A stretch of 64,000 nucleotides of DNA from Candidatus Zixiibacteriota bacterium (GTDB lineage Bacteria > Zixibacteria > MSB-5A5 > GN15 > JACZUZ01). The notes below the pieces were generated by a model, which searched no databases, had not been told where the DNA came from, and saw only the letters and a list, made by a program, of their open reading frames with translations. The stretch lies in contig JAJRPJ010000003.1 in assembly GCA_024280835.1 (NCBI GenBank), positions 1-64,000 of the forward strand, read 5' to 3'. Below, one piece after another: positions 1 through 64,000 of this stretch (positions are counted from its first letter, which is position 1; every line of letters begins with the position of its first letter). Both the position numbers and the translations under genes were made by a program.

Positions 1-60
1 CAGTTAGTTACTCTTGCTAACATAATGAGTACTCCTTATATTGCTTCTTGTCAAGTCTAG
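1..60 (+). CDS. 3' end of an unidentified gene (partial)
   Basis: Frame 1 is open from the first base to a TAG at 58-60, 19 codons with no recognisable motif. The only support is position: a strong intrinsic terminator follows within 50 bases on the same strand, so some plus-strand transcript ends here. The short open frame could be chance, and the transcript could equally be an RNA gene. Confidence 0.3.
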   Translation, partial: QLVTLANIMSTPYIASCQV

Positions 61-107
61 AACCGTGGCGTATCGCGCCTTTGTCGGTTCTGGAATTATT
101 GATGTTC

Positions 108-150
108 GCGCGGTGGGGTGGTACTAACACTCCGCCGCGCCATTTTTTTT
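108..150 (+). terminator. Rho-independent terminator
   Basis: A 13-bp GC-rich stem (108-120 with 128-140, two G-U pairs) has a 7-base loop and is followed by CA and eight T residues. A smaller hairpin (GAACCG/CGGTTC, 60-90) sits just before it. It ends whatever is transcribed from the left of the window. Confidence 0.85.
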
Positions 151-667
151 GAGACTATACTCTTTTTGAGACTACAATACTCTGAAACCATATTGCCTCA
201 AAAGATATACCCAGCGTTCGCCGCTTTATTCAATATTCAAACTGCTCACTTCTGCGGCTAGGCTACTGTTTCATTGGCTTCCTCCTATCTCAAGTGTCAA
301 TTACAACTCGAACAAGCTCCCCTGTCCGAACTCTCGCGGTGGTTTTAACTCAGGAAAGTTGCCCAGCGGCGCGGTCAGCGTGGCCCCTACTTGTAACAGG
401 TTACAACAAAGGACTGACTCGCGCCGCCGGACGGGCCGCGTTTGAACGTACAGTTATGATACTAACATTACCGCAAAGCATTGTCAACAAGAAAACGGCA
501 ATATCTTCCGTTTACCTGCGTTTATGTTGGCTTTGCGATAATTCAACCAGACAAATTCACTACAAACGCACACCAGATTCCCCCCTAATACCCTAGTGAT
601 GAGACGACACAACAGACAAACCGATATTTCTACAAAATCACTACAACATCCATGACCCGCAGACCCG

Positions 668-691
668 TATATGCAAAACGAACCCATTTTC
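668..691 (+). repeat. 24-bp dispersed repeat, copy 1
   Basis: Exactly the reverse complement of 48805-48828. Its core reads ACGAACCCATTTTC. Flanking bases differ, so the shared unit is short. It sits in non-coding DNA in both places, which suggests a small dispersed element rather than a gene remnant. Confidence 0.7.
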
Positions 692-810
692 AAGCGATTT
701 CGCCCTCAATATGGTTGATTTACACCACATCAAACCGTCAACACGGCCCAGCCACGCGCAATTAGACAGAGTTATCCACATCTATGGCCATAAGATACTT
801 GAAATAGCCC

Positions 811-840
811 TTGACAGCTGTTTACCAAATGGAGTAGATT
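811..840 (+). promoter_or_regulatory. candidate sigma70-type promoter
   Basis: TTGACA at 811-816 and TAGATT at 835-840 with an 18-base spacer. The -35 is perfect and the -10 matches 4 of 6. It would give a leader of about 210 bases, including the REP-like hairpin, before the small exported protein gene at 1060. Confidence 0.4.
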
Positions 841-903
841 GGGAGTCAGGAAGGTTTTAATGGGGCGCAAGCTTATTGTAGTATTTTTTAGTATTGTATG
901 TCC

Positions 904-950
904 GTAGGTCGGGTTCCGAAAGCGCTTCAGCGCTGGAGAAACCCGACATT
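904..950. repeat. REP-like hairpin (GTCGGGTT family)
   Basis: Outer stem GTCGGGTT (908-915) pairs with AACCCGAC (940-947). Inside it lies a second hairpin built on AGCGCT/AGCGCT. The outer arm resembles the palindrome at 53008-53052, so it probably belongs to the same extragenic palindrome family. There is no T-run, so it is not a clear terminator. Confidence 0.55.
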
Positions 951-1059
951 TGACTCAGCAGTCTAGTGATCAATACATATTTGCCAAAAACTGTTAAGAA
1001 AATCAAAACCTAAACAAAAAATACTCGAACGTACAAAGTAGTAGAGTAGAGGTGATACC

Positions 1060-1518
1060 GTGAACACACTTAAACTAACAGCCCCGTCCTTACCGCGGCC
1101 GTTAAGAAAACTAACGCTTTGGACAACGGCATTAATTTTGTCGCTGGCTCTAGCGCTAAGTCCTCCCCAAACATCCTTTGCCAAAAATACACCAGTTCAG
1201 TCTCCTGCCGAGATAGGAATTTCCAACAATGGCGGTGGAAACGGTACAGCAACAGGTGTTATAGACGGTGGCCCTGGGGCTGGTGATGTCGAAAGAATCA
1301 CTGCAGTAATTGGCAAGGGCAAGAGTAAGAGTAAAAACCCAATCGCATCTGTCTACAATGGAGGCGAGTCAGATGATGGTGGTGGAGCGACTGGTGTAAC
1401 TTTCTTTGAATGGACCTCCTTTGGCTACTACCACACAATTTTTGAGCAATTGAAAACCTATTTGTTTCTCGACTGGAACCTAACCTCAACCCCAACTCCC
1501 TCAGACTATGAAAACTAA
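1060..1518 (+). CDS. small exported glycine-rich protein
   Basis: I do not recognise this 152-residue protein. Residues 1-41 look like a signal peptide: basic n-region, hydrophobic core around LILSLALAL, cleavage near SFA. The mature part is rich in Gly, Ser and Asp (two GGG-type patches) with a short basic KGKSKSK stretch and an aromatic C-terminal third. The start is GTG at 1060, preceded by AGAGGTG. Its last 11 bases overlap the start of the TPR gene, so translation of the two is probably coupled. The overlap with a cytoplasmic TPR protein recalls secreted-peptide/receptor pairs such as Phr/Rap, but no sequence similarity is evident and the gene order is reversed. Confidence 0.65.
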   Translation: MNTLKLTAPSLPRPLRKLTLWTTALILSLALALSPPQTSFAKNTPVQSPAEIGISNNGGGNGTATGVIDGGPGAGDVERITAVIGKGKSKSKNPIASVYNGGESDDGGGATGVTFFEWTSFGYYHTIFEQLKTYLFLDWNLTSTPTPSDYEN

Positions 1519-2755
1519 TAGACAAGAATTTGAGCTAGAGATATTCTCGGACGTTCAAAAGTTTGTTCGTTCGGGAGATTTGAAAAGCGCTTTGCGCGAG
1601 TTGAGAACAATACAAGGGGAACTGGATTCTGTGAACGACTCGTTCGAGTTGGCGCACCTCTTTAGATGGTTCTCCATCATAAACTATTACATGGGAGATT
1701 ACACAACTTCATTGTCGTATTCCGAAAAATCCATTCAGGCCAATCAAGGACATAGAGGAGATGTAGGACTATTCAGCAAAGTGCGGCAGGTTCAGGCCTT
1801 GACTTTGCATCGTCTTGGTCGTTGTGACGAGGCTCTGGACTTTATCAACGAAGCCATTGTTGCATTTAAGATATCTGGTGATGCAAGAGGCCAGATTATG
1901 GCTGTCAACGGACAAGCTTTGATTCTCTTAGATACAGGGAAGATTCTTGAAGCTGACAGGATGTTTCGTGATGCTTGCAAGAATCTATCTCCAAAGGAGT
2001 TCCCAGATTTACACCAAAGTAATACGCAGAATCGTGCGTATACCAAGAACTGTTTGGGGCGCTTCAAGGCAGCTTTAGAAATTCTGTCAGATGGTGTCGT
2101 CGAGAATACGAAGAATTCTAGCCGTCAATCATGGATGCACGCTGCACGTGCTTTTGCGCTCATGCACCTTGGGCGTTTCGAGGAAGCTGGCGCTGACTTG
2201 AGTCGTTTGTATTCACTGGCCACACTCAATGGACTCAAGCGCGAAACTATTCTTTATCATGAATACTTCGGCTTGCTAAAACTGATTGTTGGTGACTATA
2301 CCGCCGCCGAAGAATCATTCGAGCGCGCCCTAGCGGCTGTGCCGGAGATTTCCTCACGCAGTGACATGGTCTCCCAAGTCAATCGTCTCTTGGCTGAATT
2401 ACACTTGGCCAAAGGACAATGGCAGAAAGCGCATGAATGTGGTCTCGCGGGGCTGGACGTGGCTCGACGGATCCCCGAGCGCATAGAAATCGGCGCCTGT
2501 CAACGTGTTCTTGCGCAAGCCGAAGTTGAACTTGGCAAACCAGACAGCGCTCGCGAGCGCTACCAGGAAGCGCTAGAACTCTACACCGAATTCCCACACG
2601 GTTATGAGGTGGCCAAAACCCGTCTCTGCGCCGCCGAATCCGGCCTATTCAACCAAAAAGAGTCCGCCGAAATGCTGGCCTTAGCCAACAATTACTTCAC
2701 AACCGAAGGCCTAACCCAAACCAGCTACCAATTGGCTCCCTCATTACAGAGCTAG
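1508..2755 (+). CDS. tetratricopeptide-repeat protein
   Basis: A 415-residue soluble protein without signal peptide or membrane segment. Almost its whole length is TPR-like helical pairs; examples are the LHRLGRCDEALDFINEAI and GDYTAAEESFERALAAVP units. TPR arrays bind peptides or partner proteins. No HTH, kinase or ATPase domain is visible. It resembles the sensory half of larger FCB-group regulators that join TPRs to a sigma54-activating ATPase, here without the ATPase; that comparison is inference. The ATG at 1508 lies inside the end of the upstream exported-protein gene, and no independent ribosome site is seen. A terminator follows at 2795. Confidence 0.85.
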   Translation: MKTNRQEFELEIFSDVQKFVRSGDLKSALRELRTIQGELDSVNDSFELAHLFRWFSIINYYMGDYTTSLSYSEKSIQANQGHRGDVGLFSKVRQVQALTLHRLGRCDEALDFINEAIVAFKISGDARGQIMAVNGQALILLDTGKILEADRMFRDACKNLSPKEFPDLHQSNTQNRAYTKNCLGRFKAALEILSDGVVENTKNSSRQSWMHAARAFALMHLGRFEEAGADLSRLYSLATLNGLKRETILYHEYFGLLKLIVGDYTAAEESFERALAAVPEISSRSDMVSQVNRLLAELHLAKGQWQKAHECGLAGLDVARRIPERIEIGACQRVLAQAEVELGKPDSARERYQEALELYTEFPHGYEVAKTRLCAAESGLFNQKESAEMLALANNYFTTEGLTQTSYQLAPSLQS

Positions 2756-2794
2756 TATCCCACAACACCAAGTTCATAGAACTAACTACAAGTG

Positions 2795-2834
2795 AGGCGG
2801 AGCCAAGTTCAGACCGGCGCCGCCTTTCTTGTTT
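2795..2834 (+). terminator. probable terminator after the TPR gene
   Basis: Stem AGGCGGAGCC (2795-2804) pairs with GGCGCCGCCT (2816-2825) with one mismatch. The loop is 11 bases and a T-rich TTCTTGTTT run follows. It lies 40 bases after the TPR stop codon. Confidence 0.6.
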
Positions 2835-3017
2835 GTGTGGATGTGTATATCCCTCGCTGTACGCTCCTCGGTCAAGCGCTCCAGGAGTGCTCGGATGCTT
2901 CTTGCGCCAGAGCCTAAGACGTAGCGAGTCCAAAACCAATTGGGGGCTCGCTTTTGGTATGTCATAGTTTCAGAGGGCAGCTATAACTGCGTCAAGATTC
3001 CTATCGTCTCCGATCAT

Positions 3018-3365
3018 TTATGGCGCCATGAGAACTGTCAGCGCCATGGGTTCTTGTGTGTTGGTGTTGACGCTGACAGTAACTGCTCTGGGCTCATAGC
3101 CAGTCTTGCGGAATATAAGAGTCACTGGAAGGGTGAACGCACTCGGGCCAAAGGCGCCTGAGCTGTCTGTAATTGCAATTGACGGGAGCGTCAGCGTGTC
3201 TCTGAAGTTGACGACAACACTATCCAATGGGGTCCCCGAAGCGCTGTCCAGAACCACAGCTGAGACTGAGACGAGTTGTTTTCCAGGCCCCGACATTGAC
3301 CTGGAACAATTGACCAATCCTCCGCTAATTGCCAGTGCGGTTATCAAGAAAAATACCTGTTTCAT
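3018..3365 (-). CDS. small lipoprotein with a carboxypeptidase-regulatory-like fold
   Basis: 115 residues from the ATG at 3365, chosen because GGGAG lies 8 bases upstream; the frame is open further but without a ribosome site. Residues 1-20 form a signal sequence ending LVNC, a lipobox-like site with an unusual Asn before the Cys. The rest reads as one beta-sandwich of the CarboxypepD_reg-like type (V-L-D-S-x-S-G-T-P-L-D-S start, then I-T-D-S-S-G-A-F). Such domains are common on FCB outer-membrane and secreted proteins and have no catalytic role. The gene stands alone and is divergent from the XRE regulator. Role unknown. Confidence 0.7.
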   Translation of the reverse strand: MKQVFFLITALAISGGLVNCSRSMSGPGKQLVSVSAVVLDSASGTPLDSVVVNFRDTLTLPSIAITDSSGAFGPSAFTLPVTLIFRKTGYEPRAVTVSVNTNTQEPMALTVLMAP

Positions 3366-3669
3366 TGTGATTCTCCCTTTAATGCTAATATGTTTCGTAT
3401 GGTTATTGTGTTCCCGAACAGACATGTGCATTGCCGCCCACTCTATTCCTGTTCCATAAATCTTAGTCCAGTGTTATTCTTCTTGTTATTAGTTCATCTC
3501 CGTACCGTTATCTCCATTACTGTTTCTCGCGAAGACATATTGTGTAAATATACTAACACAACGAAACTTCCATGTCAACGTCAACGGTGGCAATAATGCT
3601 CGATGGCGGAAGTATTAGCCAAGTTTACTAACATTTTAAGAGATATTTGCAAATAAGTAGCGGAAATGC

Positions 3670-3702
3670 TTGAACTTTTGGGTCGTTTAGTAGTATACTA
3701 AA
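3670..3702 (+). promoter_or_regulatory. promoter with overlapping palindromic operator
   Basis: TTGAAC (3670-3675) and TATACT (3694-3699) are separated by 18 bases. The perfect inverted repeat TTTAGTA-GTA-TACTAAA (3686-3702) covers the -10. Transcription would begin near 3706, two bases before the ATG at 3708, and no Shine-Dalgarno site is present, so the message is probably leaderless. TACTAACA half-sites recur at 3551-3558 and 3626-3633. The layout suits self-repression by the XRE protein. Confidence 0.55.
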
Positions 3703-3707
3703 GCAGT

Positions 3708-4337
3708 ATGGCAGTCAAGAACCTCAAAGCAATCCGTCTGGCCAAAGGGCTAACCCAAAAAGAGCTCGCGTTCCGCTCAGGAGTCAATCGCGGAACTATC
3801 GCCTATTACGAGACTGTCGAGACTATCAACCCGACCCATGTCCAGCTTCGCAAAATCTCCGATGTCCTTGGAGTCAGCCCCGATGACTTGGTTGCCGAGG
3901 AAGGCCAAGAGAAGAAGCACTTCATTTTCGACTGGCGTGATCGTCATCCGAAATACGCGCATATCGACATGTTCCAAAACGTCCCCAGCTACATAATGGA
4001 GCGCGCGGACATCCAGAGAATCATCAAAGCCAACTCCAATGACAATCGCTTAGAGCTAATCAAGCTCTGGGAATACTTACCCGCCGAACAATATCGCGTA
4101 ACTCTGCTATCATTGTTCTATGGCGACGAAGACATCTCAAAAGAGTTCAGCGCTTGGGAATCACTCTTCCCAGCCCAGATAAAGTGGGAAATACGTTTCT
4201 GCGACGTCAAACCCCTAATGGACGAGACTGGCAAGAAGATCCAACCTGAAGGAACTCCAAAACGTCCACCACGCCGAAGAACCGCCAAGAAGCGAGCGAC
4301 ATCTCCAAAAAAGAGAAGTGTTGCAAAGCGCAAATAG
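3708..4337 (+). CDS. XRE-family HTH transcriptional regulator with basic tail
   Basis: 209 residues. Residues 5-62 are a Cro/CI-type helix-turn-helix (IRLAKGLTQKELAFRSGVNR, then a TIAYYE recognition turn). The central part (about 70-180) is not recognised. The last 24 residues are very basic (RPPRRRTAKKRATSPKKRS and onward), an additional non-specific DNA-binding tail like those on other proteins in this window. It sits 179 bases upstream of the twelve-gene membrane operon and may regulate it, but only adjacency supports that. The operator-like palindrome over its own -10 suggests autoregulation. Confidence 0.85.
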   Translation: MAVKNLKAIRLAKGLTQKELAFRSGVNRGTIAYYETVETINPTHVQLRKISDVLGVSPDDLVAEEGQEKKHFIFDWRDRHPKYAHIDMFQNVPSYIMERADIQRIIKANSNDNRLELIKLWEYLPAEQYRVTLLSLFYGDEDISKEFSAWESLFPAQIKWEIRFCDVKPLMDETGKKIQPEGTPKRPPRRRTAKKRATSPKKRSVAKRK

Positions 4338-4421
4338 CTAGCCCCAAGAAGTGTTTCGCGCGCTGTAATAGCTCAGCGTCCCTCGCCATAAGCCTTTGAT
4401 TTATATAGAATTGTCTTGCCC

Positions 4422-4450
4422 TTGACATTCGAACTTGCTTCCGCTACTTT
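4422..4450 (+). promoter_or_regulatory. candidate promoter of the twelve-gene membrane operon
   Basis: Perfect TTGACA at 4422-4427, 17-base spacer, TACTTT at 4445-4450 (3 of 6). It would start transcription near 4457, about 60 bases before the first module gene. No hairpin separates it from that gene. Confidence 0.4.
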
Positions 4451-4516
4451 TGGCTGTCCGAAGTTTTTCCCTCGCGGAACTATTCAGCTTGACGGACAAT
4501 CGAAAAGCTCTCTTAG

Positions 4517-5977
4517 ATGAAATCTATCGTAATCGCGAAATCCAACAGCCGTGCGAAATGGCGCTCATATAGTAGTCTGGCTACTATAACGTCTTTGTCG
4601 TTGGCGTTGGGTATTGCTGGAATTGTTCTGTGCACGGGATTGTTGTTATCGACAAGCGCCTTGGCTCAAGACACCGAATCGGTTGATTCAACCGCGATTG
4701 ATTCAAATGGTAGTGTACTTGAGGAAGTCCCATCGCCAGCTTCGAATGTTTTTGCCGAAGACACGCCGAATGACAAGGGCAAGTCGGCGACTGTCACTTG
4801 GGACTTGTCTCCGGAGGACACTATCGGTGGAATTGTTGATGGCTATCTAATTTTGCGTTCAGAGTCTCCGTCGGGACCGTTTGTCGATACAGTTGGCAAT
4901 GTCACAATTGGCAAGACTGAGGCATTGGATAATAACGCAACCGACGGTGTAGAATATTTCTATCGCGTTGATATGTATCGCTCCGAAGTCGCAGTTGACG
5001 GGAGTAAGTTGTTGGTCGGTTCTCCGTCAACAGTATGGGGGCCGATAACTACTAGCCCGCAGTGGTTTCATGGTAAGCGTGGCATCATGCTCTTTATCTT
5101 CCTGATTGTCGCTTTCTCGATTTTACAATTCATCAGCCAAGCTCAGAGTGGAAAAAGTAAGATTTGGATGGTGAACATCCTCTTTATAATTCTTCTCGGA
5201 TATCTATATTCATGGGTCATTGCAGTGATTGTAGCTATCACACTGGCGCTGTTTATCAAAGATTTCTTCTCCACTGAGGAAATCTTTCTCCGTAAGATCG
5301 GTGGAATCGAAGCAGTTGAAGAGGCCATAGGGCGCGCCACCGAGATGGGTAAGAAGATATTTTTCATTCCTGGTATTCAGGATATGAATGACGTGCAGAC
5401 TATCGCTGGAATGGCGATTCTTGGCCGTATTGCAGCAGTGGCCGCAGAATATGAGACATGGCTGGAAGTTCCGGTTAGTAAGTCGATGGTGATGGTGACA
5501 GCGCGAGAGACAATGAAAGAGGCCTACTCACGAGTCGGTCGTCCTGAGATGTATCAGGAGGCACAGGTTCATTTTGTCACAGAAGATCAGTTTGGTTATG
5601 CGGCGGCTTTGGACGGAATGTTTGTTCGTGAAAAGCCTGCCACTATTTTCTTTATGGGCGCGTTTTTCGCCGAGTCGTTGATTTTGGCTGAAACAGGTAA
5701 TGAAGTTGGAGCGATACAAATCGCTGGAACCGCTATGCCGTCGCAACTGCCATTCTTTGTGGCAGCTTGTGATTACACACTCCTTGGCGAAGAGCTATTT
5801 GCCGCCTCGGCGTATTTGTCGCGTGAACCGCGTCAACTTGGCTCGCTAAAAGGCCAGGATGTTGGTAAGGCGCTTTTCTTGGTCGCGATGATGATTGGGC
5901 TGGTTATTGTACTGGCTGGTGAAGTTGTCAAAGTGCCTGATTGGTTGTACTTGGCTCAATACTTCAGTATTGACTGA
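4517..5977 (+). CDS. module 1 subunit A: FN3 plus DUF6754-like membrane protein
   Basis: 486 residues. An N-terminal hydrophobic signal/anchor (about 20-50, ending ALAQ) is followed by an extracytoplasmic FN3-like domain (about 70-175; VTWDLSPEDT, VDGYLILRSES), two or three hydrophobic segments (about 188-250), then the conserved domain from residue 257: FLRKIGGIEAVEEAIGRATE, IPGIQDMNDVQTIAGM, and PFFVAACDYTLLGEELFAAS near 412. One C-terminal TM follows. From memory this domain is the uncharacterised DUF6754. No catalytic motif is recognised. Paralogues lie at 8310 and 12169, each heading the same four-gene order. This copy has one or two more central membrane segments than the others. Confidence 0.85.
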   Translation: MKSIVIAKSNSRAKWRSYSSLATITSLSLALGIAGIVLCTGLLLSTSALAQDTESVDSTAIDSNGSVLEEVPSPASNVFAEDTPNDKGKSATVTWDLSPEDTIGGIVDGYLILRSESPSGPFVDTVGNVTIGKTEALDNNATDGVEYFYRVDMYRSEVAVDGSKLLVGSPSTVWGPITTSPQWFHGKRGIMLFIFLIVAFSILQFISQAQSGKSKIWMVNILFIILLGYLYSWVIAVIVAITLALFIKDFFSTEEIFLRKIGGIEAVEEAIGRATEMGKKIFFIPGIQDMNDVQTIAGMAILGRIAAVAAEYETWLEVPVSKSMVMVTARETMKEAYSRVGRPEMYQEAQVHFVTEDQFGYAAALDGMFVREKPATIFFMGAFFAESLILAETGNEVGAIQIAGTAMPSQLPFFVAACDYTLLGEELFAASAYLSREPRQLGSLKGQDVGKALFLVAMMIGLVIVLAGEVVKVPDWLYLAQYFSID

Positions 5978-6056
5978 GTTGCATAGGACTCAGGATTTGT
6001 TGTTTAAGAAGATTAGTTGTTAAAGAATAATAGTTAAGAAAAGTAGTTAAGAGAAT

Positions 6057-6734
6057 ATGAAACGCGAAATACCACTGTTAATAACCTCCATCGCTGGAAT
6101 CGTCTTTGCGGTTAGTTTCTTCATTCCGCATTGGCCGTTTGGCGACGCTGAAAACATATTCGGCGATTGGATGAGTGTTGTTTCGGCTTTTGCGATTTGG
6201 CTGGGAATGTTTAACCTCGCTGAAGTTTCTCTTCGTAAAGTCATCCGCAAGTCTGAAGGTTGGAACTATGCCTTGATAGTGATTGGTTCAATGCTATTGA
6301 TGTTGGTCATTGGCTTTAGCTCTGTTTACCACGCCATAAATACTGACACACCACATATGGATCCAGGCACTGGATTAAAGTGGATGTATGACTACGTCTT
6401 CTCTCCTTTGAGCGCGACAATGTTTGCCATGTTAGCGTTCTTTGTGGCCTCGGCTTCGTACCGCGCTTTCCGCGCCAGAAGTCTCGAAGCGACATTGCTG
6501 TTAGTCACGGCATTCTTTGTAATGGTCGGCCGCGTTCCATTGTTAGACCCAATTCTAGTTTGGGCTGGAATCACTGACTTCGCATTTTTCAGCGCAGTGG
6601 CGGATTGGATTATGACCTATCCTAATGCGGCGGGTCAAAGAGCAATCATGATTGGTATTGCACTTGGTATAACCTCGAGCTCACTACGTATTATTCTAGG
6701 TATTGAGCGTTCACATATTGGAGGTGACGCCTAG
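6057..6734 (+). CDS. module 1 subunit B: polytopic membrane protein
   Basis: 225 residues with about five to six hydrophobic helices and no soluble domain. The N-terminus KREIPLLITSIAGI is shared with its paralogues at 9616 and 13512. So are the internal motif LAFFVASASYRAFRARS (near residues 125-142) and the C-terminal AAGQRAIMIGIALGI, followed by LRIILGIERSH. These conserved loops probably contact the other module subunits. The stop codon directly abuts the start of subunit C. The 79 bases before it hold several imperfect copies of AGTTAAGA. Function unknown. Confidence 0.85.
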   Translation: MKREIPLLITSIAGIVFAVSFFIPHWPFGDAENIFGDWMSVVSAFAIWLGMFNLAEVSLRKVIRKSEGWNYALIVIGSMLLMLVIGFSSVYHAINTDTPHMDPGTGLKWMYDYVFSPLSATMFAMLAFFVASASYRAFRARSLEATLLLVTAFFVMVGRVPLLDPILVWAGITDFAFFSAVADWIMTYPNAAGQRAIMIGIALGITSSSLRIILGIERSHIGGDA

Positions 6735-7637
6735 ATGGCTCATAATCTGGCTTTAATAGGGCTTGTACTCACTGGATTGAGTTTGATTTATGTTCTTTAC
6801 AGAACAATCGCAGGTAACCCTGTTGATAGGCGGGTTGTGTTTATCTATGTGGCGCTGGCCGCAGGTCTGCCGTTATTCATGGACTTGTTACCGCCTGTAA
6901 CTGTTACGCCCGACGTGCAAGCTTTGGTTGACGTTCTTGAAGAATTGCCTCCTCATTCAAAAGTCTTGGCGGCTTTTGATTATGATCCGCCTTCGGCTCC
7001 TGAGTTACAGCCAATGGCAGTAGCGTTTTTCAAATTTGCTTTTAAGAAAAAACTGGATGTAATAATTGTGGGCTTATGGCCGCAAGGCCCTCAACAAGCC
7101 AATGATGCGATTGCCACTGCCTTGCTAGATTCGTCCGTGATGGCAGCTGGCCCAATCTATGGTGAGGATTATGTCAACCTTGGATTTCAATCTGGCAATG
7201 AGTTCGTAATTCAACGAATGGGTTCTGGTTTCAAAGCCATGTTTCCGCGTGACGAGCGTCAGACTCCTTATGATTCGATTCCTGTTTTGCAGAACATTGT
7301 AAATTTTAGCAACATCGACTTCGTAATGAATTTCAGTTCTGGCAAGCCAGGCACAATTGAATGGGTACAAATAGCTGTTGACAGGTTTGGCGCTCGTCTT
7401 GGCGCTGGCAATACAGCGGTTCAGGCTCCCCAAGTTTATCCTTACTTGAGGGCAAAACAAATGGTCGGGTTGCTCGGCGGAATGAGCGGGGCTGCAGAAT
7501 TTGAGAAGGCTCTGTCAATGCCAGGCAACGGTTCGATAATGTTGCTCTCGCAAATCTCGACACACGCAATAGTGATTCTGTTTATCATCATTGGTAATAC
7601 TGCGTATTTCCGAACTAGGAAAAGAAAGAACGATTAG
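6735..7637 (+). CDS. module 1 subunit C: two-ended membrane protein with alpha/beta domain
   Basis: 300 residues: two N-terminal TM helices (about 5-55), a soluble alpha/beta-looking domain (about 65-265) and one C-terminal TM followed by RTRKRKND. Motifs shared with the paralogue at 10308 are FDYDPPSAPEL, DYVNLGFQSGNE, GKPGTIEWV, APQVYPY and GLLGGMSGAAEFE. The regular beta-alpha alternation and Gly-rich turns suggest a ligand-binding fold, but I do not recognise the family and see no signature of a known enzyme or binding protein. The ATG immediately follows the subunit B stop, so translation is coupled. Confidence 0.85.
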   Translation: MAHNLALIGLVLTGLSLIYVLYRTIAGNPVDRRVVFIYVALAAGLPLFMDLLPPVTVTPDVQALVDVLEELPPHSKVLAAFDYDPPSAPELQPMAVAFFKFAFKKKLDVIIVGLWPQGPQQANDAIATALLDSSVMAAGPIYGEDYVNLGFQSGNEFVIQRMGSGFKAMFPRDERQTPYDSIPVLQNIVNFSNIDFVMNFSSGKPGTIEWVQIAVDRFGARLGAGNTAVQAPQVYPYLRAKQMVGLLGGMSGAAEFEKALSMPGNGSIMLLSQISTHAIVILFIIIGNTAYFRTRKRKND

Positions 7638-7640
7638 TGT

Positions 7641-8294
7641 ATGCCTGATGCAAGTCCAATAGGAATTTTCATAGCTGGTCTATTGACGCTGGGTATTTTT
7701 TCGTTTCTGTATAAGGACAACCCAGTCTATAAGGTCTGCGAGGCGATCTTTATCGGTGTCTCGGCGGCATACTGGGCTGTCGAATATTTCTATAGCGCAT
7801 TGTATCGTAAGTTTTGGCTTGGTGTTTTTCCTCCAGCGGGAAGTGGAGTTGAAGCAGATTTGCTCCTGTGGGGAGGCGCGATACTTGGAGCATTGATGCT
7901 TTGTCGGATGATCCCCAAGATAAATTGGCTGTCCCGCTGGCCATTGGCTTTCATAGTTGGGGCTACTGCTGGTTTATATATGATGCTGTTCTTTGTGTCG
8001 AACGCGATGAAGCAAATTGAATCTACAATGCAGCCTTTGATTCAGGACTCGTTATTGGAGACATTAGGGTCTTTTACTATCGCCATAGGAACAATCACTG
8101 GTCTGATTTACTTTTTCTTCTCAAAAGAGCATAAAGGCATCTTTGGCGGCGCCGCCAAAGTAGGCATTTGGGTATTGATGGTCACGTTTGGAGCTTCGTT
8201 TGGTTATACAGTTATGAGTCGTATGTCACTATTGATTGGGCGCATGGACTTTTTGTTCAATAGCTGGGCGACAAATTTCGGGCAGATGTTCTAG
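7641..8294 (+). CDS. module 1 subunit D: polytopic membrane protein
   Basis: 217 residues, about six hydrophobic helices. The hallmark FSFLYKDNPVYKVCEAIFIG lies near residues 20-40, and the C-terminal block FFFSKEHKGIFGG, then GIWVLMVTFGASFGYTVM, lies near 153-195. Both blocks recur in the subunits at 11246 and 15043. The SKEHKG loop is the most conserved charged segment and is a good candidate functional site. It starts 3 bases after subunit C and is the shortest of the three paralogues. Function unknown. Confidence 0.85.
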   Translation: MPDASPIGIFIAGLLTLGIFSFLYKDNPVYKVCEAIFIGVSAAYWAVEYFYSALYRKFWLGVFPPAGSGVEADLLLWGGAILGALMLCRMIPKINWLSRWPLAFIVGATAGLYMMLFFVSNAMKQIESTMQPLIQDSLLETLGSFTIAIGTITGLIYFFFSKEHKGIFGGAAKVGIWVLMVTFGASFGYTVMSRMSLLIGRMDFLFNSWATNFGQMF

Positions 8295-8309
8295 GAGTAC
8301 TATCTAAGA

Positions 8310-9611
8310 GTGTTATCTAAGAAATCTATGAGCCAACCGAACCAAAACTCACCATTCTGTAAAATCTTTCCTACACTACTTTCTGCGCTGTTTTTATTTA
8401 CCATACTTGCTAGTTCTCCAAAAACTCTCTTTGCCCAAGACGCAGAGACTTCTGTAATTGATTCTACCTTGGAGAATCTCGTACCCATTCCAGCTCGACC
8501 AGCAAATGTTAAAGCTAAAGATCATGTCTATGATATAGGCGAGAAAGTTGATGTCAGTTGGGAGTTGTCACCTGATGATACTACAGGCTTGCGTAATGTT
8601 GTTGGGTATATCATATCTCGTCGACTTGATACAGCCTCAGATTTTGATTCAGTAGGCGCTGTGTTTTCGCGAATTGCTTCGTTGACCGATATTGGCTTAA
8701 CCAAAGGCGAAAGTTATCAATATGCGGTAACTGCTTACACCTCTGCTGGCGCCGTCTCTGAAACTTCGGTATCGAATTCAGTGACAACAGAACAGGAATG
8801 GTTTGATGGGGACAAGTTTTGGCAGGTCTTGCTACTGGTCATAATTGCTGGCTCGGTTGCCTACTTTATCTATCATGCCAAAAAAGGCAAGCCGATGTTC
8901 CTGCGCAAGATTGCAGGGCTGCAAGCTGTCGAAGAGGCCATTGGGCGCGCCACCGAAATGGGACGGCCAATATTGTTCATCCCTGGTATTCATGATATGG
9001 ATGATGTGCAAACAATCGCGGGTATGACTATACTTGCGAAAGTCGCCAAACAGGTTGCCGAATACGAGTCACGTATTTTTGTTCCGACTCGCGCTTCGCT
9101 AGCGATGACCGCCGCGCGTGAAACAGTCCGCGAAGCCTATATGACTGCGGGTCGTATTGATGCCTATCGCTCGGATGATATTTACTATGTCACTGACGAA
9201 CAATTTGGTTATGTCGCGGCGGTTAATGGAATAATGACCCGTGACAAACCAGCAACCTGTTTCTATCTAGGCGCTTTCTTTGCCGAATCACTAATTCTGG
9301 CTGAAACAGGCAACTCAATCGGCGCTATCCAAATCGCAGGAACCGCAATGCCGGCTCAGTTGCCGTTCTTTGTCGCTGCTTGTGACTATACACTAATTGG
9401 TGAAGAACTATTTGCCGCCTCAGCCTATCTCAGTGAGGATCCCAAACAAATGGGTTCGCTCAAGGGACAGGATGTTGGCAAAGTTGTCGCGATGGCAGCC
9501 ATTCTGATTGGCGCAGTTCTGGCGACTCTTGGCTCCGAAGAAGGTATGAACATCGAGACCTTCAATAGCGCATTTCATGCTTTCTGGGGTGTCTTTGGGG
9601 GCGGGGAATAG
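8310..9611 (+). CDS. module 2 subunit A: FN3 plus DUF6754-like membrane protein
   Basis: 433 residues from GTG at 8310; AGGAG lies 12 bases upstream, and an ATG at 8328 is the alternative. A signal peptide ends near TLFAQ. The FN3-like domain (about 60-165) shows VDVSWELSPDDT and VVGYIISRR, followed by a single TM (about 172-192). The conserved domain begins near 196 (FLRKIAGLQAVEEAIGRATE) with IPGIHDMDDVQTIAGM and PFFVAACDYTLIGEELFAAS near 352. A C-terminal TM follows. It lacks the extra central helices of the first copy. It starts 16 bases after the previous module, so the modules are almost certainly co-transcribed. Confidence 0.85.
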   Translation: MLSKKSMSQPNQNSPFCKIFPTLLSALFLFTILASSPKTLFAQDAETSVIDSTLENLVPIPARPANVKAKDHVYDIGEKVDVSWELSPDDTTGLRNVVGYIISRRLDTASDFDSVGAVFSRIASLTDIGLTKGESYQYAVTAYTSAGAVSETSVSNSVTTEQEWFDGDKFWQVLLLVIIAGSVAYFIYHAKKGKPMFLRKIAGLQAVEEAIGRATEMGRPILFIPGIHDMDDVQTIAGMTILAKVAKQVAEYESRIFVPTRASLAMTAARETVREAYMTAGRIDAYRSDDIYYVTDEQFGYVAAVNGIMTRDKPATCFYLGAFFAESLILAETGNSIGAIQIAGTAMPAQLPFFVAACDYTLIGEELFAASAYLSEDPKQMGSLKGQDVGKVVAMAAILIGAVLATLGSEEGMNIETFNSAFHAFWGVFGGGE

Positions 9612-9615
9612 ATAA

Positions 9616-10305
9616 ATGAAGCGCACTATTCCTATACTGATAACCTTTATTACGGGTGGAATAATTGTTCTGGCGGAGTTTATTCCGCCATGGGCAATTT
9701 TGCGTGAGCATGTTCTCATTTACTTCCAGATTATTGCTGTCTTTGCGTTTTTCCTTGGAGGCGGTTCACTACTAAAAATCAATTGCCAAAAGGTCGTCCG
9801 TAAGCGTGAGGATTGGCAGTTCGCTATTGTGACACTAGTTGGATTCTTCATCATGCTAGCGCTTGGATTATTTAAAATGGGTAATCCTGAAATGGTTGAT
9901 CTGGGCTTCGCTGCAGATTTGAATGCCAGTGGCTCATGGTTCAAGAATGTCTTTGACGCGGTCAAAGCGCCACTCTCAGCTAGTATGTATTCGTTGTTAG
10001 CATTCTTTATCGCTTCGGCTTCATACCGCGCTTTTCGAGCCAAGAACTCTGACGCTACTGTTTTGCTTGTCTCGGCATTTATTATTTTGCTTGGGCAAAC
10101 CTTTGTCGGAGTTGTCTCCACTGGATGGATGCCTGAATGGATGTCGTTCTTCAAAGTTGAAAACCTCTCGCTCTGGTTACTCGCCAAAGCGAATCTCGCT
10201 GGTCAACGTGCGATTTTGATTGGTATCGCTCTTGGCATTATTTCGATGTCACTACGAGTGATCCTTGGAATTGAGCGCACTCATCTCAGCGGGGGAGACG
10301 AATAA
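9616..10305 (+). CDS. module 2 subunit B: polytopic membrane protein
   Basis: 229 residues, paralogue of the proteins at 6057 and 13512. It starts KRTIPILITFITGGI and keeps LAFFIASASYRAFRAKN near residue 130 and the LAGQRAILIGIALGI block, then LRVILGIERTH, at the C-terminus. It has about five to six membrane helices. It starts 4 bases after subunit A, with a GGGGCGGGG run upstream in the end of that gene. Function unknown; presumed integral part of the module complex. Confidence 0.85.
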   Translation: MKRTIPILITFITGGIIVLAEFIPPWAILREHVLIYFQIIAVFAFFLGGGSLLKINCQKVVRKREDWQFAIVTLVGFFIMLALGLFKMGNPEMVDLGFAADLNASGSWFKNVFDAVKAPLSASMYSLLAFFIASASYRAFRAKNSDATVLLVSAFIILLGQTFVGVVSTGWMPEWMSFFKVENLSLWLLAKANLAGQRAILIGIALGIISMSLRVILGIERTHLSGGDE

Positions 10306-10307
10306 GC

Positions 10308-11249
10308 ATGTTACTAGCGGTTACTCAGGGTCTTGGACCTGTATTTAGTTGGTTCTTTTGGATTACTTTCGCGGCAGGTCTCGGATGGCTTCTGTGGATG
10401 TCTATTACTGGACGTGAAGTTGAGCGGCGTATAATATTTCTCTTTATGGGACTGACTGTCTCAGGCGCTGTCTTAGCTGGGATTATTTTACCAGTTCAAG
10501 AGACAACAGTTGTGCGCAATGTTTTTGATACTATTGAGGGTTTAAGTGAAGGTGACAGAGTTCTACTTTCACTTGACTATGATCCGTCGGGAGCCCCAGA
10601 ACTTGAGCCAATGGCCAAAGCTGTTTCCCAGCATTGCTTCGAGAAAAAACTGAAGATTTGCTATATGACACTCTGGGGCACAGGTGGCGCGATGATTACT
10701 GATGTGATTGCGTTGGCAAAAGTGGATTTCCCTGATTTAGTATATGGCGATGATTATTGTAATGTCGGTTATCGCGCTGGTAATGAAGCTGTGCTCCGTG
10801 TGATTGCCTCTGATTTCCGCAAGACTTTCCCCACCGATGTCTCTGGAACCTCGCTCGATAGTTTGTCAGTGATGAATGGTATTCTTAACTGCGCGGATTT
10901 CAAATATATCGTTGCGATTGGTAGTGGTCGGCCTGGAATCAAAGAGTGGGTCGAGTACGTTGTCGAGCCATCGGGGGCCTTGATGGGCAGTGGCGCCGCG
11001 GCGGTTTCGGCTCCGCAACTTTATCCATATTATCCTCAGCAAATGAACGGTATGATGGGTGGTTCAAAAGGTGCCTCTGAGTATGAAAAAATGTTACGCC
11101 GAGTCTATCCGAAATTCAAAAGCTCCAGAGCGCAGGCTACTGAAATCATGGGGCCGCAAACTGTCGCCCATGTCTTCCTGATGTTGCTTATCGTCTTTGC
11201 CAACATCTCTTACTTCCTTGCCAAAAAGAGGAAAGGGGCTAGCGCATGA
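10308..11249 (+). CDS. module 2 subunit C: two-ended membrane protein with alpha/beta domain
   Basis: 313 residues: two N-terminal TM helices, a soluble domain (about 75-275) and a C-terminal TM before KKRKGASA. It retains the module motifs LDYDPSGAPELEPMA, DYCNVGYRAGNE, GRPGIKEWV, APQLYPY and GMMGGSKGASEYE. GGGGGAG lies about 10 bases upstream of the ATG. Its stop overlaps the subunit D start as ATGA. Function unknown. Confidence 0.85.
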   Translation: MLLAVTQGLGPVFSWFFWITFAAGLGWLLWMSITGREVERRIIFLFMGLTVSGAVLAGIILPVQETTVVRNVFDTIEGLSEGDRVLLSLDYDPSGAPELEPMAKAVSQHCFEKKLKICYMTLWGTGGAMITDVIALAKVDFPDLVYGDDYCNVGYRAGNEAVLRVIASDFRKTFPTDVSGTSLDSLSVMNGILNCADFKYIVAIGSGRPGIKEWVEYVVEPSGALMGSGAAAVSAPQLYPYYPQQMNGMMGGSKGASEYEKMLRRVYPKFKSSRAQATEIMGPQTVAHVFLMLLIVFANISYFLAKKRKGASA

Positions 11250-12061
11250 ACCGCAAAGTATTAATACCAATAGCCTCAATAATTGTTTTCATCGGATTTG
11301 TTCTTTTGAAATTAGACTGGGATGGCGCCGATAGGACACATGAACTTTGGGAAGCGCTAGAAGTCACCGCAGGTGGATTCCTGACTTTGATGATTTTCTC
11401 GTTCCTCTATAAGGACAATGCTTTTTACAAATTCGCTGAGCACCTCTATGTGGGTATCTCAGCGGCCTACTGGATGTGCGTTGGCTTCTGGTCAAACCTC
11501 GCTCAGCAAGCGATTCCTCATCTTTCACAATCACTTAGTGAGGCGCTTGGGCAGCCGTTCTTGGGTTATATTTGGCATTATTGGATACCTGTGGCATTGG
11601 GGCTAATTCTATTGACCCGCTTACTTCCTGAAAGCATGAAAATCGGCTGGATTTCCAAATGGACACTGGCGTTTATTGTCGCCTCCACTGCAGGGTTGTT
11701 TATTACCGCTAACCTACAGGCCAACTTTATCGCGCAAATCGCTAGTACTATGAGTTTGCCGCTCTTGCCTGACTGGACAGGGTTCGGGGATTTCTTGTCG
11801 AACTTTGATTTGAGCTACGAAGGCCAGTTCGTCAAGATGTTTTCCAATTGGGTCATCATTATTGGTGTCATTAGCGGATTAGTCTACTTTTTCTTCTCGA
11901 AAGAGCATACAGGTTGGTTTGGCAGAGTCTCGCGCCTCGGAATCTGGGTGTTGATGGTCACTTTTGGGGCCGCTTTTGGCTATACTGTGATGGGCCGTGT
12001 TTCATTATTAGTAGGTCGATTGACTTTCCTTTTCCGTGATTGGGCGGGAGTAATTGGCTAG
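11246..12061 (+). CDS. module 2 subunit D: polytopic membrane protein
   Basis: 271 residues with about seven hydrophobic helices. Compared with the module 1 copy it carries an extra N-terminal helix (RKVLIPIASIIVFIGFVLL) and a longer loop before the last helices. The hallmark FSFLYKDNAFYKFAEHLYVG and the C-terminal FFFSKEHTGWFGR, then GIWVLMVTFGAAFGYTVM, are present. Its ATG overlaps the subunit C stop by four bases. A gap of 107 bases separates it from module 3. Function unknown. Confidence 0.85.
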   Translation: MNRKVLIPIASIIVFIGFVLLKLDWDGADRTHELWEALEVTAGGFLTLMIFSFLYKDNAFYKFAEHLYVGISAAYWMCVGFWSNLAQQAIPHLSQSLSEALGQPFLGYIWHYWIPVALGLILLTRLLPESMKIGWISKWTLAFIVASTAGLFITANLQANFIAQIASTMSLPLLPDWTGFGDFLSNFDLSYEGQFVKMFSNWVIIIGVISGLVYFFFSKEHTGWFGRVSRLGIWVLMVTFGAAFGYTVMGRVSLLVGRLTFLFRDWAGVIG

Positions 12062-12168
12062 TTTGCAAACTTGGCCGTTTGTGTTTTATCTTGCAATGAT
12101 TCTTGAACACGGTTATTAACAGCGGCGGAACGAGACCGTCATCTGAAAATGGCTTTTCAAAAAATTTC

Positions 12169-13449
12169 ATGAACTACTACACAGAAAAGATAACTAGAGC
12201 ATTATTGCCAGCCAACGCTACGGCCCTATTGGTTGCCTTGTTGTTGGCCTGTGCGACTTTGAATGTTTCTGCTCAGGAATCAGTCGTTGAAGAAGATGCA
12301 GTAGGTTCTGCTCTCGTAGCGCCAGTGGGTGTAAGCTCTGTGACGGCTTCGGACGCTCCGAACGACGCTGGTCGGGCTGTTGTTGTGACTTTTGTTCCTG
12401 CACCCGTGCCACAGAGTGAAGATCAGGCGTTGACACTTAGCTACGAAATCCATCGCGCGCTTTCGCAGGATGGGCCTTGGAAAAAAGTTGGCGCTATGCC
12501 GTCAGATACTACTGCTATTATGACTTTCAAAGACGCAGGTGGTCGTGACACTACCAGCTCTGACTATTTCCCGACAGAGACAGACTTGTATTACCGTGTC
12601 CGTTCGATGACAGTCGACACAGCATTATTCGCTGAATCAGAAATCGCTGGTCCTGTGCAGGGAATCGGGCAGTGGTGGAATAGTGGACGGAGTCCAGTTT
12701 TTTGGTTCGTATTGTTCTTTACTATATTGACGTTGGTATTTCTAAATGTCGCCAGAAAACGCGGTGACTCTCTTTATATTCGCCCACTGGCTGGAATTGA
12801 CGCAGTTGACGAAGCTATCGGCCGCGCCACAGAAATGGGCAAACCGATTCTGTATGTTCTTGGGCTTGGCACGGCGTCTGATATCGCCACCATCGCCTCA
12901 TTCACAATCCTTGGACGAGTTTCACGCAAAGTCGCTGAATATCAAACAGATGTAATTGTTCCTTGTTATGATCCGATTGTCTTTACGATTGCTCAGGAGA
13001 CTGTGCGCTCTGGATATATGGACGCTGGCCGTCCCGATGCTTACCGTGATGAACAAGTTTATTTTGTTACGCAGGCACAGTTCGCCTATGTCGCGGCGGT
13101 CAATGGCACGATTCTACGTGAACGCCCTGCGACAAATATCTATTTGGGTAAGTTTTTCGCCGAGTCACTGATTTTGGCCGAGACTGGGGCTATTGCTGGA
13201 TCAATTCAAATAGCTGGCACTGATGAAATCGCTCAGTTGCCATTCTTTGTTGTGGCTTGTGATTATACATTGATTGGTGAAGAACTCTATGCGGCATCGG
13301 CCTATCTTGGCCGTGAACCGCTCTTACTTGGAGCTCTCAAGGCTCAAGATTATGCCAAAGCGGTGATAGTGGTCTTGGCGATTATTGGTGTGATTATGAC
13401 AAGCATGGGATATGAATGGTTTGCTGAGGCTTTTAAGGTCGTTGGTTGA
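12169..13449 (+). CDS. module 3 subunit A: divergent FN3 plus DUF6754-like protein
   Basis: 426 residues from the ATG at 12169, chosen because the signal peptide (ending NVSAQ) begins there; the frame is open to 12103. The FN3-like domain is about 45-160, one TM about 170-190, and the conserved domain starts near 202 (YIRPLAGIDAVDEAIGRATE) with PFFVVACDYTLIGEELYAAS near 358. It departs from the first two copies at sites they share: IPGI becomes VLGL, GTAMP becomes GTDEI, and LKGQDVGK becomes LKAQDYAK. This suggests a specialised or non-catalytic partner. No ribosome site is obvious. Confidence 0.82.
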   Translation: MNYYTEKITRALLPANATALLVALLLACATLNVSAQESVVEEDAVGSALVAPVGVSSVTASDAPNDAGRAVVVTFVPAPVPQSEDQALTLSYEIHRALSQDGPWKKVGAMPSDTTAIMTFKDAGGRDTTSSDYFPTETDLYYRVRSMTVDTALFAESEIAGPVQGIGQWWNSGRSPVFWFVLFFTILTLVFLNVARKRGDSLYIRPLAGIDAVDEAIGRATEMGKPILYVLGLGTASDIATIASFTILGRVSRKVAEYQTDVIVPCYDPIVFTIAQETVRSGYMDAGRPDAYRDEQVYFVTQAQFAYVAAVNGTILRERPATNIYLGKFFAESLILAETGAIAGSIQIAGTDEIAQLPFFVVACDYTLIGEELYAASAYLGREPLLLGALKAQDYAKAVIVVLAIIGVIMTSMGYEWFAEAFKVVG

Positions 13450-13511
13450 TAGTTGTTAGTTGATGATTGTGGCTTAGGCCGAATAAGTATAGAATTCTTA
13501 TAGAGAAGAAT

Positions 13512-14144
13512 ATGAAACGACAGATACCATTAGCGCTTGTAATACTCTTCGGCTGGTTGATGCTGGCTTTGTATTTTATCCCACTTGAGGGCGCACAGAA
13601 AATCAATGAAAATTTGCTGGATTGGACAGCTATCATTGGTATTTTCGCTTTGGCGCTTGGAATCTGGTCCTTGATATCTGTTAATGTCGACAAGATTCAA
13701 TACAAAAAACGGGATTGGCCCTATAGTATTGTCACGCTCTTTGGTCTGTTTGCGATGATAGTCTTCGGACTGAAATTCGGCGGAGCAGATTCAATGTTTC
13801 AAGGCCAAGAGTCATATATGTTTCGTCACTTCTTTGACGACATTCTGATTCCGATCTTCTCAACAATGTTTTCGCTCTTGGCGTTCTTTATTGCCTCAGC
13901 GGCATATCGCGCTTTTCGCGCTCGCTCAGCCCTAGCCACGATCCTGTTGGTTGGCGCTATTATAGTGATGATTAGATTCTTCCCCTTTATTGCGGAGTAC
14001 ACACGTCCTGTGGCGGATTGGATTATCAATGTTCCTAACTTGGCAGCTAAACGCGCAATTTGGATGGGTGTTGGACTTGGTATTGTCGCCACTGGGTTGA
14101 AGGTAATTCTGGGTATCGAACGTTCTTATCTTGGTAGAGATTAA
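13512..14144 (+). CDS. module 3 subunit B: polytopic membrane protein
   Basis: 210 residues from the ATG at 13512, matching the KRxIP start of its paralogues; the frame is open upstream to 13467 without support. It keeps LAFFIASAAYRAFRARS near residue 120 and a C-terminal LAAKRAIWMGVGLGI, then LKVILGIERSY. Its last base overlaps the subunit C start (TAATG). The leader contains back-to-back TTGATAG/TTGTTAG/TTGATGA copies. Function unknown. Confidence 0.83.
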   Translation: MKRQIPLALVILFGWLMLALYFIPLEGAQKINENLLDWTAIIGIFALALGIWSLISVNVDKIQYKKRDWPYSIVTLFGLFAMIVFGLKFGGADSMFQGQESYMFRHFFDDILIPIFSTMFSLLAFFIASAAYRAFRARSALATILLVGAIIVMIRFFPFIAEYTRPVADWIINVPNLAAKRAIWMGVGLGIVATGLKVILGIERSYLGRD

Positions 14145-15043
14145 TGAGTAACAATCAAACAAATAACAACTCGAATCTAAGCTTCTTAGAACGTCTCATG
14201 CTTCTTGATAGGCGCTGGGTATTCTTGGTTTTGGCCTTAGTGGTGGTCTCTACATATTACATCCCGATGAAAGTTCCAGTGCCAGCTTCGACTGAAGTAC
14301 GATCGATTTATGATGCTGTTGAGGGACTCAAAGAAGGCGACAAGATTCTTCTGGCGATTGACTACGACCCGAATGCTCTCGCTGAATTGCATCCGATGAC
14401 CTACGCGATTCTAGAGCAGTGTTTCCGCAAGAAGGTTGGTGTGATAATCACGTCACTTTCGCAAAATGGCCCTGGTATGGCCGAACAAGCGATCTTAGAT
14501 ATCGTCGATTCGACGGCCTTACCCAGAACGTACAATGGTGTTAGTTACCCAGGCCGAGAGATAATCAATGGGGTTGATTACTGTTTCCTTGGTTACCGAG
14601 CCTATTTTGAGTTGGTCATCACGGGTATGGGCCAAAACTTCCGCACATTTTACTCAAGAGACTACTATGATGTCTTGTTGGATTCTATCCCGATAATGAA
14701 AGACGTGCAGAATTACGATGATATTGAAATGGTGATAGATATTTCTGGGTCGAATGTGGTTGACGCTTGGATTAAGTATGCCGCTGCTCGCTATGACGTG
14801 AAACTGGCTCTGGGCCTCACTGGTGTCATGATGACAGATTACTATCCCTACCTTGGTTCAGGCCGAATTTTCGGCCTGATGGGTGGTTTACTTGGCGCAG
14901 CGGAATATGAGAGCCTAGCTGACAACCCAGGACTGGCGATGGATGGTATGAAAGTGCAAGTTTGGGCTCATATTACAATTATTCTGTTCATCCTGATCGC
15001 CAATATCGGCTATTTTGGAACACGCAAAAAGAGGGGACTCTAA
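14144..15043 (+). CDS. module 3 subunit C: divergent two-ended membrane protein
   Basis: 299 residues with one N-terminal TM rather than two (about 22-42), a soluble domain and a C-terminal TM ending GTRKKRGL. It aligns with its paralogues through IDYDPNALAELHPM, VDYCFLGYRAYFE, YPYLGSGRIFGLMGG and LLGAAEYE. It has lost the GNE triplet after the GY motif, and the GxPGxxEWV motif has become GSNVVDAWI. Loss at these Gly/Glu sites points to a changed or absent ligand function. It overlaps its neighbours by one base on each side. Confidence 0.83.
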   Translation: MSNNQTNNNSNLSFLERLMLLDRRWVFLVLALVVVSTYYIPMKVPVPASTEVRSIYDAVEGLKEGDKILLAIDYDPNALAELHPMTYAILEQCFRKKVGVIITSLSQNGPGMAEQAILDIVDSTALPRTYNGVSYPGREIINGVDYCFLGYRAYFELVITGMGQNFRTFYSRDYYDVLLDSIPIMKDVQNYDDIEMVIDISGSNVVDAWIKYAAARYDVKLALGLTGVMMTDYYPYLGSGRIFGLMGGLLGAAEYESLADNPGLAMDGMKVQVWAHITIILFILIANIGYFGTRKKRGL

Positions 15044-15825
15044 TGAATCCGCTTCTTAGTTTTGGTGACTACCTCTGGATGACTTTTGCCGCGTTTCTGA
15101 CACTGGCGACATTTTCATTCCTCTATAAAGATAATCCGCTTTACAAATTTGCCGAACATCTAGTGGTCGGTGTCTCAGCTGGATATTTTGTAATTATTCT
15201 CTACTACGGCTCACTAAAGACACAACTTGTTGAAAAACTTATCAATCATGAATGGGTCTATCTGATACCGTTGGTGTTGGGTGTTTTGATGTGGACTCGT
15301 TTCAATAAGAAGTTGTCGTGGGTCTCTAGGTACCCTATTGCAATCTATATTGGAATAGCCACTGGGTTGGCAATTCCGCTGGAAATGCAAACAAAAGTCA
15401 CCGAGCAACTGGAAGCAATGATGGTGTATATCCAATGGAACGACTTACTTGCTGGTGGATTTTGGAATTACACGAACTCATTTGCGGCGCTATTGGTGAT
15501 TATTGGCACACTCGCGGCCCTGATTTACTTTTACTTCTCCAAGGAGCATAAGGGTTGGTTTGGTGGAGTCGCCACAGTTGGTATCTGGACGCTGATGCTT
15601 GGTTTCGGAGCGTCATTTGGCGCCACAGTCATGGCTCGTATTTCATTGCTCATTAACCGTGTTCAGTTTCTCGATCAATGGCGTATCAACTCAGTTGGTT
15701 CGGTTCATCAAGAGGGTAGTGGCTCCTATACCGCTATCTATTGGGTCGTGCTACTTGGTATGCTGGGACTCCTCGTGGTTGATTTGATTCGCACCAAAGG
15801 CAAAACAGAAACCGATTTGAACTAA
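15043..15825 (+). CDS. module 3 subunit D: polytopic membrane protein
   Basis: 260 residues from the ATG at 15043 (TAATG overlap with subunit C); the longer frame from 14962 lies inside subunit C. It keeps FSFLYKDNPLYKFAEHLVVG and FYFSKEHKGWFGG, then GIWTLMLGFGASFGATVM. It carries an extra C-terminal helix (AIYWVVLLGMLGLLVVDLI) absent from the other copies. It is the last gene of the operon; no clear terminator follows. Confidence 0.83.
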   Translation: MNPLLSFGDYLWMTFAAFLTLATFSFLYKDNPLYKFAEHLVVGVSAGYFVIILYYGSLKTQLVEKLINHEWVYLIPLVLGVLMWTRFNKKLSWVSRYPIAIYIGIATGLAIPLEMQTKVTEQLEAMMVYIQWNDLLAGGFWNYTNSFAALLVIIGTLAALIYFYFSKEHKGWFGGVATVGIWTLMLGFGASFGATVMARISLLINRVQFLDQWRINSVGSVHQEGSGSYTAIYWVVLLGMLGLLVVDLIRTKGKTETDLN

Positions 15826-16533
15826 ACTTACTCTTTTCGTTAATCAACCTTTTGAAACAGTCCCATCTATTCCACTTCCATATCCACTTGTTCTATGATG
15901 CGCTACCAGTTTAGTTAACTCAAATTGTATCGCCGCATTGAGACGAGATGAAGTTTTCTTGTGGCTTAGCGCCAACTTTTTTGTTTACTCGTTAATTCTC
16001 CCACTAAGCGCGTACAAAAATCACGTCTACAAGAAAAGTTTTTTATTGACATTAGTAGCTATAAAATGGCATATAGTGTGTGGAACCGTGTATCCCCACA
16101 ATATTTTTGCGCCCAGCGGCGAGATTTCGTATCTCTTTGCCGTGCATGGCCTTATCGGAACTACGTCAATTCGCGCATAAGCTCCTGCTTGGCAGTATGT
16201 TACAAAATCTATGTTTCGAGTGTGGTGTAAGTTTGTCTATAGCAGTGATTTATGAGGGAGCGCTTGTAAGAGAATTCTCTGAATCGCTTGACATCGGACA
16301 CTACTCTCGCTAGCATTTGTGTGATTGCAGTTAGGGCTTTGGATCCAAGTATGGGTTTTTTGTCTGTCATAATAGCCAGAAAGAAATTGTTTTCGACTTG
16401 TATGGAACGCAAGGTGAGCGCGATTGAAGCTTCTGGTAGAAATAATTTTCAATTTTCTTGATGTAATGAGTTTTGTGTCAGGACAACACGAATTCGCCTC
16501 ATGCGACTAACAACAACAAGTGAGGTTTTACGG
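15826..16533. other. intergenic stretch after the membrane operon
   Basis: About 700 bases without a supportable gene. Short frames on both strands lack ribosome sites and domain features. A perfect TTGACA lies at 16046-16051 with an AT-rich region after it, but the nearest -10-like hexamers are at poor spacing. GAGG at 16522 belongs to the next gene. Confidence 0.5.
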
Positions 16534-17016
16534 ATGAAAAAGAACGCTATGAAAGAGCTGGACAGGGAAAGCAAACGACAAGATTCGGTTAGCCCCAAGT
16601 CGCGTCTCAATGCTGAAAGCATGTCTCCAGAAACAGTGGCTTCATCTCTGGTTACTGGTAGAAACGTCTTGGCCAAACAGGACGGTAAGAAAGCGGCAGC
16701 GCCAACGACTCTCTCAGAAGTCGATATGACAGGTCTGACCGAGGAAGAGCGCAAGAAAGTCGTAAGTGATATTAGACGCGAGTATCAACGCCAGTACTAT
16801 CAGAAGCACAAAGAAAAAGCCAAAGAATATCAACGACAGTACAATCTGACCCATAAGAAGAAAATTCGCGGTGGACGTGGTAAGGCCAGTTTTGATTGCC
16901 CACGTGAACAAACGAGAATGACCTACAACACCGCTGACTTGATGCATTCACCGCCAGAGAAAGCCATGAAGATTATTCGGGATATTCTCTCGGGCGAAAA
17001 AATGTTCACCATGTAG
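16534..17016 (+). CDS. small basic protein, unknown
   Basis: 160 residues from the ATG at 16534, chosen because GAGG lies 8 bases upstream; an in-frame ATG at 16501 has no such site. The protein is hydrophilic, with an extremely charged central helix holding two copies of EYQRQY (REYQRQYYQKHKEKAK, then EYQRQYNLTHKKK), probably coiled coil or nucleic-acid binding. The C-terminal part (TRMTYNTADLMHSPPEKAMK) looks folded. No family recognised, no signal peptide. It stands alone between long intergenic regions. Confidence 0.6.
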   Translation: MKKNAMKELDRESKRQDSVSPKSRLNAESMSPETVASSLVTGRNVLAKQDGKKAAAPTTLSEVDMTGLTEEERKKVVSDIRREYQRQYYQKHKEKAKEYQRQYNLTHKKKIRGGRGKASFDCPREQTRMTYNTADLMHSPPEKAMKIIRDILSGEKMFTM

Positions 17017-17591
17017 GCTGTTTACCAGCTAAGCCCAATAACATTCTTGTCATTCTGATTAAGGTGGGCTTGTAGTCGAAATTACAATTTGTCGTTGCAA
17101 TTGCAACGAAATCATCAAATACGTTTTTGTCGTCTTAGTATTTACGAATATTAGCGCTCCGTCAGGCCATGAGTCTATTAGTTCAAGTCGATACGCTGAA
17201 CTACACATGTCATGATTTACTATTAGCTCAACTGCTGACTTGCTGTAGCGCTGAATACCCAGCAGCTTGGAGTCGGATAGAAAAGAGTTGGCCTGTCTTT
17301 ATTTTGCGGTCCTTAGTTTGATATTGTCAAAGTTACTTCAGGTGTCTTCTTTTGAGGCAATATTGGCGCAATTGTGGCGTCTGGAATTGCCTCGTAGTCC
17401 TCTAATTGTCGCTTAAAATGCGTGACTTGCCAGATTCATGTAGATTGACTATGTTAAATGGGGATCGAGTCCTCGCTATATGTGTAAGTTGTTGTTATGG
17501 AGACACTTATGATAGTGAGGGGCCGTCCAGTATTGCGCGAATTGTAATGATTTAGGCGCATGGCAGAGGAATCTCAACCCACGGGACAGAG
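17017..17591. other. intergenic region upstream of ppdK
   Basis: About 575 bases without a gene on either strand. It contains an 18-bp perfect palindrome at 17092-17109 and a TATGAT hexamer at 17508 without a well-spaced -35. The length suggests regulated expression of the PPDK gene, but no full promoter stands out. Confidence 0.5.
17092..17109. promoter_or_regulatory. 18-bp perfect palindrome, operator-like
   Basis: TCGTTGCAATTGCAACGA is perfectly self-complementary with no spacer. It has no T-run and no GC-rich stem, so it suits dimeric protein binding better than termination. It lies about 480 bases upstream of ppdK and 75 bases after the small basic protein gene. The cognate regulator is unknown. 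Confidence 0.45.
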
Positions 17592-20573
17592 ATGAAGAAA
17601 AAAGTAAAAGTATCTAGTTCAAAGAAGCCAGCTCTCAAAACGGCCTCCACAAAAAAGGCCAGCGGGGCCAAAGCCGCTAAGGAAGTTACAAAAACGGTGA
17701 AAAAAGTAATCAAGAAAACTACAACTCCGAAGAAGCAAGCTACCAAATCGACAACAAGTCGGAGCTCTGGTAGTTCAAAATCCTATTTCCATTTTGGCGC
17801 TGGTAAGGCCGAAGGCAGTCGCGCTGATATTGACTTATTGGGTGGCAAAGGCGCTGGCTTGTGCGAAATGAGCCAAGCTGGGATACCTGTGCCACCTGGA
17901 TTTGTGGTCAGCACCGAGGTTTGTAATTTGTTTTATGAAGCTGGTATGACTACTCCAGAGGCGATCGATAAACAGCTCGAGAAGCATGTTGCAACGCTCG
18001 AGAAAACCGTTGGCAAAGCCTTTGGTGATCCGAAAAATCCATTACTGCTTTCAGTTCGTTCTGGCGCAAAGTTCTCCATGCCCGGAATGATGGACACTAT
18101 TTTGAATCTAGGACTCAACGAAGAAACTCTTGAGGGTCTGGCACAAAAGACAGGCAATACTCGATTCGCTTATGATAATTATCGTCGTTTGATCCAAATG
18201 TTTGGTAATGTGGTTCTTGGAATCGATAAGGATAGATTTGAAGCGATTGTCGCTAAGATTAAGACTGAGCGCAAGGTCAAGAAGGATTCTTCACTACAAG
18301 TGAAAGATCTGACCATTATTATCACCAAGTTCAAATCATTAGTTAAGCGTCAGTCTGGAGAGGTTTTTCCAGATGATCCGTTTGTACAGTTACGCATGGC
18401 CCGTGATGCGGTTTTTCGTTCTTGGAACAACCCAAGGGCGCTTTCATATCGTCGCATGAATGACATCCCATCGGATATAGGCACCGCTGTGACGGTCCAA
18501 GCGATGGTCTTTGGTAATAGCGGTAACAACTCGGGCACTGGTGTGGGATTCACTCGCAATCCTTCGACAGGTGTCAATGAGTTCTTTGGTGAGTACTTGC
18601 AAAACGCACAAGGTGAAGACATTGTCGCTGGAGTACGGACACCGAAACCAATTAGTGATTTGGCAAAAGATATCCCCTCAGCTTTCAAGCAACTCAAGGA
18701 TATAACAGCCAAGCTGGAGAAACGCTACCGGGATGTTCAGGATTTTGAATTCACGGTTGAAGATGGCAAGCTGTATATGTTACAGACTCGTTCAGCCAAG
18801 AGAACCACTGCCGCCGCAGTGAAAAACGCTGTGGATTTTGTTCATGAGAAGTTGATTACTCGCGATGAAGCGCTAAGGCGCATCAAGCCTCATGACTTGG
18901 ATCAACTTCTACATCCTTGGATCGACCCAACAGCTAAAGTTGAAGTGATTGCTCGTGGTTTGCCAGCATCACCTGGGGCGGCCTCAGGGCCTGTTTGTTT
19001 TACTGCTGAGGATGCAGTGAATATTGCCAAAGGCGCCAAGAAGATGATTCTTGTGCGTCAAGAGACCAGTCCAGATGATATTGAAGGTATGGAAGCTGCA
19101 GCGGGAATTTTGACCTCCCGTGGTGGCATGACTTCTCATGCTGCCGTTGTCGCGCGTGGCATGGGCGCCTGTTGTGTGGCTGGAGCGGAGACGATTAGAG
19201 TTAACCAAAAGAAGAAACTTTTCCAAGTCGGCAAGCTGACAATCAAAGAGGGTGAGATAATCACACTCAACGGTTCAACTGGTGAGGTGATTCTCGGCGA
19301 AGCCCCGACAATTGATCCAGAGTTCACCGATGAATTTGATGAGTTTATGGAATGGGCGGATGATGTTCGACAGTTGGATATTCGCGCCAATGCTGACTCA
19401 CCGCGCGACGCCAAAAAAGCGCTTGAACTAGGCGCTGTTGGTATTGGGCTTTGCCGCACCGAGCATATGTTCTTTGGTGAGGACAGACTTTTGGCAGTGC
19501 AGGATATGATTATCGCTGAGAGCGTCGACGAACGTCAAGAGGCGCTTGATCGTCTGTTGCCTTTCCAGAAAGCTGATTTCAAAGCTCTCTTTGAGGTTAT
19601 GAATGGTTACCCAGTAACTATCAGAACATTAGATCCACCATTGCATGAGTTCTTGCCCTCGCGCCAAGAAGCGATTGAGCGTCTTGAAGGACTTGAAAAA
19701 ACTAACGATGATTACGATGAATTGTTACAACGTTACAAAAGGACTCTTCGTCGGGTTGAAGAGTTGGCAGAGCAAAATCCTATGTTGGGCCATCGTGGTT
19801 GTCGCCTTGGAATTACTTATCCTGAGATAACCGAAATGCAGGTGCGCGCAATACTTGAAGCGGCTTGTGAAGTGAAGAAGAATCGCAAAGAAGTCTTGCC
19901 TGAGATAATGATTCCTCTGGTTGGGCATGTCAATGAATACCGAAACCAGCGCGAAATTGTTCATCGTGTCGCTCGTGAAGTTATGAGTCGCTACAATGTC
20001 AAGAACCTTGAATACAAGGTAGGAACAATGATTGAGATACCGCGCGCTGCGTTGACCTCCGAACAAATCGGAGCCGAAGTTGATTTCTTCAGTTTTGGCA
20101 CGAATGACCTAACACAAATGGCGATGGGTTTCTCTCGTGATGATGTTGGCAAGTTCCTTTGGGAGTACATTGACCAAGAGATTATTCCTGTTGATCCGTT
20201 TGTAACTATCGATGAAGAAGGTGTGGGACAGCTGATTGAAATGGGAGTCAAAGGCGGCAAGCTTGGCAATCCTGACTTAAAAATTGGACTTTGTGGTGAG
20301 CATGGCGGAGATCCGACTTCAATCGCTTTCTGTCATAAGTTGGGCTTGGAGTATGTTTCCTGTTCGCCATTTAGAGTTCCAATAGCTCGTTTGGCTGCGG
20401 CCCATGCTGCGATGAACGACAAGAGCCCTTGCGCTACCAAAAAGTCGAAAACAGCTCTTGCGCCTAAGAAAACAGCCAAGAAAAAAGTTTCAGCGGCAAA
20501 AACAGCTAAGAAAAAGACTGCAACCAAGGCTGCTACCAAGACCGCTGCCAAGAAAGTAGCCGAAAAGAAATAG
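17592..20573 (+). CDS. ppdK: pyruvate, phosphate dikinase with lysine-rich tails
   Basis: 993 residues, about 100 more than typical. It interconverts ATP, phosphate and pyruvate with AMP, diphosphate and PEP in the cytoplasm. The ATP-grasp part starts near residue 65 (GGKGAGLCEMSQAGIPVPPG) and includes SVRSGAKFSMPGMMDT. The phosphohistidine domain has GGMTSHAAVVARGMG with His516. The TIM-barrel PEP/pyruvate domain ends with GLCGEHGGDP and its catalytic Cys901. The extra length is two Lys/Ala/Thr-rich, histone-H1-like tails: residues 1-62 and roughly the last 48. Both look disordered and non-catalytic. A terminator follows at 20758. The CGGGACAGAG stretch before the ATG may serve as ribosome site. 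Confidence 0.97.
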   Translation: MKKKVKVSSSKKPALKTASTKKASGAKAAKEVTKTVKKVIKKTTTPKKQATKSTTSRSSGSSKSYFHFGAGKAEGSRADIDLLGGKGAGLCEMSQAGIPVPPGFVVSTEVCNLFYEAGMTTPEAIDKQLEKHVATLEKTVGKAFGDPKNPLLLSVRSGAKFSMPGMMDTILNLGLNEETLEGLAQKTGNTRFAYDNYRRLIQMFGNVVLGIDKDRFEAIVAKIKTERKVKKDSSLQVKDLTIIITKFKSLVKRQSGEVFPDDPFVQLRMARDAVFRSWNNPRALSYRRMNDIPSDIGTAVTVQAMVFGNSGNNSGTGVGFTRNPSTGVNEFFGEYLQNAQGEDIVAGVRTPKPISDLAKDIPSAFKQLKDITAKLEKRYRDVQDFEFTVEDGKLYMLQTRSAKRTTAAAVKNAVDFVHEKLITRDEALRRIKPHDLDQLLHPWIDPTAKVEVIARGLPASPGAASGPVCFTAEDAVNIAKGAKKMILVRQETSPDDIEGMEAAAGILTSRGGMTSHAAVVARGMGACCVAGAETIRVNQKKKLFQVGKLTIKEGEIITLNGSTGEVILGEAPTIDPEFTDEFDEFMEWADDVRQLDIRANADSPRDAKKALELGAVGIGLCRTEHMFFGEDRLLAVQDMIIAESVDERQEALDRLLPFQKADFKALFEVMNGYPVTIRTLDPPLHEFLPSRQEAIERLEGLEKTNDDYDELLQRYKRTLRRVEELAEQNPMLGHRGCRLGITYPEITEMQVRAILEAACEVKKNRKEVLPEIMIPLVGHVNEYRNQREIVHRVAREVMSRYNVKNLEYKVGTMIEIPRAALTSEQIGAEVDFFSFGTNDLTQMAMGFSRDDVGKFLWEYIDQEIIPVDPFVTIDEEGVGQLIEMGVKGGKLGNPDLKIGLCGEHGGDPTSIAFCHKLGLEYVSCSPFRVPIARLAAAHAAMNDKSPCATKKSKTALAPKKTAKKKVSAAKTAKKKTATKAATKTAAKKVAEKK

Positions 20574-21023
20574 TCTATATATCACTTTGTCTCTCAATTT
20601 CTTTGTCTTTGGGAGACTAGTTTGGGGAACCTTCAGCGCTCTTGTGTGTTGGAGATAGTGATGCAAACAAAATGGGGATTAGACATTTAACTGCAAAGTC
20701 TACTGGGGCGCTCCCCTCCAAAAGGGAGACCCCCAAACAAGGCAAATCGTAAGAAAAGAAGCCCTTCCGTCCCACTCGGAGGGGTTCTTTTTCTTCTTGG
20801 GACTTTTCTGTTGGCCTCGGATTTGTGGGGGCAACAAACTGCTCGCATTCGAAGCGTTATCTTGCTTCATCTGACCCATTCACTTATATCAAAGCAGGTA
20901 TCGGGGCCATTTAGGCCATGATTATTTCATAACCACTTGGAAGCTATCTTATGACGTTATCTAAAGATGCTGTGGGGAGAGTGGGAAGCAGTTTTATCTA
21001 GAAGAGTTGACAGGGACATAGTA
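20574..21023. other. intergenic region between ppdK and the acyl-CoA synthetase operon
   Basis: About 450 bases holding a small CTCCC/GGGAG hairpin near 20711-20728, the terminator at 20758-20798 and GGCC-rich palindromic bits near 20905. No gene seen. The frame upstream of 21024 lacks a ribosome site. Confidence 0.5.
20758..20798 (+). terminator. Rho-independent terminator after ppdK
   Basis: GAA-G-CCCTTCCG (20758-20769) pairs with CGGAGGGGTTC (20777-20787), with one bulged G and one G-U pair. The loop is 7 bases, then TTTTTCTTCTT. It separates ppdK from the following operon. Confidence 0.8.
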
Positions 21024-23228
21024 ATGGTGAAAAAGTCAAAAGCCCCGAAAAAGGGCAATAAGAATGTGAAGACTTCCAAGAAGTCGAAGAGTGTTACTGG
21101 CTCCGAAATTTGCCGAACACCAGCCTCACTCAATGGGATTTTTAGGCCGCGATCAGTGGCAGTGATTGGCGCCTCATCGACCAAACTAACTATTGGTCGC
21201 CAAATTCTACACAATCTCATTCAAGGAGAGTTTCAGGGCAAGGTCTTCCCAGTTAATCCACGCGCCGAAGTGATTCATTCTATCAAGGCCTATCCGTCGG
21301 TTATGGACATTCCCGATCAAGTCGACCTAGCGATAATTATCGTTCCGCGTGAACATGTCGTTCGTGTCACAGAAGAATGTGGTCAGAAGGGTGTCAAGGG
21401 GATAGTTGTCATATCCGCAGGCTTCAAGGAGGCGGGTGGCAAAGGTATCGAACTTGAGCAAAAAGTAGTTGCGATTGTGCGACGCTATGGCATGCGCATG
21501 ATTGGGCCAAATTGTTTTGGTGTGGTCAATACAGAGCCAGGAGTTAGCTTGAATGCGACTTTTGGCAAGACATTCCCCAAGCGCGGCAATATTGCTTTTG
21601 TTTCGCAATCTGGCGCTCTGGGTGAGGCGATCATGGTTCATGCACAGGAAGCGCATCTCGGGTTTTCGATGTTTGCCTCAATCGGTAACAAAGCAGATAT
21701 CTCTGGCAATGACTTGTTGGAATACTTAGCGGAAGACCCTAGCACCGAAATTATCCTGATGTATATCGAAAACTTCGGCGACCCAAGGCGATTCATAAGA
21801 ATCGCTCGCGAGCTAAGTCGCACCAAACCTATTGTCGTTGTAAAATCTGGTCGCACTGTTCAAGGAGCGCGTGCAGCTTCATCCCACACAGGAGCTTTAG
21901 CCGGACTCGATGTCGGCGCCGATGCGTTTTTTGAACAGACAGGAGTCATTCGCGTTGATACGGTCGAACAGCTTTTTGATGTTGCATCTGCGCTATCACA
22001 ACAACCAATTCCCAAAGGTCGGCGGGTGATGATAGCTACCAACGCTGGTGGTCCTGCGATTCTGGCGACGGACTCATTGGTGTCGCAAGGTTTGGAAACT
22101 CCGCAATTATCTGCGGCCACCAAGAAGAAGCTACAGGCCACTCTGCCGCCAGAGGTAAACTTTTCAAATCCATTGGATTTGATTGCTGGAGCTGGACCCA
22201 AAGAGTTTGAGAAGGCGTTGAAAATATTGAACGCCGATAGAAACTATGATGCAATCATCCCGATTTTTGTGCCACCGATTACTGTGAACCCTTCGGATGT
22301 TTCACAGGCGATCGTCAATGGCACTAAAGGGCGCAAGAAGACTATCCTGAGTTGTTTCATGGGTGTGCAGTCTGGCTCCGAAGGTGTTGAGGTTCTCAAA
22401 GAGAACGGCATGCCTGTCTATCGTTTTCCTGATGCGATTGGCAATACGCTAGAGCGTTTGGTATGGTACAGCGATTGGCTTAAACGCCCACCAGGGGCAA
22501 TACATATTCATGAAGTCAATGACGCCAAGGTTCGTAAGATTATCAAGAAAGCTGAGACCGCTGGCCAGAGCGAAATTGTCGGAGCCGAGGCCCTAGAAAT
22601 CGTTGCGGCCTACGGCATAACCACTGCGAAGTATTTTTCCGCTAAGTCAGTTGATGAGGCGGTTAAAGTTGCTGGCAAAGTTGGTTATCCTGTAGTTATG
22701 AAGGTTGATTCTCCAAGGATATTGCATAAGACTGAAGTCGGTGGAGTGGCAGTTGATTTGCGCACAGAGAGCGAAGTCCGCGAGTGTTATGCCAAGATGG
22801 AAAAGAAAGTTGAAGGTCACGAGAAGGCCTCTGAGTTCTCGGTTGTCTTGCAAAAGATGATTCGTGGTGGTGTGGAGACTGTGATGGGCATGACACTCGA
22901 TCCGACTTATGGGCCGTTGATTATGTTTGGTCTCGGTGGTGTCTTTGTCGAAGTGATGAAAGATGTCAGTTTCAGAGTTTGTCCTGTTAGTGATGTGACC
23001 GCTGGTAGAATGATTGAGTCGATAAAATCATATCCGTTGTTGGCTGGTTTCCGTGGTTCAAAACCAGTTGATAAAGAAGCTCTGGTTTCGGGTTTGATGC
23101 GCCTCTCACAATTGGTGAATGATTTTGATGAGTTCTCAGAAATAGATATTAATCCGTTTATTGCTTCAAGCAAGAAGGGTGAGTCTTGCGTTGTTGACGC
23201 ACGGTTCCTTTTGCGTAAGAAAGCCTAA
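21024..23228 (+). CDS. ADP-forming acyl-CoA (acetyl-CoA) synthetase, fused subunits
   Basis: 734 residues from the ATG at 21024, chosen because AGGGA lies about 8 bases upstream. It converts acyl-CoA, ADP and phosphate to acid, CoA and ATP. Residues 1-28 are a Lys-rich extension. Next come the CoA-binding domain (RPRSVAVIGASSTKLTIGRQ), the succinyl-CoA-ligase-like domain (FVSQSGALGEAI) and the SSHTGALAGLD loop with the expected phosphoryl-carrying His. The C-terminal ATP-grasp domain (about 520-730) has VGYPVVMKVDSP, KTEVGGVAVDL and EIDINPF. This alpha-beta fusion is common in archaea and anaerobic bacteria that make ATP from acetyl-CoA. It is first of a five-gene run with gaps of 49 bases or less. 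Confidence 0.93.
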   Translation: MVKKSKAPKKGNKNVKTSKKSKSVTGSEICRTPASLNGIFRPRSVAVIGASSTKLTIGRQILHNLIQGEFQGKVFPVNPRAEVIHSIKAYPSVMDIPDQVDLAIIIVPREHVVRVTEECGQKGVKGIVVISAGFKEAGGKGIELEQKVVAIVRRYGMRMIGPNCFGVVNTEPGVSLNATFGKTFPKRGNIAFVSQSGALGEAIMVHAQEAHLGFSMFASIGNKADISGNDLLEYLAEDPSTEIILMYIENFGDPRRFIRIARELSRTKPIVVVKSGRTVQGARAASSHTGALAGLDVGADAFFEQTGVIRVDTVEQLFDVASALSQQPIPKGRRVMIATNAGGPAILATDSLVSQGLETPQLSAATKKKLQATLPPEVNFSNPLDLIAGAGPKEFEKALKILNADRNYDAIIPIFVPPITVNPSDVSQAIVNGTKGRKKTILSCFMGVQSGSEGVEVLKENGMPVYRFPDAIGNTLERLVWYSDWLKRPPGAIHIHEVNDAKVRKIIKKAETAGQSEIVGAEALEIVAAYGITTAKYFSAKSVDEAVKVAGKVGYPVVMKVDSPRILHKTEVGGVAVDLRTESEVRECYAKMEKKVEGHEKASEFSVVLQKMIRGGVETVMGMTLDPTYGPLIMFGLGGVFVEVMKDVSFRVCPVSDVTAGRMIESIKSYPLLAGFRGSKPVDKEALVSGLMRLSQLVNDFDEFSEIDINPFIASSKKGESCVVDARFLLRKKA

Positions 23229-23277
23229 ACAGGTTCAACATAAGATAGTCACAAGAAATGAAAGCGTCATATAGCTC

Positions 23278-24786
23278 ATGAACACCGATAATTCAGCTGA
23301 CAATTCAGAAAATGTATCCAACTCAGATACGCCCTGTGTAGTTCGTATTGCGCCGTCACCATCGGGCTACCTGCATGTTGGAACAGCTCGCACAGCAATT
23401 TTCAATTGGTTGTATGCGCGCAAGCGTGGTGGCAAGTTCTTGATTCGAATTGAAGACACCGACATTGAGCGCAGCGAGTCGGATTTGGTGCAACCGATTT
23501 TGGATGCTCTAAAGTGGTTGGGGATGGAGTCAGACGAGGAAATCGTTTTCCAATCGACTCGCGATGAATTACACAGAAAATATCTCGCCAAGCTCATGGA
23601 TTCTGGTTGCGCCTATAGATGTTTTTGTAGTAAAGAAAAACTAGCCGCAGCTCGTGAGTTGGCGATGAAAGAAAAACGCGCGCCGCGTTATGACCGCGCC
23701 TGTGCACAATTTAGCGCCGAAGAAGTCAAAGCCAAGCTCGAAGCGGGGGAGGCGTCAGTAATTCGCATTTCTATACCCGACGGTTCCACTACCTACACCG
23801 ACATGGTCCTCGGTGACATAACTCGCGAGAATGTCGAAATTGAAGATTTTGTTGTCGCACGAGCCAATGGTAGGGCATTGTATAACTTTGCTGTTGTCGT
23901 TGATGACTATGAGATGGGTGTCACTGATGTGATTCGTGGTAATGACCACATCACCAACACTTTCAAACAAATTCATATCTATCGCGCTTTGGAATTACCT
24001 GAGCCAAACTTTGCGCATGTGCCGCTTTTGTTACGTCCAGATAAACGCAAAATCAGTAAACGCCTCGGCGATAAAGATGTCGCCGAATATGGAGCTGAGG
24101 GGATTTTGCCGCAGACGATGTTTAACTACTTGTGTCTGCTAGGTTGGTCTCCCAAAGATGGTCGTGAGGTGATGAAAATAGCGGAGATTCAAGAGGCCTT
24201 TGATATTGCAGGTATTAACAAGAACAATCCTGTTTTCGATATTCAAAAGCTTCAGGCATTCAACAAAGATCATATCAAGATGTCACCGATCGAACAACTG
24301 GTGTCGTTGATTGCTCCTAAAATGCAAATCGCAGGGTTGATTACTAGCGATTGGCTTGAAAATCCTGAGAACAGAGGTTACTTGGAGACAGTGATAGATC
24401 TAATGCGTGAGCGTCTGCGCGTGATTGATGATTTTGTCATTTCAGCTGGATTTTTCTTTGGTGATAATTTTGATTATGACGAAAAGGGTGACAGGAAACA
24501 GTTTATTCCTGAAGCGGCAGAGCGCTTGACTGCGTTGGCCAATGAATTCGAGACGAAATCTGTTTTCGATAAGGAGTCCCTTGAAGAAGCTTTAGATACT
24601 ATTGCAGAGAAGTTTGAAATCAAACGTGCGGCTTTGATTCATCCAACACGTCTTGCTGTCTCAGGTCTAACCGTCGGGCCAGGTCTATTTGATCTACTAG
24701 TGACAGTTGGGCTAGAGAAAACACTAGTGCGTATGCGCAAAGCCGTTGAATATATTAACTCCAAGAAAACAGAAGTGTCTTCGTGA
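23278..24786 (+). CDS. gltX: glutamyl-tRNA synthetase
   Basis: 502 residues, usual length. It charges tRNA-Glu (and, if non-discriminating, tRNA-Gln) in the cytoplasm. The class I HIGH-type motif appears as PSGYLHVGTARTAIFNW near residues 29-45, and the KMSKS-type loop as KISKRLGD near 258. The typical YRCFCSKEKL segment lies near residue 117. The C-terminal half is the anticodon-binding helical domain. It lies 49 bases after the acyl-CoA synthetase in the same orientation. Confidence 0.97.
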   Translation: MNTDNSADNSENVSNSDTPCVVRIAPSPSGYLHVGTARTAIFNWLYARKRGGKFLIRIEDTDIERSESDLVQPILDALKWLGMESDEEIVFQSTRDELHRKYLAKLMDSGCAYRCFCSKEKLAAARELAMKEKRAPRYDRACAQFSAEEVKAKLEAGEASVIRISIPDGSTTYTDMVLGDITRENVEIEDFVVARANGRALYNFAVVVDDYEMGVTDVIRGNDHITNTFKQIHIYRALELPEPNFAHVPLLLRPDKRKISKRLGDKDVAEYGAEGILPQTMFNYLCLLGWSPKDGREVMKIAEIQEAFDIAGINKNNPVFDIQKLQAFNKDHIKMSPIEQLVSLIAPKMQIAGLITSDWLENPENRGYLETVIDLMRERLRVIDDFVISAGFFFGDNFDYDEKGDRKQFIPEAAERLTALANEFETKSVFDKESLEEALDTIAEKFEIKRAALIHPTRLAVSGLTVGPGLFDLLVTVGLEKTLVRMRKAVEYINSKKTEVSS

Positions 24787-24808
24787 GTCTGGTTGAAGGC
24801 AAGAGAGT

Positions 24809-25003
24809 ATGGCACAAGAGAGTATAGCAAGAGACAGCATTGTCCGAGAAGAAATAGCCTATTTTGTCTGCACCGCCTGTGGAGTAGTGTTCCCCGACAG
24901 GGGGAATCCGCATGACTGCCCAATTTGTGCGCTCTCAAGAAATACTGCTGATGGATTTGCGCCATACGCAGGATATGTTTGCAGTTCTGAGAAGAGAGTC
25001 TAG
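24809..25003 (+). CDS. rubredoxin-like zinc-ribbon protein
   Basis: 64 residues with two CxxC pairs, CTACG and CPIC, separated by 16 residues (VVFPDRGNPHD between). This is the spacing of the rubredoxin-like metal site at the end of rubrerythrins, here as a free small protein. It would bind one iron or zinc. The neighbouring ferredoxin-NADP reductase-like flavoprotein makes an electron-carrier role plausible. The loop lacks the usual rubredoxin W/P pattern, so a structural zinc ribbon is the alternative. Gaps of 22 and 34 bases place it inside the operon. Confidence 0.65.
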   Translation: MAQESIARDSIVREEIAYFVCTACGVVFPDRGNPHDCPICALSRNTADGFAPYAGYVCSSEKRV

Positions 25004-25037
25004 ACGACGAGCATTGATTTAATAGTTTCTAGATATT

Positions 25038-26042
25038 ATGAAAGAGCCGCCGACGATAATGAGTTCGCAAACAGAGGATGTCTATGACATCACAATCATT
25101 GGAGCTGGCCCTGTCGGTCTCTATGGCGCATTCTATGCTGGACTGCGCGGCGCTCGCGTAAAAGTTATTGACGCGTTACCAGAAGTTGGTGGCGCCTTGA
25201 AAGCGCTCTATCCAGAAAAATATATCTACGACATCGCTGGATTCCCAAAAGTCTTGGCCAAAGAGTATGTCAAGATGGCTTACAGGCAAGCCGCGACCTC
25301 TGACGCGAGTTTTGCGCTTGGTCGACGTGTAAAGGACATATTGCGGCGTGACGATGGCATAATTGAATTGCATACCAAGCGCGAGATTCATTATTCGAGG
25401 ACAGTAATTGTTGCCTGTGGGATGGGGGCGTTTATGCCACGGCGGTTGGATGTGCCCAATGTTCGTGAGCTTGAGGGCAAAGGCATTTTCTATGCAGTTA
25501 AGAATTTTGAACGATTTCGCGATAAGCGGGTAGTGATTGTCGGTGGTGGAGATAGCGCCTTTGACTATGCGCTGGCTCTGGAACCATTGGCCAAGTCGAT
25601 TGACATGATCCACCGCAGCGCTAGTTTTGCCGCGCATGAAGATTCTGTTGAAAAAGTTAAGCGCTCAAATGTCACTTTGCACTATCCCTATTGGGAGACC
25701 AAGGCAGTTCATGGCGCAGGCTCTGTTGAAGCTCTAACTGCGATTCAAACTCAAACAGGTGTAGAGAAATACTTCCCAACTGACGCGATACTCTTCAACA
25801 TCGGTTTCTTGGCAAACCTCGGGCCGATCAAAAATTGGGGAGTGAAAATCTCGCGCAATAATGTAATTGTCGATGAGTTCATGCGCACAAATCTGGAAGG
25901 GGTTTATGCCGCAGGTGATATAGTGACACATCAAGGCAAAATTAATCTCATCACCACTGGCTGTGGCGAAATCGCGGTGGCTGTTAACCATGCTAAGACA
26001 TATTTGGATCCTAAGGCCAAGCTCAGCCCAGGGCATAGCTAG
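25038..26042 (+). CDS. ferredoxin-NADP+ reductase (thioredoxin-reductase-like type)
   Basis: 334 residues. An FAD-binding Rossmann motif GAGPVGLYGAFYAGLRG lies near residue 18, and GGALKALYPEKYIYDIAGFP is the signature of the YumC-type ferredoxin/flavodoxin-NADP reductases. A second Rossmann motif, VIVGGGDSAFDYAL, lies near 167 for NADPH. The redox CxxC of true thioredoxin reductase is absent. GVYAAGDIVT closes the FAD site near 288. The enzyme passes electrons between NADPH and ferredoxin. A second possible start is the ATG at 25059. It follows the rubredoxin-like gene. Confidence 0.88.
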   Translation: MKEPPTIMSSQTEDVYDITIIGAGPVGLYGAFYAGLRGARVKVIDALPEVGGALKALYPEKYIYDIAGFPKVLAKEYVKMAYRQAATSDASFALGRRVKDILRRDDGIIELHTKREIHYSRTVIVACGMGAFMPRRLDVPNVRELEGKGIFYAVKNFERFRDKRVVIVGGGDSAFDYALALEPLAKSIDMIHRSASFAAHEDSVEKVKRSNVTLHYPYWETKAVHGAGSVEALTAIQTQTGVEKYFPTDAILFNIGFLANLGPIKNWGVKISRNNVIVDEFMRTNLEGVYAAGDIVTHQGKINLITTGCGEIAVAVNHAKTYLDPKAKLSPGHS

Positions 26043-26077
26043 CATATTAAACGTTGATGTCTTATCTGTAAATCACC

Positions 26078-27265
26078 ATGACTCCAGAGCCAAGAAAGTA
26101 CGCATGGAACCCACTGCAGGTTCTCCTACCTCTGGCGGGATTATTCCTTTTGCATGGACTTTTGCAATGGGTGTTTGCTTTTGTGATTCCTGATTACCCC
26201 TATCCTGGGCGCGCACATGCCGATGTCCTCAGTTCTGTCTTTGCCCCTTCGGCGTTTTTGGCGCTCTTGTTTTATCTGCTACCACGACGTTGGGGCGTTC
26301 CTGGATTACGACCAATATTCATGGCTCTTTTCTTGTTCAACGCTTTTGCGCTATTTGTTTCTGCGTCAATCAGTCCACCTGTGGCGTTGTCACTGTTTGT
26401 TATGTTCAACAGTGGCGCTTTGGTGTTTGTCATCAGAAGAGTTCCCATCAAGCAAGTCGCCAGCGTCGGCGCATATTCGTATATTATCGTTGCTCTGTTG
26501 GCGGCAGTTACTGGCGGTTGCTTGTCGCTATTGGTGGCTTTAGATGTTGTTGGCGCCAACTGGTGGTTTTGGCATTTGGTTGCCGATGGTATCCAGTTTC
26601 AAGGAGCCCCAATATTGTGTCTCTTAGGACTAAGCGGAGCAGTGTTGGGCAGGGAGGACACACCATCTGCTGGAACTGATAAGAAAGGAGCGCCTGTCTG
26701 GTTTCGGACACTCTTGGCGTTGCTTTTTATTATGACTTTCGTGCTCGGCGCCAAGTCAACTACACCAACTTCAGAAACACCTTGGTTTTTTGATTCAAGA
26801 ATCCTAGCGCATGTCTTTCGCGCATTATTCTTTGGCTGGATAATACTAATTGAGCTGGACATGTTCAGCCAGACCAAACAGAGCTGGCGTCAGTCGAAGT
26901 CAATCAAGTATGTGCTTTGGACGATATTCTTTGGTCTTCTCTTACCAGCGTTTTGGATACAATATCGAATCGCATTCGAACATATGATATTTGTGGGAGG
27001 CTATGTCTGGCTGTCGGTACTCTTGGTTAGTGAAGTAGTCTCGGCTAAAGCTCTCAGCTCATTGACTTCCATGTGGAACGAACACAGTAAACAACTCAAA
27101 TGGTTTGTTAGTTTGATGTTCCTTGGTTTGTCCACCAGAGTCACTAGCGATATTTGGACTGGCTCACGTCCGTTCCACTTGGCGATATCCTCGTTGTGTG
27201 TGATTGCTGCGCTTGTTATTTGGGGGCTACGTTATCGTGATCTGGTCAAGGATTCGGAAGTTTGA
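26078..27265 (+). CDS. polytopic membrane protein, possibly NnrS-related
   Basis: 395 residues with about 12 hydrophobic helices and no sizeable soluble domain. Conserved-looking membrane His residues (FWHLVADGIQF, LAHVFRALFFGW, FEHMIFVGGY) and the overall layout resemble the NnrS family of haem/copper-containing NO-related membrane proteins, but the resemblance is weak and the usual N-terminal signature is missing. It is last in the acyl-CoA synthetase operon. Its final 20 bases overlap the end of the convergent YihY gene. Function unassigned. Confidence 0.65.
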   Translation: MTPEPRKYAWNPLQVLLPLAGLFLLHGLLQWVFAFVIPDYPYPGRAHADVLSSVFAPSAFLALLFYLLPRRWGVPGLRPIFMALFLFNAFALFVSASISPPVALSLFVMFNSGALVFVIRRVPIKQVASVGAYSYIIVALLAAVTGGCLSLLVALDVVGANWWFWHLVADGIQFQGAPILCLLGLSGAVLGREDTPSAGTDKKGAPVWFRTLLALLFIMTFVLGAKSTTPTSETPWFFDSRILAHVFRALFFGWIILIELDMFSQTKQSWRQSKSIKYVLWTIFFGLLLPAFWIQYRIAFEHMIFVGGYVWLSVLLVSEVVSAKALSSLTSMWNEHSKQLKWFVSLMFLGLSTRVTSDIWTGSRPFHLAISSLCVIAALVIWGLRYRDLVKDSEV

Positions 27266-28127
27266 ATTTTTCGTGTCGTTCGCGGTACAACTGCCCTATC
27301 TCAGCCCCCACTAGCAGCACCAATGAGCTGTAATATAACCACAAAGCGATAACCACGATAAAGAGATAAGCGCCATAAACGCGCTGTAGTGTCACGAAAT
27401 GAGAGATGTAATACCCAAAAACCTCTTTGGCGAGAAACCAGAGTATGGTGGCGCTAATTGCACTAATCATTGCGGTTCGCCAAGGGATCAATCGCGCAGG
27501 CGCATAACGATAGAGCGCCAGAAAAACCACAAAGACAATCATCAAGGCGATAAGTATTGTAGCCCCATGCCGCAAGAAACTGAATAAGCCTGATAGGCTG
27601 GCGCTTGAGCTTGTCGAGAAGTTTTGTAGAGCTTCAAGACCAGGAATGACAAAAACCGAGAGCATGACAAAGAGAACCACCACCAGTGTCATGCCCAGAT
27701 CTTTGAGTTTACGCAATAGAGCATGCGGGCCGCTAGTAATCTGAAACGAAGTATTTAGCGCTGTGCGCATGCTAGAAAACAAACCACTGGCGGCAAACAA
27801 TAGTCCTATCGAACCAGCCACTCCCGCTATACCTCGAAAAGCAATAAACTCTCCGATGCGTAACCCGACAAAGCGAATAACAAATGCCGCGTAGTCTTCA
27901 TATGGAATTAGGCCAATGATATAATGATTGACGCTATCTTGTAGTTCACTGGAGTCCACCAATCGGCCGACAATAGCGAAAATGATTAACACAAAAGGGA
28001 TCACACAAAGAAACACCGAAAACGAAATTCCGCTGGCAAACAGAAAGACATGATGTTTGCCAATACGATGATAAAGACCGCCTAGATAGTGGCTGAGGCT
28101 TGATTTTTCTCTTTGAAGTGAACTCAT
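27246..28127 (-). CDS. YihY/BrkB (UPF0761) family membrane protein
   Basis: 293 residues from the ATG at 28127, chosen because AAGGA lies 6 bases upstream; the frame is open 20 codons further. About six TM helices. Family features are FASGISFSVFLCVIPFVLII near the first helix, the polar GLFSSMRTALNTSF segment and the last-helix block LWLYYSSLVLLVGAEIGQLY. The family was once annotated as ribonuclease BN, which is not its function; a transport or envelope role is suspected but unproven. It is monocistronic and converges with the preceding gene. Confidence 0.88.
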   Translation of the reverse strand: MSSLQREKSSLSHYLGGLYHRIGKHHVFLFASGISFSVFLCVIPFVLIIFAIVGRLVDSSELQDSVNHYIIGLIPYEDYAAFVIRFVGLRIGEFIAFRGIAGVAGSIGLLFAASGLFSSMRTALNTSFQITSGPHALLRKLKDLGMTLVVVLFVMLSVFVIPGLEALQNFSTSSSASLSGLFSFLRHGATILIALMIVFVVFLALYRYAPARLIPWRTAMISAISATILWFLAKEVFGYYISHFVTLQRVYGAYLFIVVIALWLYYSSLVLLVGAEIGQLYRERHEKFKLPNP

Positions 28128-28319
28128 GGTGTCCTTTTGGTAAGCATTTGTAACAGCTCTGCGAGTGGGCAGATTCTTTCGTCCCACCTAACTCATTGAG
28201 ACTGGCAGATTATACATGATTTAGCGCCAATTCTTCCAGCTTTCTTCGGGTTCTGAAGATTCTTTGGTTTTCGCAACCTATTTCACCCTATGGGGCCTTT
28301 CCGCTCTAGGAGAATCTCC

Positions 28320-28347
28320 TTGACGAATCCTGCTGAGTCGGTATATT
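28320..28347 (+). promoter_or_regulatory. strong sigma70-type promoter
   Basis: TTGACG (28320-28325) and TATATT (28342-28347), each 5 of 6, with a 16-base spacer. Transcription would begin near 28354 and give a leader of about 150 bases before the secreted propeller gene. Two copies of AGYTGTTTGAAAAC lie in that leader, near 28430-28460. Confidence 0.55.
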
Positions 28348-28502
28348 TGTGTCAGTTGGCGGTTTTTTCTCCGGAACCTACATACTACGATTACTTATCT
28401 GCCTATCGGGCTGCTTTAAAACCAGTTGTTTGAAAACTAGCTGTTTGAAAACCATAGCCTGGGCCCAAACGCCCACAACCTTCGAAGAATCGGCCTGTTT
28501 CT

Positions 28503-29957
28503 ATGCGCTTTACTTTTCACAGTAAATATTATCTGAAGTACTGCTCGACCATTTGGGCCAGTTTGTTATTGGCGGTTATAGCAATGATTTCGATAACTGC
28601 TACTGATGCTTTTCCCCAGACGAATCAGGTCCGCCTGAGACTGGATTGGACTGTCTCTGAAGTTACTGTCGATACCGTCCTGCGAGAAATCCCTGTCCAC
28701 AATATTCTTGATTCAACTTGGAATGATAGCGCTATTGTAATTCACCATTCGGTTCTGCGCGTTCCAGATGGTTGGCTTGATACGGCTTACCAGCCATACA
28801 AATTTATGATGTGCTACACTCCATTTCGGACGAATTCTGATGAAAACCCTCACTTGGCTTTTTCCAATGATGGCAGTAGTTGGAGCGAAGTCTTGATGCG
28901 GAACGATGGAGGTTCTGATTCAATTCCCAATCCACTTTGGTCACCGAGGAGCATGGAGAAGTTTGTCTTTTGGGGAACCAATGAAATAGTTCATCTCTCC
29001 GACCCAGATATATTGTTTGCTGGCGATGGTGTTTTGTGGTTAGTGTTTAGAGTCAAGGTTGTTGATCCTGTTGTCACATCGAAATATCAAATAGTGGCAA
29101 CTTCGACTGCCGATAACGGATTATCTTGGACCACACCAAAGATTATTGTTAACACCGACAGAGGAGATCCTGTCAAAGGTGGAATGTGGTCGCCAGCTAT
29201 TTGGCAAGAACCAGCTGGTGATTATCGGATGCTGGGTGTCTATACCAACGCCTATGGAGGTGGTACACTTGATACTGTCAACAGGGTGGCTCTGTGGTCA
29301 TGTTCTGACGCTAGTCCCGACGGCGCATGGGTTGAAGACACAATTTTGTATGACTTTATGCCGATGGATACATCAAAATGGGATTGGTGGCATCCTGAGG
29401 TTTTGCAGCGTGGCGATGAGTTAATTCTCTTGATGACCACAACAAAAACCAGAGCCAATGGCGAGCTTTCGGAGTTGTTCCTGGCTTCAAGTATCGACGG
29501 TGGTGTGAACTGGGATACTGCTGGTGTGGTTTTTCAGGGAGGACAGTTCCCATGGACGAATGTGCCTTTTGCCTAGCGCGCAGGAGGAATACTAACAACT
29601 ACTGACTCCACGGATGTCATAGACTTTTGGCTCTCAGGGAAAGATACAACTATCCAAAGCGGCGAACGTGTCCGAACTGGCCGAGCCCGACTAGTGTTTG
29701 CTCCGCCTTGTGACACTGTGCTGGTTTGCCCGCCCTGTTGCCTTGTCGCTGGGGATAGTGATGGTGACGGAATGTTTACAATAGGTGATGTGACTTTCAA
29801 TATCGCTCGCATTTTCGCTGGCGGGCAGGAACCTACTTGCCAAGATGCCGCTGATGCCAACGGAGATAATTTGTTCAATGTTGCTGATGTTACGTATGCT
29901 ATTGCCACTATTTTTTCTGGCGGCCTTCTGCCTGTCTGTGGCAAGACTTACCAATAG
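28503..29957 (+). pseudogene. secreted beta-propeller protein with dockerin-like C-terminus, interrupted by TAG
   Basis: 485 codons in one frame, broken once by TAG at 29574-29576. Residues 1-38 are a signal peptide (ending AFPQ). The body (about 40-357) looks like a five-bladed propeller of sialidase/GH43 type: HLAFSNDGSSWSE, SDPDILFAGDGVLWLVFRV, STADNGLSWTTPKI, then ASSIDGGVNWDTAG. No catalytic set could be confirmed. After the stop the frame stays open for 126 codons and ends in two dockerin-like calcium loops, GDSDGDGMFTIGDVTF and ADANGDNLFNVADVTY. The upstream 357 residues may still be made and secreted without the dockerin. A recent nonsense mutation, readthrough or a sequence error would all explain it. 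Confidence 0.75.
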
Positions 29958-30020
29958 AAACCACTCTCATTTGATAGCTCTAAATCTCCACCACATACGC
30001 AAATATCCGAATAGCATTAT

Positions 30021-30049
30021 TTGCCCAATTTGCAACATGGTTGTATAAT
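30021..30049 (+). promoter_or_regulatory. nadA promoter
   Basis: TTGCCC (30021-30026), 17-base spacer, perfect TATAAT (30044-30049). The predicted start is near 30056, so the palindrome at 30061-30085 lies just downstream of it. Confidence 0.6.
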
Positions 30050-30060
30050 TCAGTATGGAT

Positions 30061-30085
30061 TAGTACAGTTTGATTATCTGTACTA
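30061..30085. promoter_or_regulatory. palindrome in nadA leader, operator candidate
   Basis: TAGTACAG (30061-30068) and CTGTACTA (30078-30085) form a perfect 8-bp inverted repeat around 9 bases, immediately after the predicted transcription start. The position suits repression by a dimeric regulator of NAD synthesis. The sequence does not match an operator I can name. Confidence 0.45.
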
Positions 30086-30113
30086 TCTGATAGGTTTCAA
30101 AAAGGGCTAGAGA

Positions 30114-31211
30114 ATGTACAATACCACACCACAGACATACCGCGAAGCGACAAACGCTGAACTCAAAGAGCGTATCCTAAGCGCCAAGGAAAAGCTGGGG
30201 GATAAGCTTGTGATTTTGGCGCATCACTACCAACGTCTCGAGATTGTCGAATTTGGTGACCATATTGGTGATAGCTATGCACTGTCAGTAATGGCCGCAG
30301 AACTTGAGAGGGCCGAAACGATAGTCTTTTGTGGTGTGCATTTCATGGCCGAGTCGGCTGATATTCTCGCGAAACCACATCAAAGCGTCTTCTTGCCGAA
30401 TCCTCTGGCTGGCTGTCCAATGGCGGACATGGCGCAAATCGCCGATGTTTTTTCGGCATGGGATGATTTGAAGTCATTTGGAGGGGTCGAAGCGATTACA
30501 CCAATCTCCTATATGAATTCAGCGGCGGCGCTGAAATCATTTTGCGGTGCAAATGGCGGGTTGATTTGCACAAGTTCCAATGCCGAAAAAACCATGCGTT
30601 GGGCTTGGGATAGACGCGAGAAGATTTTCTTGTTCCCCGATAGACATCTTGGTTACAACACCGCGCGCAAAATGGGCTTCACTGATGAAGACGCAGAAAA
30701 ATACATTGTGGTTTGGGATTTTTCAAAACCGCAGGGTGGTTTGACTGCTGAGCAAATTGACAGAGCCAAATTGATTCTCTGGAAAGGTCACTGTCACGTG
30801 CATATGACTTTCAAGGGTGGCCATGCCGCAGAATTGCGTCAAAAATATCCTGATATCAAGGTTCTCGTGCATCCTGAATGTTCATGGGATGTTGTTTCGC
30901 AAGCCGATGCAGTTGGCTCAACCAAATTCATTGTCGAGTACTGTGACAAGCAACCAGCTGGATCAGTTATCGCAATTGGCACAGAGATAAATCTCATCAA
31001 CCGCATGGCGCATGAACACCCTGACAAAACGATTCTCGAACTTTCAGGTATGACCTGTCCTGTCTGCGCCAATATGTACCGCACCACGCTCAACGACTTG
31101 GCCTACACAGTCGAAAACTATCAGGATATGAAACCCATCCGTGTCTCCGAGCGAATCAAAGCCAACGCCAAAATAGCGCTTGAGCGCATGATAGAAGTTA
31201 CTAACAGCTAG
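30114..31211 (+). CDS. nadA: quinolinate synthase A
   Basis: 365 residues, normal length. It condenses iminoaspartate with dihydroxyacetone phosphate to quinolinate, using a [4Fe-4S] cluster, in de novo NAD synthesis. Signature segments are ILAHHYQRLEIVEFGDHIGD near residue 35 and FCGVHFMAESADIL near 73. The three candidate cluster Cys lie in NPLAGCPMAD, HPECSWDV and GMTCPVCANMY. AAGGG lies 7 bases before the ATG. No nadB or nadC is adjacent; nadE lies 6 kb away on the other strand. Confidence 0.96.
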   Translation: MYNTTPQTYREATNAELKERILSAKEKLGDKLVILAHHYQRLEIVEFGDHIGDSYALSVMAAELERAETIVFCGVHFMAESADILAKPHQSVFLPNPLAGCPMADMAQIADVFSAWDDLKSFGGVEAITPISYMNSAAALKSFCGANGGLICTSSNAEKTMRWAWDRREKIFLFPDRHLGYNTARKMGFTDEDAEKYIVVWDFSKPQGGLTAEQIDRAKLILWKGHCHVHMTFKGGHAAELRQKYPDIKVLVHPECSWDVVSQADAVGSTKFIVEYCDKQPAGSVIAIGTEINLINRMAHEHPDKTILELSGMTCPVCANMYRTTLNDLAYTVENYQDMKPIRVSERIKANAKIALERMIEVTNS

Positions 31212-31377
31212 ATTCTCACTTTGTCTCATCTTCAGTTTTTGCAAATAACAAGATTCTTCTAATCCAATATTCAAGCTTGTTCTTGGCTACTCTTAGCTTG
31301 ACCTTGGCTCTCATTATTCCCATACTGTGGGGGCATGACTGTCAGGGGCGTGTTTGTTTGAGGCGAAAGCTAAGATG

Positions 31378-31406
31378 TTGACAGTCAATACGATAGCTAA
31401 TGCTAT
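31378..31406 (+). promoter_or_regulatory. candidate promoter of the E2-lipB pair
   Basis: Perfect TTGACA at 31378-31383, 17-base spacer, TGCTAT at 31401-31406 (3 of 6). It would leave a short leader before the E2 gene at 31443. The -10 is weak, so this is tentative. Confidence 0.35.
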
Positions 31407-31442
31407 CACCTGAAGAACTGTTTAGAAAGGATTTATTGCGTT

Positions 31443-32831
31443 ATGGCAACGGATATTTTTGTCCCACAGATGGGTGAATCAGTGCTTGAGGGCACAATTG
31501 TTGAATGGAAAGTCTCCGAGGGCGACAAAGTAGTCAAAGATCAGCCATTGGTCGAGCTAGCCACCGACAAGATTAATATCGAAATTCCATCAGAAGTCTC
31601 GGGTATTGTTGGCAAATTGTTGGCCTCACCAGGTGAGACAGTTCAGGTCGGCGCCAAGGTCGCAATTATTCTCGACGAGGGCGAAAGCGCTGATGCAATC
31701 ACAACTTCAAGCGCCGTAGTTGCCGCTCCAGCAGTAGAAGCCAAGCCAGCTCAAAAAGCTGCCGCCGCTCCAATTGGTTTTGGCGCGCCAGCCGCCAGCG
31801 CTACAGCAGTTGCTACTGTCCCCGCTCCAACTGGAGCCAGCAATGGTCGCTCCTCAACAGGCGCCAAGGGCTCTGGTAAAATGGCCCCCAAAACACGCAA
31901 GCTAGTCCGTGAATATGGTGTTGATCCTAAAGAAATTACACCGACAGGCCCCAATGGTCGTCTGACAAAAGAAGACATTATGGACTTCGTCGCCGCGCGT
32001 TCAACAGTGACACCATCTGCAACGGCCTCAACAGTCGCGCCGAGCTCTGCTCCCGCAGCTGCGCCGACTGCGCCAACGGCAGCTGTTCCAAAGGTGAGCT
32101 TTGTACCGCTGGCCGAGGGTGAGCGCGAACGTCGCGAACCACTGACTGGACCGCGAAAAGCGATTGCCGAACATATGGTGCGTAGTGTTAGTACCTCAGC
32201 GCATGTAACTACATTTGAAGAATGTGATTTGACAGAGCTATGGGATTTCCGCGCCAAGCATAAGGCCGACATCATGGCTCGCTTTGGAGTCAATGTGACT
32301 TTCATGCCATTTATTGTTAAGGCTGTCTGCGTCGCTTTGAAAGAGTTTCCATTGATTAACGCCTCGATGACCGACACCGAAATAATTTACAAAAATTACT
32401 ACAATGTCGGTATTGCAGTTGGTCGTGACGCTGGACTGATTGTTCCAGTTGTCCATGACGCCGACAAGAAATCAATTCTGCAATTGGCCGATGAAGTGGC
32501 CACGCTTTCCGCCAATGCCAATAGCAATAAGCTCAATCCTAAAGACTTGATGGGTGGCACTTTCACAATCACTAACGCAGGGATGTTTGGCGCCACTGGT
32601 TCGACGCCGATTATCAGTCAGCCGCAAGTTTGTATTTTGGGTGTACACAATATTCGCAAAATGCCTTGGGTGGTAGAAACCAAAGATGGTGACGAGATTC
32701 AAATTCGCCGCATCATCAATTTCGGTTTGAGTTTCGATCACAGACTTGTTGATGGTCATATTGCCGTCCAATTCTTGCATCGTGTTTGTGGTTTGTTAAA
32801 CGACCCAGCGAATATGCTGGTTTACGCATAA
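31443..32831 (+). CDS. dihydrolipoamide acyltransferase (E2 of a 2-oxoacid dehydrogenase)
   Basis: 462 residues. The lipoyl domain (1-76) has the lipoylated Lys in ELATDKINIE. An Ala/Pro-rich linker is followed by a peripheral-subunit-binding domain (about 145-182; KTRKLVREYGVDPKEITPTG), a second Ala/Thr/Pro linker and the catalytic domain (about 220-462) with FDHRLVDG, active-site His near 432. It moves acyl groups from lipoamide to CoA. Substrate (pyruvate, 2-oxoglutarate or branched-chain) cannot be told from the sequence alone. No E1 or E3 gene is adjacent. lipB follows directly. Confidence 0.94.
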   Translation: MATDIFVPQMGESVLEGTIVEWKVSEGDKVVKDQPLVELATDKINIEIPSEVSGIVGKLLASPGETVQVGAKVAIILDEGESADAITTSSAVVAAPAVEAKPAQKAAAAPIGFGAPAASATAVATVPAPTGASNGRSSTGAKGSGKMAPKTRKLVREYGVDPKEITPTGPNGRLTKEDIMDFVAARSTVTPSATASTVAPSSAPAAAPTAPTAAVPKVSFVPLAEGERERREPLTGPRKAIAEHMVRSVSTSAHVTTFEECDLTELWDFRAKHKADIMARFGVNVTFMPFIVKAVCVALKEFPLINASMTDTEIIYKNYYNVGIAVGRDAGLIVPVVHDADKKSILQLADEVATLSANANSNKLNPKDLMGGTFTITNAGMFGATGSTPIISQPQVCILGVHNIRKMPWVVETKDGDEIQIRRIINFGLSFDHRLVDGHIAVQFLHRVCGLLNDPANMLVYA

Positions 32832-32874
32832 GAAACCTTAGATTGTGATTCCCATAGATCGGGACAGCGCTGGT

Positions 32875-33588
32875 ATGAAGATTGCCGGCCATAATGGCTG
32901 GGTAATAGATATTGGCGTTCGCGGTTACGAAGAGACCCAACGTTGGCAGAAATCGCTGATTTCTTTGCGCAAACGCGGCCTGATTCGAGACTTGTTGATT
33001 ATCGTCGAACATCCGCCAGTGATTACGCTGGGTCGACAAACCAAACCTGCCAATCTGGCGCATATCGATACTTCTCTGAAGCAAGTCGAAGTTGAGCGTG
33101 GTGGAGATGTGACCTACCATGGGCCTGGTCAGTTGGTCTGTTATCAGATATTCGACTTGAATGCCCGAGGTCGCGATCTGCACAAGCATATTCGTTCTCT
33201 TGAACAAACTGTTATCGATACCTTGAACGACTATAATGTTTCAGGGAAGCGGGTGGAGGGCCTGACGGGTGTTTGGGTTGACACCGATGACGGAGAGCGA
33301 AAGATTACTTCAATAGGAGTAGCAGCCAAGCAATGGGTCTCATATCACGGATTGGCTGTTAACCTTGAGACAGATTTGGAAGCATTTAAGACTTTTAACC
33401 CCTGTGGCCTTCAGCCGGAGATTATGACCACATTGTCAAAATTGACAGGGGTGCAGATAGATAGGATAAAGTTTGGGGCCTCGCTCACAAAGGCATTTTG
33501 TAGCATATTTGAGACAGATTTCACCCCAATTACGCTGGATGAGATATCTGAGAATATTGAATCACAGGAAGGCGGCGGGCACGTCTAG
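32875..33588 (+). CDS. lipB: octanoyltransferase
   Basis: 237 residues from the ATG at 32875, preferred because GGGACA lies about 8 bases upstream; a GTG at 32845 would add 10 residues. It moves octanoyl from acyl carrier protein to lipoyl domains. Signature blocks are RGGDVTYHGPGQLVCYQIFD, then KITSIGVAAKQWVSYHGLAVNL (catalytic Lys in KITSIG) and FNPCGL (nucleophilic Cys). It follows the E2 gene, whose lipoyl domain is a natural substrate. lipA is not in the window. Confidence 0.95.
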   Translation: MKIAGHNGWVIDIGVRGYEETQRWQKSLISLRKRGLIRDLLIIVEHPPVITLGRQTKPANLAHIDTSLKQVEVERGGDVTYHGPGQLVCYQIFDLNARGRDLHKHIRSLEQTVIDTLNDYNVSGKRVEGLTGVWVDTDDGERKITSIGVAAKQWVSYHGLAVNLETDLEAFKTFNPCGLQPEIMTTLSKLTGVQIDRIKFGASLTKAFCSIFETDFTPITLDEISENIESQEGGGHV

Positions 33589-33681
33589 TGGCTCTGCATA
33601 CGGTCTCTGATTGTAGCCTCTGTTTGCGAGAATGGATTCTGGGTATCCACGTTGTTAGTCTAGTACAAAGGTGAAAAAACG

Positions 33682-33737
33682 CCCTGAAAGGCCATATTGG
33701 CCTGAGGGTTGACAGATAAACCTCGCTGGTTCATACT
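33682..33737 (+). promoter_or_regulatory. fabL promoter with upstream inverted repeat
   Basis: TTGACA (33709-33714), 17-base spacer, CATACT (33732-33737, 4 of 6). Just upstream is the inverted repeat AGGCCA-TAT-TGGCCT (33689-33703), flanked by CCCT/AGGG. The repeat has no T-run and touches the -35, so an operator or activator site is more likely than a terminator. Confidence 0.5.
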
Positions 33738-33820
33738 GTGCTGATTCAACCTGTCCGTGGTTAGCTTAATCAGGACTTATATAGGATATTAAATAGCAGA
33801 CTATAGAAGGATTTTGAAGT

Positions 33821-34579
33821 ATGATGGAAAAGTATCTCGAAGGTAAAGTCGCTCTTGTCACAGGCGGCACCAAAGGCATAGGATATGCTACCGCCCAGCG
33901 TCTGGCTGAACGAGGCGCAACAGTTGTAATCAATTATTTCAAGAGCCGTGATGCCGCTTTAGTCGCTGTTGATAGACTCAAAGAGCTTGGTTCAAAAGAC
34001 TCTTTTGCAGTGCGTTGTAATATGGGCAAGTTTGAAAAAGTCCCTGATCTTTTTTCTGAAATTAATGATCGTCTCGGCAAGCTCGACATTTTTGTTTCGA
34101 ACGCCGCGATGGGAATGTACAGCGATATGTTGGATGTCACTCGCCGCAATTGGGAAGTTTCGATTGACACAAATGCCTATGCCTTTTTGCTGGGTACACA
34201 ATGCGCCGTTCCTATTATGCCTGAAGGTGGACGTATAATTGGACTCTCGTCATTGGGTTCGTTCAAATACATTCCAGGCTATGCTTCTATCGGAGTTGGC
34301 AAAGCCGCGATTGAGAATCTGATAAAATATTTTGCGGTCGAATTGGCCGATAGAAAAATCACGGCCAATGCGGTTTGTGGTGGATTCATCGACACTGATG
34401 CTCTCAAACTTTTCCCAACCTACGAGCAAATCAAAGAAGATGTGCTACAGCGAACACCTTGGGGACGTCTGGGAACTCCGGAAGATATTGCCGATGTGGT
34501 TGATTTTCTGGCCTCAGAAAAGTCACGCTGGATTACAGGTCAAACGATTGTCGTTGACGGCGGAAATTCATTGATCTAA
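33821..34579 (+). CDS. fabL: enoyl-ACP reductase, FabL-type SDR
   Basis: 252 residues. It reduces enoyl-ACP in the last step of each fatty-acid elongation round, with NADPH expected. Short-chain dehydrogenase fold: VTGGTKGIGYATAQRL near residue 13, SNAAMG near 90, GLSSLGS near 140, and a catalytic Tyr154-x6-Lys161 pair (YASIGVGK). The Tyr-x6-Lys spacing, rather than the usual Tyr-x3-Lys, and the NYFKSRDAA segment indicate FabL rather than FabG. AAGGA lies 9 bases before the first ATG. A strong terminator follows, so the gene is monocistronic. Confidence 0.9.
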   Translation: MMEKYLEGKVALVTGGTKGIGYATAQRLAERGATVVINYFKSRDAALVAVDRLKELGSKDSFAVRCNMGKFEKVPDLFSEINDRLGKLDIFVSNAAMGMYSDMLDVTRRNWEVSIDTNAYAFLLGTQCAVPIMPEGGRIIGLSSLGSFKYIPGYASIGVGKAAIENLIKYFAVELADRKITANAVCGGFIDTDALKLFPTYEQIKEDVLQRTPWGRLGTPEDIADVVDFLASEKSRWITGQTIVVDGGNSLI

Positions 34580-34642
34580 GACACTGCTCGAAGACTTAGT
34601 TACTACAAATTCACGCCAGAGAGTGTGAATCTTGCATAGTTC

Positions 34643-34692
34643 AAACGGTTGGCGCTGTTTCCTAATCAGGAAAAGGCGCCAGCCGTTTTTTT
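34643..34692 (+). terminator. Rho-independent terminator after fabL
   Basis: AACGGTTGGCGC (34644-34655) pairs with GCGCCAGCCGTT (34676-34687), one G-U, with an inner TTCC/GGAA extension and a run of T after the stem. Confidence 0.9.
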
Positions 34693-34991
34693 GTTATAAA
34701 TCTCTGCGTTGATTCTCATCTTGAATTGACCTGCCAAATTTGAGAAAAACTATCATCATAGACTCTTCTATAATTGCCCGCAAGCACTTCGGCAAGTCCT
34801 GGGTCTGGAAAGTTTTCCGCCACAACTAGCTCAATTTTTGTGCAATCACCAGATCGGCTACATGAGTAACACATGCAATCTGAAAAGTGATAACATCCAC
34901 AGATAGAAACTCCGCTGATTGGGACACACTCTAAACTTCTCTGGCGTAGTGATGTTGGTGACGTAGCTTGATGGGGTTGTTTGTAGTGAGG
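34693..34991. other. intergenic region between convergent fabL and the PAP2 gene
   Basis: About 300 bases between the fabL terminator and the end of the minus-strand PAP2 gene. No gene, clear hairpin or promoter seen. Confidence 0.4.
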
Positions 34992-35870
34992 TTATTCTGC
35001 GGCGCTTTGCCATTTGGGGTAGTAGCGAATTGTCACGGCAATACAGACAGCGGCAATCAATGCTCCGACAATTATATCTGTGATATAATGAAACCGTCCA
35101 TAGACCGCGCCGATTGCAATTCCTATGACAATCGGCAAAGAGGCATAAAACCAGCGCCGATAATAACGATAGAGGTACACAAGGAAAACAATCGCGACAC
35201 CCGTATGTGTCGAGGGCATTGCACCGCCATGAACAGCGCCGTTCCTGATGACAAATTGCACCATTTCGCGAAAGATGGGACCATTGATATCATGCGTGAA
35301 AGTTTGTGCAAAAAACCAACGCGGCCCTTCGATTGGAAAGAACCAAAACAAATTGAAACTAACTGCGAATGTAATCGAAGCGGCAGTCAGCATCTCACCG
35401 ATTTGGTCATACCTCTTGAGAACCAACAAAGGAATCATGATAGCGGGCATCATCAAGTAATAGCCAAAGTAACAAGCGCTAAGAATTTCGGTGGTGATGG
35501 TTGTGAGCGTTCCTCCGCCTAGGAAGTTTTGGTCCAGCCAGATAGTGACACTGCCTCCATAGACCTGAGCCTCCCATGCTGTCAATCCCGCATCAAGAAA
35601 CTCAGGATAGAAAAGGCGCATCAGGCCGCCAGTTTGAGTATAGAAGTAGCCGAATAACAGTGCGGGGTAAGCGGCGCGTAGAAAATCTGTGAATCTAGAC
35701 TTTCCGATTGGCGCCCAGCGCGCGCAAGCAAAAATCATGATTGCGACTAGAGCATTGCCAATGTAGATTTGGGTATAGTCAGAAAATGGTCGTCCAAAAA
35801 TCGCCACCAGAAGGGCAATATAGGACATATTTACGAGGATTACCTTGTCGACAGGGTTGAGGCGTTTCAT
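34992..35870 (-). CDS. PAP2-superfamily membrane phosphatase
   Basis: 292 residues with about six to eight TM helices. The phosphatase signature is spread as FFPIEGPRWFF (near 185), GAMPSTHTGVAI (near 223) and YGRFHYITDIIVGA (near 263), which supply the Arg, the Ser-x-His pair and the His/Asp of the type 2 phosphatidic acid phosphatase site. The fold and the GP-R element resemble the inositolphosphotransferase-like (Aur1-type) branch. Its substrate is probably a lipid phosphate or diphosphate on the outer face of the inner membrane. It is last in the nadE-rsmI operon, 48 bases after rsmI. Confidence 0.88.
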   Translation of the reverse strand: MKRLNPVDKVILVNMSYIALLVAIFGRPFSDYTQIYIGNALVAIMIFACARWAPIGKSRFTDFLRAAYPALLFGYFYTQTGGLMRLFYPEFLDAGLTAWEAQVYGGSVTIWLDQNFLGGGTLTTITTEILSACYFGYYLMMPAIMIPLLVLKRYDQIGEMLTAASITFAVSFNLFWFFPIEGPRWFFAQTFTHDINGPIFREMVQFVIRNGAVHGGAMPSTHTGVAIVFLVYLYRYYRRWFYASLPIVIGIAIGAVYGRFHYITDIIVGALIAAVCIAVTIRYYPKWQSAAE

Positions 35871-35918
35871 GTGTAGATGCTCTATTCAGAAATGAATTCA
35901 CTCAGAGGGGATATTGTC

Positions 35919-36653
35919 TCAATCCTGTGGGTACTTATTGACCTTAACCCGTTTGACTTTTTGTTTGCCGCCAATCACGAAGACAATCTCGCCTTTTAGT
36001 TTTCGGCTTTGCAATATTGCTACCAGTTCATCAAGGGAGCCGCGAAGAAACTCCTCATGTAGTTTTGATATTTCGCGCGCTATACAGGCCTGTCTCGCGC
36101 CAAAAACTCCCAAGGCATCTGTAACTGCTGAATCTATTCTCTGCGGTGATTCAAAAAACACCAAAGTGTGCGAGAGTTCTTTCAATTCAGTGAAACGTTT
36201 CTTGCGACCTGACTTTGTACGCGGCAAAAATCCTTCAAAGAAAAATCTATCCATAGGTAATCCAGAGCCAGTTAGCGCAGGGATAATGGCGGTTGGGCCA
36301 GGCAGTGGAACCAATGCTATCCCAGCGGCAATGACGGCTGCGACAATTCTATAAGCTGGATCAGAAACCCCTGGAGCGCCAGCGTCAGTCACCAGAGCCA
36401 CATCTTTTCCAGCTTTGAGTAGCGCTAGAAGCGTGATTGACTTTTGCTCTTCGTTGTAATTGTGGTAGCTGATAAGTCGTGATTGGATTCCTAGTCGAGC
36501 AAGTAACTTACCCGTTACCCGACTATCCTCACAAGCAATCACAGCCACTTGCTCCAAAGTCTTACGAGCGCGGACAGTGATGTCGTCCATATTGCCGATA
36601 GGCGTAGGCACTAGGAAAAGCGTGCCAGTTGTTGAGTTTGAATCTATTCCCAT
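35919..36653 (-). CDS. rsmI: 16S rRNA (cytidine1402-2'-O)-methyltransferase
   Basis: 244 residues. SAM-dependent tetrapyrrole-methylase-fold enzyme that methylates C1402 of 16S rRNA. Family blocks are LFLVPTPIGNMDDITVRA near residue 12, ACEDSRVTGKLLARLGI near 37, VALVTDAGAPGVSDPAYR near 83, LPGPTAIIPALTGSGLP near 113, and FFESPQRI, then REISKLHEEFLRG, near 160-200. It is 58 bases from nadE, same orientation. Confidence 0.95.
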   Translation of the reverse strand: MGIDSNSTTGTLFLVPTPIGNMDDITVRARKTLEQVAVIACEDSRVTGKLLARLGIQSRLISYHNYNEEQKSITLLALLKAGKDVALVTDAGAPGVSDPAYRIVAAVIAAGIALVPLPGPTAIIPALTGSGLPMDRFFFEGFLPRTKSGRKKRFTELKELSHTLVFFESPQRIDSAVTDALGVFGARQACIAREISKLHEEFLRGSLDELVAILQSRKLKGEIVFVIGGKQKVKRVKVNKYPQD

Positions 36654-36711
36654 GTGACCTGTATTGGGATGAGGCTATCGTTGAGAGGGGCTTACTTTTT
36701 CAAGACAATGT

Positions 36712-37596
36712 TTATTTCTTCAAAACAATATTGTCTGGGATACGTGGTTTGCCGAGTTCGGCGATACGTGGACACTCACGTTTGAATGAAAGTCGGTTGG
36801 CGAATGCTAGAGTGCGTGTGATTAACATTTCGTCAAAGCCAGCTTTCACCAAGGCGCTTTTGCTCAAGGTTCCTTTATCGACAATGTGATAAAGCAAATG
36901 ATCAACTTCTTCGTAGGTCAGTCCCAATTCTTCTTCGTCAACCTGTCCCGGCCAAAAGTCTGCTGAAGGAGCTTTGTCGATAATAGGTTGTGGAACTCCT
37001 AACTCTCTCGCGACTTGGCGAACCTGAGTTTTGTACAATTGTCCCAGAAGATTAACTGAACAACCTGAATCGCCAAACCAAGTAAAGTAACCCAAAGCCA
37101 TCTCGGTGCGATTGGTTGTGCCGAGAACTAATAAGCGTGACTGGAAAGATTGGTCAAAGAGAATAGACATCCGCTCGCGAGCCATTTTGTTGCCAAGACG
37201 AATTGGATTAACAGACTTAGTATCTGCATAGTATGAGTCGATCATCCTGGTGATATCCAGTTCGACTAAATCGATGTCGAGCCATTCAGCTACGCTCTTT
37301 GCATCCTTGATTGCATGAAGACCAGTCTTGTAGGGCATAGCCAGCGCTCTGACTTTGTCTTTACCAACTGCGCGCACCGCAATAGCGGCGGTGACAGCAG
37401 AGTCTATTCCACCGGAAAGTCCAATGACATAACCGTCAAAGCCAGTCTCCGTGAGAAAATCGCGTATGAACTTTTCAAGTGTCTCGATTGTCTTGGTTGC
37501 ATCAATACTCAAATCATTCAAAGCTGGATTCATCTCGGACTTGGATGAAACTGTCTTCTTCTTTTCTTGTGTAGCTTTTTCTGCCATCTTTACCAA
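36712..37596 (-). CDS. nadE: NH3-dependent NAD+ synthetase
   Basis: 294 residues. It amidates deamido-NAD to NAD using ATP and ammonia. The PP-loop ATP site is GLSGGIDSAVTAAIAV near residue 59, followed by LGTTNRTEMALGYFTWFGDS and KAPSADFWPGQ. No N-terminal nitrilase/glutaminase domain is present, so it is the ammonia-dependent form. Residues 1-22 are a Lys/Ser-rich extension. The TTG at 37596 has GAGGA 5 bases upstream; an ATG at 37587 is the alternative. A perfect palindrome lies just upstream at 37608-37628. Confidence 0.95.
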   Translation of the reverse strand: MVKMAEKATQEKKKTVSSKSEMNPALNDLSIDATKTIETLEKFIRDFLTETGFDGYVIGLSGGIDSAVTAAIAVRAVGKDKVRALAMPYKTGLHAIKDAKSVAEWLDIDLVELDITRMIDSYYADTKSVNPIRLGNKMARERMSILFDQSFQSRLLVLGTTNRTEMALGYFTWFGDSGCSVNLLGQLYKTQVRQVARELGVPQPIIDKAPSADFWPGQVDEEELGLTYEEVDHLLYHIVDKGTLSKSALVKAGFDEMLITRTLAFANRLSFKRECPRIAELGKPRIPDNIVLKK

Positions 37597-37607
37597 ATCT
37601 GTCCTCT

Positions 37608-37628
37608 TAGAGTAGGGAATCTACTCTA
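37608..37628. promoter_or_regulatory. palindrome upstream of nadE
   Basis: TAGAGTAG (37608-37615) and CTACTCTA (37621-37628) form a perfect inverted repeat around GGAAT, ending 11 bases before the nadE start and next to its ribosome site. It could be an operator or an mRNA hairpin that hides the site. Confidence 0.4.
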
Positions 37629-37962
37629 ATACTAGATACAAAATAGGTTTGGCATTTCTGCCAAATGAATTATACTCAACGTGTCTCGCCCAATGAACAT
37701 CGCAAGCTACGACAATTAAACCCCAGTCGTAAACGAATGGTTCATTATTACTACAACCCCGCGGTCGAATCAAGAACTTCAATAATCACAAATTGTCCGC
37801 GGAAGACAGTGAATGGGCGCCCCCCATTGTTGTCTTTCAGTTACTTAATGGTTATACTTTTTGTGTGCAAAGTCAAGAGCGGTAATGTGGCAATTGCCCA
37901 GAATACCTCCTTTGGCGAATGTGCCCCGTACAGGAAATCTTACAACCTATAAGGACGGAATC
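37629..37962. other. divergent intergenic region between nadE and ssb
   Basis: About 330 bases that must hold both promoters. The frame at 37665-37952 has no ribosome site and a basic, low-complexity translation, so it is not called. No high-quality -35/-10 pair was found. Confidence 0.4.
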
Positions 37963-38430
37963 ATGGCTTCAATTAACAAAGTTATACTGATTGGTAACTT
38001 AGGCAAAGACCCTGAGTTGAAATACACTCCATCTGGCGCCGCTGTGACGAATTTTTCAATTGCGACTACAGACAAATGGAAAGATAAAGACGGCAACAGC
38101 CAAGAGCGCACCGAATGGCATAATATTGTCCTTTGGGGCCGAACTGCTGAAGTCGCCAAAGAATATCTCGCCAAGGGACGCTCGGTCTATATTGAGGGTC
38201 GTATCCAAACTCGCACCTATGATGATAAAGATGGAAACAAACGCTATTTCACCGAAGTAGTCGGTGAAAAGATGCAATTCCTCGGTGGCCGAGATTCTGC
38301 GTCTTCATCGGGTGGTGGGCAGAGTTCATACGCCCCCGCCAATGCTGGTGGCGGCGCGCCATCTGGTCCAACTGGTCCAAGCGGACAGGGAGGTTCCAAT
38401 GGCTCCTCAGATGATGATCTACCGTTCTAG
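37963..38430 (+). CDS. ssb: single-stranded DNA-binding protein
   Basis: 155 residues from the ATG at 37963, chosen by AAGGA 7 bases upstream and the conserved [20 protein letters not shown] start; the longer frame from 37861 is not supported. OB-fold over residues 1-110, then a Gly/Ser/Pro-rich flexible tail and the acidic tip SSDDDLPF that recruits repair and replication proteins. It is monocistronic, followed by a bidirectional terminator shared with lpxD. Confidence 0.97.
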
Positions 38431-38499
38431 GTAGTCATTACCAAACCCATCCCGTATTGGCAGATTCAGTTTATTCGAATGTGCCGAATGGCAAGCAGC

Positions 38500-38545
38500 A
38501 AAAAAGCGTCAACTCAGACTGTGTCTGGGTTGGCGCTTTTCTATT
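38500..38545. terminator. bidirectional terminator between ssb and lpxD
   Basis: AAAAGCGTCAAC (38502-38513) pairs with GTTGGCGCTTTT (38529-38540), with one wobble-type position. An inner CAGAC/GTCTG extends the stem. An A-run on the left and T-run on the right let it work for both convergent transcripts. Confidence 0.85.
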
Positions 38546-38589
38546 TGTAGGTCGATTCTATTGAATCGATAAGAATACTTGATGCTGCT

Positions 38590-39597
38590 TTATGAATCTT
38601 TGAGTGCTTCTTCAAGAGCTTTGACTCGTTTACCTAATTGCGGTAAACGATTGCAGGCCGCAGCAATCTTTTGGGCGGCATGTATTTCTTTAGCTGGTCG
38701 ACCAAAGACCGTCGTATCGGCTGGTATGTCTTTGGTGACGCCAGCTTTGGCGGTGGCGACTGCTCTGTCGCCGATATTCAGGTGACCAATGACACCAACT
38801 TGTCCAGCCAGAGTCACCCATTCACCGAGCTTAGTAGAACCCGAGATTCCCACCTGAGAAACAATAATAGAATTCTCGCCGATTTCGACATTGTGAGCGA
38901 TCTGTACCAAGTTATCAATTTTGGTTCCAGCTCCGATGATTGTCGCACCCAAAGCGCCACGATCAATAGCGCAATTAACGCCAATCTCCACACGGTCGCA
39001 TATTGTGACTGTGCCGATTTGTTTCAGGCGAGTGTAGCCCGCTTCACTGCGCGCATAACCGAAACCATCGCCACCGATTACTACACCTGGCTGTAAAATG
39101 ATTTCCGAACCTAGTGTACAGCGTTCACGAATTGTCACTCTAGGGAAGAGACGGCAGTTTTCTCCGATACGAACATCTTGGCCGATAAAGCAATGTGCGT
39201 CGATGATTGTGCCTGCGCCGATTTCGGCGCCGCCTTCAATAACGCAATACTCGCCTACAGAGGCGCTTGGATGGACTTTCGCAGAAGGTGAGACAATCGC
39301 GCTTTTTGCTATAGTGGAAGTGGAAGCTTCGTCTGGATAGAGAAGCGCTATGACTCTTGCGAAGAGTAAATATGGATTCTTGTCCCGTAAACTCGGCAGC
39401 CGATCAAATTTCTCATCCACGCTGAGAATCACAGCCGAGGCGGAGGTGGATTCGAGATATTTCAAATAACGTGGATTGGCAATGAAACTGATTTGTCCTT
39501 TGACGGCGCTTTCAATCGGCGCAGCAGAGGTGATTTCAGTCCCGCCAGATCCGCGTAATTCGCAGTCGAGATTCTTGGATAATTCTTCGAGTGTCAT
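38590..39597 (-). CDS. lpxD: UDP-3-O-acylglucosamine N-acyltransferase
   Basis: 335 residues, normal length. It adds the N-linked 3-hydroxyacyl chain in lipid A synthesis. The N-terminal uridine-binding domain (1-100; ISFIANPRYLKYL) is followed by a left-handed parallel beta-helix of hexapeptide repeats (about 105-310) with the catalytic His in NLVQIAHNVEIGE, and a C-terminal helix. Its presence indicates LPS. It follows skp by 46 bases in the bamA-skp-lpxD order common in diderms. No ribosome site is obvious. Confidence 0.96.
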   Translation of the reverse strand: MTLEELSKNLDCELRGSGGTEITSAAPIESAVKGQISFIANPRYLKYLESTSASAVILSVDEKFDRLPSLRDKNPYLLFARVIALLYPDEASTSTIAKSAIVSPSAKVHPSASVGEYCVIEGGAEIGAGTIIDAHCFIGQDVRIGENCRLFPRVTIRERCTLGSEIILQPGVVIGGDGFGYARSEAGYTRLKQIGTVTICDRVEIGVNCAIDRGALGATIIGAGTKIDNLVQIAHNVEIGENSIIVSQVGISGSTKLGEWVTLAGQVGVIGHLNIGDRAVATAKAGVTKDIPADTTVFGRPAKEIHAAQKIAAACNRLPQLGKRVKALEEALKDS

Positions 39598-39643
39598 CGG
39601 TGATTAGCTGAAACATTACTAGCTTTTATGCGCTAAATCTCAA

Positions 39644-40195
39644 CTAGCCTTCGTTAGCCAAGGCTTCGATTATCTTTTCGGTGATATCGAAAGCAGGGTT
39701 GATATAAGCCAACGCCGATGAATTGAAAATCACATCATAGTTGCCTGCTGAGGCGACAGTCCGCACCGCTACCATCATATTATCAAGTAACGGCTTGGTT
39801 AGTTGTGTATTCTTGCGTTCAGCCTGACCGTTTTGTCCGAAGACATCTTTTGTGAATGCTTCAAGCGCAGTTCGTTTGGCTGAGATTTCAGCCTGACGCT
39901 CTGAGCGGCGTTCCTTGGAGAGGATAAGTTTCTGCTTCTCATACTCAACCGAATCCTGCACATAGTTTTGCATCATGCGGTTGGCTTCGTCTTCCCAAGC
40001 TTTCATCTCTGTTGCAAATTGCTCTTTGGCTTTATTCCAAGCGTCATAACTCTCAAGTACTTTTTGATCATCGAGGTAGCCGATTTTGATTGATTGAGCA
40101 TGGACTTCGGAGCTGAAGAATGTTGTTGAGCAAATTATTGCTACGGCTAAAATGGCGCCACTGGCCAGAGAGTTTTTGATTTTTAGAGTCATCAT
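39644..40195 (-). CDS. skp: OmpH/Skp family periplasmic chaperone
   Basis: 183 residues. Signal peptide 1-33 (ending EVHAQS), then the short beta segment IKIGYLDDQKVLESYDAW and long charged helices (about 55-140) expected for the tentacle-like coiled-coil arms. The C-terminal part returns to the body (VIFNSSALAYINPAFDITE). It holds unfolded outer-membrane proteins in the periplasm for delivery to BamA. AAAGGA precedes two adjacent ATGs; the second (40192) has better spacing. It lies between bamA and lpxD. Confidence 0.9.
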   Translation of the reverse strand: MMTLKIKNSLASGAILAVAIICSTTFFSSEVHAQSIKIGYLDDQKVLESYDAWNKAKEQFATEMKAWEDEANRMMQNYVQDSVEYEKQKLILSKERRSERQAEISAKRTALEAFTKDVFGQNGQAERKNTQLTKPLLDNMMVAVRTVASAGNYDVIFNSSALAYINPAFDITEKIIEALANEG

Positions 40196-40435
40196 GTATT
40201 CCTTTGCGTGAATTTAGTTTCTTGTATTTGAGCGCCAGCAGGGCAATTGCTCCCCGTGAGGCATTATGATGTTATAGCCATTTGAGATTATATACTCTAT
40301 GAACAACCTTCGCTATAATAAACCATACTAGAACAATGTACACCATGCCGAGGGTGTGCGCCACAGTTTGAAGTATTTTTGAATCAGTCTTGAGCTAGGC
40401 CGAGAGCTAGGTCCACAGCGAACGATAATAGTGAA

Positions 40436-43114
40436 CTAGCGGAAAATTGTCCCGACTTGGAAATGAGTATGCCAACCTCTTCCAGCGAATGTCCCATCGG
40501 CTCGCTGCCTGTTGCGCAATGGTTTACCAAAATCGAAGCCGATTGTTCCAATACCTGGCACCTTTAGGCGGAATCCGATGCCCACACTGGGATACAAATC
40601 TCCGAAAGGTCTGATATCTTTCCAGTTGAGCCAACTATTTCCCGCATCAAAGAAGGTCAAAAAGTAAATCGAATTTGTCGCTAACGGAACCGAGAGTTCC
40701 CAGTTCGTGACAATCATGTATTTTGCCCGTACGCGGATAACACCTTGAAGAGCAACGCGTGTCGTGTCTTCTCCAAAGGTAAAGTTACTATCCAAGAAAA
40801 GTGTGTCGCTAAAAAACTTGTTGTCAAACGGTTTTGATAAAGTATCTGGTGTCAAGGAACCATCAGTATAGCCACGTACTACACCATAGAAGGATGTTCC
40901 GCCAGGTGAGAGGCGCTCAGTTGCTAGTATGCCCCTATCGTTGGGTGCGTCAATTGCAGCCATTTGTATTTTACCTGCCAGAGCAATTCCGTGATAAAGA
41001 TGGAAGAATTGAGTGAATTCCGCGGTGTGTTTTGTATAATTCCAGAATCCGCCAAAACCACCGCCTGCCTTGGCGAGTGTATATTGAAAACGGCTACCTG
41101 AAGTGGCAAACTCGGGAAGATTGCGGCTGTCTCTTGTGATTGAAAGAGAGAGTACCGAAGCTGTGAGCCATTTCTCTTTGAAGTCGAGCAGAGAGTTGGC
41201 GATAGTGTCTCTAGTCAGAGTGTCTACACCAACAAAGACTATTGAGTCTCCTGGAGTAATAACATCAATACCGTTAATTTCGGTAGTATCAAACGTTACG
41301 ATTTGTCGGAAATGGAACGTGCTTGTAGTAATTGTGTTATTAAACTTATAGCTATCACTAAAATCAGAGAATTTATCACCTTCAATTCGGTAACTTGCCG
41401 AGATACGGAAGAAATTATCTGGCCAACGCAAGCGTTTCCCCAAACGAAGACTTCCGCCGCGACGACCCTCGAGGTAAATTCCGATGAATTGGCGCTTTAG
41501 TTTGAAAATGTCGACTCCGACAAGAGTCGGTCTGCCGAACATCCAAGGTTCGGTGAAACTAACCCGTGAACTATTGCGTCGCCCACCAAACTCGATATTG
41601 AAATTCACAGCCTGTCCGTTACCACGGAAATTCGGGATACCCATGCCGAAGGTGCCGACAAGTTTGTCACGCGCCGAAAATCCAGCGCCAGCGTTTAGCT
41701 GGCCTGTTTGTTTCTCTTCAACATTGATGACAATATCGACATCGCCGTTGGGAAGGTTTTGTACATCAGGGACGACATTCGTGAAAAAGTTCAACGCCAT
41801 GACATCACGCAAGGAGCGCATCAAAAGCGAGCGATGAAACACCTGCCCAGGCCGCACTGATAATTCACGGCGAATAACTTTGTCCTTGGTCTTTGAATTA
41901 CCAACGATTTTCACCAAGTGAACTTTACTCGGTAGTCCTTCGATGATTTGATAGTCGATATTGATGATGCTGTCTTCAAAGCTCTTGTTGTCGATGACAC
42001 GGATGTTCAAGTGTCCGCGTTCTTGATAGGCGGAGTAGATTTCGAAAATTGATTCGTCATACTTTTCTTGATCGAAAACTTCAAGGCTATTGTATTTTAG
42101 GGCGCTACCGAGCTGAATGTCGGTGTAGATGTCATTATCAGTAAATGTTACTTTGCCGAAATAATAACGTGGACCTTCATAGGTATCCAGAAAGATGTCC
42201 ACACGGTTGACAGGTGTGTCGACATAAATCGAATCAGAGATTAAATAGGCGTCGATAAAACCGTTTTCGTGATATTTGGCAATAACCTTGTCGAGATCGT
42301 CTTGATACTTATCAAGATTGTAATTTGAGCTCTTAAGAAATCCTTTCTTACGATTACTCATAACTCCGACCAAGTCTTCTTCAAGCACGTTTTTGGCGCC
42401 ATTGATATGCACATTGCGCACTTTGACTTTTTCATTTTCGGTGATGTAAAAAGCCAGAGAAACTTCTGTGCTATCATCGTTGTAAGTCAAAGAGTCAGAA
42501 ACTTCGGTCAAAAAATAACCCTTGTCGGCATACTTGCGCAGGATGGCGTTGCGTTTGTCAAAAGCAACAAACTTCGAGATATAGGCGCCAGCCCGTAGCT
42601 TAATGATTTTTTCAAGGTCTTCATCGCTCTGTTGGTCATTGCCATCGAAAGTGATGGTAGTTAGCCGAGGACGTTCTTTAACTGAAATGTAAAGTTTGAC
42701 ACCGTCGGGAACTTCCTCAACGAGAAAAGCAATATCATCAAAGAGCGCCAGTCCGTCCAAACGCTGTGTGGCGTCACGAATGGAACCCTAACTTAGCGCG
42801 GTCCCAGGAAGAATTGAAGCGACAGATTTGATTAAGTCTGTAGAAGTGATGATAGCCCCGACAACTTCAATTTCAACAATAGTCGGCGGGGCCGCTTGTG
42901 CCTGAGCTTGCGATTGTGCTTTGAGAGGCGCTGGTCCCAACAAGCCGCTTATCAGGAGTGTCAACAGTGAGACACTCAAGACAAACGCTATGCGCTGGGA
43001 TAAACTTTGCCTCGAGAAATGTCTTCTAGAGTGACGTCTTCTTGATAAACGGTGTTGTGAGGAGCGTTGTTGTGAAGAAAAATACGAAATTACAGACGGT
43101 CTCCGAGGATTCAT
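40436..43114 (-). pseudogene. bamA: outer-membrane assembly factor BamA, interrupted by an in-frame TAG
   Basis: 893 codons in one frame with a single TAG at 42788-42790. Before it: a long basic N-region and signal peptide (ending LKAQ), then the first POTRA strand, PTIVEIEVVGAIITSTDLIK. The stop falls inside that POTRA domain between GTALS and GSIRDATQRLDGLALFDDI, which are normally contiguous. After it come the remaining POTRA domains (FDGNDQQSDEDLEKII, HINGAKNVLEEDL, then IVGNSKTKDKVIRREL) and the beta-barrel (about 430-893). Restart at an internal TTG would give an unexported protein. BamA is essential in diderms, so readthrough, suppression or a consensus error is more likely than real loss. 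Confidence 0.85.
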
Positions 43115-43308
43115 TCTATTGGATACTTTCGAACTCTGGTCTATCTATTTCTATGATTGTTTAGATAGTGTTGTAACTAAGCAGTGATGGCAAGTCGGCA
43201 ACATTGTTTTTGAGTAATGTAGCTGGCGTTAACCGCTACGACATCAGGTTCTCGGTACATATGACAGGGAGAGGCGTCAGCGCTAAGATTCGACGGCCCT
43301 AGAAGACT

Positions 43309-43335
43309 GCTACCAGAGTAATTATTCTAGGTAGC
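43309..43335. other. hairpin downstream of rplU
   Basis: GCTACC-AGAGT around AATT pairs with ATTCT-(A)-GGTAGC, an 11-bp stem with one bulge. It lies about 30 bases after the rplU stop on the minus strand. It lacks a T-run, so it may stabilise the message end rather than terminate. Confidence 0.35.
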
Positions 43336-43366
43336 CTATCCTCCAGATACGCCAGCAAAGATAAAC

Positions 43367-43681
43367 TTAATTGATGCTAATTTTCTTGATCTTCACTTCA
43401 GTGAAGTGCTGCCGGTGACCATTGAGACGACGGTATTTTGTACGACGACGTTTCTTAAAGACAATGACCTTCTCGGCGAGTCCATTTTCGACAGTTTCTA
43501 GTGTAACTGTCGCGTTTTCTACATAAGGAGAGCCGATGAGTGTTTCATCGCCTTTTTTGATGAACAAAACTTTGTCGAGCGTCAATTCACCACCAACCGC
43601 TCCTTCAAGACGTTCAACGCGAATGATGTCACCCTCGCTGACCTTGTGTTGTGTTCCACCAGTTTCTACAATTGCATACAT
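43367..43681 (-). CDS. rplU: 50S ribosomal protein L21
   Basis: 104 residues, full length. It starts YAIVETGGTQHKVSEGDII and ends with the KKRRRTKYRRLNGHRQHFTE block typical of L21. It binds 23S rRNA in the large subunit. GAGGA lies about 9 bases before the ATG. The L27 gene (rpmA), usually directly downstream, is absent: the next 250 bases hold no gene and then bamA begins. Confidence 0.97.
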   Translation of the reverse strand: MYAIVETGGTQHKVSEGDIIRVERLEGAVGGELTLDKVLFIKKGDETLIGSPYVENATVTLETVENGLAEKVIVFKKRRRTKYRRLNGHRQHFTEVKIKKISIN

Positions 43682-44295
43682 CTTACTATATCCTCGTATT
43701 ACCCGTTAGATTACTGAATCACTGTGCTGTAAAAAACACACTTTGCGTGTCATATTTTTTGTGTAGCGATCGCTTGATACAATTTTAGGACACTTTTGTA
43801 AGATACTTTCGACCCCCACAGCCGAAGTTCTACTATATAACCTACTAAGCTATCCTTCAATGCGATAAGTTGGGTTCTGACACTCATTTATCTACGCCTT
43901 TTTATGGGCGTCCTCGATACCCAACCGAGGAGCGTCCAAGGTACTGATTCTGGCCGTCCTGTCAAGCCAATTCCTCTCAACGACTTGAAGGAATTATCAG
44001 CATCCCCACACCCAGCCATTCACAGCCGTTAAACCTATATGCCCCAACGCAGTTCCAATAAAACTTCCCGTCAAAGTTAGCCCGCGCTGTATCCAGTTCT
44101 GGAGACCTTTGTGGAGGCCAAATTGCGACTCCAACAACAGGAGTAGGAATACGGGTACATTACCCAATAAAGCTGAATCGCCTAAAATGCGATTGCCAAT
44201 TCAATCCTGAGACGTATACTGTACTGGAGAATGGGAATAAATCCCTTTTTGACCCGTTTTTGGGCGCTATAATTCGAATCCTTTGACAATTACCT
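43682..44295. other. divergent intergenic region between rplU and uvrB
   Basis: About 610 bases. It holds a perfect TATAAT at 44268-44273, probably the uvrB -10, and an imperfect TCCTCG/CGAGGA hairpin near 43909-43930. No gene or RNA fold is recognisable. Confidence 0.4.
44268..44273 (+). promoter_or_regulatory. candidate -10 element of uvrB
   Basis: Perfect TATAAT 22 bases before the uvrB start. TTGACC at 44249-44254 is only 13 bases away, too close for a standard -35, so the upstream element is uncertain. No SOS-type box was recognised. Confidence 0.4.
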
Positions 44296-46371
44296 ATGAT
44301 ACCTATGACTGAAATCAAGCAAAACACATCCCAATCTGAGAACGCTATAGGGCAAGATTTCGAGTTAGTCTCTGATTTTAGCCCCAGCGGTGATCAGCCC
44401 CAAGCAATCAAAGAGCTGACCGAAGGAATAGAAAGTGGCTGCCAGTATCAGACTCTGCTGGGTGTCACAGGTTCGGGCAAGACTTTTACAATGGCGAATG
44501 TCATCAAAAATATTGGCAGGCCAACTCTGATTCTTTCGCACAACAAAACTCTGGCCGCACAACTATACGGCGAGTTCAAAGGCTTCTTCCCTCAGAATGC
44601 TGTCGAGTTTTTTGTCAGCTACTATGATTATTATCAGCCCGAAGCCTATATGTCCGCCACTGATACATTCATCGAAAAAGACACTTTGATGAATGAGGAT
44701 ATCGATAGGTTACGACTCCGCGCCACGGCATCTTTGTTGGACAGAAAAGACGTCATTATTATTTCCTCAGTCTCTTGTATCTATGGTTTGGGGTCACCTG
44801 AGGATTACAAAGCTTTGCTTCAATTCCTAGAGGTTGGTCAGGAAGTTGATCGTGACGCTTTGATTCGAAGTTTGATTGAGATTCACTATACTCGCAATGA
44901 CATAGATTTCAGCCGAGGACATTTCCGAGTTCGGGGAGATACACTAGAATTGATACCCGCTTACGCAGAAACTGCGCTCAGAATTGAGTTTTTCGGTGAT
45001 GAAATCGAGAGAATTCAGGAGTTCGATCCGTTGACTGGTGAAGTATTCAGCGTTCGTGACAAAGTTGCAATTTATCCAGCTAAGCATTTTGTGGTCACTC
45101 GTCCAAAACTAATCAGGGCCATGAAGGCCATTGATATTGAGATGAAAGACCGTCTGAAATATTTCCGCGATGAGGACAAGTTGCTCGAATGTCAGCGTTT
45201 GGATATGCGTACCAATTACGACCTAGAAATGATTAAAGAGATTGGCTATTGCTCAGGAATTGAAAATTATTCACGTCATCTAGCCGGTCGCGCTGAAGGA
45301 GAGAAGCCGTCGACTTTGCTTGATTTTTTCCCTGATGACTTTCTGCTTTTTGTTGATGAATCTCACCAAAGTATCCCCCAAGTGCGAGCTATGTTCGCTG
45401 GGGATCAGGCTCGAAAGCGTAACTTGGTCGAGCATGGTTTTCGTTTACCATCTGCGCTGGATAATCGTCCTTTGGTCTTCGAGGAATTCGAGCAAGTGAC
45501 AGGGCAAACTGTCTTTGTTTCGGCGACTCCCGCTGATTATGAGCTTGAGAAATGCGAGGGAGTTGTTGTCGAACAAGTGATTCGGCCAACTGGGTTGATA
45601 GACCCCTCGATTACCGTTTTGCCATTGGCAACGCAGGTTGATGATCTCCTAGCTAGAGCAAGAGAACGGGCTCAAAACTCTGAGAGGACTTTAGTTACGA
45701 CTTTGACCAAACGTATGTCCGAAGACCTGACTGATTATTTGCAGAAGGCAGGGATGCGGGTACAGTATTTGCATAGTGAAATAGATGCGATTGATAGAAC
45801 CGCTATCATTCGTGGTTTGCGCCTCGGTGAATTTGATGTCTTGGTTGGGGTCAATTTATTGCGCGAGGGACTAGATTTACCCGAGGTGTCATTAGTGGCG
45901 ATTCTAGATGCCGACAAAGAAGGCTTCCTGCGAAGCGCTAGGTCTTTGATTCAAACCGCTGGTCGCGCCGCGAGAAGTATCAATGGCGAGGTGATATTCT
46001 ACGCTGATAAGATCACCGATTCGATGAAAAAAGCCATCGATGAGACAGATCGCAGGCGGGTTAAGCAATTGGCCTACAACGAAAAGATGGGCATCACGCC
46101 TGAAGCGATTCGCAAGACCAAAGAAGAAATTCTGCGTGCCACAAGATTCGCCGACTCCAAGACTGGAGCTGATGAGGCAGTTTTGGTGAAGCCAGATAAG
46201 TTTGAGCAAATGGCTCGTGAAGACCAACTGACCTTCTTGCTCAAAGAAATGAAACGCGCCGCAGAAAACCTCGATTTCGAGACAGCGGCTTTGGCACGAG
46301 ATGAGGCCAACAAGATCAAAGAAGAATTCAAGCGCGCCAAGAAAAAAGGCAAAATCCGAGCTAGACGTTAG
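44296..46371 (+). CDS. uvrB: excinuclease ABC subunit B
   Basis: 691 residues, usual length. DNA-damage verification helicase of nucleotide excision repair. Walker A is [17 protein letters not shown] near residue 55, the beta-hairpin is [13 protein letters not shown] near 113, DEAD-type Walker B is [13 protein letters not shown], and the helicase C-terminal motif is [16 protein letters not shown]. The UVR domain at the end ([21 protein letters not shown]) binds UvrC. A second ATG at 44305 is possible. A lipoprotein gene follows after 94 bases. Confidence 0.98.
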
Positions 46372-46465
46372 AATTGTTACTAGCGCCCACTACTTCGGAA
46401 CCTGTTACGGGCTGGGATGTTGAACTATTTGGACTGCCTGCTGTCGGCAGAATAAGAAAAAATAC

Positions 46466-47677
46466 ATGTTACGCTATCTACGTAGAATAAATAATGGTGG
46501 TTTCGTTCGCTTAATGCTCATCAGTGGAGCCTTGGGTGGTTTTGTGTTGGTGCATGGCTGTACACAGCCCAACAATTCTCAGAGCGACGATAGATCAGAG
46601 CTAGGTCGATTCATGGAACTGAGTCAGGACATTGACGAGCTCTTTGAACAAGAGATATATGCTAGTGATACATTCGTGCTTGATAGTGGTGATTTGGCGT
46701 TTCGAGTCGCAAGAATTGATAGTCGAGAAGTAAGTAGCTACAGGATTTTTCCTCGCAATGGCGTCATAACAACTTCTTTTGGGCAAGCTCCTGTTGCTAC
46801 GGTCGGAAGGGATGACGATTTTTTTGGTAGCTTTACCCAACGGAATGGACCAACTGGTCGTCAAATTGACACAATATATGACGCACGACTTTCTCGTGAA
46901 GTATTGTTCTTGAAACTCGGGAGTGACGCGGACCCGTTCTTGGGATGGGAACTCATCGGTATTGATCTCGGCAAGCCTCTTGGGAGTATATCGGAGTTCG
47001 TGACGATTAGAAAAATCCCAGCTCGTCTCGGGTTCCCAACTGTCCTGAGCAATCAGAGTCAAGAAACTGGTCTGCCAATTGATTTCCGCAATTTCACATT
47101 CATTTTTGACATCAAATCTGTCGATGCAGGTGATTCTATAGACATACAGACCAAGAGAGGTCCAATGACGATCTTTGCGAACACTAATGTTGGCTTTCGA
47201 CAATTGTCGGGTAAACGTACTTCCTCGGGTTCAACCAACAATTTCGCTTATGGATTTCGGACACCTCCAGCAGACCCTCAGAATAAATTCTATCATCTCA
47301 TCACTTTCCAGATCGGTCCTGAGGAAGCGATCGATTCAACGGACTACAATGTATTTGTGGCTTTCATAAAAAAAACTCCAATAATCCCACCAGACACAAC
47401 GATTGTCTTTGTCTTAGTTCCTGACACGCTTTTCGATACAACCTTTATCCTCTACGATACCTGCGCGGACTCTCTAATCCTAGATACCTTTTATCTGGAT
47501 GTCTGTATCGAGAAAGAACTTTTTTCAGTTGATACATTGTTAACAGGCTCGACAGTGGTCCCAGACACAACAATAGTCGACACGCTTTTTGAGACGATAT
47601 ACGATTCGGTCCTCCTGCCTCCAGATACTCTATTGGTCCTTGAAGATCTCTGGGTTTTTCCGTACTCCGTTCGCTAG
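46466..47677 (+). CDS. predicted lipoprotein, unknown
   Basis: 403 residues. The N-terminal 32 residues end in FVLVHGC, an acceptable lipobox, so the protein is probably lipid-anchored. The mature part is all-beta in appearance, acidic, and rich in Asp, Thr and Phe. The last 80 residues are a near-repetitive Val/Pro/Asp/Thr series (PPDTTIVFVLVPDTLFDTTF, VPDTTIVDTLFETIYDSV) that looks like an extended surface stalk. No family recognised. It follows uvrB, but a functional link is unlikely. Confidence 0.7.
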   Translation: MLRYLRRINNGGFVRLMLISGALGGFVLVHGCTQPNNSQSDDRSELGRFMELSQDIDELFEQEIYASDTFVLDSGDLAFRVARIDSREVSSYRIFPRNGVITTSFGQAPVATVGRDDDFFGSFTQRNGPTGRQIDTIYDARLSREVLFLKLGSDADPFLGWELIGIDLGKPLGSISEFVTIRKIPARLGFPTVLSNQSQETGLPIDFRNFTFIFDIKSVDAGDSIDIQTKRGPMTIFANTNVGFRQLSGKRTSSGSTNNFAYGFRTPPADPQNKFYHLITFQIGPEEAIDSTDYNVFVAFIKKTPIIPPDTTIVFVLVPDTLFDTTFILYDTCADSLILDTFYLDVCIEKELFSVDTLLTGSTVVPDTTIVDTLFETIYDSVLLPPDTLLVLEDLWVFPYSVR

Positions 47678-47849
47678 GGCCACTTTACCACAACAAAATC
47701 CACCACCTAAGTCATTCTCTACAAGTAGATGGGTTGAAAGTTGGTTGTTCTACTTTGGCAGTGTATACTGTGTGGTAGAGAACCAACATTTCGATATGGT
47801 TGCATAATAGTTTTGAATAAAAATCTCTTATCCCAACAAGGAGGAAAGA

Positions 47850-48698
47850 ATGAGAGTAGAAGTAGAAAAGAAGACAGGTAATATGTCAAAGAAGAAGGCC
47901 CCAGGTTTAGCGTTATTGGTTGTCTTGATGGCTATGGCGTTTGGTTCAACTGGTTGTGGCACAAGAATTGCCGCTGGTGAAAAAGGTGTGCTGGATAAAC
48001 CATTTGGTGGTGGTATCCAGATGGGTACCATTTATCCTCAAGGATTTACATGGCACTTCCCTTGGAATAACTTCCGCCTCTACAATGTTCAGTTGCAGGA
48101 GCGCAAAGAAACGCTGGACGTGCTTTCGTCCGATGGCGCAACAATTCGTTTGGATGTGTCCATGCTTTTTCGCGTAGACGCTACTAAGATTGATAGTTTG
48201 CATGTTGGGATTGGGCGTGATTTCTATAATCAGGTTGTTGCGCCGAATCTGCGAGGTGTGGCACGTTCTATTGTTGGGCAGTATAAGCCCGAGGAGATTT
48301 ATTCGTCGAAACGAGATTTGATTGCTGGTGAAGTGGTTGAGCGTTTGAGTGTGGCCCTAGTGGATAAGTTTATTCTCGTTGAGAATGTAATTTTCCGTGA
48401 TGTGGTTTTGCCGAAGAGAATCACCGATGCTATCAATGCCAAACTTGAGGCCTCGCAGGAAGCTGAGAAGATGGAGTTTGTGCTTCAAAAAGAAGCGCTT
48501 GAGGCCGACAGAAAACGCATTGAGGCCAAGGGTATTGCCGATTTCCAAAAGATTGTTTCGTCGGGTTTGACGCCGCAATTCCTACGTTGGAAAGGCATTG
48601 AAGCCACAGAGAATCTTGCAAAGTCACCGAATGCCAAGACTGTAATTATTGGCTCTGGCAAAGATGGTTTGCCTTTGATTTTGGGTAGTGACAGATAG
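47850..48698 (+). CDS. prohibitin/SPFH-domain lipoprotein
   Basis: 282 residues with a perfect AAGGAGG 5 bases before the ATG. A hydrophobic N-terminus (about 22-42) ends in GSTGC, a likely lipidation Cys. The SPFH/prohibitin domain (about 45-220) shows EKGVLDKPFGGGI, NVQLQERKETLDVLSSDG and LRGVARSIVGQYKPEEIYSS. A charged helix rich in Glu, Ala and Lys follows (about 205-245). Prohibitin-like proteins form large membrane-bound rings that organise membrane domains or protect proteases. The gene is flanked by its own terminator and is probably monocistronic. Confidence 0.88.
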   Translation: MRVEVEKKTGNMSKKKAPGLALLVVLMAMAFGSTGCGTRIAAGEKGVLDKPFGGGIQMGTIYPQGFTWHFPWNNFRLYNVQLQERKETLDVLSSDGATIRLDVSMLFRVDATKIDSLHVGIGRDFYNQVVAPNLRGVARSIVGQYKPEEIYSSKRDLIAGEVVERLSVALVDKFILVENVIFRDVVLPKRITDAINAKLEASQEAEKMEFVLQKEALEADRKRIEAKGIADFQKIVSSGLTPQFLRWKGIEATENLAKSPNAKTVIIGSGKDGLPLILGSDR

Positions 48699-48742
48699 AT
48701 TTGTTTAGTAAACAAACTGTTCCCAGAACAGGAAGTACTGAA

Positions 48743-48774
48743 GAGGCACAGCATTCGCTGTGTCTCTTTTTTTT
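48743..48774 (+). terminator. Rho-independent terminator after the prohibitin gene
   Basis: GAGGCACAGC pairs with GCTGTGTCTC around ATTC (one G-U), followed by eight T. The stem shares GGCACAGC/GCTGTG with the palindromes at 53161 and 53286. Confidence 0.92.
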
Positions 48775-49191
48775 GTGCCTGAGAGTTCGTGTTGGAAAAT
48801 ATGCGAAAATGGGTTCGTTTTGCATATAAGGGTGTTGGTGGAGGGATGTTGTAGTGATTCTGTAGGTTGGTAGGTGTGTCATCACTTATGTGGGTGGTTG
48901 GGGAAACTGGTGTTTGATTGCGGTAAATTTGTAGCTAATCTTGCCGTGAGCGGTTGGGCGCCCATGCTAATGTAGATTGAAACCGCGACCAAGGTCACGG
49001 CCACCCAGCCTAGCTAAGCTCGAAGCATTGACTCTTGTGGATTGACAGGCTGGTGGATTGGCATCTATACTTAACACTGGCAGAGAATCTCGGCTTGGAC
49101 GCAAGGGGGCTGCCAGAGATATGACGTTATAAATGGAAAGAACTTCCTACGTAGTGAAGTTTATGAGAAATGTGGAGCAAAGGAGCACAGA
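48775..49191. other. intergenic region with dispersed repeat
   Basis: About 400 bases with no gene. Near its start lies the second copy of the 24-bp repeat, inside an imperfect hairpin (ATATGC/GCATAT). The rest shows no promoter of good quality. Confidence 0.45.
48805..48828 (-). repeat. 24-bp dispersed repeat, copy 2
   Basis: Exact reverse complement of 668-691. Here it sits within an imperfect inverted repeat, ATATGC at the left and GCATAT at the right, giving hairpin potential. Confidence 0.7.
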
Positions 49192-49770
49192 GTGAACCAG
49201 ATAATAGACGGAGTTGATTATGGGCCATTGGCGCAATTATTGGGTAAATGGATTGGCGAAAAAGGAATGGACATTGCTCCAGATGCAAACGCCGATCCCG
49301 ACAATAGCGCCTACAGTGACGAACTGACATTTACGGTTTCCGGCCCAGCTGAGAATGCCGAAGAGCAACAGCTCGTATCAGTGAAGTATCATCATGTAGT
49401 ACGTAAGCGCGAAAATGGCCTTATTTTCCATGACCAAATTGGGCATTGGATTTATGAGCCCAGCACAAAACTTGTAATGCACTCATTGTCGATACCTCGC
49501 GCGGTGTGCTTGCTAGCAGGGGGAACTGTCAAGATAGACGGTGATGAGACTATTTTCGATGTTGAGTCCAAAGCTGGAAGCGAAACATTTGGCATTCAAC
49601 AGTCACCTTTCATGGCCGACAAAGCTACAACCAAATCCTTCCACATGCTCATGAGTGTAGAAGGCAATTGCTTGGAATATGAAGAGACCACAATGCTCCA
49701 CATCTACGGCAAAGATTTTGAACACGTGGATAGTAGCAGATTATTGAAAGTCACATACGATATAGACTGA
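49192..49770 (+). CDS. nitrobindin-like haem-binding beta-barrel protein
   Basis: 192 residues from GTG at 49192, which has AAGGAG 6 bases upstream. The GxWxGxG-type motif of the FABP/nitrobindin-like family appears as LLGKWIGEKG near residue 17. The rest follows as antiparallel strands (LVSVKYHHVVRKRENGLIFH, QIGHWIYEPSTKLVMHSL, IPRAVCLLAGG). The family binds haem or small hydrophobic ligands; the terminal haem-ligand His could not be assigned. Cytoplasmic, no signal peptide. It stands alone just before the REP/RAYT region. Confidence 0.72.
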   Translation: MNQIIDGVDYGPLAQLLGKWIGEKGMDIAPDANADPDNSAYSDELTFTVSGPAENAEEQQLVSVKYHHVVRKRENGLIFHDQIGHWIYEPSTKLVMHSLSIPRAVCLLAGGTVKIDGDETIFDVESKAGSETFGIQQSPFMADKATTKSFHMLMSVEGNCLEYEETTMLHIYGKDFEHVDSSRLLKVTYDID

Positions 49771-49905
49771 TTGACAAGTTTTCAGTATCACTCAACGACT
49801 CTTGTCTGCGATAGCAGGCCGAGGTAGCGCACACCTCCAATGGCCGAAATTGAGGTTTGGTTGTGGTGAAATTGATGAGCAACAGCGCTGTATAATCGAA
49901 ATTTT

Positions 49906-49929
49906 CCCACAGCAAGCTGTGGGCGACCC
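49906..49929 (+). repeat. 24-bp REP palindrome, copy 1
   Basis: The palindromic head CCCACAGCAAGCTGTGGG is followed by CGACCC. It is identical to 51250-51273 and to the reverse complement of 50680-50703. It lies just downstream of the minus-strand 224-residue ORF. Confidence 0.85.
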
Positions 49930-49936
49930 GAGTTAA

Positions 49937-49960
49937 GTGTCAGGTCAAGGAATCTGACAC
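49937..49960. repeat. GTGTCAG/CTGACAC inverted repeat
   Basis: GTGTCAG (49937-49943) and CTGACAC (49954-49960) form a 7-bp stem beside REP copy 1. The arm resembles the GTGTCGGGTC palindrome at 53008, linking the two repeat clusters. Confidence 0.5.
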
Positions 49961-49970
49961 AATAGATAAT

Positions 49971-50645
49971 TCATCTAACTCTTTTCTTCAATATAGGACG
50001 CGCCAGTTCTAGCGTTCTCTTTACCGTTGCAATGTCGATTTTCCCGTCTTGATACTTATCCCATATCTCCTTAGTCTCTGGAATCATGCGCTCTATATTC
50101 AATATGCCAGTGTACCCTGCGGTCTTCTTGCTCCAGATGTAATTGGTCGCGGTTTCAACAGTTTCAATTCCCTTTTCGAGCCAATTTGAAGATTCAACTG
50201 TATCAGTAGTGCTACCGCTCCAATGCATGTAGTTTGACACTTTACCCCAATGCTTCATTAGCAGTTTACGGTCAAAATCAACTATATTGGGTGCAATAGG
50301 TTCGACTGAGCAAAGTGCTTGTGTGAACTCGACGAGCTTCTCATAGCTAGGACTTAGTTTATTAAGTATCTTGTGTAATTTTGCGCCATTCCCCTTGCAT
50401 TTCTCATACATATCTTGATCTTGGTTAGTACCTACACTTACGACTATTGCTTCGAAAAACCAAGTTTCAATTGCCTGTCTTGTATCATAGGCAGAATACT
50501 GCAGCGCGCATACATTGTTCCGCTTTTTTGCGATATCTAGCCAAGATAACGCCCGAAAAGTATAGCCCACAGAGTCGAATGAAATCATTTGTGAGATGAT
50601 GTCATCTGCGCTTCTATTTGTGTAATTGGGAATTGACATCATCAT
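49971..50645 (-). CDS. hypothetical protein between REP palindromes
   Basis: About 222 residues. GGAG is best spaced to the third of three consecutive ATGs (50639), giving a protein that starts MSIPNYTNRSADDI. Soluble, mostly helical, no recognised domain; aromatic-rich patches (WFFEAIVVSV, HWGKVSNYMHWSG) suggest a folded protein. Both ends lie against copies of the same 24-bp palindrome, so it may be cargo carried with the neighbouring RAYT or an unrelated gene caught between repeats. No nuclease or toxin motif is visible. Confidence 0.6.
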   Translation of the reverse strand: MMMSIPNYTNRSADDIISQMISFDSVGYTFRALSWLDIAKKRNNVCALQYSAYDTRQAIETWFFEAIVVSVGTNQDQDMYEKCKGNGAKLHKILNKLSPSYEKLVEFTQALCSVEPIAPNIVDFDRKLLMKHWGKVSNYMHWSGSTTDTVESSNWLEKGIETVETATNYIWSKKTAGYTGILNIERMIPETKEIWDKYQDGKIDIATVKRTLELARPILKKRVR

Positions 50646-50679
50646 ACTCCAATCTTATTGTTTCATGTTGTCTCAATCT

Positions 50680-50703
50680 GGGTCGCCCACAGCTTGCTGT
50701 GGG
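50680..50703 (-). repeat. 24-bp REP palindrome, copy 2 (inverted)
   Basis: Exact reverse complement of copies 1 and 3. It lies between the 224-residue ORF and the RAYT gene, so RAYT is bracketed by inverted copies 2 and 3. Confidence 0.85.
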
Positions 50704-50727
50704 GTTGTTGCGATTGTTGTTTACTGC

Positions 50728-51225
50728 TTAGAATTCTTCTCCATCCATTATCAACGGAACTGGTTGTTTTCCTTGATACCAGTTGTAGCTTGACCAATTC
50801 CAGTCGCCTTGGTCTTTTACTAATCCACTCCTGACGGGATTGGTGTGACAGTAATTGATTTTTTCTATTACTGCCGCTTTAGATCGGCAATTGTGGTCAT
50901 AGCAGCGACTTTGCCAGAATACTCTTTTGCCAGAGTTTGAAGCTACTTTTGATTCTGCAAACCATTGTCTGGCTGTTCGTGATTTGATTTCGCCTATGAC
51001 CATGCCGAGCTTCATCACCTCAGTAGGATGAAGCACGAGGTGAACGTGATTGGGCATTATTACGTAGGCTAGGATTTTGAATTTATGTTTTGTTCGCGCT
51101 CGGTTTAGATGTTCTACTACGATTTCTCTTGCGCGGTTGTTGTTCAGTGAGGGTAAGTTTCGGTAGCAATTGAAGGTTACTAATCTGGCGGTTCCTTCGT
51201 TGTCGTAATGGCGTAGATTTGGCAT
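50728..51225 (-). CDS. REP-associated tyrosine transposase (RAYT, Y1/IS200-like)
   Basis: 165 residues. HUH-type single-strand transposase/nuclease: the metal-binding HxH appears as NHVHLVLHP near residue 58, and the candidate catalytic Tyr lies in RCYDHNCRS near 112. The N-terminal RLVTFNCYRNLP and the C-terminal INYCHTNPVRSGLVKDQGDW, then WSSYNWY, are typical of RAYTs. Such enzymes act on nearby REP palindromes and are thought to spread them. Exact 24-bp palindromes lie on both sides, inverted, within 30 bases of the gene. No length defect is seen. Confidence 0.92.
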   Translation of the reverse strand: MPNLRHYDNEGTARLVTFNCYRNLPSLNNNRAREIVVEHLNRARTKHKFKILAYVIMPNHVHLVLHPTEVMKLGMVIGEIKSRTARQWFAESKVASNSGKRVFWQSRCYDHNCRSKAAVIEKINYCHTNPVRSGLVKDQGDWNWSSYNWYQGKQPVPLIMDGEEF

Positions 51226-51249
51226 AGAGTAGTATATGTGGGAAGGGAA

Positions 51250-51273
51250 CCCACAGCAAGCTGTGGGCGACCC
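51250..51273 (+). repeat. 24-bp REP palindrome, copy 3
   Basis: Identical to copy 1. It lies 24 bases upstream of the RAYT start codon and 3 bases before the end of the next minus-strand gene. Confidence 0.85.
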
Positions 51274-51276
51274 AGC

Positions 51277-51633
51277 TTATCCACCAAAGAGCTTTCTCCG
51301 AAATAGAAAGAATAGGGCGCCAAGAATACATAGTCCGGCCCAAAGATAATCAAGCGACATTTTTTCTTTGAGATAGAAAATAGAAAAAGGAACAAAAACA
51401 AGCAGGGTGATTACTTCTTGAAGAAGTTTGAGCTGTCCGACAGACATGACTTGATGCCCAATTCTGTTCGCTGGCACTTGGAACAAGTATTCAAATAAAG
51501 CGATTCCCCAACTTATCAATGCAGCGATAACCCACGGTTTGTTTGAAAGTTTGTTCAGATGGCCGTACCATGCGAAAGTCATAAAAACATTGCTACATAA
51601 GAGCAACAATACGGTGATCCCAATTCGATTCAT
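51277..51633 (-). CDS. DMT-family (DUF486) small membrane protein
   Basis: 118 residues with four TM helices. Family features are NVFMTFAWYGHL in the first helix, SWGIALFEYLFQVPANRIGH, and QLKLLQEVITLLVFVPFSIF in the third; these match the DUF486/DMT_6 proteins, short relatives of drug/metabolite transporters. It probably dimerises; the substrate is unknown. The REP palindrome lies directly after its stop codon. Confidence 0.9.
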   Translation of the reverse strand: MNRIGITVLLLLCSNVFMTFAWYGHLNKLSNKPWVIAALISWGIALFEYLFQVPANRIGHQVMSVGQLKLLQEVITLLVFVPFSIFYLKEKMSLDYLWAGLCILGALFFLFRRKLFGG

Positions 51634-51756
51634 GACTCTTTCTCAGCAGTCTACAAGATTTCCGGTGAAACTGTCCATTGTTACGATGATCCAGACATTC
51701 ATCCTATTTATAACACCCAGCCTTTTGTAAGGTTCGAATGCCAATTGGTAAATATG

Positions 51757-52905
51757 TTACTCTCGTGGGTTTAGGGCTTCTCGGGCTATTACTAAGCGTT
51801 GGACTTCGGAGGTGCCTTCGAAGATTTCGGTTACTCTTGCGTCTCTGTAGAGGCGTTCTACGTGGTAGTCGCGGGCGTAGCCGTAGCCGCCTAGTAATTG
51901 GACGGCCATGTGGGTGATGGCGGTGGCGGCTTCGCTGGCGAAGAGTTTGGCCATCGAGGCCTCGTGGACGACACGGTGGCCTTGGTCTTTCTTCCAAGCG
52001 GCGTAGTGAATCATTAGTCGTGAGGCGTGCAGTTTGGTTTGCATGTCGGCGAGTTTGGCTTGGGTCAGTTGAAAGGCCGCGAGGGGTTTGCCGAATTGTT
52101 TGCGCTCTTGGACATATTGCAGAGAAATGTCATAGGCCGCTCTGGCGATTCCCAGCGCTTGGGCGCCGACTGAGACGCGGCCTGAGTTGAGAGTTTCCAT
52201 GGCGATGTTAACACCGCGATTGACTTCGCCGATGACGTTTTCTTTGGGGACCTTGACATTATTGAATGAGATTTCATTGGTGGGTGAGGCTTTGAAACCC
52301 ATTTTCTTTTCACTGGGGGCGACTGAGTAGCCGTCACAAGGTGTTTCGACGATCATGGCGGTTATGCCGCGCGCGCCCGCATCTTTGTCGGTGCGGACGA
52401 AAAGCAAAACCCAATCGGCGATTGAGCCATCGGTGACCCATAGTTTTGTGCCATTGATGAGGTAGTGATCGCCTTTGTCCTCGGCGAAGCAGACGAGCGA
52501 GGCGGCGTCGGTGCCACTGCCAGCTTCGGAGAGTGAGTAGGCGCCTAGTTTTTCGCCTGAGCAGATTTGGGGGAGGTATTTTTTCTTTTGCTCTTCGGTC
52601 CCGAATTTTAGTAGAGGGTAGGCGAAGAGGGAATTGTGCAAGCCGACAACTGAGGCGTGCGAACTGCAACCCGCGGAGATTTCTTCCATCGCGAGGACAT
52701 AGGACAGGTGGTCCATGCCTGAGCCGCCGTATTCTTCGGGGACAAAGACACCGAGCAGGCCTAGTTCGCCCATCTCGCGGATGAGGGTCATGTCGAGTTT
52801 TCCGGTATGGTCGAATTCTTCAGCGCGGGGGACGAGGCGTTTTTGTGAGAATTCGCGAGCGACTTCCTGAATCATCAGGTGTTCTTCGGTTAGTGAGAAG
52901 TCCAT
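51757..52905 (-). CDS. acyl-CoA dehydrogenase
   Basis: 382 residues, usual length. FAD enzyme that makes the 2,3-double bond in acyl-CoA during beta-oxidation or related pathways, passing electrons to electron-transfer flavoprotein. Signatures are AYSLSEAGSGTDAASLV near residue 130, QLLGGYGYARDYHVERLYRD near 339, and the catalytic-Glu loop EIFEGTSEVQRLVIA near 365. The position of that Glu matches short/medium-chain members. No ETF or thiolase gene is adjacent, so the pathway cannot be placed. Confidence 0.95.
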   Translation of the reverse strand: MDFSLTEEHLMIQEVAREFSQKRLVPRAEEFDHTGKLDMTLIREMGELGLLGVFVPEEYGGSGMDHLSYVLAMEEISAGCSSHASVVGLHNSLFAYPLLKFGTEEQKKKYLPQICSGEKLGAYSLSEAGSGTDAASLVCFAEDKGDHYLINGTKLWVTDGSIADWVLLFVRTDKDAGARGITAMIVETPCDGYSVAPSEKKMGFKASPTNEISFNNVKVPKENVIGEVNRGVNIAMETLNSGRVSVGAQALGIARAAYDISLQYVQERKQFGKPLAAFQLTQAKLADMQTKLHASRLMIHYAAWKKDQGHRVVHEASMAKLFASEAATAITHMAVQLLGGYGYARDYHVERLYRDARVTEIFEGTSEVQRLVIAREALNPRE

Positions 52906-53007
52906 GGATATTTTTTGTCCTATTTCTTATGTCGGTTACGACGGTGTTTATGTCTTTTTCATATGTTTGAACATTGCTGATGGTTGGGGGGATGTCAAAC
53001 TTGTAGG

Positions 53008-53052
53008 GTGTCGGGTCACAATTTTCGCTTGGCGAAAATCAAGACCCGACAC
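53008..53052. repeat. two-level palindrome GTGTCGGGTC/GACCCGACAC
   Basis: Outer 10-bp arms (53008-53017 and 53043-53052) enclose a second perfect hairpin ATTTTCGC/GCGAAAAT (53021-53028 and 53032-53039). Part of the right side (AATCAAGACC-GACACAAC) is repeated at 53067-53084 with one change, a direct repeat 30 bases on. Confidence 0.7.
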
Positions 53053-53160
53053 AACGCAGGAAGGAAATCAAGACCTGACACAACCTTTGGATAGTTCGAG
53101 TCTGATTCGAGATGCAACGGCTGATATGTTGTGGCGTTGGATATGTCGTGATTTGGTAGG

Positions 53161-53184
53161 GGCACAGCGTGCTGTGCCTTTTTT
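53161..53184 (+). terminator. REP-like palindrome with T-run
   Basis: GGCACAGC-GT-GCTGTGCC followed by six T. It is a repeat of the GGCACAGC family that also has terminator form; no plus-strand gene precedes it closely. Confidence 0.55.
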
Positions 53185-53212
53185 GATTCATGGCAAATAT
53201 TTCAATTCGTAG

Positions 53213-53235
53213 GGGCGTCGTTTCGGCGCCTTTTT
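53213..53235 (+). terminator. small terminator-like hairpin
   Basis: GGGCGTCG-TTT-CGGCGCC with G-U pairs, then TTTTT. No gene assigned to it. Confidence 0.35.
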
Positions 53236-53285
53236 GTTTTGGTGGCGGGGTTGTTTTGATGGGAATTCTTGGTTTGATGGGGAGA

Positions 53286-53305
53286 GGGCACAGCGCGCTG
53301 TGCCC
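53286..53305. repeat. 20-bp perfect palindrome of the GGCACAGC family
   Basis: GGGCACAGCGCGCTGTGCCC is fully self-complementary. It shares the GGCACAGC/GCTGTGCC arms with 53161-53178 and the stem at 48743. Confidence 0.75.
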
Positions 53306-53353
53306 CTACGGTTGGTTGGCGGGTGCAACGGTTGGTGGTGCGCGCGTAGAATA

Positions 53354-53393
53354 GAAAAAGCCCACGAGCTTGGTTGGCTCGTGGGCTTTTTCT
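53354..53393 (-). terminator. strong terminator, symmetric
   Basis: AAAAAGCCCACGAGC (53355-53369) and GCTCGTGGGCTTTTT (53377-53391) form a perfect 15-bp stem with a 7-base loop. It lies 66 bases downstream of the minus-strand LVIVD protein gene and would stop transcription from either side. Confidence 0.92.
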
Positions 53394-53457
53394 TGTGATG
53401 TAGGCTTTAGGTGCAGGCCTTAGGTGAAGACAGGCGACGCCTGTTTTCTTTGGGGAG

Positions 53458-56400
53458 TTACTTTAGGAGAATCATCTTTTTTGAGATGCTGGTTTCTCCA
53501 GTGTTTAGTTTGTAGAAATACATTCCTGATGCGGCAAGCGCTCCGTCCCATTTTACTGAATATTCTCCGGCGCTTTGTTCGGTGTTCACTAAGGTCGTGA
53601 CTTTTTGGCCGAGGATATTGTAGACGGTGAGTTTGACATTGGCTTTGTGTGGTAGTGTGTATTGTATGGTTGTGGTTGGGTTGAATGGATTCGGATAGTT
53701 TTGTCCTAGCGCGAAGACTTTTGGCAAGGTGGAATTGTCATTGTCGTCGGCGATGTCGGTTTGGATGTCACCTAGCAAGGCGGCGAAGAATGTGATTTGT
53801 TGTGGTGGGTCCATTTCCCAAGGGTGCATGATGAAGGTGTAGGCGGTGTGAGTTGGCGCGGAATATTTCATGCCGACAATGCCGCCGTCATAGCCTGAGA
53901 CAGGGTCTCTGCCGCTGACATAGCGGTAGAGGACTTAGATGTCACTAAGGGCGCTGGCTCTGGGAGTTATGATACCCTTGAGCGGTATTGGGCCTTCGCT
54001 TAAATCTTCAAGACGATAGAAGCGCGAATGGCTATACGTTAGATCAGGGAAGCCTGTTTCTAATTCAGCTGGTGGCCCTTGGGGATTGAAGAAACGATAA
54101 AGGGAGTCACTTGAATTGCTGATGAGGTGTTCTCCGAGCGAAGAAAGTGACGTGCTTTCGATGCCGAACATTTGACTGGCGACTGTGTTTGGTGCGAAAG
54201 AGGTTGTGATGACGTTGGAGGTCAGTGACCAAGAGCCGATAGCGACGCCACTGCCGATGTAGACGATTGTACCTCCACTGCGTGTGAAGTCTTGGAGCCA
54301 GTCATGGTCTCCGAGTCCTGGGGGTGAGTTTCCACGGAAGGTGGAAAGACGGTCGGCTCCATCGAGTAAGAGAGTCTTGTAACGGCCCATCTCTGAGTAC
54401 TCTGGTGGCCAAGTTGATTGTTTTCTGCGCTCTTTTTGTGGAATCACGTCGACTTGATAGCCGCTGAGTTGGTTGTTGTAATAGTTAAAGACCGAGTCTC
54501 CATGTGTCCATGAGCCACGTAGTGTATCAAAAACAACTACAGCGATTTCCTTTTGGATTTCGGGGCGTGTGTAGATTTGGACTGGAGTTGTTGGAGCCGA
54601 TTCGGTTCCATTGTTATCTATCGCAGTTAGTATGTAGGTGAATTTGGAAGAGAGGTTGACGGCTTGATTGAAATCAATCATTGACGCGGGGATATTGGCA
54701 TAGGGAGCTATATCTCTGAGACAAGTTGGGATTGTGTCGCCTTCATTGAAGCGATAGATGTTGTAGGTCAGCAGGTCATTATCGGCGCTGTTTGGTGTCC
54801 AAGCTAGTTGTATGGTTGAGCCAGAGCTAAGGTAATTGTTGGCGATTTGATCTGCGTTGGTGTAATTGTTGTTCCAGATAGGAGTGTGTGGTACGCCATA
54901 GCGGAAGATTTTCGCTGGTGAGATTGTTGGGCTGCCTTCGTTGAAGTGGACTGCGACACCGATTGCGTAAACGGCTCCGTCGACCAAGTCGGTGAAGGTG
55001 TATTCGCCGACTGTGACTTGAGCTGAGTTGACTTTGTGCGCTGGAGTCCAGACTGGTTGTTCGTTGGGGATGTAGCAGATTAGAGCTGAGTCGTCGAGGC
55101 GCGCGAGATAAACATCATAGCCAGTAATTAGCGGACTTGAGCTGTAAATCCAGCGCACTACAGTATTGACTGCTAGCTCGTCATCGATCGTAACTTGTAG
55201 TGGAGCGCCGCAAACATCGCCAATGCCGTCGAAGTCATCATCGGTTTGCAGAGGGTTCGGTGTGGTTGGGCAATTGTCGCAAAGATCACGGATGCCATCG
55301 GCGTCACTGTCTGGAATCGGTACGTCAGGGTTTTCATTGAACTTAAGGATAAACAGACGACCATCGAAGTTTGAGGCGAAGACCAGCGAGTCTTTTGTGT
55401 GTGGGAAGACTCCCCAGTTGCCGGCAAAAGATGCTCTGTCGCTAGGTAGCCAAGTATCGAATTGGGCGATTGGCTCGCTGCAATTTTCTGTGAGGTCATA
55501 GACAATCACGCCAGACTCGTAGTGCGAGACATAGAGCAGATTGCCGGATATGTGCGCATTATGGGCGAGGTTGCTAGAGCCGAGAAACTCATTTTCGAGG
55601 ACAATATTGTTCAGGTCTTCGATATTCCAGAGTTTGACAGTTTTGCCGGGTGTTTCTTCTGTGGTGACTACTTTTTTGCCGTCATCTGTGGGCCATATAT
55701 TGTGAGCATAGCCAGCTTGGGGAGGTCCCCAGCGGGTTAATAGTTTGGCGTTTTGTTTGTCGGAGAGGTCCCAGATTGAGTATGTGCCTGCCCCTGCTTC
55801 GGCGACATAGGCGGTGTCGTTTCTGACGTGCATGTCATGAACTTGGGTGTTACCCATGAAGCCTACCAGAACTGGGTTTTCTGGGTCAGATAGATCGTGA
55901 ATTGCAATGCCACCACCAACAGCTTCCGCATAAGCAAAGCCAGTAGCGGTGTCTATCGATAAATTATGCGAAGACATTAGCGTATTTTCGCCGTCACTGG
56001 CAATCGGAACCGAGCGGACAAAATGGACGCTATCTGGCAGGAAGCTCATATCCATTATCATCAGGCCGTTGCCGCTACATTCAGAGACGGAATAGGCATA
56101 ATGTTTATAGGTTTTGATGTCCTGCCAGAGGCATGTGCCACCCACGGCGGGAATTGTATCAATGATAGTCATGGTAGTCACATTGACAAAGACGATACCT
56201 TCGGCAACCCCCATGATTGCATATTGGTCGCCGTTGGGAGCCATCCAGCCCCAAGTGTCGCTACCGTTTGTGTTAGTGAATTGGAAAGTTGCAAGGCTGT
56301 CTAGTGAGTATCTTTGTGCCTGAGAGCTGCCGCGATAGAAGGGTTGATTATCAGGGTAGCTGTTTTGGTCTACATCTGGCGCCTTATAGTCATAGCCCGG

Positions 56401-56538
56401 AGGGACTGCCAGCGTTTGTTTTGGGTTCCATAGTAATGCCAAGCACAAGAGCATTAAGAAACTGGAAATGGTGAAAGAGAGAGAGAGGGGGGACAGGCGG
56501 CGGTTAACGGTGTTGGTTTTAGTTAAAGACTTCTGCAT
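53458..56538 (-). pseudogene. secreted LVIVD-repeat protein with C-terminal sorting domain, interrupted by TAA
   Basis: 1027 codons in one frame with one in-frame TAA at 53935-53937. Signal peptide to about residue 45. Next comes a choice-of-anchor-B-like propeller (about 60-400) with LVIVD-type repeats (GIAIHDLSDPENPVLVGFMG, TYSIWDLSDKQNAKLL). A thrombospondin-3-like calcium segment lies near 410 (DSDADGIRDLCDNCPTTPNP), followed by two FN3-like domains and a domain with LLLDGADRLSTF that looks class-I-glutaminase-like. After the stop the frame resumes and ends with the FCB sorting module (FALGQNYPNPFNPTTTIQY, then GMYFYKLNTGE), which would target the protein for secretion or surface attachment. 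Truncation would leave it without that module. Confidence 0.8.
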
Positions 56539-57191
56539 GTAATTTCCTTGCTTGTCTTGTGGATGGCATACTCTATGTTTGTTGCTATGTTTGTTTTGGT
56601 GAGAATCGATTTAGTAGTTCTTCTGAACCGATCTAAGTCTCTCTTATCATAACCTTTGGTTAATATACCGCAATAATCGAATTCATGTTCGGAAATATGG
56701 ATACATTGCGCTTTGTTATCTGTTTTCTTTTGATTCACATGCTGGCTAAGACTAGCTTGAAAGATTTCTTTGAAGGACTTCGGCTGCAAGGGCGCTTGGG
56801 GTCCAATCTTCACTAACATTTTCACTTACGTATCCTGTGGTCAAAATGTTCGCATAGATTTTGCGGATGTTGTTGTAGTTCGATGTTATCAAATTAGTTC
56901 GAACTCTGAGTTTTCATGCCTGCGAATGTGCAATGTGTTAGAAGATAAGAGGTTGCCTTTTGACTGAGATGCGAAATCAAATGACCCAAATATGGAATTG
57001 TGGTCCCGTATGTGAAAGGTTTTGCGCAATTGAGGGGCCGCATGAGAGCAGAATTATTGAAGATTTGGGTATTGTGAAGTCGGAAATGGGAAGATTAGCG
57101 ACAGAGGGTATCAATTGGCGGATTTTGGGTCCTCTAAATAGAGAAAGTCGGAATATCTGGGAGTGCATAGTTTTTGGGAGAAAATAGAGAA
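56539..57191. other. divergent intergenic region before the giant repeat protein
   Basis: About 650 bases. Frames at 56523-56825 (-) and 56960-57187 (+) have no domain or good ribosome site. It must contain the promoters of the two flanking secreted-protein genes, but no high-quality pair was found. Confidence 0.4.
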
Positions 57192-57689
57192 ATGATAGTC
57201 TACGAAAAGCAAATAGTTGAGAGTTCTCTTGAGTCAATGAAATCGACGGTGGCGTTGTGGTCGGTGACATTGTCGGAGATAGTCGTTGACGCTGGGGCCA
57301 GATGTAGTATATTAACCTCTGTCCAGACGGACGTTTACAGCATTCTTTACAACGATATTTGCAGCAATTACTTCGCCCTTACGAAGACAACTGTCAGTCA
57401 CTATTTTCATACCAGAGATATGTACATCCCGATGGGCTGTGCGTATCATGAATCTGTCTCGAGTCAAGAGTTTTCCGCATGTGATTTGAGCGGGTTTGCG
57501 AGACAATCTGGAATTCAGGCAATGTCCCTAGAAAAGTCCTTAGAAATATCCCCTAGAGTGTCCCCATACGATACAGGGTTTTCTAACTTGCAGTTTTCTG
57601 ACTTGCGATGTTCTGCGAGAGCTTTGCAGAGTATTTACTGCGCTCCATTAGTCTCAGATTTGATATACAGCAGGGAGTTATGCGGATGA
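57192..57689 (+). CDS. possible small protein overlapping the repeat-protein start
   Basis: 165 residues from the ATG at 57192, with GGGAG 12 bases upstream. No family, signal peptide or TM; unusually rich in Ser and Cys. The only positive evidence is the four-base ATGA overlap with the next gene, a typical coupling arrangement. It may be a chance open frame in the leader. Confidence 0.25.
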   Translation: MIVYEKQIVESSLESMKSTVALWSVTLSEIVVDAGARCSILTSVQTDVYSILYNDICSNYFALTKTTVSHYFHTRDMYIPMGCAYHESVSSQEFSACDLSGFARQSGIQAMSLEKSLEISPRVSPYDTGFSNLQFSDLRCSARALQSIYCAPLVSDLIYSRELCG

Positions 57690-60600
57690 GTTCCACTATA
57701 GACCACACATCAATGGATAATGATTATATGAAGAGCGTGATACCTAAGAAAATTGACATTGTTTCTTATTGTAGGCGAGGGTCGTCATCTGCGTTGGGGC
57801 GTTTTGTTCTTGTTCTGCTTTTTTCGATGATGTCACTATTGGCCAGCTCGGGTTCGGTTTTCGCTCAGAGGACTGGAGCTACTTCCACGCAAGTGACGGA
57901 CACAACCGCTGGAACAGTGATTGCTGTGATTGCGGGTTTGGCGACTGATCGTTTGGATTACACACCGGGTTCGACAGTTACGATTACTGGCGCTAATTTC
58001 CAGCCTGGTGAGAGTGTGACTGTGCAAGTATTGCGCGATGGCGTTGATCCAACCGCTGGAGTGGGACATTCTCCCTGGACTGTGCTTGTTGGTGTTGATG
58101 GGTCATTCCAAACAACTTGGGCTTTGCCTTATGACAATGCTCTTGGTGAACTTCTGATAGTCAATGCTAATGGTGACGTCTCGGGGCTTAGCGCTCAAAC
58201 GTCATTCTCGAATGGAAATACATATCTTGAATTCACATCACCTGCATTTGATACAACAATATGTTCCACTATTGTCGGCGATTCGATTGATGTTTGTGCG
58301 AATCTCACTGAACGATGTGTGGGTGGAGGATCATTTGGTCTAGGTGGTCGTGAAGTAGTTTTCTCTATTTCTTACGGCTCTTGTGGAACTGGACAGGATT
58401 TAAGTGGCTCGAATATTACTGTCACCACAGATGCAAATGGCAATGCTTGCGCTCGTCTGGCATTGCCGCCTGATACAGGCAATTACACGATTAACGCAAG
58501 CTTTTTGGGTGTCCAGCCAGCTAATACATGTCTTGGCCGCGCCGCAATTAGCTGTGTTGACTATGCTCCGGATGATTCATGTGTCACATTGGGCGCTTCG
58601 AGCCATTGCCTTCCGCTAACTATTGGTGATTGCTCGACGCCGTTACCGGTGATATGTCCCGCCGATACTGCGCTAACTATTTGCGAACCTCAAGAAATAT
58701 GTTTGACATCGTTTTCAGCAACATCAGGCGCGGGCTACACTAATACCGTGAACTATGGAACATTTAGTGGCGACAGTGTCTGTTTCTTTGCTGACACATC
58801 TGGCTCATACAGAATTGAGCTTGTTTGCCTAGGCCCAGATGGGAAAGCTGATACTTGTGTCAGTAATGTTGATATTCAGATAAATACTGATCCACAAATT
58901 ATAGTTAATGATCGCACTTACAACGTTTGTTTGGGAGGTGCTACTCTTGAGCATCAGGTGACGGCATTTGATGGCGACTTCGATCCGATAGTTTGGTCGT
59001 TGACATCGGGTGGCGGTTCGATAGATCAAAACGGATTGATTACTTTTGCCGCTGACACAAGTGGTGTTTATTGTTTCTTGGTCAAAGCCAGCGATGAGTG
59101 TGGTTTCGATGAGCGCGAGATTTGTTTGACGGTTTCGCTAAATGATCCGCCACAAATTTTCGGGTATACTGATACACTTAGCGTCTGTGGCTTTGATACT
59201 TTGTGTTTTACTGTCAGCGGCTCTGATCCAAACTATGGTGACCGTGTTGAAATCACGCAAATCGGCGGATTGGGTTCTTTCTCGATGACCACTGACACAT
59301 CTGGTGTCACTTGTTTTGTGCCAGGCCAGTTGAGTGTGGTTACGACATTTGAGTTTGTCTACCAAATTACAGATAGTTGCATTCGCAGTAATACGCAATT
59401 ATTCGCTGGGGAGATACCTACCGATACGATACTGATTGTTGTTCTCCCTGCCAATTCACCAACTATCTCTTTGCCAGCTACATATGCGATTAGTGGCTGT
59501 GGCCCACAGAATATTTGTGTGCCGCTGACTGTTGCAGATATTGATAGTGACCTTGCTTCAATTACAACCAATCTTGGAGTTATTGATCCTCAAACGGGTG
59601 AGTTGTGTTTTGTTGTTGATAGCGCGGGAGTCTTTACCGCTATAGTAACAGCTGTTGATTCTTGCGGCCTTAGCGCTGTTGATTCGGTAATTGTGACCGT
59701 TAGCGCGCCAGAGCCGATTCAGGTTAACTGCCCGATTGATACTAGCGTTTTTGTCTGTGACACTGGAGATGTCCGCGTACCGTTTGGGATATTTGGCCCA
59801 GATGTTAGTGTAACAATTTTACCGAATTCGGCTTACTACGATAGCGCGACAGGCGAGATTGGTTTCTTCACTAATTGTAGTGTCAATAAGAAGCTGACGG
59901 CGATAGTTAGTAATGGTTGTCAGGTTGATACATGTGTGTTCAATGTCAATGTGACAATGAACTCTGAGCCGTTGGTTATTGCGGCTCCTGCGTTGGATAC
60001 CTTCCTTTGTGAGCCAGCGACAATTTGCCTTCCAGTTGGTGTTTCTGATTTGGATTATCATGCTACAACAGTGACTGTGAGTAATGGCGGTGTTTACGAC
60101 GAGATTCAAGGTACTGTCTGTTTGGATGTTGATACTACCGGTGTCTATCAAGCTGTTGTAACAGTTACTGATATTTGTGGCGCTAGCTCGAGTGATACGA
60201 TTGTTATCAATGCTACGATTAATAGCGTTCCTGAAGTTGTCGGTGGTTCTGATTTGGCGATGGAGCTTTGCGCTCCGCAGGTTGTTTGTGTTTCGTTTGT
60301 CTCTAGCGATAGAGATAGTGTTGCGCCGATTGTTAGCGCAAATATCGGAAACTATGATGCTCTCAACCGCCAGATTTGTTTTGTGCCGGATACCGCTGGT
60401 GTTTACACGATTATTGGTTCGGTTGTCGATGAGTGCGGTTCGACTGCGACCGACACAGTCTTAGTTACTATTAGTTTCAATCAGGCGCCGCAGATAGCTC
60501 TTGGCGCTGATACTACGATATTCCAATGTTCACTGGCAGAAATCTGTTTGCCGGTAAATGTGTTTGATGTTGCGGGCAATACGAATCTTGTTAGCGTGGT

Positions 60601-63600
60601 TCCATCGATTGGTTTTTATAATCCGAATACGCAGACAATTTGTTTTACCCCTGCTCGCGAGGGTGTCTTTGAGCAGATTGTGGTGGCAACCGACGGTTGC
60701 GGAGCTACTAGTGTTGACACTATCTCGATTACAGTTCAGAATGGTGTACAGCCTGCGATTGCTTGCGCAGTTGAGCCAATTCCGGTGACGGTTTGCGGCG
60801 CTAATTCAGTTCATTATGCGCTGACATTTAGTCCGGTGGATGCTGTTTTGAATAGTTCCTTTGGAGTTCTGAATAACGGCGTTTTGAGTTTCGCAGTTGA
60901 TACCAGTGGTCTTTATCAAATTACAGTGAGCGCTGGAACTTCTTGCGGAGATGATAGTTGTTTGTTGGTCTTTGCCGTTACAGTTGGCGAGAATGCGGCT
61001 TTGACTTGTCCTGCCGATACAGCGGTGTTTGCCTGTCAGGCTGGAGCTGAAATTATTATGCCAGTTGGTTTGATGGCTTCTGCCGCCGAGGTGACTGTTT
61101 CGCCGATTGGGCAGTATCAAAATGGATTTGTGAGCTTTATCGCTGATACTGCTGGAGTGTACTCTATCAGTGTTGTTGCGCAGACGGCTTGCGGTTTTGA
61201 TAGTTGTCAGTTGCAGGCGACTGTGACTTTCAATAGTCCACCAGAGTTGGTGGGGCCTGGCGATACCACAGCATTCATCTGTGATAATGAAAAGCTATTC
61301 TTCCATTTTGCTGCCCTTGATCCAGACAACAATATCGCGTCAATTACAACTAATATCGGTTATATCACCAATGACACTGTTTGTTTCACTGCTACCCGCG
61401 ATGGTGACTATTTGATTGCTATGTCGGTTACTGATTCTTGCGGTCTGACTGTCTATGATACGACTATTGTGACTGTTACTAAAAACAGCCCACCACAAGT
61501 TGATTTGGGAGCTGATCAGACTTTGACCCTTTGTTCGGCGGATTCGATTTGTTTCCCAGTTGTTATTGATGATATCGACAACAACATTGTAACAATTGAT
61601 GTTGTCGGTGGTGTTTATGCCAATGGTCAGATTTGCGCTGATGTGAATGTTACTGGCGTACAGACGATAATCGCGACTGTAACTGACTCTTGCGGTGTTA
61701 GTGTTAGTGATACTGTTACAATTGATGTTACTCTCAATGCGCCGCCATTGGTTATGAGTAAGAAGCTTTGCGACACGGCTTTGTGCGTGCCTGTTGAGTT
61801 GTGTTTCGGTTATTCGGTTCGTGACGACAATTTGCTTTCGGTGACTGTCACTGGTGGAATTGATAATGGCAATGAAGTCTGCTTTACGCCTGATACATCG
61901 GGGACCTACTATGTAGTGATTAACGCGCTGGATTCATGTGGGGCTTTGACGGCCGATACGACTGTGGTTAATGTCGATCTTAATAGTGCGCCTGTTGTGA
62001 TTGGCGCGGCCGATACGACTATTACTGGTTGTGGTGGCGGGACGGTTTGTTTGCCGTTTAGTGTTTCGGATGTGGATAGCAACATAGTCAGTGTTGTCGC
62101 TGGCGGTGGAGCCAGTATTTTCTATGTCAATGATGAAGTCTGCTTTGACCCTGATAGCGCTGGAACATATTATATTACGTTGACCGCTACTGATAGCTGT
62201 GGGTTGGTTGGTGTCGATACGACGATAGTGACTGTTATAGAAAATGCGCCACCGACTGTGGCATTTGAAACTGATACTTTGAGTTTGCAGTGTGTCACTG
62301 GCGAGATTTGTGTGCCTGTGGCCTTTGGCGATGTTGACGGTAATTGGGCTGATATAAGTGTTGTCGGTGGTGTTCTTAATGCTCAAACTGGCGAAGTGTG
62401 TTTCACGCCACAAAGTGATGGCGCTGTGACATTGATTGTGACCGCAACGGATTCATGTGGAGTAAGCGCTAGTGATTCGATTGTTGTGATTGTTAATATC
62501 GGCTCCGACTTCACGCCTAACTGTCCTGTTGATACTTCAGTGTTCATTTGTCAGCCCGATACGCTTCGTTTTGGCGGAGCGAGTCTAGGTGGATTGAACA
62601 TTCCAGTTGGCGCAGAGGTTAGTATTTCTCCTCAGTCGGTTTGGTATGACGCCGAGACTGATGAGATTTATTTCTATACAAATTGTTCAGTAGTTAAAGA
62701 CATAGAGATTATTGTCACCAACGGCTGTTATGCTGATACTTGTTCCTTTGTGGCGAATGTGACGATGAACTCCAATCCGCTGGTAATTGCCGCTCCCGAT
62801 ACTGCGGTACTGCTTTGCGGTCCACGCGATGTTTGTTTCTCGGTTGGAATTTCGGACGCTGATTACAATGTCTCTGGGATAAATGTCTTGCCTTTTGGTT
62901 CCTACAATCCAATTTCAGGAAAAGTTTGTGTGACGATTGATACTACTGGATTGTATCTCTTTACAGTTACTGCCACAGATGATTGTGGCGCTCGTGACGT
63001 GGACTCGATTTATGTTAATGCGGTTGTCAATCAGGAGCCAATAGTTATTGCCCCAGCTGATACTTCTGTGTTCCTGTGTGCTCCCGCTGAGATATGTTTG
63101 GATGTGGATGCTCGTGACGATGATGGCAATCTATTCTCGGTTGGTGTTAACTTCGGAACATATAATGAGACCGATGGTACAGTTTGTTTCATGCCTTCGA
63201 CTGGTAGTGATTCGTATACGATAATCACTACAGCGGTTGACTCATGTGGCTTGGTTGCTGCCGATACTGTGGTGGTTTCGGTGATTGTCAATAGTCCACC
63301 AGATTTTGTGGATCCAATTGATTCGATTGCGTTTATCTGCGCCCCTGGTGAAGTGTGTTTCCCGATTGAGCTGATTGATGTAGACAATAATATCATGACA
63401 GTGACTACATCTGGCGGCGCTCGTTATGATGAGGTTGCTGGGACGGTTTGCTTCACCGCTGGAGTTAGTGGTATTACGCCGGTTGTAGTGACAGTGATTG
63501 ATTCTTGTGGTTTGTTTGTGAGTCGGACGGTGGTTGTCGATGTGCGTATCAATAGCGCTCCATTTGTGACTGCTGGAGTGGATACTACTGTTAGTGGATG

Positions 63601-64000
63601 CGATCTTTCGGAAATCTGTATTCCTGTCGGGGTCTCTGATGCGGACTATAACTTGTTGGATGTGAAAGTTCTGCCTTTTGGCTCCTATGATCCAATTAGA
63701 GGGACGATTTGCCTGACGCCGACAGATACTGGTTCAATTGCGGTAATAATTATTGCTACTGACAGTTGTGGCGCATTTGGAGTCGATACGACTTGGATTA
63801 CTCCAGAGATTGTGCCACAGGCGACGATTACTTGCCCGCCTGATACGATCAATGTGATGCTTTGCGGTCCAGATACAGTTTGCCAAATAATAGATGTCTC
63901 GCCGTTTAATTCGCTGATAGATGTTTCACTAGGAACTTATGCCAACGGTCAATTATGTTTCTTTGCTGATACATCTGGTATTTATGATGTGGCTCTCTCG
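57686..64000 (+). CDS. giant secreted Cys-rich repeat protein (5' part; runs off the window)
   Basis: 2105 codons are visible with no stop, so the full protein is larger. The ATG at 57686 has GGGAG 8 bases upstream; an in-frame ATG at 57680 is too close to it. A long basic N-region leads to a signal peptide ending GSVFAQ (about residue 61). Next is an IPT/TIG-like domain (LDYTPGSTVTITGANFQPGE), a less regular Cys-rich section, then about 20 Ig-like repeats of roughly 80-95 residues. Consensus elements are CPADTSVFxC, EICLPVxVxDxD, VCFxPDTSGxY and VTATDSCGxxxxDTVxVTV. Most repeats carry four Cys in fixed places, suggesting two disulfides each. Likely a surface filament, adhesin or S-layer-type protein. 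Confidence 0.9.
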   Translation, partial: MSSTIDHTSMDNDYMKSVIPKKIDIVSYCRRGSSSALGRFVLVLLFSMMSLLASSGSVFAQRTGATSTQVTDTTAGTVIAVIAGLATDRLDYTPGSTVTITGANFQPGESVTVQVLRDGVDPTAGVGHSPWTVLVGVDGSFQTTWALPYDNALGELLIVNANGDVSGLSAQTSFSNGNTYLEFTSPAFDTTICSTIVGDSIDVCANLTERCVGGGSFGLGGREVVFSISYGSCGTGQDLSGSNITVTTDANGNACARLALPPDTGNYTINASFLGVQPANTCLGRAAISCVDYAPDDSCVTLGASSHCLPLTIGDCSTPLPVICPADTALTICEPQEICLTSFSATSGAGYTNTVNYGTFSGDSVCFFADTSGSYRIELVCLGPDGKADTCVSNVDIQINTDPQIIVNDRTYNVCLGGATLEHQVTAFDGDFDPIVWSLTSGGGSIDQNGLITFAADTSGVYCFLVKASDECGFDEREICLTVSLNDPPQIFGYTDTLSVCGFDTLCFTVSGSDPNYGDRVEITQIGGLGSFSMTTDTSGVTCFVPGQLSVVTTFEFVYQITDSCIRSNTQLFAGEIPTDTILIVVLPANSPTISLPATYAISGCGPQNICVPLTVADIDSDLASITTNLGVIDPQTGELCFVVDSAGVFTAIVTAVDSCGLSAVDSVIVTVSAPEPIQVNCPIDTSVFVCDTGDVRVPFGIFGPDVSVTILPNSAYYDSATGEIGFFTNCSVNKKLTAIVSNGCQVDTCVFNVNVTMNSEPLVIAAPALDTFLCEPATICLPVGVSDLDYHATTVTVSNGGVYDEIQGTVCLDVDTTGVYQAVVTVTDICGASSSDTIVINATINSVPEVVGGSDLAMELCAPQVVCVSFVSSDRDSVAPIVSANIGNYDALNRQICFVPDTAGVYTIIGSVVDECGSTATDTVLVTISFNQAPQIALGADTTIFQCSLAEICLPVNVFDVAGNTNLVSVVPSIGFYNPNTQTICFTPAREGVFEQIVVATDGCGATSVDTISITVQNGVQPAIACAVEPIPVTVCGANSVHYALTFSPVDAVLNSSFGVLNNGVLSFAVDTSGLYQITVSAGTSCGDDSCLLVFAVTVGENAALTCPADTAVFACQAGAEIIMPVGLMASAAEVTVSPIGQYQNGFVSFIADTAGVYSISVVAQTACGFDSCQLQATVTFNSPPELVGPGDTTAFICDNEKLFFHFAALDPDNNIASITTNIGYITNDTVCFTATRDGDYLIAMSVTDSCGLTVYDTTIVTVTKNSPPQVDLGADQTLTLCSADSICFPVVIDDIDNNIVTIDVVGGVYANGQICADVNVTGVQTIIATVTDSCGVSVSDTVTIDVTLNAPPLVMSKKLCDTALCVPVELCFGYSVRDDNLLSVTVTGGIDNGNEVCFTPDTSGTYYVVINALDSCGALTADTTVVNVDLNSAPVVIGAADTTITGCGGGTVCLPFSVSDVDSNIVSVVAGGGASIFYVNDEVCFDPDSAGTYYITLTATDSCGLVGVDTTIVTVIENAPPTVAFETDTLSLQCVTGEICVPVAFGDVDGNWADISVVGGVLNAQTGEVCFTPQSDGAVTLIVTATDSCGVSASDSIVVIVNIGSDFTPNCPVDTSVFICQPDTLRFGGASLGGLNIPVGAEVSISPQSVWYDAETDEIYFYTNCSVVKDIEIIVTNGCYADTCSFVANVTMNSNPLVIAAPDTAVLLCGPRDVCFSVGISDADYNVSGINVLPFGSYNPISGKVCVTIDTTGLYLFTVTATDDCGARDVDSIYVNAVVNQEPIVIAPADTSVFLCAPAEICLDVDARDDDGNLFSVGVNFGTYNETDGTVCFMPSTGSDSYTIITTAVDSCGLVAADTVVVSVIVNSPPDFVDPIDSIAFICAPGEVCFPIELIDVDNNIMTVTTSGGARYDEVAGTVCFTAGVSGITPVVVTVIDSCGLFVSRTVVVDVRINSAPFVTAGVDTTVSGCDLSEICIPVGVSDADYNLLDVKVLPFGSYDPIRGTICLTPTDTGSIAVIIIATDSCGAFGVDTTWITPEIVPQATITCPPDTINVMLCGPDTVCQIIDVSPFNSLIDVSLGTYANGQLCFFADTSGIYDVALS
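58630..64000 (+). repeat. tandem Ig-like coding repeats, about 20 units
   Basis: Units of roughly 250-285 bases, diverged at DNA level but clear in protein: the DSCG/DECG tetrapeptide recurs about once per unit, each followed by DT plus a Val-rich strand. Two units (about 59700-60010 and 62510-62830) share a distinct variant with TNCSV, NGC and DTC followed by NVTMNS and PLVIAAP, suggesting block duplication. Confidence 0.8.

Follow-up and report, generated by a model that had tools for sequence, protein, structure and literature searches.

A tandemly repeated four-gene membrane set in Zixibacteria and its conserved partner genes

The A-B-C-D array

The window, a stretch of 64,000 nucleotides, lies on contig C3 of a 3.31-Mb genome of Candidatus Zixiibacteriota bacterium. 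Between positions 4517 and 15825 of the forward strand it harbors the gene order A-B-C-D three times in succession, (A-B-C-D)x3, with all 12 genes on the same strand. The first-pass annotation, made from the DNA letters, had proposed this threefold order, and every one of the 12 genes was recovered on one strand. The genes of the array and the gene that follows it are:

A1, 4517..5977, + strand: signal peptide, FN3 region, transmembrane (TM) helices, DUF6754 and a further TM helix; PF20539 at E=1e-111, a DUF6754 match in the genome itself
B1, 6057..6734, + strand: predicted six-TM protein with a conserved cytosolic YRAFRA loop; family profile and topology, no Pfam family at cut-off
C1, 6735..7637, + strand: probable TM-anchored extracytoplasmic Rossmann-like domain; family profile and the model of the paralogue C2
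D1, 7641..8294, + strand: polytopic protein with the motifs FSFLYKDN and FSKEHKG; family profile and topology
A2, 8310..9611, + strand: PF20539 at E=6e-123; AlphaFold2 model, pLDDT 84
B2, 9616..10305, + strand: family profile
C2, 10308..11249, + strand: family profile; AlphaFold2 model, pLDDT 94.6, pTM 0.90
D2, 11246..12061, + strand: family profile; 4-nt overlap with C2
A3, 12169..13449, + strand: PF20539 at E=4e-113
B3, 13512..14144, + strand: family profile; conserved MKRxIP start
C3, 14144..15043, + strand: family profile
D3, 15043..15825, + strand: family profile; refined ATG start
J, 16501..17016, + strand: small basic protein without a Pfam match; many Zixibacteria carry it 3' of their array, and it may be a mere neighbor

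Three starts were refined. A3 more likely begins at the ATG at 12169 than at the TTG that opens the reading frame at 12103, B3 more likely at 13512, with its conserved MKRxIP, than at the TTG at 13467, and D3 more likely at the ATG at 15043 than at the TTG at 14962. With D3 starting at 15043, the long overlap of C3 and D3 is a start-codon artefact. The genes had been described as touching or overlapping at many junctions, and the intervals are indeed between -4 and +15 nt at 8 of the 11; the wider ones, with refined starts, are A1/B1 (79 nt), D2/A3 (107 nt) and A3/B3 (62 nt).

The paralogues share 33-47% identity overall (A 39-47%, B 36-40%, C 33-36%, D 39-43%). BLASTP between families A, B, C and D gives no match at E<=1e-3, and among the more than 80 loci scanned no reading frame is matched by two of the four family profiles. 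A relationship of A to C, or of B to D, was considered and rejected, as hhalign finds none in either pair. The motifs listed for the paralogues (PFFVxACDYTLxGEEL in A, ASxYRAFRA in B, GAAE(Y/F)E in C, FSFLYKDN and FSKEHxGxF in D) generally hold; the exception is C2, which reads GASEYE. A fourth module, in the order D-C-B-A and with an A protein that has no FN3 domain, is found on contig C7 of the same genome.

A promoter scan returned 24 promoter-like sites against 18.4 expected, and terminator-like sites exceed those of shuffled sequence and mostly fall inside genes. Upstream of A1, positions 1508-4337 encode a TPR protein and an HTH_3 regulator with almost no relatives in the other loci searched, and the next gene after J, at 17592-20573, is of the pyruvate phosphate dikinase type.

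Architecture of the four subunits

Subunit A had been read as FN3 plus a DUF6754-like part, and both assignments hold. All three proteins fall within DUF6754 (PF20539), at E<1e-110 and with 372.6, 409.5 and 377.2 bits for A1, A2 and A3 against a gathering threshold of 27. The FN3 domain is recognized both by sequence, with the family profile matching a titin FN3 sequence from the PDB at E=1e-32, and by fold, with a TMt of about 0.8; no Pfam fn3 match is listed for A1-A3 at E<=1. Reading the sequence by eye, each of the four A proteins of this genome has a putative N-terminal signal peptide, made of a hydrophobic segment with an A-Q site resembling a cleavage site behind it. Charge bias and hydropathy predict that FN3 lies outside the membrane and DUF6754 in the cytosol. 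The DUF6754 part is the most conserved region (0.79, against 0.40 for FN3) and contains many invariant polar residues. Foldseek matches of A are dominated by FN3 and do not place the DUF6754 fold, and in sequence searches this part matches no solved protein. Targeted full-text literature searches found no paper that names DUF6754 or PF20539, in keeping with the earlier remark that no function is described. Thus A belongs to the Pfam family far above the cut-off, whereas the entry itself omits the B, C and D partners and carries no described function.

Subunits B, C and D give only sub-cut-off matches in Pfam (including member-by-member searches), NCBIfam, PADLOC and PDB sequence profiles, and none matches any solved structure. 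B is predicted to have six helices with its N-terminus inside, and D six core helices and a variable first one. C had been described as a domain between two TM segments, and the AlphaFold2 model of C2 agrees, placing a Rossmann-like domain between helices with a pLDDT of 94.6. In the PDB this model resembles Rossmann folds in general only, and no match reaches E<=1e-3. Charge bias and hydropathy would place the domain outside the membrane, where it and FN3 may be the sensing or binding parts first suggested.

Conservation follows this predicted topology. The cytosolic loop scores 0.78 in B and 0.85 in D, the periplasmic C domain scores 0.55, and most periplasmic loops, together with FN3, are variable at 0.37-0.48. 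Neither the alignments nor the topology of B and D revealed an invariant charged residue in mid-helix, and an ion-driven pump is therefore not indicated. Some Planctomycetes and Phycisphaerales carry large inserts in B (~300-400 aa; L049, L042, L045) and D (~170 aa; L077, L082, L083), which are predicted to face outside the membrane.

Gene order, partner genes and duplication history

The neighborhood survey proposed in the first-pass annotation finds the A-B-C-D set to be a conserved unit across phyla. Eighty loci share the order, drawn from Zixibacteria, Planctomycetes, Marinimicrobia, Eisenbacteria, a few Acidobacteria, Calditrichota and a Gemmatimonadota-labelled group. Beyond Zixibacteria-like genomes the set is mostly single-copy; tandem doubling and tripling are typical of Zixibacteria, and multiplication is mainly a feature of that lineage, in which the threefold array is ancient. 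The exact (ABCD)x3 arrangement occurs in 34 loci, counting the window and a few near-duplicates, or 30 once near-identical loci are removed, which is far above chance. DUF6754 itself is present in 133 of 133 genomes of the window's phylum, in about a quarter (50 of 199) of those sampled from the planctomycete phylum, in 3 of 199 from the phylum of an Acidobacteria MAG, and in none of 14 control genomes. Some Planctomycetes have B-C-D unlinked from E-F-A. Of 9 genomes from this group in which A stands without B-C-D nearby, 7 carry D at another place, and in one of those seven (L201) B and C adjoin the unlinked D. In several Planctomycetota and Phycisphaerales loci, plsX-, fabH-, fabD- and fabG-like fatty-acid genes follow 3' of D (L019, L020, L044, L051, L066, L068, L078).

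In most single-copy loci and in deep-branching Zixibacteria, two genes, E and F, lie directly 5' of A. They are preceded by two small proteins, I and H, giving the operon order I-H-E-F-A-B-C-D in single-copy loci and deep-branching Zixibacteria families. E, a GlmL-family ASKHA protein, and F, of 375 aa, belong to the A-B-C-D system. The earlier reading was in this respect incomplete, since the four genes supply just the membrane half of the whole. F is present in 20 of 20 other ABCD-bearing genomes sampled through their loci, and in 78 of 79 good Zixibacteria genomes. In the latter it is nearly always a single full-length copy, against mostly four to six copies of DUF6754. The cultured planctomycete Thalassoglobus neptunius carries A, D and F. 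These three genes are also confined to the identical 3 of 199 Acidobacteria genomes; as they are linked there, the pattern may stem from one transfer per genome and not amount to independent tests.

E belongs to PF13941 (MutL/GlmL), with 445.9 bits in this genome against a cut-off of 27 and 422 bits at L049, and it matches GlmL at E=5e-74. It stays below the cut-offs of the GlmL equivalog NF040745 (249.6 vs 475 bits) and of two further GlmL/Or-4 models (229.2 vs 600 and 184.9 vs 204), the models compared being NF040745, NF040744 and TIGR01319. Both ASKHA phosphate motifs are kept, as DCGSTTTK and DIGGATTD, and E is accordingly predicted to bind ATP. Thus E shares family and motifs with GlmL/Or-4, but it differs in being coupled to membrane genes, with no mutase genes seen among its conserved neighbors. 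F has only weak barrel-sandwich matches (NQRA_N, RnfC_N, Biotin_lipoyl). In Zixibacteria a further gene, G, stands between E and F (8777-9616 of locus L118); its product, which has no Pfam match, starts with a signal-like stretch and carries a TM segment at its C terminus.

The proposed comparison of gene trees, which could have exposed unrelated histories, instead finds that all four agree on paralogue class. Modules 1 and 3 each occupy one side of a branch in every family. Module 2 does so for B and C, and requires two changes in A and D, where it is placed near the single-copy orthologues. For nearly all unusual loci the four families are concordant: types 1 and 3 are carried by L144/L145 and L142/L143, a divergent type by L139/L140 and L134. 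As the trees agree even at these loci, A-B-C-D has been duplicated, moved and lost as a unit.

The three sets had been suggested to form either homologous or mixed complexes. Once the species signal common to all is removed, rate residuals are correlated inside native modules (r 0.31) but not from one module to another (r -0.24), and the native A/B/C/D grouping is the best of 216 regroupings, a result stable to leaving out any locus in a jackknife. The homologous alternative, with separate complexes, is thus favored over mixed sets, although the within-module correlation could instead reflect the shared history of each block. The rate of F keeps step with all three modules (r 0.74-0.89, slightly higher with module 2), so no single module is singled out.

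Tol-Pal adjacency and the role of the complexes

The Tol-Pal genes encode a trans-envelope system that holds the cell envelope together. In some 26 Zixibacteria genomes, counted by hand over the listed loci and including the one studied here, E-G-F lies directly 5' of tolQ-tolR-tolB-pal. In this genome the locus (L118, 6869-16679, on contig C13 and away from the window) reads E-G-F, tolQ, tolR, a TolA-like gene, tolB, pal and ybgF, and the TolQ/ExbB, TolR/ExbD and OmpA families are confirmed. The adjacency is that of Zixibacteria with a divergent arrangement, where E-G-F points away from the (ABCD) array and leads into the tol genes, and ybgF is present wherever the locus extends far enough. 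At L215 the tol genes are on the opposite strand, and at L204 and L214 no tolQ adjoins F. No such adjacency was seen in the planctomycete and other non-Zixibacteria loci fetched. Being confined to certain Zixibacteria families, it may reflect no more than synteny, and we take it as a lead to function rather than proof. Pfam finds no homologue of TolQ, TolR, TolA, TolB or Pal among A-D, E and F, so that the likeness to Tol-Pal is one of genomic adjacency only.

Gene order, co-inheritance and duplication as a unit are shown, and A-B-C-D with its partners E and F quite probably works as a single functional unit. Each set may assemble into one inner-membrane complex, in which A would hold its highly conserved DUF6754 in the cytosol and FN3, when present, in the periplasm, B and D would form the membrane core, and C would present its Rossmann-like domain in the periplasm. 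The soluble pair, the GlmL-like ASKHA protein E and F, would then engage the conserved cytosolic side of the complex as an ATP-coupled driver or regulator, and in Zixibacteria the membrane part would have been multiplied into parallel complexes that use one common E/F pair. Working alongside Tol-Pal, they may maintain or constrict the diderm envelope. That these are undescribed inner-membrane/periplasmic complexes which share an E/F pair and serve ATP-coupled envelope maintenance with Tol-Pal has a little less than an even chance of being right. It is rather doubtful that I-H-E-F-A-B-C-D amounts to an undescribed ASKHA-powered trans-envelope machine, working with Tol-Pal in diderms of Zixibacteria and several other phyla and present in three parallel versions in Zixibacteria. 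For a DUF that is universal in the sampled Zixibacteria, yet for which no described function was found, the operon and the link to Tol-Pal now supply named partners and a complex that can be tested. Duplication as a unit would also make the array a natural example of paralogous membrane complexes that operate in parallel with one common soluble pair.

Polytopic B and D, soluble domains on both sides of the membrane and ATP-type motifs in E would equally suit a transporter or flippase, in which a substrate is captured by the periplasmic FN3 and C domains and passes along a path formed by B and D, with E/F supplying or gating the energy of ATP. We consider this unlikely: no subunit reaches the cut-off of a transporter family, no ABC-type ATPase recurs alongside, and presence in all sampled Zixibacteria fits a housekeeping task better than a single nutrient. 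The relatives of E raise another alternative. The nearest named ones, GlmL and Or-4, are accessory proteins of B12-dependent mutases and not membrane drivers, which weighs against the envelope reading. DUF6754, with its conservation and invariant polar residues, could instead be the active part of a membrane-anchored cytosolic enzyme or signaling system, with E as a GlmL-like reactivating chaperone and B-D as receptor or anchor. This appears distinctly improbable, as no cofactor-binding or mutase family is found among the conserved neighbors and DUF6754 has no sequence match to solved proteins.

The weak barrel-sandwich matches of F speak for an Rnf/Nqr-type electron-transfer or ion-pumping complex, with F as its RnfC/NqrA-like subunit. 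These matches fall short of the RnfC_N and NQRA_N cut-offs (14.6 vs 25.6 and 17.3 vs 25 bits), however, and the loci have no recurring gene of the Rnf, Nqr, flavin or iron-sulphur kind, making this account very improbable indeed. PADLOC gives no anti-phage match to A2-D2, E or F at E<=0.01. As a general idea of how such a system might work, the proposed envelope complex recalls PilM-PilN-PilO-PilP, an assembly platform with a cytosolic ASKHA protein and small membrane partners, but no scanned subunit has a family match to it and B and D are polytopic. Finally, E and F are fused in some lineages, and solitary fused E-F paralogues of ~870-980 aa, which have no neighbors in common, are found in Zixibacteria and Eisenbacteria (L189-L195).
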